From Siphonodentalium dalli (taxonomy: Eukaryota; Mollusca; Scaphopoda; Gadilida; Siphonodentaliidae), in assembly GCA_032622095.1 (NCBI GenBank), contig CP136067.1:99128707-99192706 (forward strand): a stretch of DNA of 64,000 nucleotides, in the 5' to 3' direction. The translations under genes were made by a program, and so were the position numbers. Positions 1-64,000 of this stretch are shown in pieces. Each line of letters begins with the position of its first letter. Positions within the stretch are counted from its first letter, which is position 1. Below the pieces are notes generated by a model that saw only the letters and a program-made list of their open reading frames with translations, ran no database searches and was not told where the DNA came from.

Positions 1-440
1 TCGCAATAACTCGACTGGATACCACATGAATTTATATGGGCACAATGGATACATTTTTCTGTTGTGTCAGCTTGTGAGGGTAAAATCAGAAGTTTCAGGT
101 CGGGGTATTTTGGTGACCTAAATTGTCTGATGTTATACATTAGAATCGGCCAATGTGATTTTGCTATGGTTGCAGCTCCATTATAACATATATTAAATAC
201 GACTTTTGTTGATGGTGAAATCATTCATTTGGATTGTCGCAAATAAGTAACGTTCGTGCAACAACTAATTTTTCCCTCCACGCGACCAACCGCACGGTAA
301 TTATTCTGCCAATATACCAAACATTAAAGTGTAATTAAATGCGAATTGATTCCCCAGGCGCTGTATAAATTCTCGAATTGGTGACTGTATTTGGGAGTAG
401 CCTTGCGAATTATAAGGGTCCTATGAATTAAATTAAAAAA
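1..440. other. Unannotated non-coding sequence
   Basis: AT-rich sequence without a convincing reading frame, repeat or RNA gene. I see nothing to name here. Confidence 0.5.
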
Positions 441-446
441 GAAGGG

Positions 447-999
447 TATGGTGTCCTGTTTCCTCCACATACTGTTTTCGCATCCGTCTTTTGATTTTTT
501 CGCTTGCGTCGGTTCCTTCGCGGCGTAGTAAGCGAAATAAACAAAACGAAGCAAGCGAAAAAAATCATTGTTTCTGGGCTTGCTTCGTTTTGTTTTGTCC
601 TTCGTGCGACATTTTGTTGTTTTTTCGCTTTGGCGGTTCCTTCGCTTGCTTCGCGAAGTATCCGAAGCAAGTGAAGGAACCGCCGAAACCAAACAACAAC
701 CAAGAAAAAGGTTTTTCTTGTTGGGTTTCGACGGTTCCTTCGCTTGCTTCGGATACTTCGCGAAGCATGCGAAGGAACCGCCGAAAGCGAAAAAAAAAAA
801 AACGAAGCAATGATGTTTTTTCGCTTTCGTCGTTTGCTTTATTCGCTTGCTTCGTTTGATTTTTTCGCTTCCTTCGTGGCGGAGGAACCGAAATAATTGT
901 CAATTTTTCACTTGCTTCACCGCGAAGCAACTGAAGCAAGCGAGAAAAAAACTAAATGAAGAAAGCGAAAAAAGTATGTGGCTGAAACAGGACACCATA
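447..999. mobile_element. MITE with imperfect ~40-bp TIRs and 6-bp target duplication
   Basis: The ends are inverted: the left end reads TATGGTGTCCTGTTTC and the right end reads GAAACAGGACACCATA, with similarity continuing through the 'cacatac' and 'ttttcgc' blocks. GAAGGG occurs directly outside both ends (441-446 and 1000-1005), which looks like a 6-bp target-site duplication. The interior is built from forward and reverse copies of a TTCGCTTGCTTCG-like word (reverse CGAAGCAAGCGAA), so the whole element can fold on itself. No transposase is encoded; the overlapping open frames are by-products of this word. Superfamily not assigned. A 6-bp duplication excludes Tc1/mariner and piggyBac. Confidence 0.75.
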
Positions 1000-1188
1000 G
1001 AAGGGCGAATACTGAGTGCCAGTTAACAGAGGGGTGAATTCTGATAACCAGTTAAGAACATATGTGATAAAGGACATGGATTTAATTCACACTTCAATAC
1101 CATCTATTTCCATCACTTTTCCCAAACTGTAACACAGAGCAAGTTCTGATAGCTACGTATGACTAGTATGTCTAGTACTCTATTTCGG

Positions 1189-1207
1189 CACTATCATCAT
1201 AATCGTC

Positions 1208-1238
<31 letters not shown>

Positions 1239-1276
1239 CTATCATCATCACCATCATCATCACCATCATCATCACC

Positions 1277-1338
<62 letters not shown>

Positions 1339-1499
1339 CATCACCAACAGCATCATCATCATCATCTTCAACACTGGCTCATCGTCGTCGTCGTCATCAT
1401 CATCATCATCATCATCATTACTAACATCAGCATCATCAGTATCATCATCATCATCAGCATCATCAGCATCATCAGCATCATCATCATCATCATCATCAT
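1189..1499. repeat. Trinucleotide (CAT/ATC)n microsatellite
   Basis: About 300 bases of cat/cac and atc triplets with a few interruptions, for example near 1345-1395. It generates long poly-His, poly-Met and poly-Ile open frames that are not genes. Confidence 0.95.
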
Positions 1500-2340
1500 T
1501 GCGCCTCGACCATCTAGTTTACGAATGTACAGTAGTTCGTCCATTTTCCCTGACTTATCCCTCACAATGAATAATATACCATTCCAACGTATACTTCGAT
1601 AAATGAGTGGGAAAATCCATTTAGTATAGAAAGGGATGTTTGATTTATTGCAGGAGAGCCATGCAGAGACAGCTTACAGTGCTACAGCATGTGCTGCCGA
1701 GCAAAAACCCGCCACAGGATGGGTGTCGTCCACGTCTGCGACAAGGCCATGGGACCGTACGCATGCGTAACCGACGCCACACCAGCAGAAGAGCCGACGA
1801 ACGACCTCAAACACTTCTGAGTTAAAGGGCCGTAACTCAGAAATGGAGTCGTCATCTGCAGGGAGTAATTTCACTAATTAGTGTTTAGGAATCATCACAG
1901 AGACAGAGACATATCAAAACTGGAAGAAAGCGGACTCAGTCGTGCGTTACTGTTTATGGTTTACTTGTTGGAGCTGAAGGACTGAGGAGTTAAACTGCCA
2001 CATGTATATAGCTATATCTGAAATAAAACCAACACAAAAAAACAACAACACCTCCAACAATAATAACAACAACAACAACATATGTTGTGAATTTGTAATA
2101 AAATCTGATAAAATGCCAAAAACAATACACAAACATTTAAGAAATATATGGCATCAAATTTGTCCGACTTGAAACGATTAAAAAGAAAGATTTTTCACCG
2201 AAACACCAACATGGTTTACTGACATGCAGTGTGGTGTTCTACAAAACTAACACTTAATGTTGACCCAACATCTTTATGTGTACTAACGATTGAAATAAAA
2301 ATGTATTTCTAGTGACAGAATCTGCTGTTGATTAGCTTGC
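1500..2340. other. Unannotated non-coding sequence
   Basis: No coding region recognised. It contains a short (aac)n run around 2041-2082. Open frames are under 70 codons and have no domain I recognise. Confidence 0.45.
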
Positions 2341-2372
2341 GGAGTCAAAATTATTATTTCACAGCCTGAAAA

Positions 2373-2466
2373 GGGGCGAAAGAGCCCCCATCTTTAAGGC
2401 GAAAGAGCCCCACCTTTAAGACGAAAGAGCCGCCATCTTTAAGGCGAAAGGGCCCCCATTTTTTAA
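2373..2466. repeat. Minisatellite, ~23-bp unit, about four copies
   Basis: Four imperfect units of the type ggcgaaagagcccccatctt start near 2373, 2398, 2421 and 2443. The units vary at the run of C and in the 'ctttaa' tail. Confidence 0.8.
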
Positions 2467-2481
2467 ATGCAATTAATTGTA

Positions 2482-3133
2482 TTAACCCTTTACCCAACAG
2501 AACGGCCATGTGCCAATGCATTCTCTTATATATGCGAGTCGACCATAGGTCGCCTCGCATATATAAGAGAATGCATTGGCTTAACACATATTAATTTTTT
2601 TTAGGCCAATGCATTCTCTTATATATGCGAGGCGACCTATGGTCGACTCGCATATATAAGAGAATGCTTTGGCACAGGGCATAACTGTAACTATCACAAT
2701 GTGGTCAATGAACCGGTTCCAATGATATCCATATTTGTAGATAGATTAGATAGATTTTATTTGTACAATAAACATAGCATATTACAGTTAAACTAAAGAT
2801 ACAAAATTAATGATATTGTACAGGGACTGCATGGCCAATACTGACCGTCTTCCTGCAGTCCCTTAAATAAATAACAAATTATCCACTACCTGGCGGTAAT
2901 TGTCAAATAAAAAGTATATATATATATAATATATATAATATAATATGATATAATATAAAATAATATCCGCAGACCAGATTCAATTGTACATGTAGGCATC
3001 GAATGTTGACTATATAGATTGAATGTAAATAAATAAATATGGTGTATGGTGTTATTGAGACAGACCGAAGATATTTTAGGCTGTTGAAGCTTTATTTTGG
3101 CGTTTTTGGCCGGTTTGTTGGGTAAAGGGTTAA
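2482..3133. mobile_element. piggyBac-like MITE with paired hairpins and a later insertion
   Basis: TTAA lies at both borders (2482-2485 and 3130-3133), followed by inverted ends CCCTTTACCCAACA / TGTTGGGTAAAGGG. A TTAA target and CCC...GGG ends are the hallmark of the piggyBac superfamily. Inside are two ~69-bp hairpins (2512-2580 and 2605-2673) that are reverse complements of each other. The same MITE is present at 12695-13095 and 60445-60844 in the other orientation. Compared with those, this copy carries about 300 extra bases (~2740-3040), AT-rich and beginning 'gatagattagatagatttta', possibly a retroposon fragment. Confidence 0.8.
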
Positions 3134-3690
3134 TAGACATAAGTGGAATTTTACCATGTTTTGTCATGTCATTGAGATCACACCGGTACGTCAGTAATAC
3201 CACGAATGAGTCCCAATATTTAAGATGAATTCAGAGTTCCAGTCCTTCAGCTACAGTTAAAAGACATTCTGATATAACACCATTTTCTGCTTCATTCTGT
3301 TGAAAATCAAAAATGATATAAACTATACGTAAAATTACCACAAATTTTTTTTTTTGCTTCTATTATCAAATTGAGGCCAAAGTGAGGGTTATTTAGATAA
3401 GTTGAATATCAAAAAAGGAAACATGAAATAAGTTTATAAAAAAAATTCTAAATTTATATTGAAGAAAAGTTTATTTTGGGACTGTTTTTTCTCGAGAAGA
3501 TGGTAAATGGAAACAAGCAACTGCACATCAGATAGTATTTAGTTACGAAAGGGTTAATCCATCTTATTCTGATAACCCTTAACAATGTGTGGAATTGAAC
3601 ATAGATTTAAAGCTGTATATAAACGTCATGCCAAAAATTAAACCCAGTGATTGGCACAGGGCCGGGGAAACTATACGTCACAGTTTGCTT
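3134..3690. other. Unannotated AT-rich sequence
   Basis: No gene, tandem repeat or inverted repeat recognised. Confidence 0.4.
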
Positions 3691-3992
3691 GACAATTGGC
3701 GGCAAGATGTCAAACATCTAAGTGAGTTCTCATTGTTTTCTTCACCTACATAACAAATTGAAATCAATAAAACATAGCGAATGAGCTATGTATCAATGTG
3801 TGCTAGCTCACTATGAATCCCGTCCACATATATATAATAGATGATCATTGAGAATAAATATAAATGTTCACGTGACTTCGGTCACCATTTTTCGAGGTTC
3901 CGAAATGTGAATGCCAAAATCACCTTAAAACAAATTTGTTCGATATTCGGTGTTAGCACTATCCGAGATGAGATGTTGGGATAGGTCATTTA

Positions 3993-4138
3993 GGAGATAA
4001 ACGTACCCTGTTGAGTTGTACATTCTGGGATTCGAGCATGAAAACAGTTTGTGAATGAGTCGGCTTGCCGGCGAGTTCACAAACTGTTTTCATGCTCGAA
4101 TCCCAGAATGTACAACTCAACAGGGTACGTTTATCTCC
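3993..4138. repeat. Perfect hairpin, 63-bp stem with 20-nt loop
   Basis: 3993-4055 is the exact reverse complement of 4076-4138, with no mismatch. The loop 4056-4075 contains the small inverted repeat CGGC-tt-GCCG. Zero mismatches within an otherwise diverged region suggests a recent foldback insertion, or maintenance of the stem. Confidence 0.95.
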
Positions 4139-4721
4139 ATTGTAATTCAATCTAGCAAGGAATTTGCCCAAAAAACTGTATAAAAAGTATAATTTAGTCA
4201 TTTTCATGACACGAATCGAAACTTTCATTTTGCCGTTGTCATCGTGCACAAATCGTTGGGTTTGTTCATTGCGTTACTCTGAACACTGCTCCGTAACAAT
4301 TTCCTGTGGGGCGGGTTGGCTCGTTTCGCTACTCCGTTCTGTGCCGATGAAATTTGACCGTGCTACATTCAGATTTTATGCACGCTGAAGCGGCCGATGA
4401 ACGGTATTATGGTTTAATAGCTTGCTGATATATTTTGAAAATATAGAAAAAACTAATGTTGAAATTGCTAGGCGTGATATTTTGCCGCCTTTTTCTATAT
4501 ATATAGGTTCCCGGCCATGTTTCAGTAACCAAACTTGGTTTATTTAAGAAATAACTTGAATATCGATTTGGGTCATTGGATTTTGACCGGCAGAATGGAG
4601 TCAAAATCAATTACCCCAATTGATCTGCAAGTCATTTGTTATAATCATATATCAGTATTATTGAACAACCTTTCAAAACATAACATATATTGTTCAAATT
4701 CCAACCCAGTCTCACAATAAC

Positions 4722-4865
4722 AACACGCAGTGAGCGCGTGCACATGATCAGCTTGGAGTGACGTAGATGGTTCATCGCTTTTTGTGAAGTGGACACCATG
4801 CAGCGAGCGCGTGCACACGATCGGCTTGAAGTGAAGTCGGTGTTCATCGATTGTTATGAAGTGTC
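4722..4865. repeat. Tandem duplication, ~71-bp unit, two copies
   Basis: Units beginning 'cagtgagcgcgtgcaca' (4729) and 'cagcgagcgcgtgcaca' (4800) are 71 bases apart and similar throughout. Confidence 0.75.
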
Positions 4866-5005
4866 GACTTCAGTTATTGGTTTATGAACATCGGTAACGT
4901 TCATATAAACCGTGTTTAAACAGCATGTGAAAAATAGATTTAACCATAGAGTCAGAAAATGTTTGGTCTGGCACCACATAAATTAAATTTATCTAGCAAT
5001 AGCAT

Positions 5006-5272
5006 GTAACCCTTTCATGACGGGAGCTGTGCTTGTGCAGCATTAAAGACCCTGTTCCAGTACATTATCTTATATATGCGAGTCTCTCATCGGGAGCCTT
5101 GCATATATACGAGAATGCACTGGCTTGCAAAGTCAAGGTAAATAGTGTTAGGCCAATGCATTATCTTATATATGCGAGGCGCCCTATGGGCGACTCGCAT
5201 ATATAAGAGAATGCATTGATTGGCACAGGGTTTTCGCAAAATTTCCGGAAGCACCAGTCATGAAAGGGTTAA
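5006..5272. mobile_element. TTAA-type MITE with diverged paired hairpins
   Basis: Inverted ends TAACCCTTTCATGAC (left, from 5007) and GTCATGAAAGGGTTA (right, to 5271), with TTAA at the right border and GTAA at the left. Two hairpins of the recurring 'tcttatatatgcgag' module lie inside, the first strongly diverged. The end sequence resembles, but is not identical to, that of the copies at 2482, 12695 and 60445. Confidence 0.7.
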
Positions 5273-6150
5273 CATTATTTACACCATCTTTAGCTGTCTT
5301 AAATTAGAATTGTTTATTTTGGTGTATCTTAAATTAACATCGTGTGAAATTTAAAATAGATGAAATCAATCTAATTGGAGCCCAAAATACTTGGTTTTAT
5401 AATATAGTTATATTCCTAAATAGAATGATTAATACTGTCTGCTATTCTCTCCACCGTCTGCGTATTAAGTCTCCTATGATCGTGTGTTTCTGCATGGATG
5501 GTTGGCTATTATTATGTAACATGATGACATTGACATACGAGGGACCGCATAATACGTGACTTGGGGAGGAATCCTAGGAAACAATCCATCATTGAACTTG
5601 TGAGCTCAAACGGCACAGCTCGCTCATCAATATGCGTTATGCAGGCTCCATATATAGAAACTAGATAGCGGGATGCTGCAGATTCGGAGCCGGGAACCTA
5701 TACGTCATAATTTCATGACTTCAACATTCGTGTTTTCCCCAAAGATATCAGCAAGCTATTAGACTGATGAGCTAGCCCATCATCTCATCTCCGATAAAAA
5801 CTGCAAAAACTGATTTGTTTTAAGGAGATTTTGGCATTTAAATTTTACAAACTCGAAAAATGGTGACCGATGTCACTTGGATACCTTTTTATCTTCTCAA
5901 TGGTCATTTCACACAAAGATGATCTATAGTGTAGAAAAATGTAGCTCTTTGCGTGCGCGCCAAAATTGTATGTGTTTCGATCTACCATTATCAGTAAACT
6001 GTAGCCCAAATCCTAGTCAAATCGAAATTGGTTGTGTTGTGTTTATATGGGGACGGGATTCGTAGTGAGCCAACAAAAATTACATAGCTCAGTTGATATA
6101 ATTTGTGTTGAGTTCTTTATATTGCTGAAGAAAACGATAAATAACCACTT

Positions 6151-8016
6151 CGATGTAAGACATCTTGGGGCCAGTTTCGAGCAATTTACGATATTGGTTC
6201 CCTTTCTGTACTAAATACTCATTGACGAGTAATTCCCTTTGCAAACGATAAGATAATAAGTTCATAACCGTTTGTTGAACTTATAATCTGAACAGAAGGA
6301 GTTCTATTCATTTATGAGAGATGTTCACATAACACAAGTTCAGCAAACGGCATATATGTGACAGTTATTACGTATTATCTTAGCATTTCCTAAGGAAATA
6401 CATGTACTCATTCATGAGAACTTATTAAAAAAAAAAAAAGGTCATAAATATCCCTTAACCCTTAATTTCTGAATGAATACTTCTACTCAGATACAATTGT
6501 ATACATAGAAATGGACTAGTCTTCATTTGCTATGTTGTGGTCAGAATAAAAGCATACGACGGGAAGAGAAACAGCATTGGGAATCCAATTTATTTATTTG
6601 TAGGGATGTACAATAAGAATAGCTACATTGGTATACACAGGACGTATTATACATATACAGGACAAGGGCAGTCAAGACTTCATGATCTCTTTTGATATAT
6701 TTTGAGGTGTTATTCATTATTTGCCAATTGATTATTATGCAATGCTTATATAGTGTCATATATAGAAAATCACTCATTAAAGTCTTTAAATATTTGTTAG
6801 TTTGTTTTTTTTTCTCCAAAAATATGTATCAGGTTAAGATTCCCCATAAATTGGGCAAGGTGAGAATTTTACCCATAGAACATCTTACCGTTGTGCGGCG
6901 TGCAAGCGCGGCTAGAGTTACAGTTCTTGGCTCAGCGGTGAGAAGTCTGATTCTCGATGCCTGATCAACTGGGAGGATATGGATTCATGCTTGTGATTTC
7001 GTGGTGTTATTGACTCAGACGTCCTTTGGTGTGCATGATCATATATTTAAACATTATTCCTATCTGTCATAAGCAGAAGAATATTTTAATAGGCAATGTA
7101 TCGCCCCTGACACTATCTGTAAGCAACGCCAATAGTACTGAAACGATTTCGGCTCCAAATATTTGTTACTGGCGTATCGCCATTAAAGGCGGGAATAGAG
7201 TTGCTTCTATTTACATCGATCCACATGCAGTGCTGTAATTTTTCAATCTAAATTACTTTTTCATCATTTTATTCATCACCTAATAATCTGGACAATTCGT
7301 GAGCTGACAATGACTAAAACACACCATGGCCACCAAAAATTCCTTGAATAGCTACAGTGAGAGAATTCCAATATATTGGGCCACCACGAATCACGGAAAC
7401 CTCGTTTAACTCATTATGACGCCCCTGCATCCCCACCTTAAGATCCCGTGCACCATTTCCACAGCACATATGGTACTGTCGTATTAAAATTCGGCATGTT
7501 AGTCTAGGCAAATATGGACATAGGTGTCGCCTCGAGAGGGAAATTATGAGACCTACATTTTTGGTTTGCAGAAACTCATAACATTCGGGATCCGTATGTT
7601 GGATTTGTCAGATAGGCGGACTTTTTTCTCACCGCGTGGTTTTATTGAATCATCTGATGACAAAATCGGTCATTTTTTTAATAAAGCTGACATATTTGAC
7701 AGAGTATATTCACACATTTCGAGAAGAGATATTCGTCCAATTTTGACTGATAATGGGGCGACAAGCAGAGTAAGGTAATACATGTAACCAGTGAATCTCG
7801 GAATGACAGTCATGACGTTATGTGACGTCAAATAATTTTTAGGATGAGAAGAATGTGACGATTCACGCAAAGCGTTGTCTTTCGTTTCTTATAATACCAA
7901 AAGTACGACGGCTATGCCCATTATTTTATACCATGGGAAACTTCCGCCAATTAGCTGCGTTCTAATATATCATTTTATTTTTATCAAAGGCAGAAAAATC
8001 AACCATCCCCCAACAG
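6151..8016. other. Unannotated intergenic sequence
   Basis: Open frames up to about 90 codons occur but none shows a recognisable domain. A short stretch near 6270-6300 ('cgtttgttgaacttata') resembles one near 60872-60900, so part of this may be old repeat. Confidence 0.4.
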
Positions 8017-9010
8017 CTAAGAGGTGTAATACTGTGGTATAAGGCACACACAGAAAGCACGATTATGTGAGTAACAATTTGCTACCTTTTCGGAAATTGC
8101 AGAGAAAAATGTTCGGGATATATGTAAAAACAATCTACTTTTTACCAAATATGAGTACCATTTTGGAAGCCATCTTGAGCAATATAGACCGTAGTGTGAC
8201 ACATTTAAGATAGACTAAAACAATAAACACCTCTCATACCATAGATAGTTGCATTTTACTTGAAAAAAATGGTCCAAACCTGAAAAGTGAATATTTGCCG
8301 ATATTTATGTCAAGTTTTAGAGAGCAATTCCAATATTTCTGGTGATATCGGTGGTGACAATAGTAAAAAATTAACCATGGTGCATCAAACATGTTAGTAT
8401 TCAATGAACAGAAGGCAGAATAGCCAATTTTACACATCAACCACAACTTGTAAGCGATTGCAGGACACGCTGGGGCAATATCTACCATTTTCCATATTTT
8501 GGCGGCCATTTTGGCAGCCATTTTGAGCCAAAGTAACAATTTTGGTTCCAATGAGTTGGAATATTCATAGGTAATGATATGCCTCACTTACATTACAAAG
8601 TTCTATTCATTTCTTGTTGAAATACGACCTGAATCCCAATTGTGATTTTTTTTTTTTGGGAAATTTTATACCGCGTTCTGTAAAATTGAATTGTTGAGGG
8701 ATCGGAAGGGGCTAGGACCCCAATAATTGCATATTTCATTGCTCCAAAATAAAGTCACATTTCTCTACAGGTTCAAACAGCATAAACTGATCAAGAAGAT
8801 ATTAGTAAAAAAACGTCATATTTTCAACTTCCGGCGGTCATTTTGGCGGCCATCTTGGATCTGGAGTTTCAATTTTGCCCTATAAAAGTGGCATTATGTC
8901 TTGGTATACATTTTACTAGCTTTTCCTGCTATAATTTGCATCAAACTGACTTAGGGACCAGTCTGAAAAACGGCGGCCATGATGGACGCCATCTTATTGG
9001 TTATTTCGCG
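8017..9010 (+). repeat. Copy of the ~1-kb 'GGCGGCCAT' inverted-repeat family
   Basis: This stretch matches, in the same orientation, 9925-11125 and 20893-22158, and matches 18213-19165 in reverse. Shared landmarks are 'ccatattttggcggccattt', 'gagggatcggaaggggct', 'gcatatttcattgctcca' and 'ggcggccatcttgga'. In the 18-22 kb example these blocks are the terminal inverted repeats of one element, so this copy is probably an orphan arm. No coding sequence. Confidence 0.7.
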
Positions 9011-9349
9011 CGCCGTGTGCATACTAATGTACAAATTATTCTTTCGCCTGGGTGCTGCCATAAGGCATGGGGGTTCTATTTATATAATGTTAATTGTTGG
9101 GACACATTAAAAGTTGTAGTGCGACCCCGAGTCCGAGCTGTAGTGCGACCCCGAGCCCGGTAAAAGGTGTAGTTGAGAATTTCAATTTCGTTTATTGGCG
9201 TTTACATTATGTCAATAATGTTGATTTTTGGTTTGTGATAAGCTATGCCATTTACAAATAACAGAAATGAAAAAAATTATATAATTACAATCATGGGTAT
9301 ATAATATATGATCTTGGGCGCGTTACCATTTCTGACTATGGTTTTCTTG

Positions 9350-9910
9350 TATTGCCATGTGTGTGACCTATATGCACACATGGAGTGATTGGATGCAATG
9401 GTGAGGTGAATTGTTAAACAAGGAGTGACTGTATGACCACGAATTTGCTGAATTGTCTTGAGTGAGGAGTATATTCAAGCCTGGGGTGCGTGAATGGCCA
9501 CTGTGTGGAGCCATTGGGCAGAAGTATATGCATACACGGAGTTACTCTACGGTTATAGTTGCAGTGTATATGTATATCTTGAGTGGATATATGGCATAAA
9601 TGTGGCAAATAGATATAGAGAGAAAGTGTATGGCCAATGGTGAGGCGAATAGGTATACAAGAAGTGACTATACGACCACGAATGTGGTGAACATGTATAC
9701 AGTAAGAGTAATATGTTCATGGGTGAAGTGTAGGAGAATACATGGTGTACCTGAATGGTGACTCGTGGCTGTGTAGTCACGTGTGAGGTTTACGGGTAAA
9801 CACAATTGTGGTTGTATGGTCATTGGTGAGGTGTATGTCTATAAAGGGAATGGCTACATGGTCATTTGTGTGGTGTTCATGTATAAATAACACGATTCCT
9901 TTGCCATGGG
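9350..9910. repeat. Degenerate minisatellite, ~50-60-bp unit
   Basis: Repeated phrases such as 'gagtgactgtatg', 'gtgaggtgtat' and 'tatgtatac' recur roughly every 50-60 bases. The same minisatellite fills the core of the element at 18213-22158. Confidence 0.75.
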
Positions 9911-9924
9911 TGAGTAGTACAGTT

Positions 9925-11125
9925 GGACCTTTGGTGGCTATCACTTTCCATAATAACTAAAGTATATGTTAATCGATTGGGAGGTAATGTTAGAGAGTTA
10001 TTCATCATGGCCTTTTATATGCACAATGGAGGAAACGGTGTTCACGACATGAGTCAATCAATCTTGATGTCAATGGCCGAGAATTTGATGTTATTAAGCA
10101 GTTTTTCGCTCATCTCCTTGTTTGACTTTCTAAAACGCATACAGAAGAGCAGAGAATAGTGTCCGGCATATATTTGAAAATATCAAAATTTTCTACCAAA
10201 TTTTGTGGACATTTTGCAAGTCAGCTTGAGTAAGTTTTTTCTAAAAACACATCAAAGTGAGGCATATAAGACGGATCAAAACAACAAACAACATAGATAG
10301 TTCTCATTGTGACGCATTTAAGACGGATAAAAACAAACACGAAACACCAAAGATAGTTCCATTTTACTTTTTTTTAAACAAACCTGAAAAATGATTTTTT
10401 GCCGATTTTGAAAAAACATTCAAAAAATTTTGGTAATGTAATAGTAACACTTGTCCAAAATTCATAGTATTCATGTTAGAATTCAATCTGTATATGACAG
10501 AACAGCCAATTTTATTCATCATCCAAGATGGCATGGCACTCTGGGACAATATTTACCACTTTCCATATTTTGGCCGCAATTTTGACAGCAATTTTGAGCA
10601 AAAGTGATAATTTTGGCTCCTTTGAGTTGAAATATTCATGAGCAATGGTATGCCCCAATTTCTTTGCAAAGTTCTGCTCATTTATTGTCGAAATTTGACT
10701 AGAATCCAAATGGTGATTGTTGGTGAAATTTCATACAGTGTTCTGTAAAATCGAATGATTGAGGGATCGGAAGGGGCTGGGATCTCATGAATGGCATATT
10801 TCATTGCTCCAATGATCAGTTAACATGAATAATACAAAATAAAGTCACATTTCAGAACCAGTTCCATACAGAAGCAACTGGTCTAGAAGTTATTAGTAAA
10901 AAAAAACGTCAAATTTTCCACTTACGGCTGCCATTTTGACAGCCATGATAGAGCGAATGTCAGTGTATAAGCTTCTTCCACATGATAGAGCTATGTATGT
11001 TACAGCTGAGAAATATTTGAAATAGAAAAAAGTTTTGGCCGCAATTTCAAAAACAATATCCTGCAAAGTGCAGATGACAGAATTCAGCGGCGAGGAATCA
11101 GCTATTTTCCTACAACAAAACACAC
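9925..11125 (+). repeat. Copy of the ~1-kb 'GGCGGCCAT' family, right-arm type
   Basis: Begins just after a minisatellite with 'ataactaaagtatatgttaa', as does the right arm at 20757-22158. It then runs through the shared landmarks 'ttccatattttggc', 'gagggatcggaaggggct' and 'gcatatttcattgctcca'. Together with 9350-9910 it looks like the right half of the same transposon type, with the left arm missing or rearranged. Confidence 0.65.
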
Positions 11126-11334
11126 AGCGTTGGCCTCCACTTTCGTCATTCTACGTATCCAAACTTTTCACTTTTTTGTGAACTTTCCCAGTTTTGTAAA
11201 ATTATTAAATCTTAATACCATTAATGTCACATTTAACACAGGCTGCACTGGTTGTTATACCCCCAAATACTTATTATTTGTATGGTGTATTGCTTCCTTA
11301 AATTGCCATACGTTGAATAATCTTTATGTATAAA

Positions 11335-11460
11335 AGAGTATGATCTGTCTGTCCGTCCGTCTGTCTATCTGTGCGAATTTTATGCTTGTCCGATTTCAAC
11401 CAAATTTGGTGTGGTGACTCGGGATACCATGGCGGAGGTTATAACGGCGTTACTTTTTCA
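11335..11460 (+). repeat. Possible Helitron-family 5' fragment
   Basis: A (tgtc/cgtc)n tract followed by 'ccgatttcaaccaaatttgg' resembles the (tg)n plus 'ccaatttcgatgaaatttgg' arrangement in the Helitron-like units at 28-36 kb. No 3' end is seen, so the family call is tentative. Confidence 0.3.
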
Positions 11461-11649
11461 AACTTTTTATTTAAATACATTTAATTAAATAAATAAAAGA
11501 ACACACAAATTAAAACAAGCTTACTATGGGCCTATTTCAGATTCAAATACATGTGAATATTTAGGTTCAATATGAACCTATTTGCAGAACAGGTGTACGC
11601 TCTTTATATAGTCTGGGAGCAATTGGTTGGGGTGTAGTAAAAATTCTAG

Positions 11650-11890
11650 GCGGTTGTGGAATTCTTACCCTTGACATTTCCTTTAATCAAAGATGGCGTC
11701 CAACATAGTAGTATAGAACATGAACAAAGTCAGTTTAATCTGTTTTGTTGGAAACTATATCTCATGAAATGTACTAAAATTTATATATTATTTGGATGCT
11801 ATTACATTATACTAATGTTTGTAGGAAAAATTGGCACTCCATTAGAAAGAAGGCTGCCAAAATGGCGACCGCAATGTGAAAAATGTGACC
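11650..11890 (-). repeat. Fragment of the 'GGCGGCCAT' family, left-arm orientation
   Basis: Contains 'caaagatggcgtccaa' and 'ccaaaatggcgaccg', which match 18300-18480 (left arm of the 18-22 kb element) in order and orientation. It ends at a C-rich run near 11889-11901. Confidence 0.5.
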
Positions 11891-12694
11891 CCCCCCCCCC
11901 CACACATATCTCCTATATCCGTTCCTATTGTCCTAGCCACTTCCAATCCCTAACGAAATATTCCCGAAAACTCAATATTGGTTCCTGGCCATGTTTAAAT
12001 GTGAAATGTAATATATGTGTTTCAACTGTGGCCCGCGCCATCCAACAGAATAACGGGCATAAGTGACTCCACCAGAATCCAATATGAACCAATGAATCCC
12101 ACACAGGGGCCGCATGCCCTTAACGCACAAAGGGGCCGCTGGTCCCTCCGACGCTGAATAAAGCCTCTCTTCTAGAACCTGTTTCAGCTAGTAATATATA
12201 TTTACAAGAACATATTTATGACAGTTGCATGGAAAGTGTGAGGTACCAGTTGGGAATTTCAAATTCGGGGCGGTTTCCAATGATAATAATGCGGGAAACA
12301 TTGTTTTCTCAATGGGGGTGGGACCCCGTTGTTGCAGCTGGAAATACACAGGTGGATACCCTTAAGAAATACCGCCAACTACCAATCCTGCGAGATAGAG
12401 TTTCTCCCCTTGGTACGGTATTAAGATCGAAAGATCAGCCCATCGTTTAGTTTATCAGTGTTTGCCTGCGCGTTGAAGCATGGTATATGAAGGTACATAA
12501 TGTAAAACTGTTTGCAAACATTAAATGTAATATGCGACGTGTATGTTGTGCAAATGCAATAGAAAATCATATAATACAGCATCACAATATTTTAAAGATC
12601 GTATATTTAAAATTAGACTCCGTGGACAACAAAACTGACACTCATAATAAAGAGCGTTTTTGCTCCATGGTATGGGAACGTAGCAAGAAGCAGT
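11891..12694. other. Unannotated intergenic sequence
   Basis: No gene recognised. The open frames near 12229-12450 and 12487-12816 have no domain, and the second one runs into the neighbouring MITE. Confidence 0.4.
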
Positions 12695-13095
12695 TTAACC
12701 CTTTACCCAACAAACCGGCCAAAACCGGCCAAATAAAGCTTCAACAGCCTAAAATATATTCGGTCTGTCTCAATAGAACCATACAAATATGGATATCATT
12801 GGAACCGGCTCCTTGACCACATTGTGATGGTTACAGTTATGCCCTGTGCCAATGCATTCTCTTATATATGCGAGTCGACCATAGGTCGCCTCGCATATAT
12901 AAGAGAATGCATTGGCCTAAAAAAAAGTCTTTTTTTAACACTTTTTACCATTTTTTCTTACATTCTTTAACAATTTTATAATTTTTAATGTGTTAAGCCA
13001 ATGCATTCTCTTATATATGCGAGGCGACCTATGGTCGACTCGCATATATAAGAGAATGCATTGGCACAGGGCCCTTCTGTTGGGTAAAGGGTTAA
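12695..13095. mobile_element. piggyBac-like MITE, complete 401-bp copy
   Basis: TTAA at 12695-12698 and 13092-13095. Inverted ends CCCTTTACCCAACA / TGTTGGGTAAAGGG. Hairpins of the recurring module lie at 12848-12916 and 12997-13065. They are reverse complements of one another, bounded by 'ccctgtgcc' and 'ggcacaggg', and separated by an AT-rich spacer. Nearly the same sequence is at 60445-60844. No coding capacity. Confidence 0.88.
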
Positions 13096-14640
13096 TGAGA
13101 CAATAAATTATAATCTGCTTTGTGTTGATCTATTAAATTCACACTGATCGGTGTTACAAATTTAAGAATATCTACTAGGGGACTATATATAGCGTAAGTG
13201 AACGTCCTACTTGTCATAAAAATTCTAAAAACTAAGTATGAATATAGTTATACAATAAACCAAATTTAATCATTGGCTAGTTTACATAGAATTTTGTCCA
13301 GCCTTGAACGCCCTTTATTGTAGCAATCAGTTGTTTAGTTTACATTGCACACATATACATGTATATATGCCCCACTGATTTTCAAACGCTCTTTATTTTG
13401 GGTAGGGCCTATCACTATAAATAAATAAAAGGGCTGGTGGTATCATATATAATTATTTCAGTTTGAGAATGAACGCGCATTATTCACTGCGTACTAGTTG
13501 ATTAATTAATTACTTTTAAATAAATTATTAATTAAAAGCTAAATATATCGGCATAAAATAACCGAAAAGGTTTATGATTCACAAAGAAAATATACAATAG
13601 TAAACGCTCTTTACTGTAGAAATCAGTGTTGATGATGTCATATACATGTAGACTAGTTAGTACTGGGACTTTCTTTACGGAAATATGACAACGAGATTCA
13701 CCAAAAAATAGCACGAAATAGGTATATATTCCACAAAGAAAATTGATGGTGAGATATTTCGCTCTTTATCGTGCAAAAACAAATATGCCAACTGCAATAT
13801 TTATTTGAAATTATTTCAATAATTAATATCAAGTTAACTCAATACTTAATTATGTAGCCTAACTGTTAGATTCGGATAACAACCGTTGAATATTATTGAT
13901 CGTAAAACATATGAATGCTGAGTATTATTATTTCAACTGACGTTGTTGCTATCGCCGTTTGTGTAACCTGTCGTACCGTATGAGCGCAGTTTGCAGAGTA
14001 ATATAGAACGAAATATGTGTCAGCAATGCCCAAGTGAGAGCAGAAGGTGAAGGTTGACCCTCTATATCAAGGCCACGGTCGTTGGCACAGTAGTAGGGTA
14101 ATATCAGACTTATATAACCAGGACTGACCTGACACCAAGCATACTAGGAACAAGACAGCTGTCAATCAAGACTAAGACTTACGTATGTAGTGCTTTCCTG
14201 AACCGGAATTTACGCTATTCTGATTGACCGAGACGTTTGCTGTTTTGATTGGCTGAGAAATCGCCGCACTCGACACCATCTGATCTCACCACCGGATGTA
14301 ATTTAGACGATGTGAATTTCCTTCCTAAGACTAACTTACATATTGCATGACAGTGCGTTGATCATTGTATTGCTTATATCAGAGATACAGAATATCAAGT
14401 GAGTCAGAGTGATTGCACGATTTGTTTCTGTCAGATATTTGATGGCTGATTTTAACAAATTTCATTTCACTATACCCAAACGGCTGTGCGCATGCAATTT
14501 AACAATTTATCTACGAAATGGATTCTCACACCAAGTCATAAATTTAGTTTAGATTGGGAATGGCCTATTATTTATATAGAGGGGTGTTCGGGATACATTA
14601 GCAGCGAAAATATAATAAAAGTGTTTAAGGTTTGCTAGAC
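13096..14640. other. Gene-free region with a clustered AACGCTCTTTA motif
   Basis: No credible reading frame. The word AACGCTCTTTAtt or a close variant occurs four times in one orientation (13307, 13385, 13603 and 13758), once reversed just upstream (12646) and once at 11597. Two copies are followed at a short distance by ATCAGT. The same word is found in the arms of the Polinton-like element near 40.4-42.1 kb. Whether it is regulatory or a relic of a related element is unknown. Confidence 0.4.
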
Positions 14641-15115
14641 CAAAATGGAATATACATTGAATGTACGTCCAACTTTCCCCACCGCTGGCAACGGAGGGTT
14701 TTATTCAAGTCCGGAAAGGACGAATATGACACAAGACACAACCAAACCGCGATTTTCTCCGGATAACACATATTCTAATACGTCACCTTGCCATACGATT
14801 TACCTTCCTTTTCCAAAAAAGAGAAATTTATCGAGGATTTTTCTCGATCAGTCAAACGACTCGCGAAGCATTGTGACCATTTTCCCGGTATGTTCGAATG
14901 AGCACCGAGCATATTTTCCCCTCGATATTGCGCGGTATATGCCAGGAACTCAAATTGAACAGACCCGAAACATGGCCGACTTGCTTCACGGGTCGTTCGC
15001 CTGATCGAGAAAAAAGCTCGTTAAATGTCTCTTTTTGGGGGAAAAGAAGAACGTTGAACATCAATGACGTTTTAACTCCCTCCAATGCAATGGATTACCC
15101 CATTCAATTATAAAA
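14641..15115. repeat. Diverged inverted repeat, probably a decayed MITE
   Basis: The stretch 14815-14880 ('caaaaaagagaaattta', 'ttttctcgatcag') is imperfectly complementary to 14985-15050 ('ctgatcgagaaaa', 'aatgtctctttttggg'). A 119-codon open frame (14645-15004) crosses this fold. It shows no domain and is better explained by the repeat than by a gene. Confidence 0.4.
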
Positions 15116-16084
15116 GTATACATAAGAATGGTATATTATTCATTTGAAGGGGTGTACAGGAGAAATGAGCAGACGACAGACATACGAAAAGATAATACAA
15201 GCGCCGAAGGAGTCATATAATAAAGTGGGGAAAATCGCATGCAGGTGGAGAAAAGTGATTGCCCGCAGACGCTACGGTGCTGCGATGTATGCAGCTACGA
15301 TTTTATCCACGTGATCGATCACATGATAGCAAAATGTTATATCACATTCTCCGCATTGTGCAATTATATACCTATGTATACATGGCATCAATGTGGCCTC
15401 GTTTTTGTAAGTCCAAGAAGTTTGTGAACTTTGCGCCATTTTTGAATTTTCTCTTTTTGTGGTATTTACAACATGACCAGTGCGACCATGGGCATGTGAC
15501 AGCTACGATCACGCGCGTTGTCAAGGTCACGCCACGATTTTCCTGGTAAAAATCAAACATTGCTTGATCGCTACGATTTGGCCACGACATTGGATGCTCC
15601 ACCTGCGATTTTCCACCTGCGATTTTAATCGCAGCGTCTGCGGTGGCACTTACTGATGGAAATGTTTTGAAAATAAGATCAACAAACGACCATTATCATC
15701 TGAACATTTCCCACGGGAACAGGGAAGAATCCAGAGATAATTTGGGGACACCTGTTTCCAGCAGATGATACATATATTCCCATATAACTTAATAAGGCTT
15801 CTATACGCCCCGAACCAACACAGATACATGCACATATATTTTTTCTGATTTCAAAATTAAACATGCAACTAAAGGCTCTATTGCAACTACAGATTTTTTA
15901 TTTAAATAGCATCTTGTTGAGTTCCCTTGGAAAATTCAGGTTGACTCAATACTGTCCACTAGGAATTTGGGGACATTTGGGATTCTCGAGTTTGGGCACC
16001 ATACCTGTAACAGGTATCAAAATAGCCCTGGAAATTTCCCTGCACGGGAACTACTCACCAGTGAGTATTTAGTACATAAATGGT
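15116..16084. other. Unannotated sequence with weak inverted repeats
   Basis: 'gcagacgct' and 'aatcgca' words at 15235-15290 recur inverted at 15600-15650, and 'gctacgattt' recurs, hinting at a decayed foldback element at about 15225-15655. Nothing coding is recognised. Confidence 0.35.
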
Positions 16085-16550
16085 TAAAGGTACTCAATCC
16101 GATTCGATGGTCCCCATATAACCAAATTTCAACAACAACAACAACATTTTAGAAATGCCGCTTCAGTTATCAGAATCGATTAATTGCCCAAAAATAATGC
16201 TAACCACAGTCATCTATAGTATTTATATAAACTTGCACAAAACGTGTTATTTATAAAAAACATTTTGTTCAAAGAAATTATGCCGGTTTGCCAAATATCT
16301 GACACAAAAAGCCACTTGATTTTAGAGTTATCCATCTTCATCCGCAATTTGGTCCGAGACCGTTTTCTCGTCAACTTTTTACTGGGCCACTAAAGATAAT
16401 CGGTGGTGAAAAATAATAGATTTAAAAAATCGGTATCTTATCACTCTAAGCTTTGATGGGTGGGTTCCTCGACTCGAATCATATATTTGTTACCCCCGAA
16501 GCCAAGGAAATAGTAATTTGCGAGCGTTAATTCGGATTATGCTTCTTTAA
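16085..16550 (-). mobile_element. Diverged MITE, same family as 61636-62106
   Basis: Starts AAAGGTACTCAATCCGAT. Blocks such as 'agttatccatcttcatccgc' and 'gggtgggttcctcgactcga' match 61636-62106 in reverse orientation. The right end is decayed ('gagcgttaattcggatt'). Confidence 0.65.
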
Positions 16551-16576
16551 TGATCGTATATCTCTTCCTGAAATGA

Positions 16577-17051
16577 CATATGTGACCCGCCATATCAAAT
16601 TCAGTCGTAAGTCGGGATTTTTTTTACCCTGTGCCAATGCATTCTCTTATATATGCGAGTCGACCATAGGTCGCCTCGCATATATAAGAGAATGCATTGG
16701 CCTAACAATTTTTTATCATTTTTTTTAAATAAATGTTTCTTACAATTTTTAGGACATAAAATAAAAAACATCCATTACCCTGCAGGGAGCCCCACATATA
16801 TATAGAAGCATATAGAAGAGTGTCGTCTGCTCATGTTTGTCTGGGGCTCTGTATGGGTGAAATTATAAAATTGTTAAAGAATACAAGAACAAATTATTAA
16901 AATTGTAAAAAATTGTTAGGCCAATGCATTCTCTTATACATTGTATATGCGAGGCGACCTATGGTCGGCTCGCATATATAAGATAATGAATTGGCACAGG
17001 GTAAAACAAATCCCGACTTACGACCGGATTCGATATGGCGGGTCACATATG
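16577..17051. mobile_element. MITE of a second family carrying the paired-hairpin module
   Basis: Ends are inverted: 'catatgtgacccgccatatc' at the left and its complement at the right, with similarity continuing through 'gtaagtcgggattt'. These ends are unrelated to the TTAA/CCCTTT ends of the piggyBac-like copies. The same hairpin pair nevertheless lies inside (16633-16701 and 16920-16995), bounded by 'accctgtgcc' and 'ggcacagggt'. The right hairpin has small changes. Confidence 0.8.
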
Positions 17052-18212
17052 TAGTTTCCGGGGTATTTAAAACAATAAATATCGATGGAAGACATGCACC
17101 TATCCGGAAAGGCTTCTATCAATTAATACTCATTGTATTTCGATTGTTTGTGGTATTTAATACATACAACATTTTGCGACAATTTTACGGGCTTTGTTTT
17201 AGAACAGACAATAAGGCGAATTCGGGTAGTAGCAAGCGGGAGAACTCTATCTTGTAAGCACTCTCCATCAAGGCAAACTCCATTTCGCTTCAGATATTTT
17301 GTAGGAATAAACCACTTCATTATGAATTTATATACAAATAATATATCAAATCTTCAGTTTTATATTTTTAATAAAAATTGTTGGATTTAATTAAGAAAAT
17401 ACATGCCGACAGCGTTCAGACATAGCGTAGCGAGTGGACTGAACTCTGTTTTGCAGCTTGGACCGTAAGCCCGCGAGTTCCATACGCATCCGGTTGACGT
17501 CACAGGACGTAAATGGCGTTCGCTTCTATATACCACGACAATCTCTACCAGAGCGCACCAGTCATACTTCCTTTCTGACTCTGTCACCTGCTGTATGGGT
17601 ACTAGTCTGTGTTTCTATATTTTGCTTGGTGTTTTCCAGCAAAAATGGCGAAACCCTATCGCTCCAAAGTCAAATTTTCTATGTGCTTTGAGAACAATTC
17701 CCGCACTAAAACATAATGCCAGAATGGAAAATCAGAGCGGTAGGTTTGTTGACGATTTTCGCAAGCTACTCGTCAAAATTGCAGCAAATTAGAACTCTTG
17801 TGTTTGACTTGCCGTGCGAGTTGTGACAATGTCGTACACGTGCGTTCGACTTTTGTGCTGATAAAAATAATTGGAGAACCGAATCACACCGTTTCGAAAT
17901 ATAGTTCTTCGGTTTTAGTGGGCTTTTCAAACTTAAGGTTCAAAATTTATAAAAAAAAAATCGATATTGTGTGTGCTTAACAAGGGTAGCATGTTGCTGT
18001 GTTCGCTTACTATGTATCTTAATATAGCGGATGTCCACCAAATGTGGGTGAAATGTCGCCGTATAGCAACGGTCGTATCGAGTCATGAAGGGAGGTAAAC
18101 CCTGCATGGAGTTTGATACCATGATATCGGAACTATAAAATAAAAGCATACTCACACATGACAAAACAAGTAGTCTGGTCGATAAAAGATTTGACATAGA
18201 ACAAATTTGCAC
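17052..18212. other. Unannotated intergenic sequence
   Basis: Several open frames of 60-90 codons overlap on both strands with no domain I recognise. No repeat noted. Confidence 0.4.
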
Positions 18213-21200
18213 TAACTTGGTTTGTATACCATTTTGAAGAGGAAGCTCTCCTTCATAACATATCCAAAATCCGCTTTGAGCATTTTTTGTAATTCAAGAT
18301 GGCGTCCAAGATGGCTGCCATTTTCCTATAAGTCAGCTTGATGCAATTATAGTGAGAACCTCTTGTCATATGTATACACATGTAAACAATTTAATGAAGC
18401 TAAGACATCACGCCACCTGTATGTGCCAAATTGGAACTCCCCATCCAAGATGGCCGTCAAAATGGCGACCGGAAGTGGAGTTTTTACGTTTTTTTATTAA
18501 TATCTTTAAGATAAGTTTCTGTGGTTTGGAACTGGTTGAGAATTGTGACTTTATTTTGTATTTAGCATGTTAACTGACCATTGGAGCAATGAAATAAGCT
18601 GTTCGTGTGGTCCACACCCCTTCCGATCACTCAAAAATTCGATTTTACAAAACGCGGTATAACATTTCACAAAAGATCCCCAAGATTCTAATCATATTTC
18701 ACCAAGAAGTGGGAAGAACTGTGCAATGTAAGTGATTCATTCTATATCTTATTGATATTCGAACTCAGTGGTACCAAAATTGTCACTTTGGCTCAAAATG
18801 GCTGCCTAAATGGCCACCAAAATATGGAAAATGGTAATTATTATCCCAGCGTGCCATGCAACCGCTTACAAGTTGTGATGATGCACACAATTGACTATTT
18901 TGTCTCATATATCTTGAGTACTAACATTTCTGATGCACCTTATGTATTTGTTACTATTTTAACCACCGAAATTACCAGAATTATTCGAATTTTTCTGTCA
19001 CAAACCTGATATCAAAATCGGCAAAAAATCGCAATCAAAGCAATATGGATTTTGCCAAAAGCGTCCTTATTTTTGAACGGAAATGGGCAGAACGTTGAAA
19101 CGGAACTGAGAGGGATCATATTATGTGGCTATTCTGGCCCATTAGCATCAACATTGATCAACTTAATACAGTGTGTATGTCTGTTGACTGGATGGTCATA
19201 TGCGAGGTGAGTAGGTATACATGGAGTTATTGTATTCATGAATGATGTGATTAGTTATACAATGTGTGACTATATGGTCATGGATGGGATGTCCATAGTG
19301 AGATGTATAGGTACATAATGAGTAGATGTATGGTGATGTGTGATGTGAACATGTTTACAGTGAGTGGCTGTCTGGTCATTGAAGTGGTGTATGGTCATAA
19401 CGAGAGCAGCTACACTGTCCTGTATGTATATATGGAGTGACTGTGTGGTCAGGGGTGCGCTGTATATATGTGCATTGGATGGCTGTATTGCAATGGGTGA
19501 GTGTATATGTATACATATGTTGGATGTATGGCAATGAATGGGTGTATGTATACACAGGGTGTTGTTGTATGGTTATGGACAATGTGTATATGTACATGAA
19601 ATGACTGCACGGTCATTGTTGAAGTGTATATGCATACCTAGAGTACACTTTGATGGCCATTGGCGCCTAGCGTATATAGAGAGTGACCTCACGGTGATGG
19701 GCGAGATGTATATGTTTATATGTAGGGTCTATTGTATTGTCATTGGTGGTGTGTACAGGCATACAGTGAATATCTGAATTCTCATGGAGAGGGTGTATAT
19801 CTATACAGCGAGTGGCTGAATTGTCACGATGGAGCTGTATTGTCTGTATTGTTTGAATTGTACGAATGGCTGTGTGTGCGGGTATTGGTATATCTAGAAG
19901 GGCTGTATGGCCATTGACGAGGTGTATATATACACATGGAGTGACGCTGTGGTAATGGGTGGGGTGTATATGTATATCACGAGTGACTGCATGGCATGGC
20001 AAAATTAATGGTGGGGTGAATTGATATACAAGAAGTGACTATGATCACGAATGTGGTTTATGCGTATACATAGAGAGGCTGAATTGTCATGGGTCAGGTC
20101 TATATGCAAGTCTGGAGTGTATGAATGGCCGTATGCGCGGTACGAGACATTGATATATCTAGAGGTGCTGTCAGGCCACTTTTGTGAGCTCTATTTGTGT
20201 ATACCTGGAGGACACTGTAGTTTTGGGTTGGGTATGTATGTATATCTTGGGTGGCTATATGGCCACGGGTGTCACACATATGTATATATACAGGGAGTGA
20301 GACTGTATGACCACTGGTGAGGCAAATAGGTATACAAGAAGTGATGTATGATCATGGACGCAGCGAACATGTATGGAGTGACTGTATGGTCATCGGTGAG
20401 GTGTATATGTATATCTTTAGTGGTTGTATATCTATGCATGTGGCAAATAAATATACATTGAGTGACTGTATGGCATATGGTTAGGCAAATAGGTATACAA
20501 GAGGTTACTTTGTGTTCATATATGTAGTGAATATGTATACAGGTCATGTGAGGTGTATGAGTATTCCTGATGTGTCTGCATGGTTATTCATGGCTATATG
20601 GCCACGCGTTGGTGTATGGGTAAACCCAATTGTGGCTGTGTGGTAATGGGTGGGTGTATGTCTATACAGCGAGTGGCACATGTCCATTTACGTGGTATTC
20701 ATGTATATATGGAGTGACTGCATGGTCATGTGTGATATGTACAGGTGCACCTTTGTGTGACTATCGCTTTCCACAATAACTCAAGGATATGTTAATCGAT
20801 AGGGGTAATATCAGAGTGTTCTCCACATTAAATGAGTTTTATATGCAATGTGAAGAAAACGGTTTTCCTGACAATAGTTTATAAGTTAATCAATTTTGAT
20901 GCTAATAGGCCAGAGTAGCCACATAATATGATACCTTTCAGTTCAGTTTCAACGCCATGTCCGTTTCCGTTAAAAACGTGGACAGAATCCCAAAAGAGGT
21001 GTTCGGCAAAATCCATACTGCATCCCTTAAAATGAATTTGTCGTAGCTCATAAGGTTTTCTGGGACAACCATAATATACGATTAAGTTGTCAGTTGATTA
21101 AGTAGCATGTTTAGTAACCAAGTGAGTCACAATTTGCTACCATTTCGGAACAGCAGAGAACAGTGTTCGGAATATAAACTTTTTACAAAATTTGGTTGCC

Positions 21201-22158
21201 ATTTTGCAAGTCATCTTGAGTAATATTGTCTAAAGCACCACACTATGCCATATTTAAGGCATATCAAAATAAAAAGAACCTTTGATACTAAAGATAGTTC
21301 CATTTTACTTGACAAAAATGGTCCAAACATGAAAAGTTATTTTTTTTTGCCGAGTTTGATGTTGTTTGTGATAGAAAAATCGCATAATTCTGGTAATTAC
21401 AGAATATTAAATAGTAAACATTAATCAAGGTGCATGATAAATGTTGGTATTCATTGTATATAAGACTGAATAGTCATTTGTGTACATCATCACAACTTGT
21501 AATCGGTTGCTTGGCACGCTGGAATAATAATTACCATTTTCCATATTTTGGCGGCCATTTAGGCAGCCATTTTGAGCCAAAGTGACAATTTTGGTACCAT
21601 TGAGTTCGAATATCAATAAGACATAGAATGCATCACTTACATTGCAAAGTTCTTCCCACTTCTTGGTTAAATATGACCAGAATCCCAAAGGGGATCTTTT
21701 GTGAAATGTTATACCGCGTTTTGTAAACTCGAATTTTTGTATGATCGGAAAGGGTGTGGACCCCACGAACAGCATATTTCATTGCTGCAATGGTCAGTTA
21801 ATATGCTATATACAAAATAAAGTCACAATTCTCAACCAGTTCCAAATCACAGAAACTTATCTTAAGAGTATTAGTAAAATATTCCACTTCCGGTCGCCAT
21901 TTTGGCGGCCATCTTGGACGGGGGTTCCAATTTTGTCAAGTAAAGATGGCGTTATATCATAGCTTCACAAAAATGTATACATGTGTATACATGTGACAAG
22001 ATGTTATCACTATAATTGCATCAAGCTGACTTATAGGAAAATGGCAGCCATCTTGGACGCCATCTTGAATTACAAAAAATTCTCAAAGCAGATTTTAGCG
22101 GATTTTGGATATGTTATAGAGGAGAGCTTCCTCTTCAAAATGGTATAAAAACCAACTT
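18213..22158. mobile_element. ~3.9-kb non-autonomous element with ~1-kb TIRs and minisatellite core
   Basis: Left arm 18213-19165 and right arm 20893-22158 are inverted copies. Outermost blocks are 'aacttggttt' and 'taccattttgaagaggaa'. Further in are 'gcgtccaagatggctgcca', 'gcggtataacatttcaca' and 'gtggctattctggccc', all found complemented on the right. The right arm is longer by about 230 bases near 21009-21240. The core is a minisatellite (19165-20760). No transposase. Very long TIRs around a tandem-repeat core resemble foldback-type elements, but no superfamily can be assigned and I found no clear target duplication. Confidence 0.7.
19165..20760. repeat. Minisatellite core, degenerate ~50-60-bp unit
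   Basis: About 1.6 kb of imperfect repeats built from 'gtgtatatgtatac', 'gagtgactgtatggtcat' and 'gggtgaggtgta'. Spacing drifts, so a single period cannot be given. It is related to 9350-9910. Confidence 0.8.
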
Positions 22159-22230
22159 TAAAAGTCTGTTTGTTTGAATTCACGGATTCTTGGACGGATT
22201 GCGCGTGAAATAAACACAGAACGACATGTG

Positions 22231-22760
22231 TTAACCCTTTCAGTGCCAGGTCAGATTTTTGTATCAACCCATATACCCTGTGCCGATGCATTCTCTTATA
22301 TATGCGAGTCGACCATAGCTCGTCTCGCATATATAAGAGAATGCATTGGCCTAACATTTTTTCATCATTTGTTATTATTTTTTACAATTTTTTACAATTT
22401 TAATAATTTTTTCTTATATTCTTTAACAGACTTATTTTGTAGGTTTAGTGCCAGGGAATCTTACGTTTTTCATGGGCATCAAAATTATTACTATGAATTC
22501 TTGGTGATAGTTTTGAGTTATAACATGCCCCTAAGGTTTTAACCAATTTGTTTTTTTAATTCGCTATAGCATGCATGCTTAAGCATACCCAAAAAAATGA
22601 GAGAGAATACATTGGCCTAACAATATTAACTTTGACGTTGTAAGCCAGTGCATTAATTCTCTTATATATGCGAGGTTCCCTATTATTGGACACTCACATA
22701 TATAAGAGAATGCACCTGCACATGATATTTAATGCTGCACCAACGCAGCGCCCGTCAAGA
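22231..22760. mobile_element. TTAA-type MITE with paired hairpins, right end decayed
   Basis: Left border TTAACCCTTTCAGTGCCAGG at 22231. The first hairpin of the module (22282-22350) is well preserved, the second (about 22643-22712) is diverged. The expected right end is recognisable only weakly ('cccgtcaagaaagga' near 22755). Confidence 0.55.
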
Positions 22761-23318
22761 AAGGACAAAAGACAGCTACCGTGGCGAAGAAGTAACGGAT
22801 TCTGAAAAACATTGGGTGGTAGATCTACTCGACATAATGTTCAACAAAATGAAGTTGGCGAAGTATCCTATAGATATATGATGTATATATAGATTGATAA
22901 TGTCCAAAGTAAATGTTCCGCTTACCATGCTGCATTATTGAAGGCAACAGAAAATTATTCGTAGCACACAGGCATAGCGGAAATCACTGACACGTCGAAA
23001 TTTTTGCTTCATATATATACGTTTACTTCAGATATGTTCATGGAAATCCCCATCCAGTCATATATGGCTTCCCTCTTGAGTGAATCAGCTCAAAAATTCA
23101 CAACCAATCAGAATAGGCGAATATGTTACACAAGGATGTGCGCCACATGCACCACTAAGTGGATCAGGACTTACGTCAATTGAGAAATGTATAAGTATGA
23201 AACTGCTGAGAAATATGTACGGTATACAGCGGGCCAATTGCAACCCAAAAGTTTATGTTACGACGAAGTGGAGTTATAGAAAGCAATACACAGGAAACGA
23301 AATCATCAGTTCTATACA
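22761..23318. other. Upstream region of the Toll-like receptor
   Basis: No repeat or second gene recognised. It would contain the receptor's promoter, but I see no decisive core element. Confidence 0.4.
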
Positions 23319-25198
23319 ATGAATCATTATACAACATTCGTTGTTGTCACTCTATTCGCTGTCGTTGCGTGTGTTACCACAGAGACGCGTGTGAACACGG
23401 CGATCATAGAAACACACAATGCGCAAAACATGACTATACCGGAGCGTCTGCGGGGAAAATGTTCTTTTGGTGGAGGACTCATTAATCTTAAAGGGCTCTC
23501 GTTAAAAGAAAATCAAATCATACAGGTCACGTGCGAACCAGGAGACGATATTCTATCAATCGGTGAAATTTCTGCGTGGATCGAACATGACTTAGAGTTA
23601 TCTAACTTGGTTATTGTTGTGAGCATAACGTGCCGCAACATGACGGGAGGCGTGACGTCATTTTTCAACCTGAGGCGTATCACACATCTACGAGTGGAAG
23701 GGTGTGAAATTCACAAAAGAAGTGATTGGTGGAAGAATTATAACATGGATTATTTAGAGATACTAGAATTAGTTGATTCAAAAATTGTCGCTGGGAGTTT
23801 GGCGGTATATGATTTGATACCGGCTCTGCTGAACGGGTTTTCGTTATGCGGACCTGCAAATTTATCGAGAATATCATGGGTGAATACTACTGTCGAAGTC
23901 AAGGAAAAGGGGATTATGGCTGTTCTCAAGTTTCTGAAAAAATTTCCTGCGTTTTGTAAATATAATAAACTCACAGAGATTCGCTATTGCTTCAATGAAA
24001 AATCGTCCCGAATTTTGCAAGATCTGGTAGCGCTTGGAACTTTTCCAGTGTTAGAGACACTTGATGCGTCAAGCTGCTCACTTAATAAATTCCCGTCAGT
24101 CGTGAATAAGATGGCATATACCTTAACTGGCTGTCCTTTCCGTCATTGCGTTATATAAATCTGTCGGGAAATCATTTATCAGATTTCACGATCGACGACA
24201 ATAGACTCCAAGGAAATACTATCCTAGATTTATCTCGCAACAACATCACGAGACTTTCTAAACGAGAAGCTGAATCGCTGGGAGCACTCAAGACTGTTTC
24301 AGTGGACCTTCGAGAAAACCCCTTCGTGTGTGATTGTGACATTTTGGAAACAATTGACATACTTCGCAACCAATCTAGTAATTCCAGTAGGGTCATTCCT
24401 CACCTCACATGCGTGTGGCCGATGCGTTTGCGCGGATTTTCCATCCCGGCGTTAAACAGGACTGACGTCTGCCCAGAACCAGCAGACGATAACCCACTTA
24501 CGAGTCACAATACGAGTGAGGTGCACCAATTCCCATGGGCATCAATCGTGGGACCCACAGTAGCATGCCTGGTGTTTTTACTGGCCTTCTTTGTCATACG
24601 AAGATATAGGCGTGAAATTGAAGCTATATTTTGGGCGAAGTTCGGATTTGTTCCCACGTGTCCTTTGTTTAGACGTCAAAAAAGCGAAACTGAGGCTGAT
24701 GAAACGTTTGCCTACGACTCTATTATATTTTACGAACAGAACGACGTCAGATGGGTTCAAGATTCCTTCTTGGAGCCAATGGAGGCATTCGATCGCGAAC
24801 TAGACCGTGAGCCATTCACTTTCTGCCTTCACCACAGGGATTTTTTACCTGGCCCAGGAATCGCCGATAATATAGTGCAACACGTTGACAAGAGTCGTCA
24901 CGCAATTCTAGTGGTCAGTAGGAAATTTCTTAAAAGTAACTGGTGTATGTTTGAATTCGAAACTGTATTCGGGAAAAGTATTTCTTGGAGGAATCGCCGT
25001 CTTATTATTATTATTATGCTTGAAGAAATTCCACCAGAAGAAATGAGCCCCAGTTTTAAGGTGTGTCTGAAACGGTATACCTACATCAAAGCAGACGACA
25101 ACCGTCTTATCGAAAAGATAGGAGTTGTTTTGTCCAAGTGTGGGGAACGGAAACACAAACAGACCTGTATTGAAAATGATCGTGCACTTCTTATATGA
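23319..25198 (+). pseudogene. Toll-like receptor (LRR-TM-TIR), interrupted by a frameshift
   Basis: Innate-immune membrane receptor: an outer leucine-rich-repeat domain senses ligands and an inner TIR domain signals. The first frame (23319-24158) starts at an ATG with a signal peptide (hydrophobic FVVVTLFAVVA) and continues through degenerate LRRs. The second frame (to 25198) continues with LRR segments, an LRRCT cap (cysteines 62, 64, 89 and 109 counted from 24146), a transmembrane helix (about 132-151) and a TIR domain (about 188-330). The TIR shows box 1 FAYDSIIFY and box 2 RDFLPGPGI. The frames differ. LRR continuity can be followed from MAY in frame one to LNWLS in frame two, placing a net one-base loss or two-base gain near 24119-24121. 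No intron is visible and none would fit there. The total of about 630 residues is short for a Toll receptor. It is either a young pseudogene or an intact gene with an assembly indel. The stop abuts a transposon. Confidence 0.85.
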
Positions 25199-26950
25199 CC
25201 AGGGACGTGGTGACAGGGGGTTTGGTGTGTCTCACCCCACCCCATCCCCACACACACGTTGGTCAATATTTTCAACAGTTGGAAATTCCATGCTTGACCC
25301 AACATTATTTAGAAATTCAACACCACAATCTGGGACGTGGCGACTGGGGTGGGGGTGTCTCACCACTAAAAATGTTCAACAGTTGGACATTTCATACCTG
25401 ACACAACTGTAGTTGGAAATTTCACACCAACAATAGGTTGAAAGTGTTCTCTTATATAGTTTGATTTTCCAACGAATAATTAGTCGGGAATTGGTTGTGC
25501 CAGTCTCGATTCGGATTTCAAAATGTTCTTCCACTGGGCTGAGATGTCCTGATCCCTCCCCGTTGGCCAGTCAGAAAGTGCTAATTAATTTGAAAATTCG
25601 AAGCCTGAATATGCCTGCAGGAGTTAGAACTTTAGATGCAAGAATTGTGCAGTTTTCAAATTCAGATTTAAAAATGTTCTCCCACTGAGCTGATTTGTCT
25701 CCCCCCCCCCCCCCCCGGTGACCAGTAAAACCCTGCTAATCAAATACAAATAATCGTCGCATGATCGAATTTGCCTGGAGTTAGACGTCTATACAGATGC
25801 TAGGATTTTGCCGTTTTTAGGTTCAGTTTTCAATTTTTTCTCCCATTGTGACCCAGGGGTCCTGGTCCCTCCCCGGTGGCTAGAAAACTGCTATTCTATT
25901 CAAATTAATCAAGGCCTGTATTTTCCTGAGGGAGCTTGACTTCTAGGTACAAGGATTTTGCAGTTTTCAGGTTCAGATTAAATGTTTTCTCACACAGGGC
26001 AGAACCATGGTTGGTTCGATGGGTTTTCTTCTCTCTCCGGTAGTCAGTCAACAGCAGGGACGTGGGTATAGAGTCTCCGTAATTGTGGATGTCCACTTTG
26101 GGGAATTCCAACTGCACCCCCACCCCCATTGAATCCGACCAAACACAAGTTTTGCATAATTCCATTTGCACCCCCCCCCCCCCCCCCCCCGTTGCACTTC
26201 AGTCTAATATCCAGGTCTAATATCCAGATATTTTGAGCCTGAAAATTGCATAAATCCTAACATCCAGTGGTCCAACTCCAGACAAATGCACACGGCTACG
26301 GACAAGAGACCTGAACCATGGTTGTTCGGCCCGGTGTGAGAAAATTTGGAAAACTTAACAAGAAAATCGCAAAATCCTAACATCTAGACTGGCCTCAAGC
26401 TTTCCTTGTGTTGGAAATTTTTAATCCTCATACTCCCCCTTAGGTTGGAAAATTCTCCAACAGATGACTTTTTCAGTCCACAATTTTGACCAAATGTAGT
26501 AAAATTTTGTTTTCTTAAACTAATTAGCAGTTTTTTATTGGCCACAGGGAAGGGACCATGACAAAAGGACCATGGTTCGGCCCGGTGTGTGAAACTTTTG
26601 AAATCTGAACAAGAAAATCGCAAAATCATAGCATCTAGACTAGCATCAAGCCTTCCTAGAGTTGGAAAATTCAAACCTGACACCCCCTTAAGGTTGGAAA
26701 ATTTCCAACTGATGACCATTTTCAGTCAAAAAATTTGACAAAAAGTAGGAAAATATGCAAATATTGGTCCAAAAACAATAAATTCTCCCAAATAAATTGT
26801 TTGAAAATCAAACTACAAGAACATTTTCAACCTATTGTGGGGTCAGGTATGAAATTTTCAACTATTGAAAATATTGACCAAATTTGGGGGTGTGACACCC
26901 CCCCCCCCAAACCCCTCCCCCTTTTCTGTCGGCATGTCCCTGGTCAACAA
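25196..26950. mobile_element. ~1.75-kb TIR element with internal ~155-bp repeats and poly-C tracts
   Basis: The left end TGACCAGGGACGTG (25196) is matched inverted by CATGTCCCTGGTCA (to 26944). Inverted similarity extends about 280 bases inward ('ggtcaatattttcaa', 'caataggttgaaa', 'agtttgattttc'). Internally, blocks with 'ttcagatt..aaaatgttctcccac' recur near 25508, 25663, 25820 and 25972, about 155 bases apart. Runs of 16 C (25701-25716), 20 C (26171-26190) and about 11 C (26898-26908) occur. No transposase and no clear target duplication. It begins exactly at the receptor's stop codon. Confidence 0.65.
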
Positions 26951-27527
26951 TCATTCAAATAATCATTTTAAAAAACTAAAATCAGTGATGTGAGATGTCA
27001 GTTCGGAAATTTAAAGCCAAGGTGGTGTGAAGTTGGTATTATACGCGAACTTGGGACTTTAGCCATACATGGTTCAAGGGGGCGGATGTGCAGTGGGAAA
27101 TTCCAAGGTGGACACCCCCTCCCTCAAACGAAGACCCTCTGCATTGCAGTTCAATTCATTCAAGCATGGGACAATCAACAGGAAATAGATATAGACAGTA
27201 TTAGATATACCTGGTCAGCTGAGGATTTGAATTTGGACATATGACCTAAAATCATCTCAGCCCTAAGTGTTATTGATCAGCCGCATGATATGAAAATTAT
27301 CAAATATAGAAAATTCTTTATGGGTGGGTGTCTTTCTAAATGAAAATAATAATGAAATTTCCTAAATGAAGAAAAATTATGTTTCCTCTCATGAACTTTA
27401 GATATGATATCACGGACATATGAACTGCACTTTTGAAAAAAGTTACATCTCACAGAAGCTCTTGGTGCCGGACTGGGATGGGTCCATTATATTGCAATGC
27501 AATCAATTATCATAACTTGACATTTTT
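26951..27527. other. Unannotated intergenic sequence
   Basis: No gene or repeat recognised. Confidence 0.4.
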
Positions 27528-27785
27528 AGCATTACCATTACCATTACTTCCAAAATGAAATGTAATGATTACCATTACCGTTACTTCCAAAATGAAATGT
27601 AATGCATTACCATTACCATTACTTCCAAATGAAATGTAATGCATTACCATTACCATTACTTCCAAAATGAAATGTAAGGCATTACCATTACCGTTACTTC
27701 AAAAATGAAATGTAATGCATTACCATTACCGTTACTTCCAAAATGAAATGTAATGCATTACCATTACCCTTACTTTAAACAGTAA
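27528..27785. repeat. Minisatellite, ~44-bp unit, about six copies
   Basis: Units of the form 'gcattaccattacc(a/g)ttac' + 'ttccaaaatgaaatgtaat' repeat with few changes. Confidence 0.9.
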
Positions 27786-27849
27786 TGCATCACATTTCCA
27801 TTTAGATCATGCCATGAATCTCTACTATGGCTAACGCTCATAGAGATCA

Positions 27850-28255
27850 TATTCCACCAATACAACACCTTGGAATTTTTTGAAGTTTTGACAGGGAACC
27901 TTATAAAGTCGAAAAAATAACCCGGGGAATATATTTCTTAGTTATTATGACTGTGTTTCTTAAAAATGTACTTCACTGTTGGTGAACTCGAACTTTTACG
28001 ATTTAAGTAAATTTCTGAGCGATTTTGCTTTGCGTCGCTTACAATTATGGCTAATTAGTTCATTGTTTATTGCGATATCGGCTCACAAATACCACGGAAA
28101 AGCATGCAATTTTGAATTGGAACATTCACCTACAGTGACGCACGTTATTTAAGAACAGATAATAACTAAGAAATATATTCCCCGAGTTATTTTTTCGACT
28201 TTATAAGGTTCCCTGTCAAAACTTCAAAAAGTTCCCAGGTTTTGTACTGGTGTAA
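27850..28255. mobile_element. MITE with ~115-bp TIRs
   Basis: Left blocks 'gaagttttgacagggaacc', 'ttataaagtcgaaaaaataa' and 'gaatatatttcttagtta' are found complemented in reverse order at 28155-28235, with outer similarity 'accagtacaa' / 'accaatacaa'. The core is unique AT-rich sequence. The Helitron array begins at its right edge. Confidence 0.75.
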
Positions 28256-31200
28256 TCTCATATATATTTTGAAGACCTCTGTTTGTTTGTTTGTTTGTTT
28301 GTCTGTCTGTCATTTATACAAATCTACGATTCTCGACCGATCGGGACGAAACTTGGTACGTGTGTGTAGTTTGACCAGGCGGTGAACGTTGTCGTATTGG
28401 CGAGCCCGTGCGGCGCCCGCTTCGCGCATGCGCAGACGAGATCTCGGAAACGGGTGGAGCTATCGACTTGAAATTTGCTATGTGAATGTATCTTGCCCCG
28501 GATACGAATTTTATCGGGTCGCCGAGGCCGTGCGACACCAGCTTCGCGCATGCGCAGACGAGATCTCGGAAACGGGTGGAGCTATCGACTTGAAATTTGC
28601 TATGTGAATGTATCTTGCCCCGGATACGAATTTTATCGGGTCGCCGAGCCCGTGCGACGCCAGCTTCGCGCATGCGCAGACCAGATCTCGGAAACGGGTA
28701 GAGCTATCGACTTGGAATTTGGTTTTTGAATAGCCCGGACAAGGTCGGGCTCATCGACTTGAAATTTAGTTTTTGAATAGCCCGGACAACGTCGGGCTCA
28801 TCGGCTAGTCTATTATATATTTTGAAAGATCTGTGTATGTGTTTGTGTGTGTGTTTGTTTGTGTGTGTGTTTGAAATCGATGGACTCGAAAACGACTAAG
28901 CCAATTTCGATGAAATTTGGTATTTGGATGTGTTTTCGGCCGGAGACGAACATAGGCATATTTATTTGTCCGTGCGAGGTCAACTTTTCACGTGCGGAGG
29001 TCAAATCTATTTTTACGCCGTTTTTGCGCTAATATATTTCAGTTCGGTGCTCACAAATCGATTCGATATAGCGCGAATAATAAATTGCCAGTCATATAAT
29101 TTGCACGGTTAGAATCTGTGTGGCTTCATCTTTCCAACGATATATAATATGTATGTATCCGTTTTAGTTATCTGCCTCAATTATTAGGTACAAGTGGTAC
29201 GATGCTTTTATCGGGATAAAATCAATGCGTAATTTCTATGACGTCGTCAGAGGTCATAAAGTTAGATTACGTTAACTCTCACCCTGCCGATGCATTTGAC
29301 TGTGTCGCGTTAACTCATCACCGGCCGAGGTATCCGCAAATGACATTGGGCTATATATCTCGGAAACGGGTGTAGCTATCGACTTGAAATTTGGTATGTG
29401 AATGTATCTTGCCCCGGATACGAATTTTATCGGGTCGCCGAGCACGCGCGACACCAGCTTCGCGCATGCTCAGACCAGATCTAGGAAACGGGTGGAGCAA
29501 TCGACTTGAAATTTGGTTTTTGAATAGCCCGGACGAAGTCGGGTCACCTTCTAGTCTATTATATATTTTGAAAGATCTGTGTATGTGTAAGTTTATGTGT
29601 AAGTTTGTGTGTGTGTTTGAAATCGATGGACTCGAAAACGACTAAGCCAATTTCGATGAAATTTGGTATTTGGATGTGTTTTCGGCCGGAGACGAACATA
29701 GGCATATTTATTTGTCCGTGCGAGGTCAACTTTTCACGTGCGGAGGTCAAATCTATTTTTACGCCGTTTTTGCGCTAATATATTTCAGTTCGGTGCTCAC
29801 AAATCGATTCGATATAGCGCGAATAATAAATTGCCAGTCATATAATTTGCACGGTTAGAATCTGTGTGGCTTCATCTTTCCAACGATATATAATATGTAT
29901 GTATCCGTTTTAGTTATCTGCCTCAATTATTAGGTACAAGTGGTACGGGGATCTTTTATCAGGATAAAATCACTGCGTAACATCTATGACGTCGTCAGAG
30001 GTCATAAAGTTAGATTACGTTAACTCTCACCCTGCCGATGCATTTGACTGTGTCGCGTTAACTCATCACCGGCCGAGGTATCCGCAAATGACATTGGGCT
30101 ATATATCTCGGAAACGGGTGTAGCTATCGACTTGAAATTTGGTATGTGAATGTATCTTGCCCCGGATACGAATTTTATCGGGTCGCCGAGCACGTGCGAC
30201 GCCAGCTTCGCGCATGCGCAGACGAGATCTCGTAAACGGGTTGAGATATTGACTTTAAATTTGGTATGTGAATGTATCTTGCCCCGGATACGAATTTTAT
30301 CGGGTCGCCGAGCACGTGCGACACCAGCTTCGCGCATGCGCAGACCAGATCTAGGAAACGGGTGGAGCAATCGACTTGAAATTTGGTTTTTTAATAGCCC
30401 GGACGAAGTCGGGTCACCTTCTAGTCTATTATATATTTTGAAAGATCTGTGTATGTGTTTGTTTGTGTGTTTGAAATCGATGGACTCCAAAACGACTAAG
30501 CCAATTTCGATGAAATTTGGTATTTGGATGTGTTTTCGGCCGGAGACGAACATAGGCATATTTATTTGTCCGTGCGAGGTCAACTTTTCACGTGCGGAGG
30601 TCAAATCTATTTTTACGCCGTTTTTGCGCTAATATATTTCAGTTCGGTGCTCACAAATCGATTCGATATAGCGCGAATAATAAATTGCCAGTCATATAAT
30701 TTGCACGGTTAGAATCTGTGTGGCTTCATCTTTCCAACGATATATAATATGTATGTATCCGTTTTAGTTATCTGCCTCAATTATTAGGTACAAGTGGTAC
30801 GATGCTTTTATCGGGATAAAATCACTGCGTAACTTCTATGACGTCGTCAGATGTCATAAAGTTAGATTACGTTAACTCTCACCCTGCCGATGCATTTGAC
30901 TGTGTCGCGTTAACTCATCACCGGCCGAGGTATCCGCAAATGACATTGGGCTATATATCTCGGAAACGGGTGTAGCTATCGACTTGAAATTTGGTATGTG
31001 AATGTATCTTGCCCCGGATACGAATTTTATCGGGTCGCCGAGGCCGTGCGACGCCAGCTTCGCGCATGCGCAGACCAGATCTCGGAAACGGGTGGAGCTA
31101 TCGACTTGAAATTTGCTATGTGAATGTATCTTGCCCCGGATACGAATTTTATCGGGTTGCCGAGCCCGTGCGACGCCAGCTTCGCGCATGCGCAGACCAG

Positions 31201-34200
31201 ATCTCGGAAACGGGTAGAGCTATCGACTTGGAATTTGGTTTTTGAATAGCCCGGACAAGGTCGGGCTCATCGACTTGAAATTTAGTTTTTGAATAGCCCG
31301 GACAACGTCGGGCTCATCGGCTAGTCTATTATATATTTTGAAAGATCTGTGTATGTGTTTGTGTGTGTGTTTGTTTGTGTGTGTGTTTGAAATCGATGGA
31401 CTCGAAAACGACTAAGCCAATTTCGATGAAATTTGGTATTTGGATGTGTTTTCGGCCGGAGACGAACATAGGCATATTTATTTGTCCGTGCGAGGTCAAC
31501 TTTTCACGTGCGGAGGTCAAATCTATTTTTACGCCGTTTTTGCGCTAATATATTTCAGTTCGGTGCTCACAAATCGATTCGATATAGCGCGAATAATAAA
31601 TTGCCAGTCATATAATTTGCACGGTTAGAATCTGTGTGGCTTCATCTTTCCAACGATATATAATATGTATGTATCCGTTTTAGTTATCTGCCTCAATTAT
31701 TAGGTACAAGTGGTACGATGCTTTTATCGGGATAAAATCAATGCGTAATTTCTATGACGTCGTCAGAGGTCATAAAGTTAGATTACGTTAACTCTCACCC
31801 TGCCGATGCATTTGACTGTGTCGCGTTAACTCATCACCGGCCGAGGTATCCGCAAATGACATTGGGCTATATATCTCGGAAACGGGTGTAGCTATCGACT
31901 TGAAATTTGGTATGTGAATGTATCTTGCCCCGGATACGAATTTTATCGGGTCGCCGAGCACGCGCGACACCAGCTTCGCGCATGCTCAGACCAGATCTAG
32001 GAAACGGGTGGAGCAATCGACTTGAAATTTGGTTTTTGAATAGCCCGGACGAAGTCGGGTCACCTTCTAGTCTATTATATATTTTGAAAGATCTGTGTAT
32101 GTGTAAGTTTATGTGTAAGTTTGTGTGTGTGTTTGAAATCGATGGACTCGAAAACGACTAAGCCAATTTCGATGAAATTTGGTATTTGGATGTGTTTTCG
32201 GCCGGAGACGAACATAGGCATATTTATTTGTCCGTGCGAGGTCAACTTTTCACGTGCGGAGGTCAAATCTATTTTTACGCCGTTTTTGCGCTAATATATT
32301 TCAGTTCGGTGCTCACAAATCGATTCGATATAGCGCGAATAATAAATTGCCAGTCATATAATTTGCACGGTTAGAATCTGTGTGGCTTCATCTTTCCAAC
32401 GATATATAATATGTATGTATCCGTTTTAGTTATCTGCCTCAATTATTAGGTACAAGTGGTACGGGGATCTTTTATCAGGATAAAATCACTGCGTAACATC
32501 TATGACGTCGTCAGAGGTCATAAAGTTAGATTACGTTAACTCTCACCCTGCCGATGCATTTGACTGTGTCGCGTTAACTCATCACCGGCCGAGGTATCCG
32601 CAAATGACATTGGGCTATATATCTCGGAAACGGGTGTAGCTATCGACTTGAAATTTGGTATGTGAATGTATCTTGCCCCGGATACGAATTTTATCGGGTC
32701 GCCGAGCACGTGCGACGCCAGCTTCGCGCATGCGCAGACGAGATCTCGTAAACGGGTTGAGATATTGACTTTAAATTTGGTATGTGAATGTATCTTGCCC
32801 CGGATACGAATTTTATCGGGTCGCCGAGCACGTGCGACACCAGCTTCGCGCATGCGCAGACCAGATCTAGGAAACGGGTGGAGCAATCGACTTGAAATTT
32901 GGTTTTTTAATAGCCCGGACGAAGTCGGGTCACCTTCTAGTCTATTATATATTTTGAAAGATCTGTGTATGTGTTTGTTTGTGTGTTTGAAATCGATGGA
33001 CTCCAAAACGACTAAGCCAATTTCGATGAAATTTGGTATTTGGATGTGTTTTCGGCCGGAGACGAACATAGGCATATTTATTTGTCCGTGCGAGGTCAAC
33101 TTTTCACGTGCGGAGGTCAAATCTATTTTTACGCCGTTTTTGCGCTAATATATTTCAGTTCGGTGCTCACAAATCGATTCGATATAGCGCGAATAATAAA
33201 TTGCCAGTCATATAATTTGCACGGTTAGAATCTGTGTGGCTTCATCTTTCCAACGATATATAATATGTATGTATCCGTTTTAGTTATCTGCCTCAATTAT
33301 TAGGTACAAGTGGTACGGGGATCTTTTATCGGGATAAAATCACTGCGTAACTTCTATGACGTCGTCAGATGTCATAAAGTTAGATTACGTTAACTCTCAC
33401 CCTGCCGATGCATTTGACTGTGTCGCGTTAACTCATCACCGGCCGAGGTATCCGCAAATGACATTGGGCTATATATCTCGGAAACGGGTGTAGCTATCGA
33501 CTTGAAATTTGGTATGTGAATGTATCTTGCCCCGGATACGAATTTTATCGGGTCGCCGAGGCCGTGCGACACCAGCTTCGCGCATGCGCAGACGAGATCT
33601 CGGAAACGGGTGGAGCTATCGACTTGAAATTTGCTATGTGAATGTATCTTGCCCCGGATACGAATTTTATCGGGTCGCCGAGCCCGTGCGACGCCAGCTT
33701 CGCGCATGCGCAGACCAGATCTCGGAAACGGGTAGAGCTATCGACTTGGAATTTGGTTTTTGAATAGCCCGGACAAGGTCGGGCTCATCGACTTGAAATT
33801 TAGTTTTTGAATAGCCCGGACAACGTCGGGCTCATCGGCTAGTCTATTATATATTTTGAAAGATCTGTGTATGTGTTTGTGTGTGTGTTTGTTTGTGTGT
33901 GTGTTTGAAATCGATGGACTCGAAAACGACTAAGCCAATTTCGATGAAATTTGGTATTTGGATGTGTTTTCGGCCGGAGACGAACATAGGCATATTTATT
34001 TGTCCGTGCGAGGTCAACTTTTCACGTGCGGAGGTCAAATCTATTTTTACGCCGTTTTTGCGCTAATATATTTCAGTTCGGTGCTCACAAATCGATTCGA
34101 TATAGCGCGAATAATAAATTGCCAGTCATATAATTTGCACGGTTAGAATCTGTGTGGCTTCATCTTTCCAACGATATATAATATGTATGTATCCGTTTTA

Positions 34201-36251
34201 GTTATCTGCCTCAATTATTAGGTACAAGTGGTACGATGCTTTTATCGGGATAAAATCAATGCGTAATTTCTATGACGTCGTCAGAGGTCATAAAGTTAGA
34301 TTACGTTAACTCTCACCCTGCCGATGCATTTGACTGTGTCGCGTTAACTTATCACCGGCCGAGGTATCCGCAAATGACATTGGGCTATATATCTCGGAAA
34401 CGGGTGTAGCTATCGACTTGAAATTTGGTATGTGAATGTATCTTGCCCCGGATACGAATTTTATCGGGTCGCCGAGCACGCGCGACACCAGCTTCGCGCA
34501 TGCTCAGACCAGATCTAGGAAACGGGTGGAGCAATCGACTTGAAATTTGGTTTTTGAATAGCCCGGACGAAGTCGGGTCACCTTCTAGTCTATTATATAT
34601 TTTGAAAGATCTGTGTATGTGTAAGTTTATGTGTAAGTTTGTGTGTGTGTTTGAAATCGATGGACTCGAAAACGACTAAGCCAATTTCGATGAAATTTGG
34701 TATTTGGATGTGTTTTCGGCCGGAGACGAACATAGGCATATTTATTTGTCCGTGCGAGGTCAACTTTTCACGTGCGGAGGTCAAATCTATTTTTACGCCG
34801 TTTTTGCGCTAATATATTTCAGTTCGGTGCTCACAAATCGATTCGATATAGCGCGAATAATAAATTGCCAGTCATATAATTTGCACGGTTAGAATCTGTG
34901 TGGCTTCATCTTTCCAACGATATATAATATGTATGTATCCGTTTTAGTTATCTGCCTCAATTATTAGGTACAAGTGGTACGGGGATCTTTTATCAGGATA
35001 AAATCACTGCGTAACATCTATGACGTCGTCAGAGGTCATAAAGTTAGATTACGTTAACTCTCACCCTGCCGATGCATTTGACTGTGTCGCGTTAACTCAT
35101 CACCGGCCGAGGTATCCGCAAATGACATTGGGCTATATATCTCGGAAACGGGTGTAGCTATCGACTTGAAATTTGGTATGTGAATGTATCTTGCCCCGGA
35201 TACGAATTTTATCGGGTCGCCGAGCACGTGCGACACCAGCTTCGCGCATGCGCAGACCAGATCTAGGAAACGGGTGGAGCAATCGACTTGAAATTTGGTT
35301 TTTTAATAGCCCGGACGAAGTCGGGTCACCTTCTAGTCTATTATATATTTTGAAAGATCTGTGTGTGTGTTTGTTTGTGTGTGTGTTTGAAATCGATGGA
35401 CTCGAAAACGACTAAGCCAATTTCGATGAAATTTGGTATTTTAGGGTATTTTCGGCCGGAGACGAACATAGGCATATTTATTTGTCCGTGCGAGGTCAAC
35501 TTTTCACGTGCGGAGGTCAAATCTATTTTTACGCCGTTTTGCGCTAATATATTTCAGTTCGGTGCTCACAAATCGATTCGATATAGCGCGAATAATAAAT
35601 TGCCAGTCATATAATTTGCACGGTTAGAATCTGTGTGGCTTCATCTTTCCAACGATATATAATATGTATGTATCCGTTTTAGTTATCTGCCTCAATTAAT
35701 AGGGAGAAGTGGTACGATCTTTTATCAGGATAAAATCAATGCGTAACTTCTATGACGTCGTTAGAGGTCATACAGTTAGATCACGTTAACTCTCACCCGG
35801 CCGATGCATTTGACTGTTTCAGACGTCTTGGCGATATCTCGGGCACCGATGGTAATTTAGCTTTACGTTGAAACTTGATAATTAATGAGTGTGTGTATAT
35901 GAGGCGCGTTTATATACTTCAGTGGAAATCAAATCTGGCGGATTTTTACGGACGAAATTAATTTGATGCATAGGGTATCTCGGTATCCGCTGGGCCGATT
36001 TCCCGGTATCCGCTGGGCCGATTTCCACCATTTTTGGGGTGTTGGTGTTTGACCCCACCTGACCTTGACCTTCAAAATGGTCAATTCAAGGTCAAATCGG
36101 GTAAAACCGGATGGATTTCGACGGGTACTTTTGTCGGGTACTTTTGTTCGGGCAGTGTTTTGGACGGGTCAAATCGTGACCCCACTTGACCTTGGCCTTC
36201 AAAATAGACAATTCAAGGTCAAACCCCGGACGAAGTCGGGTCACCTTCTAG
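28256..36251 (+). mobile_element. Head-to-tail array of ten non-autonomous Helitron-like units
   Basis: Each unit starts TCTattatatattttgaaag and ends CTAG. A GC hairpin of the form agcccggac-n3-gtcgggct lies about 8-11 bases before CTAG. The array sits between A and T. These are canonical Helitron features. Unit starts are 28256, 28809, 29555, 30425, 31325, 32071, 32941, 33843, 34589 and 35337; the last ends at 36251. Lengths are 553, 746, 870, 900, 746, 870, 902, 746, 748 and 915. The 746-870-900 trio repeats as a ~2,516-bp higher-order unit. The first unit's 5' half and the last unit's 3' half are divergent. Inner subrepeats of ~122 bp ('cttgccccggatacgaat') vary in number. No Rep/helicase is present, so open frames here are not genes. 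Confidence 0.75.
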
Positions 36252-37242
36252 TATCATATATACGGGCGTTAGCCAGAGTAGAGATTCATGGCATGTTCTA
36301 ATTTCCATTATACTTCTAGTTGGGTTGGATACATTATGACAATCTGAACAGTTATGTGAACTTTATTAAACTCACTTGGCCGTTTCCGCTCCACAATATA
36401 TCTAAATAATATTTGCTATTGAATTTTTCCCGGTATTGAAATTCGTCGATAAATACTTTAGTTACCTTTCTACGGTCATTATATGTCCCGCAAGAGAATT
36501 GAAGTAATAAAAATTACAAATTTGAACACGATATTTCGGAAATTGGGACCCAAACAAAAAACAGCCGTACGCACGGCACGGAGTGTTCAGAGAAAAGCGT
36601 CCAGTACAGTCTATTCCTGATATGGTATACCATATATATAGAAGCAAAGAGCGTTTGCATTACATAATTTTTTTTTTTTTATATTACATTACATAACTGA
36701 GTCAAATAAAATTTATTATTTTATTCGTGTGATTATATTAGTTTCTGTTAAATTCAAGCCATGCCCTTCCAGAATTCCAGAAAACAAAATGAGAAATTCA
36801 CACACAAAATGCGATATTATTACCTGAAATTGGCGTTTGAAATTCCTGACAGTGAAAGGCCTTAATTGTATGTCCAAAATCAATTTCTTTCAAGGTGAGC
36901 ATAATTATAATCATTGAACTTATATACCTGTCTCATATTTCAGACTTTCTGTTCATCTGTTATTCTACTCAATTTATAACTTATGTTGAATAAAGAACTG
37001 AATTGAATTGAATTGAAACATGCCAGTACGGACCCGCCCCGCCGAAAAACTGGCAACGCCAATGACAGTCTATATGCACCACAGGTGGTGGGATTCACCC
37101 CAATTACCGAATTTATGGGACCATATTTTTCTCGAGGCCGATCTTCCTATATAATATGATAATCCAGCTGCGGCCGATATCTAACAGGAACAAAAATAAA
37201 ATGATTATGACTTTAACGATGTTACCCACACCCAATTTCGGC
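36252..37242. other. Unannotated flank with possible LINE/SINE 3' tail
   Basis: No gene. The stretch 36920-37018 ends 'gttgaataaagaactg' followed by (aattg)n, the style of 3' end left by some non-LTR retrotransposons. Low certainty. Duplicated at 47497-48487. Confidence 0.3.
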
Positions 37243-37730
37243 AATTTCTAATAAGCGATATCACTGAGTCGCTACCATATTGGATCCAGGCAGCCTTCAT
37301 TCCGCGGTTTAAGTGCTACATATCTGGATTTCATGAATATTTAAAACTCCATATATATGGAATGCTACTCCAGAACTTTGACCTGTAGCGCTGATATGAA
37401 TGCGTGGAACGGGGATGGGTGGATCCAATATGGTTTAGCGACTCAGTGGTCTCGTTTATTAAACTACATCATTTCTAATACGCCATGTCACTAACTCGCG
37501 GCCATATTCGATCCACCAGGTTCGATTCTGTGGTTTTACTTAGTTTTCCATATATGGAAGTCATGAATAATTCAAAAGCTCCATATTTGGAAATGCTATA
37601 CTCCAAAACTTTGACATGTAGCACTAAAACCACGGAACCGGGGCTGGATGAATCTTTGAAACCACGGAACCGGACCTGGTGGATCCAATATGGCCGCGAG
37701 TTAGTGACAGTGCGTATTGAACGTGAATAG
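37243..37730. mobile_element. Two adjacent related MITEs
   Basis: The first MITE (about 37243-37462) has inverted ends around 'cactgagtcgcta' and 'ccatattggatcca'. The second (about 37470-37730) has inverted ends around 'tgtcactaactcgcggccat' and 'ggatccaccaggt'. Both cores share a 'ccatatatggaa' / 'actttgac(c/a)tgtagc' plan, so they are cousins inserted side by side. An open frame (37485-37730) is a product of the fold. Duplicated at 48488-48975. Confidence 0.65.
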
Positions 37731-37827
37731 TGTGCCCTTATCGGGAGGAACTTATGTTTGAAGGTGACATGCTTGGATGTATAGGCTTAATTTAATCGAC
37801 ATTCAATATAATACATGCTATATATAG

Positions 37828-38908
37828 TAGTGATGCGGACCGGACCGGACCACCTTGTGCACTGCCAAGGCGGTCCAGTCCCGTCCGGTCCAGGCCACTC
37901 CGGTCCGGTACACATGTATGGACCGGTCCAAAACGGTCCGGTCCACCTATAATAGGCTATATGTTAATGAATTCTGAAGTTTTTACTCTGTATAGTACAA
38001 ACTATAAGGTTACTGAGTTCAGTGCATTGCAATGAGTCCATATATCTTAAAACTTACATTGTTTGCCGGTTGTATGCATCATTGTCTGTCTCTGGTGGGA
38101 TATACTGGGAACGATGCACGATAATAGTATTTCTAGTAATGCGAAAATGCACTAATTAAATGTATTGGACAGATATATAGCTAGGGCCAGAATGTGTTAT
38201 AACCAATCTAACATGGCACTCAACTGATCGTATGCATGATTCGTATCATACTTATTTTCATTAAATTGACATTTAAACGAAATAACTATACTGATGACAA
38301 TTATACAAATGTGTACTAATATGACTACTACATTACTATTGGAGTCTTGGATATTGTGATGGCAGATTGTATAGTCCTGACAATTTACAGTTATATACCT
38401 AAGTACAACTACTATTGAATTAATGTGACTGTCTTGTGTATGTACTATGTAATGTGATTTGCATGTTTCTTCGATAATTATAACTGTGAAAAACAATAGA
38501 ATACTCGATTCATTATCCATCCAAATTGATTAGTTGATGCCATGTTACACTGTTTATGACAAATAGTTCCATACTCATGCAGTTGCATGTTTGTCGCATT
38601 GATAGGATGCTACATAGTGTTGGCCAGTGTTACTCTATATACTAATACATTTTAAGGAAAGTGACATGTACAAAGTACATCTATACATTGTTTTCGTGGC
38701 ATCAAATGTTTTATAGATATTAACCACTTGAATGCGTCAATACATCGTTGCTAATATGCAATAATATTCGCGATAGTTTATTATAACTGAAGTAAAATAG
38801 TGGACCGGACCGGAGAGTACCGGACCGGCGGCAAAAAGCGGTCCGGTCCGGTCCAGTGACACCCGGTCCGGACCGGACCGGTCCAAAGCGGTCCGGTCCG
38901 CATCACTA
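37828..38908. mobile_element. hAT-like non-autonomous element
   Basis: Inverted ends TAGTGATGCGGACCGGACC / GGTCCGGTCCGCATCACTA. The borders are ATATATAG (37820-37827) and CTATATAG (38909-38916), an 8-bp duplication with one mismatch. Both subterminal regions are packed with GGTCCGG/CCGGACC words in both orientations (37838-37945 and 38805-38900), as is common where hAT transposases bind. The ~850-bp interior has no transposase; a 107-codon open frame (38197-38520) has no recognisable domain. Confidence 0.7.
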
Positions 38909-38916
38909 CTATATAG

Positions 38917-39599
38917 GCCTTTATTATCAAAGTCCAATGTACATTATATTAGTGGGGTATAGATTAATAACAAAATTGTTCACTTTATGACTAAAGCATG
39001 AAATTGTGCATGCAGGTACAAATTCACATACTTATTGATTTTAGATTTGGATCCACACTGAAGGGGTTTTCAGAATTTAAAGTGCATTTAGTAATTATAT
39101 AAAATATTAAATGTCACAATTAATCGTACCATGGAATGTGCTATTTGAAAGTATGCCTCTGTGACATATTTTTCAGAATTATATTGTCATCAGACAAGGT
39201 CTGCTGGGTACAGTTACGATCAAAATATTTAACATTGAAACCAATGGAGATATTCACGGTTTGTCCAAATACTCGTTGTGACATCACTTATTGGTAAGCA
39301 TATTTCTATACTCTATTGCGAAAACGGCTCTGATGTGTAACCGGTTGTAACTATAGGAGTGATTTCATAAAGGCAAAAAACAATATAGTTATGCCACCAG
39401 ATACAGTAATAAACAATATTATGGGACAAATGGCTCAGTAATATTGTCCAATATAAAGTATAATGATCAATGCTTACCGAGACTGAAGTTTTATGATACG
39501 GTTATAAAGTTGATGATATTTGTTAACAATTGATAACATTGTTAACCATCTCTATACTAAATATTTGGTGAGTATTATACAGTTATCGCCCGCGATTGA
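38917..39599. other. Unannotated sequence
   Basis: No gene or repeat recognised. Duplicated at 50162-50844. Confidence 0.4.
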
Positions 39600-39709
39600 G
39601 TGAGACACGGGGATTTGTCGCCCGCTCGAGACCTGGAATGCACCCGAGGGCCGCCAGGCCCGAGGGTGACATTCCAGGTCGAGAGCGGCGACAAATCCCC
39701 GTGTCTCAC
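39600..39709. repeat. GC-rich imperfect hairpin, ~48-bp stem
   Basis: 'gtgagacacggggatttgtc' is matched by its complement at the other side, continuing through 'gacctggaatg' to a loop near 'ggccgccaggcc', with a few mismatches. Duplicated at 50845-50954. Confidence 0.85.
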
Positions 39710-40368
39710 GAAAACAAGGGTGACAACTGTTTTGTTCTCTGACAAAGGAGTACACACGAAGCTTCTCAATGGCATGCCTATAAGTACGCGTGTATATTCA
39801 TTAATCCAGCTCAATTTAAAGAGTTAATTTTATGTTGGAATCCTCGCTTTTAGAAAATAAAACGTTCATATTTTGGATCAATTGATGAACCCGTCATTTG
39901 CGGAGCTATTGTCCGGTTAGTTTGCTGGTCACATGGTGAGAATCGGTTCACGGAAGGAGGAGTAAAGCAATTTCGAAGTAGATTAGCCATGCGGCGAAAG
40001 GTTCAGTGTCGTTTTAAATGAACGTAATGACGCAGGTAGACGTGTTAATTTCGAGAACGCTAAAATGTGAAACTTGGTGCCAAAATAAATTGACAACATA
40101 ATGGTATTCCTGTGAAGTCGGAGGAATGTATAACCGAAGACAATTATCGATTGATAAATAGTGAAGAGTGGCTATTTGATATTTAGAGCTTAGTACAGAA
40201 ACGTATTTGTGACGAATGAACATCGTGTGTGCAATTCAAATTAGCAAACACCACAGTGGGGTTTATAAAATGCGTGTTTTCGGAAATTGTTAGAGAGCTG
40301 TGATGTAATCTCTGTGCGTTGAGTTCTTCGTAGTTCTATGTTTACTGGCAACATCTGAGCGGTCCATA
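39710..40368. other. Pre-integration flank of the Polinton-like element
   Basis: No gene recognised. It ends with the 6-bp direct repeat ACTGCC at 40369-40374. The matching stretch in copy 2 is 50955-51613. Confidence 0.45.
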
Positions 40369-40439
40369 ACTGCCAGAAGAATAGGAGGCTCGTTGGATCC
40401 ACTTCTAAAAATAGAATCTTTGGGTCTAAAATTGGTTGT

Positions 40440-40640
40440 ACTAAAATATTCCCAAAACTTCCAAAATATCAAAACCCAAAAAAAAAATTCAAAACTTCCA
40501 AAAATTATTTTTTCCAAAAAATTTCAAAATCCCAAAACTTCCACAAAATTTCAAAATCCCCAAATTTCAAAAAAAGAAAAAATTTCAAAAACCCCCAAAA
40601 TTATTTCTCTAAAAAAAAAGTTTAAATAAAAAATTTATAA
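40440..40640. repeat. A-rich subterminal tandem repeat of the Polinton-like arm
   Basis: Repeats of 'caaaacttccaaaa' and 'atttcaaaatccc' type words, about 65 bases inside the terminus. Equivalent blocks are 51685-51880 and, inverted, 60055-60250. Small length differences exist between copies. Confidence 0.75.
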
Positions 40641-40801
40641 CGAGTTTTCGGTTTCTGATAATCTCGATATTAAAATGTCGAATGTTAAATTATTTGCGTG
40701 TAATATCTTTCGTTATTTTTTTTTGTTCAACCAATGTTTCAATGTATTTATTAATCGATGTTTAGAAATAGCTTTATTGGACATTGTGACCATCGGTATG
40801 A

Positions 40802-41062
40802 ATGCATACATTCCAGTGTTTATCGGACGCAGTTCATACATATATAATTGTCATACCTGAAAATAGACACCATTACTCTTACATAAATAATAAAGAGCGT
40901 TTATTCTTTACACTCTCTATCCCAGATGAAGTTATTGAGTATATGACAGACATGTATTACCGTGAATTATTGGAAGTATTGAGATGTACTATCTTGAATC
41001 ACGAGCGGACAACCCCCCAGAATGAATTGTCATATTCGATGGAACATATTATGTACACGTAA
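40802..41062 (+). other. 86-codon open frame conserved in all four arms, uncertain gene
   Basis: An 86-residue frame with composition ...IPDEVIEYMTDMYYRELLE..., repeated at 52046-52306 (+), 44913-45173 (-) and 59626-59886 (-). The only protein change seen is Thr to Ala in both right arms. Conservation is uninformative because all copies are young duplicates. No domain is recognised. An AACGCTCTTTA word lies inside it on the other strand (40889-40902). It could be a small element gene or chance. Confidence 0.2.
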
Positions 41063-41682
41063 TCACACACGACATTGTGGGTAACAATGTGTCTTTCACA
41101 CCTTGCTTTACCAAATGAATTCTATTATATTCCCGTTCACAAGTATATGCCATTCAGAAAACATATCGATTTAATGTCTGAGCAGAATTAGTTGTTTAAC
41201 GGGTTAGTATCAATTAAGGTTGATAAACTGTGTCATTGTTAGCATTAACACGATAATTAGTTATCCAAAACATGCATACATAATACGTCCAGGTCACTCA
41301 ATGATAGAAATTGCATCGGTGTCATTGTTATAACAACATTACGTAATAACCACTTATCATTCCATTCACACTTACGTTCATTTTGTATACCAAAAACTCC
41401 AGTTAGCACCGATGAGGTAACATTATATCACTGCTATTGTATCAGTTGATAGGTTCAGACAAGTTCGATGTTTAGAAATAGATAATAACAATTGTTAAAT
41501 GTGCAGATAACTGTATGTAGGCCTACCAGTGGATGAATAGTCTGCCGGAGAAGTACTGTGTAGACAGGTCTTGTCGGCAAGAGAGTCAGACGAGAAGTGA
41601 AGGCTCGGCTATTAAAACATAGTAATGCGATAGCGAACATCAAACGAGTCTGCGCACGCATATCTGTCAAAGGATACAATGG

Positions 41683-41768
41683 CAGTCATTGGTCAATTTA
41701 TCCCCGGTGTCAGCTCAGTACAATAACAGTCATTGGTCAATTTATCCCCGGTGTCAGCTCAGTACACA
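41683..41768. repeat. 44-bp direct duplication inside the element arm
   Basis: 'cagtcattggtcaatttatc' starts at 41683 and again at 41727. Also present at the corresponding places in the other arms. Confidence 0.85.
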
Positions 41769-41802
41769 ATCGGCACGAAGCCGGAGGTCATAATTACTCT
41801 TA

Positions 41803-42362
41803 CGAATGAAGAGCGTTGAACATATACGAAATTATTACACGAATGAACTGAAATTTATATTTCACATCTTACCAACAACAGATACAGACATAGTCATAGT
41901 GTTATACTATCTTACATGTACCCATGCTATGACATCATTCGAAGGGGCAATACACTCAAGGAGTTAAAGTGACACGAAACAAGGGACGTGATGTAATATT
42001 GGTGTTTGAATCTTAAAGGAACACAAGACACTCTAAAGGGACACTCATTATGAATGAATGTTAACAATACAAGCGCACGAATGAAGAGCGTTGAACATAT
42101 ACGAAATTACTACACGAATGAACTGAAATTTATATTTCACATCTTACCAACAACAGATACAGACATAGGCATAGTGTTATACTATCTTACATGTACCCAT
42201 GCTATGACATACTCAAAGGGGGATAATGCACGCACGGTGTGGAATGTTAAAATGACACGAAACAAGGGACGTGATGCAATATTGGTGTTTGAATATTAAA
42301 AGGAACACAAGACACTCTAAAGGGACACTCATTATGAATGAATGTTAACAATACAAGCGCAG
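41803..42362. repeat. 275-bp direct repeat, two copies, in the element arm
   Basis: The unit starting 'cgaatgaagagcgttgaaca' occurs at 41803 and 42078, each ending with 'gaatgttaacaatacaagcg'. The second carries an 81-codon open frame (42054-42299) that is disrupted in the first. Also present in arms 53047-53606 and, inverted, about 58320-58885. Confidence 0.8.
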
Positions 42363-42533
42363 TGGTTGAAAGTTAAAATGACAGATCAATATTTAAGGGT
42401 CAAATTTTCGGGCACTTAATGCACCTTTTATCATTACGTATCGTTTCTCACTCTACAATTCCCAATAATCCACACACTCTCTCCCCCCAGCTTATAGATA
42501 TATAACGAAAACGAGAATATCATGTTGATGAAG

Positions 42534-42539
42534 TTTATT
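42534..42539 (-). promoter_or_regulatory. Polyadenylation signal of ATPase copy A
   Basis: AATAAA on the minus strand, 5 bases beyond the stop codon. The equivalents are 53778-53783 (copy B) and 58149-58154 (copy C). Such a short 3' end is typical of compact virus-like genes. Confidence 0.7.
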
Positions 42540-42544
42540 GAAAT

Positions 42545-44335
42545 TTAATCGTCCGAATTGTCATCACTTTCGTCAGAAGTGTCATATGTTACGTCCATGA
42601 ATTTTTCTAGCATCGGTTTGTACTTTAATATTAACATTTTCACTGCATCACATTCTCCATAACCATTATTCAAATATTTGTCGACTTTATCCATGACTCT
42701 GTTGTGCAGAGTCCCATTGCGCAGCTGCAGATACGATACTATTGTCCAAGCATAATCATTCATAAAGTGTATCATATCTTTACTTTTAAGGTCCTTGTCA
42801 GCTTGTTCTTTTGCTTCTGCGTCTTTCGAGCCATTTTCCTTATACGTGTCCACTTTATCACTCCATTCCTCACGTGTTTTATCTCTACTTTCATCACACA
42901 AACTTTTGAAGTATTCATCTTCATTCAATTTAATTTCCTTATTCTGACTATCATCCGGGTCCTCAGTTAATTTTCGTTTTAACTTATTTTCTTGACACCA
43001 GTTTTTTACGTGTCTCTGAACATCATAATGATCTGCGAACAAAAGCCCACAGTCATTACAAGGGTACGACATGTCTTCTCGAATGTCTATGTTTTGACGG
43101 CTCTTCTTATTAATTTCATCGAGCTCACCCGGTGGCCGTATGTCGTTAGTATAGTCATTATGTTGACCCTGGGGCACAATATAATTATATGTTATGCCCT
43201 TCTGTTGACCAGGGAGTTCTCTGTCATCATATTTCATCGCATTCTGTTGACCCTGGGTCTCAGTGTCTTTTGTATGTTTTTTCATCCCATTCTGTTCATC
43301 TGGGTGTTCTCTGTCTTTTTGGAGATTGTATTTCATGCCATTCCATTCACCCCTATGTTGGTTCGTGTCCTCTTTTAGTACATTCTGTCGCAGACGTAAT
43401 GTGTCCGGGGTTGCGGCTTTTAAATCCACCAGTAGGTAACCGTACGGTTCACTCGTCGCTTCCGAAAACTCTCGAACCATACGCTGAGGACATTCAGGAT
43501 ACATCTGTCTTGATAATGTTGAAATTAATCCCTTGTCGATTGGGTTATTGAACAATACCAAATATTGACAATTTCGTCGTTGCGTTGGATCTTTGTTGTA
43601 GTAGAAATTCTGGTTCAAACTTATCAAAGATAAGTTCAAATGGTGACTTCCTTCGGAATGCAAATCATTAACTCTCTGGTCTTTTGATGAAGTTTGCATC
43701 AAGTCATCGAGTATAACTAGATTTTTATACCGGGGGTTGATAAGAGAATCCAAGTTTGCTGGTATTCCTCGTATAAAGTTGACCTGAGGGGTGACGGTAT
43801 ACTTTAATTCGTCATATAGGGGCTGCCAATATTTATAAAACCATATTATTCTGTCAGGTGCGGGTGATATTTTTGAGGCAGACTTTTGTAGTAAGGTTTT
43901 CACGAAGTATGTCTTACCACAAGATGTCGGTCCACTTACACGTGGCGTGAATGGATGCTTGAAAATAAAATCTTCATGGACATTGGCCATTGGATCATCA
44001 AAGTAGGATGTTATGTCGCTTGGTGGCTGTTGTTGTGGTTGTTGTTGTTGTTGTTGTTGGTGGTGTTGTTGTTGTTGTTGTTGTTGTTGTTGGTGTTGTT
44101 GTTGTTGTTGTTGTTGTGGCTGATGATAATGTTGTTGTTGTTGTTGTTGTTGTGGCTGATGTGGCTGATGATACTGTTGTTGTTGTTGTTGTTGTTGGTG
44201 TTGGTGTTGCGGCTGATGATACTGTTGTTGTTGTTGTTGTTGTTGTTCTGAAGGTGTGTGTTTAACTTTGATATGACGCTTCAAACTATCTTGCCAAGCA
44301 TAGGCACTTAAGCACTCTTCACATTGATACTTCAT
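42545..44335 (-). CDS. Polinton/Maverick-type packaging ATPase with zinc fingers, copy A
   Basis: 596 residues. Order: C2H2 finger (C5, C8, H21, H26); Gln/His-rich tract (31-103); P-loop ATPase domain (about 118-320) with Walker A GPTSCGKT (135-142), Walker B LVILDD (206-211) and a Q-containing sensor (SLNQN, 239-243); a repeated linker with NGMK/NAMK motifs (331-395); a second finger, CCHC type (C426, C429, H442, C447); a charged segment; an acidic C-terminus. Walker B ending DD, the SHHLNLS stretch and the ATSEPYGYLLVDLK stretch match the A32-like/FtsK-HerA ATPases of Polintons and related viruses, which pump DNA into capsids. The start is the ATG 18 bases past the likely initiator. Compared with B and C it differs at residues 10-11 (SA versus RV), at 111 (Y versus C) and at 132 (R versus C). 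No capsid, polymerase or integrase neighbour is present. Confidence 0.85.
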   Translation of the reverse strand: MKYQCEECLSAYAWQDSLKRHIKVKHTPSEQQQQQQQQYHQPQHQHQQQQQQQQYHQPHQPQQQQQQQHYHQPQQQQQQQHQQQQQQQQQHHQQQQQQQPQQQPPSDITSYFDDPMANVHEDFIFKHPFTPRVSGPTSCGKTYFVKTLLQKSASKISPAPDRIIWFYKYWQPLYDELKYTVTPQVNFIRGIPANLDSLINPRYKNLVILDDLMQTSSKDQRVNDLHSEGSHHLNLSLISLNQNFYYNKDPTQRRNCQYLVLFNNPIDKGLISTLSRQMYPECPQRMVREFSEATSEPYGYLLVDLKAATPDTLRLRQNVLKEDTNQHRGEWNGMKYNLQKDREHPDEQNGMKKHTKDTETQGQQNAMKYDDRELPGQQKGITYNYIVPQGQHNDYTNDIRPPGELDEINKKSRQNIDIREDMSYPCNDCGLLFADHYDVQRHVKNWCQENKLKRKLTEDPDDSQNKEIKLNEDEYFKSLCDESRDKTREEWSDKVDTYKENGSKDAEAKEQADKDLKSKDMIHFMNDYAWTIVSYLQLRNGTLHNRVMDKVDKYLNNGYGECDAVKMLILKYKPMLEKFMDVTYDTSDESDDNSDD

Positions 44336-44378
44336 TTTCCTATATAATCAGTGAAATCGAGCGTTCTTCTATGCACCT

Positions 44379-44389
44379 ATATTTATATA
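44379..44389 (-). promoter_or_regulatory. TATA box of ATPase copy A
   Basis: On the minus strand TATATAAATA lies about 45 bases before the ATG, with an initiator-like TCACT about 33 bases downstream of the TATA box. The equivalents are 55620-55630 (copy B) and 56299-56310 (copy C). Confidence 0.65.
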
Positions 44390-44597
44390 GAACAGAAACA
44401 AGGGAAACGTGGTGGACTAGTTAACTAGTGCAGGCTGTCGTTCACAACGTCTCTTAGTGTTGTTTGTACTGGATACAAATTTATCACATTAGCTACAATA
44501 CAACCTACCTATCCAAATGTCAATGCAATTATGAGTGATTTCAATATGAACACTCTATTATATAGATATGTGTAACCTGGTGACTGACATGATGATA

Positions 44598-44849
44598 CAG
44601 TTATGCACTAAATAATGGACTGCTTAACCACAGCAGAATTATAGGTAACTTTTCAGGAGTTAGTCGGAAATATGGCTTGTTGCCATTCATCGGAAAGCTC
44701 TCGACCCCGACGGCGGCGGCGGCACCACCGCCGCAGGCGCCGTCGAGAGCTTTCCGATGAATGGCAACAAGCCATATTTCCGACTAACTCCTGAAAAGTT
44801 ACCTATAATTCTGCTGTGGTTAAGCAGTCCATTATTTAGTGCATAACTG
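44598..44849. mobile_element. Palindromic Tc1/mariner-like MITE at the apex, copy 1
   Basis: Begins CAGTTATGCACTAAATAATG and ends with its complement. TA borders both ends. It is a 252-bp palindrome apart from a GC-rich centre (cccgacggcggcgg...). A shortened relative, with independent flanks, is at 63123-63273, which shows this is a mobile sequence and not merely part of the arm. Confidence 0.75.
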
Positions 44850-45228
44850 TATCATCATGTCAGTCACCAGGTTACACATATCTATATAATAGAGTGTTCA
44901 TATCGTGTGTGATTACGTGTACATAATATGTTCCATCGAATATGACAATTCATTCTGGGGGGTTGTCCGCTCGTGATTCAAGATAGCACATCTCAATACT
45001 TCCAATAATTCACGGTAATACATGTCTGTCATATACTCAATAACTTCATCTGGGATAGAGAGTGTAAAGAATAAACGCTCTTTATTATTTATGTAAGAGT
45101 AATGGTGTCTATTTTCAGGTATGACAATTATATATGTATGAACTGCGTCCGATAAACACTGGAATGTATGCATTCATACCGATGGTCACAATGTCCAATA
45201 AAGCTATTTCTAAACATCGATTAATAAA

Positions 45229-47496
45229 TCGATTCGATATAGCGCGAATAATAAATTGCCAGTCATATAATTTGCACGGTTAGAATCTGTGTGGCTTCAT
45301 CTTTCCAACGATATATAATATGTATGTATCCGTTTTAGTTATCTGCCTCAATTATTAGGTACAAGTGGTACGGGGATCTTTTATCAGGATAAAATCACTG
45401 CGTAACATCTATGACGTCGTCAGAGGTCATAAAGTTAGATTACGTTAACTCTCACCCTGCCGATGCATTTGACTGTGTCGCGTTAACTCATCACCGGCCG
45501 AGGTATCCGCAAATGACATTGGGCTATATATCTCGGAAACGGGTGTAGCTATCGACTTGAAATTTGGTATGTGAATGTATCTTGCCCCGGATACGAATTT
45601 TATCGGGTCGCCGAGCACGTGCGACGCCAGCTTCGCGCATGCGCAGACGAGATCTCGTAAACGGGTTGAGATATTGACTTTAAATTTGGTATGTGAATGT
45701 ATCTTGCCCCGGATACGAATTTTATCGGGTCGCCGAGCACGTGCGACACCAGCTTCGCGCATGCGCAGAACAGATCTAGGAAACGGGTGGAGCAATCGAC
45801 TTGAAATTTGGTTTTTTAATAGCCCGGACGAAGTCGGGTCACCTTCTAGTCTATTATATATTTTGAAAGATCTGTGTATGTGTTTGTTTGTGTGTTTGAA
45901 ATCGATGGACTCCAAAACGACTAAGCCAATTTCGATGAAATTTGGTATTTGGATGTGTTTTCGGCCGGAGACGAACATAGGCATATTTATTTGTCCGTGC
46001 GAGGTCAACGTTTCACGTGCGGAGGTCAAATCTATTTTTACGCCGTTTTTGCGCTAATATATTTCAGTTCGGTGCTCACAAATCGATTCGATATAGCGCG
46101 AATAATAAATTGCCAGTCATATAATTTGCACGGTTAGAATCTGTGTGGCTTCATCTTTCCAACGATATATAATATGTATGTATCCGTTTTAGTTATCTGC
46201 CTCAATTATTAGGTACAAGTGGTACGGGGATCTTTTATCAGGATAAAATCACTGCGTAACTTCTATGACGTCGTCAGATGTCATAAAGTTAGATTACGTT
46301 AACTCTCACCCTGCCGATGCATTTGACTGTGTCGCGTTAACTCATCACCGGCCGAGGTATCCGCAAATGACATTGGGCTATATATCTCGTAAACGGGTGT
46401 AGCTATCGACTTGAAATTTGGTATGTGAATGTATCTTGCCCCGGATACGAATTTTATCGGGTCGCCGAGCACGTGCGACACCAGCTTCGCGCATGCGCAG
46501 ACCAGATCTAGGAAACGGGTGGAGCAATCGACTTGAAATTTGGTTTTTTAATAGCCCGGACGAAGTCGGGTCACCTTCTAGTCTATTATATATTTTGAAA
46601 GATCTGTGTGTGTGTTTGTTTGTGTGTGTGTTTGAAATCGATGGACTCGAAAACGACTAAGCCAATTTCGATGAAATTTGGTATTTTAGGGTATTTTCGG
46701 CCGGAGACGAACATAGGCATATTTATTTGTCCGTGCGAGGTCAACTTTTCACGTGCGGAGGTCAAATCTATTTTTACGCCGTTTTGCGCTAATATATTTC
46801 AGTTCGGTGCTCACAAATCGATTCGATATAGCGCGAATAATAAATTGCCAGTCATATAATTTGCACGGTTAGAATCTGTGTGGCTTCATCTTTCCAACGA
46901 TATATAATATGTATGTATCCGTTTTAGTTATCTGCCTCAATTAATAGGGAGAAGTGGTACGATCTTTTATCAGGATAAAATCAATGCGTAACTTCTATGA
47001 CGTCGTTAGAGGTCATACAGTTAGATCACGTTAACTCTCACCCGGCCGATGCATTTGACTGTTTCAGACGTCTTGGCGATATCTCGGGCACCGATGGTAA
47101 TTTAGCTTTACGTTGAAACTTGATAATTAATGAGTGTGTGTATATGAGGCGCGTTTATATACTTCAGTGGAAATCAAATCTGGCGGATTTTTACGGACGA
47201 AATTAATTTGATGCATAGGGTATCTCGGTATCCGCTGGGCCGATTTCCCGGTATCCGCTGGGCCGATTTCCACCATTTTTGGGGTGTTGGTGTTTGACCC
47301 CACCTGACCTTGACCTTCAAAATGGTCAATTCAAGGTCAAATCGGGTAAAACCGGATGGATTTCGACGGGTACTTTTGTCGGGTACTTTTGTTCGGGCAG
47401 TGTTTTGGACGGGTCAAATCGTGACCCCACTTGACCTTGGCCTTCAAAATAGACAATTCAAGGTCAAACCCCGGACGAAGTCGGGTCACCTTCTAG
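45229..47496 (+). mobile_element. Helitron-like array, second block
   Basis: Holds a truncated unit (45229-45849), a 732-bp hybrid unit (45850-46581) and the divergent last unit (46582-47496). The hybrid resembles the 900-type unit at its 5' side and the 748-type unit at its 3' side, with the switch between about 46280 and 46440. That matches the left limit of the large duplication. Confidence 0.75.
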
Positions 47497-48487
47497 TATC
47501 ATATATACGGGCGTTAGCCAGAGTAGAGATTCATGGCATGTTCTAATTTCCATTATACTTCTAGTTGGGTTGGATACATTATGACAATCTGAACAGTTAT
47601 GTGAACTTTATTAAACTCACTTGGCCGTTTCCGCTCCACAATATATCTAAATAATATTTGCTATTGAATTTTTCCCGGTATTGAAATTCGTCGATAAATA
47701 CTTTAGTTACCTTTCTACGGTCATTATATGTCCCGCAAGAGAATTGAAGTAATAAAAATTACAAATTTGAACACGATATTTCGGAAATTGGGACCCAAAC
47801 AAAAAACAGCCGTACGCACGGCACGGAGTGTTCAGAGAAAAGCGTCCAGTACAGTCTATTCCTGATATGGTATACCATATATATAGAAGCAAAGAGCGTT
47901 TGCATTACATAATTTTTTTTTTTTTATATTACATTACATAACTGAGTCAAATAAAATTTATTATTTTATTCGTGTGATTATATTAGTTTCTGTTAAATTC
48001 AAGCCATGCCCTTCCAGAATTCCAGAAAACAAAATGAGAAATTCACACACAAAATGCGATATTATTACCTGAAATTGGCGTTTGAAATTCCTGACAGTGA
48101 AAGGCCTTAATTGTATGTCCAAAATCAATTTCTTTCAAGGTGAGCATAATTATAATCATTGAACTTATATACCTGTCTCATATTTCAGACTTTCTGTTCA
48201 TCTGTTATTCTACTCAATTTATAACTTATGTTGAATAAAGAACTGAATTGAATTGAATTGAAACATGCCAGTACGGACCCGCCCCGCCGAAAAACTGGCA
48301 ACGCCAATGACAGTCTATATGCACCACAGGTGGTGGGATTCACCCCAATTACCGAATTTATGGGACCATATTTTTCTCGAGGCCGATCTTCCGATATAAT
48401 ATGATAATCCAGCTGCGGCCGATATCTAACAGGAACAAAAATAAAATGATTATGACTTTAACGATGTTACCCACACCCAATTTCGGC

Positions 48488-48975
48488 AATTTCTAATAAG
48501 CGATATCACTGAGTCGCTACCATATTGGATCCAGGCAGCCCTCATTCCGCGGTTTAAGTGCTACATATCTGGATTTCATGAATATTTAAAACTCCATATA
48601 TATGGAATGCTACTCCAGAACTTTGACCTGTAGCGCTGATATGAATGCGTGGAACGGGGATGGGTGGATCCAATATGGTTTAGCGACTCAGTGGTCTCGT
48701 TTATTAAACTACATCATTTCTAATACGCCATGTCACTAACTCGCGGCCATATTCGATCCACCAGGTTCGATTCTGTGGTTTTACTTAGTTTTCCATATAT
48801 GGAAGTCATGAATAATTCAAAAGCTCCATATTTGGAAATGCTATACTCCAAAACTTTGACATGTAGCACTAAAACCACGGAACCGGGGCTGGATGAATCT
48901 TTGAAACCACGGAACCGGACCTGGTGGATCCAATATGGCCGCGAGTTAGTGACAGTGCGTATTGAACGTGAATAG
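48488..48975. mobile_element. MITE pair, duplicate of 37243-37730
   Basis: Same two MITEs at the duplication offset, with isolated substitutions (for example 'gccctcatt' for 'gccttcatt'). Confidence 0.65.
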
Positions 48976-49072
48976 TGTGCCCTTATCGGGAGGAACTTAT
49001 GTTTGAAGGTGACATGCTTGGATGTATAGGCTTAATTTAATCGACATTCAATATAATACATGCTATATATAG

Positions 49073-50153
49073 TAGTGATGCGGACCGGACCGGACCACCT
49101 TGTGCACTGCCAAGGCGGTCCAGTCCCGTCCGGTCCAGGCCACTCCGGTCCGGTACACATGTATGGACCGGTCCAAAACGGTCCGGTCCACCTATAATAG
49201 GCTATATGTTAATGAATTCTGAAGTTTTTACTCTGTATAGTACAAACTATAAGGTTACTGAGTTCAGTGCATTGCAATGAGTCCATATATCTTAAAACTT
49301 ACATTGTTTGCCGGTTGTATGCATCATTGTCTGTCTCTGGTGGGATATACTGGGAACGATGCACGATAATAGTATTTCTAGTAATGCGAAAATGCACTAA
49401 TTAAATGTATTGGACAGATATATAGCTAGGGCCAGAATGTGTTATAACCAATCTAACATGGCACTCAACTGATCGTATGCATGATTCGTATCATACTTAT
49501 TTTCATTAAATTGACATTTAAACGAAATAACTATACTGATGACAATTATACAAATGTGTACTAATATGACTACTACATTACTATTGGAGTCTTGGATATT
49601 GTGATGGCAGATTGTATAGTCCTGACAATTTACAGTTATATACCTAAGTACAACTACTATTGAATTAATGTGACTGTCTTGTGTATGTACTATGTAATGT
49701 GATTTGCATGTTTCTTCGATAATTATAACTGTGAAAAACAATAGAATACTCGATTCATTATCCATCCAAATTGATTAGTTGATGCCATGTTACACTGTTT
49801 ATGACAAATAGTTCCATACTCATGCAGTTGCATGTTTGTCGCATTGATAGGATGCTACATAGTGTTGGCCAGTGTTACTCTATATACTAATACATTTTAA
49901 GGAAAGTGACATGTACAAAGTACATCTATACATTGTTTTCGTGGCATCAAATGTTTTATAGATATTAACCACTTGAATGCGTCAATACATCGTTGCTAAT
50001 ATGCAATAATATTCGCGATAGTTTATTATAACTGAAGTAAAATAGTGGACCGGACCGGAGAGTACCGGACCGGCGGCAAAAAGCGGTCCGGTCCGGTCCA
50101 GTGACACCCGGTCCGGACCGGACCGGTCCAAAGCGGTCCGGTCCGCATCACTA
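49073..50153. mobile_element. hAT-like element, duplicate of 37828-38908
   Basis: Same ends, imperfect 8-bp duplication and GGTCCGG subterminal words. Copied as part of the large duplication, not by transposition. Confidence 0.7.
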
Positions 50154-50844
50154 CTATATAGGCCTTTATTATCAAAGTCCAATGTACATTATATTAGTGG
50201 GGTATAGATTAATAACAAAATTGTTCACTTTATGACTAAAGCATGAAATTGTGCATGCAGGTACAAATTCACATACTTATTGATTTTAGATTTGGATCCA
50301 CACTGAAGGGGTTTTCAGAATTTAAAGTGCATTTAGTAATTATATAAAATATTAAATGTCACAATTAATCGTACCATGGAATGTGCTATTTGAAAGTATG
50401 CCTCTGTGACATATTTTTCAGAATTATATTGTCATCAGACAAGGTCTGCTGGGTACAGTTACGATCAAAATATTTAACATTGAAACCAATGGAGATATTC
50501 ACGGTTTGTCCAAATACTCGTTGTGACATCACTTATTGGTAAGCATATTTCTATACTCTATTGCGAAAACGGCTCTGATGTGTAACCGGTTGTAACTATA
50601 GGAGTGATTTCATAAAGGCAAAAAACAATATAGTTATGCCACCAGATACAGTAATAAACAATATTATGGGACAAATGGCTCAGTAATATTGTCCAATATA
50701 AAGTATAATGATCAATGCTTACCGAGACTGAAGTTTTATGATACGGTTATAAAGTTGATGATATTTGTTAACAATTGATAACATTGTTAACCATCTCTAT
50801 ACTAAATATTTGGTGAGTATTATACAGTTATCGCCCGCGATTGA

Positions 50845-50954
50845 GTGAGACACGGGGATTTGTCGCCCGCTCGAGACCTGGAATGCACCCGAGGGCCGCC
50901 AGGCCCGAGGGTGACATTCCAGGTCGAGAGCGGCGACAAATCCCCGTGTCTCAC
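50845..50954. repeat. GC-rich hairpin, duplicate of 39600-39709
   Basis: Identical in position and structure to the copy 1 hairpin. Confidence 0.85.
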
Positions 50955-51613
50955 GAAAACAAGGGTGACAACTGTTTTGTTCTCTGACAAAGGAGTACAC
51001 ACGAAGCTTCTCAATGGCATGCCTATAAGTACGCGTGTATATTCATTAATCCAGCTCAATTTAAAGAGTTAATTTTATGTTGGAATCCTCGCTTTTAGAA
51101 AATAAAACGTTCATATTTTGGATCAATTGATGAACCCGTCATTTGCGGAGCTATTGTCCGGTTAGTTTGCTGGTCACATGGTGAGAATCGGTTCACGGAA
51201 GGAGGAGTAAAGCAATTTCGAAGTAGATTAGCCATGCGGCGAAAGGTTCAGTGTCGTTTTAAATGAACGTAATGACGCAGGTAGACGTGTTAATTTCGAG
51301 AACGCTAAAATGTGAAACTTGGTGCCAAAATAAATTGACAACATAATGGTATTCCTGTGAAGTCGGAGGAATGTATAACCGAAGACAATTATCGATTGAT
51401 AAATAGTGAAGAGTGGCTATTTGATATTTAGAGCTTAGTACAGAAACGTATTTGTGACGAATGAACATCGTGTGTGCAATTCAAATTAGCAAACACCACA
51501 GTGGGGTTTATAAAATGCGTGTTTTCGGAAATTGTTAGAGAGCTGTGATGTAATCTCTGTGCGTTGAGTTCTTCGTAGTTCTATGTTTACTGGCAACATC
51601 TGAGCGGTCCATA

Positions 51614-51619
51614 ACTGCC
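51614..51619. other. Left 6-bp target-site duplication ACTGCC
   Basis: ACTGCC lies immediately before the AG terminus at 51620 and is repeated directly after the CT terminus (60313-60318). Polintons/Mavericks characteristically make 6-bp duplications. Confidence 0.8.
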
Positions 51620-53788
51620 AGAAGAATAGGAGGCTCGTTGGATCCACTTCTAAAAATAGAATCTTTGGGTCTAAAATTGGTTGTACTAAAATATTCCCAA
51701 AACTTCCAAAATATCAAAACCCAAAAAAAAATTTCAAAACTTCCAAAAATTATTTTTTCCAAAAAATTTCAAAATCCCAAAACTTCCACAAAATTTCAAA
51801 ATCCCCAAATTTCAAAAAAAGAAAAAATTTCAAAAACCCCCAAAATTATTTCTCTAAAAAAAAAGTTTAAATAAAAAATTTATAACGAGTTTTCGGTTTC
51901 TGATAATCTCGATATTAAAATGTCGAATGTTAAATTATTTGCGTGTAATATCTTTCGTTATTTTTTTTGTTCAACCAATGTTTCAATGTATTTATTAATC
52001 GATGTTTAGAAATAGCTTTATTGGACATTGTGACCATCGGTATGAATGCATACATTCCAGTGTTTATCGGACGCAGTTCATACATATATAATTGTCATAC
52101 CTGAAAATAGACACCATTACTCTTACATAAATAATAAAGAGCGTTTATTCTTTACACTCTCTATCCCAGATGAAGTTATTGAGTATATGACAGACATGTA
52201 TTACCGTGAATTATTGGAAGTATTGAGATGTACTATCTTGAATCACGAGCGGACAACCCCCCAGAATGAATTGTCATATTCGATGGAACATATTATGTAC
52301 ACGTAATCACACACGACATTGTGGGTAACAATGTGTCTTTCACACCTTGCTTTACCAAATGAATTCTATTATATTCCCGTTCACAAGTATATGCCATTCA
52401 GAAAACATATCGATTTAATGTCTGAGCAGAATTAGTTGTTTAACGGGTTAGTATCAATTAAGGTTGATAAACTGTGTCATTGTTAGCATTAACACGATAA
52501 TTAGTTATCCAAAACATGCATACATAATACGTCCAGGTCACTCAATGATAGAAATTGCATCGGTGTCATTGTTATAACAACATTACGTAATAACCACTTA
52601 TCATTCCATTCACACTTACGTTCATTTTGTATACCAAAAACTCCAGTTAGCACCGATGAGGTAACATTATATCACTGCTATTGTATCAGTTGATAGGTTC
52701 AGACAAGTTCGATGTTTAGAAATAGATAATAACAATTGTTAAATGTGCAGATAACTGTATGTAGGCCTACCAGTGGATGAATAGTCTGCCGGAGAAGTAC
52801 TGTGTAGACAGGTCTTGTCGGTAAGAGAGTCAGACGAGAAGTGAAGGCTCGGCTATTAAAACATAGTAATGCGATAGCGAACATCAAACGAGTCTGCGCA
52901 CGCATATCTGTCAAAGGATACAATGGCAGTCATTGGTCAATTTATCCCCGGTGTCAGCTCAGTACAATAACAGTCATTGGTCAATTTATCCCCGGTGTCA
53001 GCTCAGTACACAATCGGCACGAAGCCGGAGGTCATAATTACTCTTACGAATGAAGAGCGTTGAACATATACGAAATTATTACACGAATGAACTGAAATTT
53101 ATATTTCACATCTTACCAACAACAGATACAGACATAGTCATAGTGTTATACTATCTTACATGTACCCATGCTATGACATCATTCGAAGGGGCAATACACT
53201 CAAGGAGTTAAAGTGACACGAAACAAGGGACGTGATGTAATATTGGTGTTTGAATCTTAAAGGAACACAAGACACTCTAAAGGGACACTCATTATGAATG
53301 AATGTTAACAATACAAGCGCACGAATGAAGAGCGTTGAACATATACGAAATTACTACACGAATGAACTGAAATTTATATTTCACATCTTACCAACAACAG
53401 ATACAGACATAGGCATAGTGTTATACTATCTTACATGTACCCATGCTATGACATACTTAAAGGGGGATAATGCACGCACGGTGTGGAATGTTAAAATGAC
53501 ACGAAACAAGGGACGTGATGCAATATTGGTGTTTGAATATTAAAAGGAACACAAGACACTCTAAAGGGACACTCATTATGAATGAATGTTAACAATACAA
53601 GCGCAGTGGTTGAAAGTTAAAATGACAGATCAATATTTAAGGGTCAAATTTTCGGGCACTTAATGCACCTTTTATCATTACGTATCGTTTCTCACTCTAC
53701 AATTCCCAATAATCCACACACTCTCTCCCCCCAGCTTATAGATATATAACGAAAACGAGAATATCATGTTGATGAAGTTTATTGAAAT

Positions 53789-55576
53789 TTAATCGTCCGA
53801 ATTGTCATCACTTTCGTCAGAAGTGTCATATGTTACGTCCATGAATTTTTCTAGCATCGGTTTGTACTTTAATATTAACATTTTCACTGCATCACATTCT
53901 CCATAACCATTATTCAAATATTTGTCGACTTTATCCATGACTCTGTTGTGCAGAGTCCCATTGCGCAGCTGCAGATACGATACTATTGTCCAAGCATAAT
54001 CATTCATAAAGTGTATCATATCTTTACTTTTAAGGTCCTTGTCAGCTTGTTCTTTTGCTTCTGCGTCTTTCGAGCCATTTTCCTTATACGTGTCCACTTT
54101 ATCACTCCATTCCTCACGTGTTTTATCTCTACTTTCATCACACAAACTTTTGAAGTATTCATCTTCATTCAATTTAATTTCCTTATTCTGACTATCATCC
54201 GGGTCCTCAGTTAATTTTCGTTTTAACTTATTTTCTTGACACCAGTTTTTTACGTGTCTCTGAACATCATAATGATCTGCGAACAAAAGCCCACAGTCAT
54301 TACAAGGGTACGACATGTCTTCTCGAATGTCTATGTTTTGACGGCTCTTCTTATTAATTTCATCGAGCTCACCAGGTGGCCGTATGTCGTTAGTATAGTC
54401 ATTATGTTGACCCTGGGGCACAATATAATTATATGTTATGCCCTTCTGTTGACCAGGGAGTTCTCTGTCATCATATTTCATCGCATTCTGTTGACCCTGG
54501 GTCTCAGTGTCTTTTGTATGTTTTTTCATCCCATTCTGTTCATCTGGGTGTTCTCTGTCTTTTTGGAGATTGTATTTCATGCCATTCCATTCACCCCTAT
54601 GTTGGTTCGTGTCCTCTTTTAGTACATTCTGTCGCAGACGTAATGTGTCCGGGGTTGCGGCTTTTAAATCCACCAGTAGGTAACCGTACGGTTCACTCGT
54701 CGCTTCCGAAAACTCTCGAACCATACGCTGAGGACATTCAGGATACATCTGTCTTGATAATGTTGATATTAATCCCTTGTCGATTGGGTTATTGAACAAT
54801 ACCAAATATTGACAATTTCGTCGTTGCGTTGGATCTTTGTTGTAGTAGAAATTCTGGTTCAAACTTATCAAAGATAAGTTCAAATGGTGACTTCCTTCGG
54901 AATGCAAATCATTAACTCTCTGGTCTTTTGATGAAGTTTGCATCAAGTCATCGAGTATAACTCGATTTTTATACCGGGGGTTGATAAGAGAATCCAAGTT
55001 TGCTGGTATTCCTCGTATAAAGTTGACCTGAGGGGTGACGGTATACTTTAATTCGTCATATAGGGGCTGCCAATATTTATAAAACCATATTATTCTGTCA
55101 GGTGCGGGTGATATTTTTGAGGCAGACTTTTGTAGTAAGGTTTTCACGAAGTATGTCTTACCACAAGATGTCGGTCCACTTACACATGGCGTGAATGGAT
55201 GCTTGAAAATAAAATCTTCATGGACATTGGCCATTGGATCATCAAAGCAGGATGTTATGTCGCTTGGTGGCTGTTGTTGTGGTTGTTGTTGTTGTTGTTG
55301 TTGGTGGTGTTGTTGTTGTTGTTGTTGTTGTTGTTGGTGTTGTTGTTGTTGTTGTTGTTGTGGCTGATGATAATGTTGTTGTTGTTGTTGTTGTTGTTGT
55401 GGCTGATGTGGCTGATGATACTGTTGTTGTTGTTGTTGTTGTTGGTGTTGGTGTTGCGGCTGATGATACTGTTGTTGTTGTTGTTGTTCTGAAGGTGTGT
55501 GTTTAACTTTGATATGACGCTTCAAACTATCTTGCCAAGCATAGACTCTTAAGCACTCTTCACATTGATACTTCAT
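53789..55576 (-). CDS. Polinton/Maverick-type packaging ATPase, copy B (left arm)
   Basis: 595 residues with the same architecture as copy A; the Gln/His tract differs in internal run lengths. The N-terminal finger keeps its four ligands. One change may matter: the hydrophobic stretch of Walker B reads NRVILDD in place of NLVILDD (Leu to Arg one residue before VILDD), seen only in this copy. Walker A is intact. It shares Cys before the VSGPTS segment and RV at 10-11 with copy C. It is divergent to copy C across the apex, 776 bases start to start, each gene with its own TATA box and initiator. Activity cannot be judged from sequence, but the Arg is unusual for a buried beta strand. Confidence 0.85.
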   Translation of the reverse strand: MKYQCEECLRVYAWQDSLKRHIKVKHTPSEQQQQQQYHQPQHQHQQQQQQQQYHQPHQPQQQQQQQQHYHQPQQQQQQQHQQQQQQQQQHHQQQQQQQPQQQPPSDITSCFDDPMANVHEDFIFKHPFTPCVSGPTSCGKTYFVKTLLQKSASKISPAPDRIIWFYKYWQPLYDELKYTVTPQVNFIRGIPANLDSLINPRYKNRVILDDLMQTSSKDQRVNDLHSEGSHHLNLSLISLNQNFYYNKDPTQRRNCQYLVLFNNPIDKGLISTLSRQMYPECPQRMVREFSEATSEPYGYLLVDLKAATPDTLRLRQNVLKEDTNQHRGEWNGMKYNLQKDREHPDEQNGMKKHTKDTETQGQQNAMKYDDRELPGQQKGITYNYIVPQGQHNDYTNDIRPPGELDEINKKSRQNIDIREDMSYPCNDCGLLFADHYDVQRHVKNWCQENKLKRKLTEDPDDSQNKEIKLNEDEYFKSLCDESRDKTREEWSDKVDTYKENGSKDAEAKEQADKDLKSKDMIHFMNDYAWTIVSYLQLRNGTLHNRVMDKVDKYLNNGYGECDAVKMLILKYKPMLEKFMDVTYDTSDESDDNSDD

Positions 55577-55619
55577 TTTCCTATATAATCAGTGAAATCG
55601 AGCGTTCTTCTATGCACCT

Positions 55620-55630
55620 ATATTTATATA
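55620..55630 (-). promoter_or_regulatory. TATA box of ATPase copy B
   Basis: TATATAAATA on the minus strand, followed by TCACT and the ATG at 55576, as in copies A and C. Confidence 0.65.
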
Positions 55631-55838
55631 GAACAGAAACAAGGGAAACGTGGTGGACTAGTTAACTAGTGCAGGCTGTCGTTCACAACGTCTCTTAGTG
55701 TTGTTTGTACTGGATACAAATTTATCACATTAGCTACAATACAACCTACCTATCCAAATGTCAATGCAATTATGAGTGATTTCAATATGAACACTCTATT
55801 ATATAGATATGTGTAACCTGGTGACTGACATGATGATA

Positions 55839-56090
55839 CAGTTATGCACTAAATAATGGACTGCTTAACCACAGCAGAATTATAGGTAACTTTTCAGGAG
55901 TTAGTCGGAAATATGGCTTGTTGCCATTTATCGGAAAGCTCTCGACCCCGACGGCGGCGGCGGCACCACCGCCGCAGGTGCCGTCGAGAGCTTTCCGATG
56001 AATGGCAACAAGCCATATTTCCGACTAACTCCTGAAAAGTTACCTATAATTCTGCTGTGGTTAAGCAGTCCATTATTTAGTGCATAACTG
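55839..56090. mobile_element. Palindromic Tc1/mariner-like MITE at the apex, copy 2
   Basis: A 252-bp palindromic MITE with TA on both sides (55837-55838 and 56091-56092). Its centre (about 55964.5) is the symmetry axis of the whole element. The sequence beyond the TA on each side is also mirror-symmetric ('gactgacatgatga' / 'tcatcatgtcagtc'), which a simple insertion into unique DNA would not give. Confidence 0.8.
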
Positions 56091-56298
56091 TATCATCATG
56101 TCAGTCACCAGGTTACACATATCTATATAATAGAGTGTTCATATTGAAATCACTCATAATTGCATTGACATTTGGATAGGTAGGTTGTATTGTAGCTAAT
56201 GTGATAAATTTGTATCCAGTACAAACAACACTAAGAGACGTTGTGAACGACAGCCTGCACTAGTTAACTAGTCCACCACGTTTCCCTTGTTTCTGTTC

Positions 56299-56310
56299 TA
56301 TATAAATATA
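56299..56310 (+). promoter_or_regulatory. TATA box of ATPase copy C
   Basis: TATATAAATATA, then TCACT at 56334-56338 and the ATG at 56353. The predicted 5' leader is about 18 bases. The word AACGCTCG sits between TATA and initiator. Confidence 0.65.
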
Positions 56311-56352
56311 GGTGCATAGAAGAACGCTCGATTTCACTGATTATATAGGAAA

Positions 56353-56534
56353 ATGAAGTATCAATGTGAAGAGTGCTTAAGAGTCTATGCTTGGCAAGAT
56401 AGTTTGAAGCGTCATATCAAAGTTAAACACACACCTTCAGAACAACAACAACAACAACAACAACAGTATCATCAGCCGCAACACCAACACCAACAACAAC
56501 AACAACAACAACAGTATCATCAGCCACATCAGCC

Positions 56535-56570
<36 letters not shown>

Positions 56571-58143
56571 TTATCATCAGCCACAACAACAACAACAACA
56601 ACACCAACAACAACAACAACAACAACAACACCACCACCAACAACAACAACCACAACAACAGCCACCAAGCGACATAACATCCTGCTTTGATGATCCAATG
56701 GCCAATGTCCATGAAGATTTTATTTTCAAGCATCCATTCACGCCATGTGTAAGTGGACCGACATCTTGTGGTAAGACATACTTCGTGAAAACCTTACTAC
56801 AAAAGTCTGCCTCAAAAATATCACCCGCACCTGACAGAATAATATGGTTTTATAAATATTGGCAGCCCCTATATGACGAATTAAAGTATACCGTCACCCC
56901 TCAGGTCAACTTTATACGAGGAATACCAGCAAACTTGGATTCTCTTATCAACCCCCGGTATAAAAATCTAGTTATACTCGATGACTTGATGCAAACTTCA
57001 TCAAAAGACCAGAGAGTTAATGATTTGCATTCCGAAGGAAGTCACCATTTGAACTTATCTTTGATAAGTTTGAACCAGAATTTCTACTACAACAAAGATC
57101 CAACGCAACGACGAAATTGTCAATATTTGGTATTGTTCAATAACCCAATCGACAAGGGATTAATTTCAACATTATCAAGACAGATGTATCCTGAATGTCC
57201 TCAGCGTATGGTTCGAGAGTTTTCGGAAGCGACGAGTGAACCGTACGGTTACCTACTGGTGGATTTAAAAGCCGCAACCCCGGACACATTACGTCTGCGA
57301 CAGAATGTACTAAAAGAGGACACGAACCAACATAGGGGTGAATGGAATGGCATGAAATACAATCTCCAAAAAGACAGAGAACACCCAGATGAACAGAATG
57401 GGATGAAAAAACATACAAAAGACACTGAGACCCAGGGTCAACAGAATGCGATGAAATATGATGACAGAGAACTCCCTGGTCAACAGAAGGGCATAACATA
57501 TAATTATATTGTGCCCCAGGGTCAACATAATGACTATACTAACGACATACGGCCACCTGGTGAGCTCGATGAAATTAATAAGAAGAGCCGTCAAAACATA
57601 GACATTCGAGAAGACATGTCGTACCCTTGTAATGACTGTGGGCTTTTGTTCGCAGATCATTATGATGTTCAGAGACACGTAAAAAACTGGTGTCAAGAAA
57701 ATAAGTTAAAACGAAAATTAACTGAGGACCCGGATGATAGTCAGAATAAGGAAATTAAATTGAATGAAGATGAATACTTCAAAAGTTTGTGTGATGAAAG
57801 TAGAGATAAAACACGTGAGGAATGGAGTGATAAAGTGGACACGTATAAGGAAAATGGCTCGAAAGACGCAGAAGCAAAAGAACAAGCTGACAAGGACCTT
57901 AAAAGTAAAGATATGATACACTTTATGAATGATTATGCTTGGACAATAGTATCGTATCTGCAGCTGCGCAATGGGACTCTGCACAACAGAGTCATGGATA
58001 AAGTCGACAAATATTTGAATAATGGTTATGGAGAATGTGATGCAGTGAAAATGTTAATATTAAAGTACAAACCGATGCTAGAAAAATTCATGGACGTAAC
58101 ATATGACACTTCTGACGAAAGTGATGACAATTCGGACGATTAA
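56353..58143 (+). CDS. Polinton/Maverick-type packaging ATPase, copy C (right arm)
   Basis: 596 residues, the best candidate for an intact gene. N-terminal C2H2 finger, Gln/His tract of CAA and CAC codons, Walker A GPTSCGKT, Walker B LVILDD, SHHLNLS and YGYLLVDLK stretches of the A32-like family, the repeated NGMK linker, the CCHC finger and an acidic tail. By family knowledge the ATPase domain translocates viral DNA into capsids. The added zinc fingers and poly-Q tract would be unusual for a minimal packaging motor and may bind DNA. No homolog search was run. It is the mirror partner of copy B, with a few synonymous or conservative changes and different Gln-run lengths. Confidence 0.87.
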
Positions 58144-58148
58144 ATTTC

Positions 58149-58154
58149 AATAAA
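58149..58154 (+). promoter_or_regulatory. Polyadenylation signal of ATPase copy C
   Basis: AATAAA 5 bases after the stop codon at 58141-58143. Confidence 0.7.
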
Positions 58155-60312
58155 CTTCATCAACATGATATTCTCGTTTTCGTTATATATCTATAAGCTG
58201 GGGGGAGAGAGTGTGTGGATTATTGGGAATTGTAGAGTGAGAAACGATACGTAATGATAAAAGGTGCATTAAGTGCCCGAAAATTTGACCCTTAAATATT
58301 GATCTGTCATTTTAACTTTCAACCACTGCGCTTGTATTGTTAACATTCATTCATAATGAGTGTCCCTTTAGAGTGTCTTGTGTTCCTTTTAATATTCAAA
58401 CACCAATATTGCATCACGTCCCTTGTTTCGTGACATTTTAACATTCCACACCGTGCGTGCATTATCCCCCTTTAAGTATGTCATAGCATGGGTACATGTA
58501 AGATAGTATAACACTATGCCTATGTCTGTATCTGTTGTTGGTAAGATGTGAAATATAAATTTCAGTTCATTCGTGTAGTAATTTCGTATATGTTCAACGC
58601 TCTTCATTCGTGCGCTTGTATTGTTAACATTCATTCATAATGAGTGTCCCTTTAGAGTGTCTTGTGTTCCTTTAAGATTCAAACACCAATATTACATCAC
58701 GTCCCTTGTTTCGTGTCACTTTAACTCCTTGAGTGTATTGCCCCTTCGAATGATGTCATAGCATGGGTACATGTAAGATAGTATAACACTATGACTATGT
58801 CTGTATCTGTTGTTGGTAAGATGTGAAATATAAATTTCAGTTCATTCGTGTAATAATTTCGTATATGTTCAACGCTCTTCATTCGTAAGAGTAATTATGA
58901 CCTCCGGCTTCGTGCCGATTGTGTACTGAGCTGACACCGGGGATAAATTGACCAATGACTGTTATTGTACTGAGCTGACACCGGGGATAAATTGACCAAT
59001 GACTGCCATTGTATCCTTTGACAGATATGCGTGCGCAGACTCGTTTGATGTTCGCTATCGCATTACTATGTTTTAATAGCCGAGCCTTCACTTCTCGTCT
59101 GACTCTCTTACCGACAAGACCTGTCTACACAGTACTTCTCCGGCAGACTATTCATCCACTGGTAGGCCTACATACAGTTATCTGCACATTTAACAATTGT
59201 TATTATCTATTTCTAAACATCGAACTTGTCTGAACCTATCAACTGATACAATAGCAGTGATATAATGTTACATCATCGGTGCTAACTGGAGTTTTTGGTA
59301 TACAAAATGAACGTAAGTGTGAATGGAATGATAAGTGGTTATTACGTAATGTTGTTATAACAATGACACCGATGCAATTTCTATCATTGAGTGACCTGGA
59401 CGTATTATGTATGCATGTTTTGGATAACTAATTATCGTGTTAATGCTAACAATGACACAGTTTATCAACCTTAATTGATACTAACCCGTTAAACAACTAA
59501 TTCTGCTCAGACATTAAATCGATATGTTTTCTGAATGGCATATAATTGTGAACGGGAATATAATAGAATTCATTTGGTAAAGCAAGGTGTGAAAGACACA
59601 TTGTTACCCACAATGTCGTGTGTGATTACGTGTACATAATATGTTCCATCGAATATGACAATTCATTCTGGGGGGTTGTCCGCTCGTGATTCAAGATAGC
59701 ACATCTCAATACTTCCAATAATTCACGGTAATACATGTCTGTCATATACTCAATAACTTCATCTGGGATAGAGAGTGTAAAGAATAAACGCTCTTTATTA
59801 TTTATGTAAGAGTAATGGTGTCTATTTTCAGGTATGACAATTATATATGTATGAACTGCGTCCGATAAACACTGGAATGTATGCATTCATACCGATGGTC
59901 ACAATGTCCAATAAAGCTATTTCTAAACATCGATTAATAAATACATTGAAACATTGGTTGAACAAAAAAAATAACGAAAGATATTACACGCAAATAATTT
60001 AACATTCGACATTTTAATATCGAGATTATCAGAAACCGAAAACTCGTTATAAATTTTGTATTTAAACTTTTTTTTTAGAGAAATAATTTTGGGGGTTTTT
60101 GAAATTTTTTCTTTTTTTGAAATTTGGGGATTTTGAAATTTTTTGGAAGTTTTGGGATTTTGAAATTTTTTGGAAAAAATAATTTTTGGAAGTTTTGAAA
60201 TTTTTTTTTGGGTTTTGATATTTTGGAAGTTTTGGGAATATTTTAGTACAACCAATTTTAGACCCAAAGATTCTATTTTTAGAAGTGGATCCAACGAGCC
60301 TCCTATTCTTCT

Positions 60313-60318
60313 ACTGCC
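60313..60318. other. Right 6-bp target-site duplication ACTGCC
   Basis: Directly follows the CT terminus. The sequence beyond it (gaaatgtttccc...) is unrelated to the left flank. Confidence 0.8.
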
Positions 60319-60444
60319 GAAATGTTTCCCTCGAGGGTAACAAGTGATTTGCGGTCCGCAATGTGACGCAACCTCAGCCAATCAGAAGAGAGGAAAATGG
60401 GATGAAGATAACAATATTACTTAGGACATGTTCAGATACTCAGT

Positions 60445-60844
60445 TTAACCCTTTACCCACCAAACCGGCCAAAACCGGCCAAATAAAGCTTCAACAGCCT
60501 AAAATATCTTCGGTCTGTCTCAATAGAACCATACAAATATGGATATCATTGGAACCGGCTCCTTGACCACATTGTGATAGTTACAGTTATGCCCTGTGCC
60601 AATGCATTCTCTTATATATGCGAGTCGACCATAGGTCGCCTCGCATATATAAGAGAATGCATTGGCCTAAAAAAAATATGTTTTTAACACTTTTTACCAT
60701 TTTTTCTTACATTCTTTAACAATTTTATAATTTGTAATGTGTTAAGCCAATGCATGCTCTTATATATGCGAGGCGACCTATGGTCGACTCGCATATATAA
60801 GAGAATGCATTGGCACAGGGCCGTTCTGTTGGGTAAAGGTTTAA
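60445..60844. mobile_element. piggyBac-like MITE with paired hairpins
   Basis: TTAA at 60445-60448 and 60841-60844, ends CCCTTTACCCACCA / TGTTGGGTAAAGG, hairpins at 60598-60666 and 60746-60814. Nearly the same sequence as 12695-13095. Confidence 0.85.
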
Positions 60845-61635
60845 CAAACGACCATATGTAGGTCATTCACATATCGTTTGTTGTACTTATTATCTGAATA
60901 TTAATTTCCCTGCAATAAATATAACTCCTTCTCAGTGTCATGCAGTAATCGTATCTGGTCACAGATACAATTTCGGAGGAAGTCCATTTTGCTGTTCCAA
61001 TATAATGGCAGATAAGATAAGATACGTTTTAATGATCTTCTAAATACACATTAGTGTAGGACAACCTACAAGTAAAGATAAAATAGACAAAGGAAATACA
61101 TGGTATATACGTGATATAACACGTACCAGATTAACAGAAATTAGTAAGAAGTAGAATATCAAATTATTAAATTATTACTGGACATAGGTCACCTGCGGAA
61201 GGATGCGATGTACCATATGGTACACTGCCACTTCCCAAGTCGACCAATACTCAGCATCAGTATGGCGTTTAATCAGGGTATAAGACCGTAAAGGAGTTGT
61301 CCGGCACTAGCAGGTGACATCGGGGATAGCATATAACAGTCCTACGACCATTTATTTCCATTGTGGTCCCCAGATCGGTTCTGTGTCAATATTCGAACCC
61401 ATGTTCAGACTGATACGCTTCCCAACTCTCGATGAAAGGGCTTCCTTTTAATGAAGTTCCCGTAGCCGATGTGGTTGGGTCGTGGATAAGGTCGACACAG
61501 TCTAGGCTAGACGATATGGGCGAAATTCGGTACCGATTTTCAAGCTTGATCTGAGGTACCTCTCAATGTGTCATTCTGATCGATACATACATGCATGGCC
61601 ATCTCGATAAGAAATGAGAATTTGTCCAGTGAATC
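60845..61635. other. Unannotated intergenic sequence
   Basis: No gene recognised. The stretch 60872-60900 resembles 6270-6300. Confidence 0.4.
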
Positions 61636-62106
61636 AAAGGTACTCAATCCGATCAGACGCTCCTAAATTACTATTTCTTTGGCTTCGGGGGGGGGGGGGG
61701 TAAAAATTATTTGATTCGAGTCGAGGAACCCACCCATCAAAGCTCAAGAGTGATCAGATATCGATTTTTGAAGTTTGTTATTTCTCGAGATGTGTAATAA
61801 TGTGGCCCAGAAACACGTGGTCAAACGGGAGGGTCTCGGACCCAATTGCGGATGAAGATGGATAACTCTATAATCAAGTGGTAATACGGTTAAATTTCGT
61901 GATACTTTTTTTGATAATAATGCCATATTTTGTTGAACAAAAATGTTGATAAATAACTAGTTTTGGGAAATTTGATACCATAGTTGACAGTGGTTAGCAT
62001 TATTTTGTTGCAATAAATCGATTCTGATAACTAAAGCGTATTTTGTCGAAATGTTGTTGTTGTATCTTGATGGTATGGGGACCGTCTGATCGGATTGAGT
62101 ACCTTT
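61636..62106. mobile_element. MITE with ~25-bp TIRs
   Basis: Ends AAAGGTACTCAATCCGATCA / TGATCGGATTGAGTACCTTT. A run of about 14 G lies inside (near 61687-61700). A diverged copy in the other orientation is at 16085-16550. No clear target duplication. Confidence 0.8.
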
Positions 62107-63122
62107 AAGCACATATGAAGCAATGGACACACATAGTGAGTCCCAGCCTGGAGTAAACTACATAATACCCACATATAAACTGGTGTCTGAGTGCACATAT
62201 TTACAAAGACTGAGTCCGTGCCTACATAACTCTGATATATTATCTGCTGTTGCTTATTTTTCCCAAAAATCCCTCCAGGTGAATATTGACCATTCTAATG
62301 TATACTTTTATAAATGTGTCGGATAAATAATTTAGTATAAAAACTGTAAATGTCATTTTCGTGTAATAAGTAGTGGTGTTGTCACACCATTATACGTCAC
62401 ATGCCATGCGTCGACTAGGGGGGTCTGGACAAAATTGGCAGACACGAGACTCAAAAAAATAATTTCCGACCTCAAGGTACCCACATGCACCCCTCTACTT
62501 GCAAAAAAATATTGTTTTCCTCGGCAAAATTTGGGACCCCCCCCCCCCCCTATCCCATATTTGACACTTTTAAATGCCGTCCTACCATACCATTTAGTCT
62601 TCACCATTATCATTGACTATTGATAAAAATAAATGGCGTGAAACAATTCTATCCCAATCTGCTTCAATGATATTAATATATGTAAGGTACTGTATTCTCA
62701 GAAACAAACGATGCATAACCCTGCCTAAACACCAAATCTAACCCCATTCAACATAATTTTGAGCATGATATTGTTGTAAAATCAGTGTTAAAACCAGGTA
62801 ACTTCTAGGTCCATGCGTATATTGTGTAGCAATGTGGTGACTGGTCGGGGGTCCACAGCCAGTCAGTACGCTAGAAACTATGGTTTGATGTATGGAATGA
62901 TGGGATATCACTACAAATGTTACTGTTTGTGTAGTACGCATGTCGCTCACACAGGGCTAATTGTTCTACGTCAATCTACGAGGCTAAAGCAATATTATAC
63001 CAATGTCATTCCATGACAACTGAGTCTCAGGCATATGCCTTTATTATTAATTTAAAAACAAAATTATATCGTAACTTAAAAATATAAAAGAAAACGTTAG
63101 GAAACATTATGAGACATATCTA
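62107..63122. other. Unannotated intergenic sequence
   Basis: No gene recognised; a poly-C run lies near 62537-62550. Confidence 0.4.
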
Positions 63123-63273
63123 CAGTAATGCCCAAAATAATTGACCCCTTAACCACAGCAGTATTATGGTGTAATTTTCAGGATTTAGTCGGAAATATGG
63201 CTTGTTGCTATTCATCGGAAAAAATACCCATAATTCTGCTGTGGTTAGTGGTCAATTGCTTTGGGCATTACTG
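63123..63273. mobile_element. Solo Tc1/mariner-like MITE related to the palindrome apex
   Basis: TA at 63121-63122 and 63274-63275; ends CAGTAATGCCCAAA / TTTGGGCATTACTG. The interior words 'ttaaccacagcag' and 'gtcggaaatatggcttgttg' are shared with the apex MITE. Its centre looks like the apex MITE after an internal deletion between 'ggaaa' and 'aaaagttacc'. Confidence 0.8.
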
Positions 63274-63275
63274 TA

Positions 63276-64000
63276 TTATACAGGTATCACTTCGAATCAT
63301 GCATCTTTCGCAGTTAAATATAACTTACTCAATAAAACCTTTTAGTCGGGGAGCCAATAAGGTCCACCTGCACCCCCCCGATGATTACAAATAACCTTAT
63401 TTTTATTGTTCCCTATGGTATCCAGATAAAGAATCCGGAATTCTCCGAAAAATAAAGGTGGCCCTACTAGGTGCTAGAGCCATTTGAATCCAAGATGGCC
63501 ACCATTTCCTCTAATTCCGACCAGCTGTATTTAATCGTTGTAATAGATCGGTTGTTAGCAAAAGACACAGACAAAATATATGCCATTTGTTGGTATGATG
63601 TCCTTCTTCAAAATGACGGCAAAAAATTTCGAAAAAAATTCAAAATGGCCGCCGAAAAATGACGTCATCTGCACGAAAATAGGAAATTTAATTAATATTT
63701 CACCATATCTTCCATTTTTCTTCACATTAATCATTAGTAAATGGCAATGTTTTTGAGACAGTCATCAAGCGTGATATTATAGCGTCATTTTAAGACATTT
63801 GCCATTGACGAGGGTTCCGTAATAGATACAGAAAGAGGATTTGAAAAAGAGGGGTAAATTTTTCGATTTTTTGCAAGACGATTTTGATAGTCATTTTATC
63901 GACAAACCACACAGGCTGTTAATAGAATGTCAACAACTATGTGCTTTATTTTATTGGACGGATGTTTTACTTCAATGGGAATGAAATTGGTGTAGAAAAT
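63276..64000. other. Unannotated sequence, likely repeat-derived
   Basis: 'ccaagatggccacc' and 'aaaatggccgccgaaaaatgacgtcat' style phrases resemble the wording of other 'GGCGGCCAT' repeats in this window, but I could not align them. The 63-codon frame at 63471-63662 lies within this. Confidence 0.35.

Follow-up and report, generated by a model that had tools for sequence, protein, structure and literature searches.

Palindromic Polinton-ended elements in the genome of the scaphopod Siphonodentalium dalli: a possible hairpin-replicated satellite family

Introduction

The closest described systems to the element reported here are the Polintons/Mavericks (adintovirus-like), with which it shares AG-starting ends, inverted terminal repeats, 6-bp target duplications and a packaging-type ATPase; it also has its terminus in common with a full Polinton that lies in this genome. 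It differs from them in being palindromic, in a two-zinc-finger ATPase unlike that of the terminus-sharing Polinton, and in arms among whose ORFs no polymerase, integrase, protease or capsid gene was found. Vertebrate Polintons have 6-bp duplications and the end motifs (AGT)2 and (AG)3 (PMC8097293, in extract).

Self-complementary genomes are described for adeno-associated virus (AAV), where elongation through a closed hairpin yields inverted dimers whose axis carries the terminal repeat, and where the scAAV genome folds back on itself (PMC1131931, in extract). The present elements resemble AAV duplex dimers and scAAV in being inverted dimers and in having at the axis, where the loop is complete, a hairpin predicted to be T-shaped. 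AAV snapback subgenomes are likewise self-complementary forms that coexist with the full virus; they are particles of a single-stranded DNA virus, whereas here multi-copy genomic insertions are found whose gene is mostly open (PMC8235507, in extract). Unlike AAV, the elements have Polinton outer ends, integrate with 6-bp duplications and have no Rep domain in the ORFs examined; the likeness drawn here is one of hairpin shape. Phage satellites redirect the capsids of their helpers. The present element is similarly small and has kept a packaging function, by which it might use capsids of others. Foldback transposons share the very long inverted repeats (PMC6431247, in extract), but lack the Polinton ends, 6-bp duplications and viral-type gene per arm seen here. 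Among the open-access PMC papers listed, none gave an account of palindromic Polinton derivatives.

Results

The palindrome in the window

The window is the whole 64,000-nt stretch analysed (GCA_032622095.1, contig CP136067.1, positions 99,128,707 to 99,192,706). Self-comparison gave a single inverted alignment that ran end to end through a near-perfect palindrome of 8,693 bp (51620-60312; 99.08% identity, 62 mismatched columns and 6 gap openings, each arm difference being tallied twice in a self-alignment). When the arms were aligned by MAFFT, 34 columns were mismatched among 8,666 ungapped columns. The termini read AGAAGAATAG...CTATTCTTCT (AG...CT). The direct match between the bordering ACTGCC repeats stops at 6 bp in both directions; a 6-bp match placed so exactly is expected by chance about once in 4096. 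The features are as follows.

51614-51619, left 6-bp target duplication ACTGCC, exact match to 60313-60318
51620-55946, plus strand, left arm, from self-alignment and arm comparison
51620-52750, plus strand, outer left arm common to both ends of the full Polinton (arm positions 1-1131, in 85-90% blocks)
53789-55576, minus strand, packaging-type ATPase gene, 595 aa, carrying C2H2 zinc fingers N- and C-terminally and a linker rich in glutamine
55947-55982, axis loop of 36 nt, GC-rich and asymmetric, with one short hairpin
55983-60312, minus strand, right arm, from self-alignment and arm comparison
56353-58143, plus strand, second ATPase gene copy, 596 aa, on which domains and fold were examined
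60313-60318, right 6-bp target duplication ACTGCC, exact match to 51614-51619

The initial annotation had described a near-perfect palindrome bordered by ACTGCC with one packaging-type ATPase gene per arm, in full agreement with these data (arms 99.1% identical, both 6-bp repeats exact, ORFs of 595 and 596 aa); the underlying observation is thus confirmed, and is larger than was reported. Apart from the ATPase, two small arm ORFs matched no Pfam family above the cut-off in an ORF-level search, with one weak match to DUF1106 (E 0.0065). No ORF of more than 128 aa other than the ATPase lay wholly inside an arm; as regards a protein-primed PolB, the arms had no long ORF besides the ATPase. A retroviral-type integrase was not found in the arm ORFs examined, nor a Rep nickase domain in the three arm ORFs examined. 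Elsewhere in the window (23280-25198), ORFs judged by eye look Toll-like-receptor-like, with leucine-rich repeats and a TIR domain.

Beyond what had been annotated, the palindrome and its left flank were found to belong to a 10.5-kb direct duplication (34391-44903 = 45652-56144, 99.5%), from which two further features arise.

34391-44903, plus strand, first copy of the 10.5-kb duplication, covering the flank on the left and the left arm; second copy at 45652-56144
40369-45229, partial copy of the window insertion

The partial copy begins with ACTGCC (40369-40374), followed by a full left arm from 40375 with its ATPase gene (42545-44335, minus strand), a palindromic centre near 44724 and then an internal deletion; its right side is cut down to right-arm sequence (44900-45229 = 59613-59942) and continues into a 122-bp satellite. 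Satellite-like arrays of 122-bp units with higher-order repeats occupy 28401-35300 and 45226-47060 of the window. Since the partial copy already has a palindromic centre, the palindrome predates the 10.5-kb duplication, and by the duplication the left junction is supported twice. When the three window arms were compared, the columns in which one arm differed alone numbered 8 for the older copy, 3 for the left arm and 13 for the right arm (6 of them in the loop); outside the loop the two arms of the palindrome diverged at 10 columns and the two left arms at 11. This comparison fits arms with or without in-place conversion alike and shows neither.

A multi-copy family with its own target duplications

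The host genome (2.2 Gb in nine contigs) held ATPase copies on all nine. A census, in which 11,271 first-look candidates were narrowed to the best 73 copies for scoring (77 match rows), gave 16 inverted ATPase pairs, the window pair included; 53 of the 73 had no internal stop, in a sample biased to intact copies. The initial annotation had taken the palindrome for one defective form that had become fixed in a host genome; this single-fossil reading was dropped in favour of a multi-copy family in the same genome, with most scored genes free of internal stops.

Twenty loci (L009-L028) were fetched, 15 picked as paired and 5 as unpaired; among the latter L026 and L027 proved to be full palindromes, L025 and L028 had a truncated second arm and L024 was a single arm. 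Both ends were readable in 18 of the 20, and the 6-bp duplication was exact in 15 and a 5-of-6 match in 3, so that Polinton-type ends with 6-bp duplications, previously proposed for the window (where the duplication is exact), hold for the family. Flanks were common to L022 and L023, which look like one insertion, duplicated. From a terminus search (best 40 matches scored of 1,201 candidates) came about 15 additional inverted end pairs, of which 11 were read; those left out were three with lengths of 16-18 kb and a complex one. Four of these (L035-L038) were read whole, all with exact 6-bp duplications: two were inverted repeats whose halves are separated by about 0.24 and 0.45 kb and two were rearranged, L035 and L036 being shorter inverted-repeat derivatives. 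Seven further pairs were read at the midpoint only; L041 and L043-L046 were palindromic (5) and L042 and L047 were not (2). Non-palindromic as read were thus L024, L037, L038, L042 and L047. L037, with one full arm and the opposite terminal repeat, looks like a deletion derivative and not an ancestor.

That the element had entered the genome already palindromic was first argued from the 6-bp repeat that brackets it. A bracketing duplication proves no such entry by itself, because a normal element could become palindromic after insertion if one half were repaired from the other, and by that reasoning the target duplication would also end up outside the palindrome. Such repair is a very unlikely origin, given that the same architecture is found at many unlinked sites, whose target duplications differ. 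These many insertions at different sites, each with its own 6-bp duplication, bear out the claim; therefore the palindromic form enters the genome at insertion. An assembly or library fold-back artefact, a familiar suspicion since palindromes are classic artefacts, is extremely improbable: the arms differ, the ends coincide with target duplications, a second element copy lies inside the window and the ATPase copies are spread over every contig.

The elements are not all of one kind. L011, L022 and L023 start AGTAGT, to be compared with the Polinton end motif (AGT)2 (PMC8097293, in extract), and have other centres, with convergent ATPase genes in L022 and L023; for these reasons palindromes probably arose more than once. 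Two other loci had unusual structures: L013 carries a second, open zinc-finger ATPase (4880-6664), which is flanked by two ATPase arms in inverted orientation and shares 40% identity with that of the palindrome, and L025 has, from 1897 onward, two terminus sequences in tandem at its left end.

The terminus and a full Polinton of the same genome

A full Polinton of about 16 kb was located in the same genome (C2:222982.9-222999.1 kb, read as separate pieces L033, L034 and L040). It has a terminus of the same type, TIRs some 1.2 kb long and 97-98% alike, and the duplication CGTAGG at either side; its genes include PolB, an rve integrase with chromodomain (L034:1133-2284) and an adenain-like protease (E 6e-4, just below the Pfam cut-off). 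Arm positions 1-1131 of the window element matched both ends of this Polinton in blocks of 85-90% identity. The Polinton's own ATPase (230 aa), however, shares only 33% identity, across about 200 aa, with the ATPase of the palindrome. The initial annotation had proposed a search for a full Polinton sharing both terminus and ATPase; the terminus is indeed common over about 1.1 kb, but the ATPase is not. With a shared terminus and a different ATPase, the palindrome has the look of a satellite to Polintons of this kind, and the palindromes thus join Polinton ends to another ATPase lineage. A simple fold-back of the one terminus-sharing Polinton examined was ruled out by the low ATPase identity.

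For PolB, inspection by eye revealed no opposite-strand neighbour within 25 kb among 69 scored candidates, as compared with the 16 ATPase pairs among 73. Two classes of long open PolB frame (about 952 and 1312-1324 aa) occur on the genome contigs in many near-identical copies. The full Polinton also encodes a PC4-like coactivator (L033:7678-8331, E 4e-15) and a TATA-binding protein (L033:8313-8867, E 4e-32; PDB TBP matches to 1e-24). In the window and most of L009-L028 the terminus reads AGAAGAATAG, 4 variable bases, CTCGTT, 5 variable bases and CAC(A/T)TCTAAAAATAG, conserved blocks alternating with hypervariable short blocks.

The packaging-type ATPase

The ATPase matched Pfam Pox_A32 above the cut-off and has a C2H2 finger near either end of its core. 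The six best structural matches to its model were all to the packaging ATPase B204 of STIV/STIV2 (E 5.7e-7 to 8.5e-6); mean pLDDT of the model was 64.6, with core residues 121-320 in blocks of 69-94 and poor linkers. Sequence searches of PHROGs and PDB did not identify the core. The exact Walker A string of the other copies was lacking in L011, L022, L023 and the usable arm of L026.

Among the best 120 of 182 homologue matches, the top two were from Mizuhopecten and Pecten, and other named ones included Pinctada, Mytilus, Mya, Solemya, Ruditapes and one bacterial MAG. In Mya gene models, members of the palindrome ATPase lineage are joined to sequence of an integrase or a chromodomain, by which this lineage is also of Polinton type. 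Neither ATPase relatives nor an exact match to the T motif were found in viral contigs. In bacterial and archaeal genomes a single partial ATPase match turned up, in a Bathymodiolus symbiont MAG (L039); the contig concerned, where an inverted repeat was not found, is probably host mussel DNA.

Selection was estimated from 7 chosen element pairs for the pre-insertion period and from 15 elements for the post-insertion period (one usable arm each in L026 and L027; L013, L024, L025, L028 and L037 omitted). The ratio dN/dS was 0.52 before insertion (p 0.017) and 0.71 after it (p 0.19), with no significant difference between the two (Fisher 0.47). These values are only suggestive of an ATPase retained by selection.

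The hairpin at the axis

A core motif, belonging to a GC-rich loop, was present in 15 of the 20 loci L009-L028, and is absent from the window's own axis loop (55947-55982). Complete loops, picked by a pattern of stem ends plus one side arm, were obtained at 14 loci, that is, in 10 of 19 elements (about half; L025 was counted despite its truncated arm) and at four other centres; 13 of the 14 loops so picked were predicted to fold as a three-way junction, L019 being without one side arm. The complete T loop was absent from 9 of the 19 centres (the window, L009, L010, L011, L015, L022, L023, L026 and L028). Covariation was slight (1 of 30 pairs), and the predicted fold therefore rests on conserved sequence.

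Genome-wide, the core motif had 537 matches with at most 1 mismatch; the reversed control had 0. Four sites (L048-L051), chosen from 100 listed of the 537, were read, and an inverted-repeat axis was found at all four. At L048, where the axis lies within the ATPase gene, and at L049 the inverted repeat reached the edge of the 500 bp read; at L050 and L051 it spanned only 380 and 294 bp and adjoined terminal-repeat-like sequence. The hairpin thus adjoins inner sequences that differ; and as the repeats at L050 and L051 are short, some motifs mark no large palindrome. By eye, just 9 of the 100 listed sites lay no more than 6 kb from a scored ATPase copy, most ATPase copies being unscored.

The T hairpin could be an independent hairpin repeat that is associated with element sequence and plays no role in replication: its 537 copies exceed the 73 scored ATPase copies, and it abuts varied inner sequences, with only short local inverted repeats at L050/L051. 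Yet in large palindromes with a complete loop the T hairpin sits at the axis, a position unexpected from random insertion, and we regard an independent repeat as rather unlikely.

Arms within and between elements

In the arm tree, built from both arms of 14 complete elements (28 arms; L011, L022 and L023, of other terminus or topology, and the incomplete L013, L024, L025 and L028 being omitted), the two arms of an element were sisters in 14 of 14 cases (support 0.99-1.0), and branch lengths summed to 0.16 for stems and 0.045 for arm tips. Arm differences numbered 104; one column differed in more than one element, the state was unique to that arm in 84, and both states were present in other elements in 17. 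Under plain duplex inheritance without homogenisation, arm-specific differences would be expected to be common to descendants. The arms are alike because they have been homogenised, and fold-back copying before insertion and conversion after it both fit; the data do not decide between them.

In-place gene conversion keeps the arms of Y-chromosome palindromes alike, and the elements might be non-autonomous Polintons with very long terminal repeats that move as double-stranded DNA via a trans-acting integrase, their arms later being kept alike in the same way. The 6-bp duplications, the Polinton ends and the shorter inverted-repeat derivatives L035 and L036 are what such elements would give; sister arms fit conversion too, the window arms have diverged no more than the duplicated left arms, and full-Polinton TIRs are likewise 97-98% alike, which counts against the hairpin model. 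However, asymmetric indels remain between the arms of L019, L025 and L028, and conversion leaves unexplained both the conservation of the axis hairpin and its junction to varied inner sequences. We consider this origin a real possibility, but incline against it.

Discussion

With roughly even confidence, we read the window element as one insertion of a Polinton-ended, inverted-dimer mobile family that replicates by hairpin and is a helper-dependent satellite. Such an element would have a Polinton terminus at each outer end, an ATPase gene in each arm and the hairpin between the two genes, with polymerase and integrase provided by a full Polinton. A displaced single strand would fold at the central hairpin to a half-length duplex with one Polinton end, and copying through the hairpin would give again a double-length linear palindrome with equal arms, which the Polinton integrase would insert, duplicating 6 bp of the target. 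No gene was recognised other than the zinc-finger ATPase, which probably steers satellite DNA into helper capsids. All copies read are integrated, with no free hairpin or replication form among them, and it is from these integrated copies that the mechanism is drawn; hairpin replication, helper supply and capsid hijacking are favoured but unproven.

A bolder proposal is that the family represents a new class of animal-genome parasite: a self-complementary hairpin Polinton satellite, present in dozens and perhaps hundreds of copies, that combines a Polinton end with an AAV-like T hairpin and captures helper capsids with its own zinc-finger ATPase. We put this forward tentatively and think it unlikely as a whole.

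Snapback replication has mostly been studied in cell culture. Many datable copies would make it testable by arm comparison in a genome; the family would also be a naturally occurring parallel to the self-complementary genomes that have been engineered, and perhaps an equivalent, in animals, of satellites that hijack capsids.
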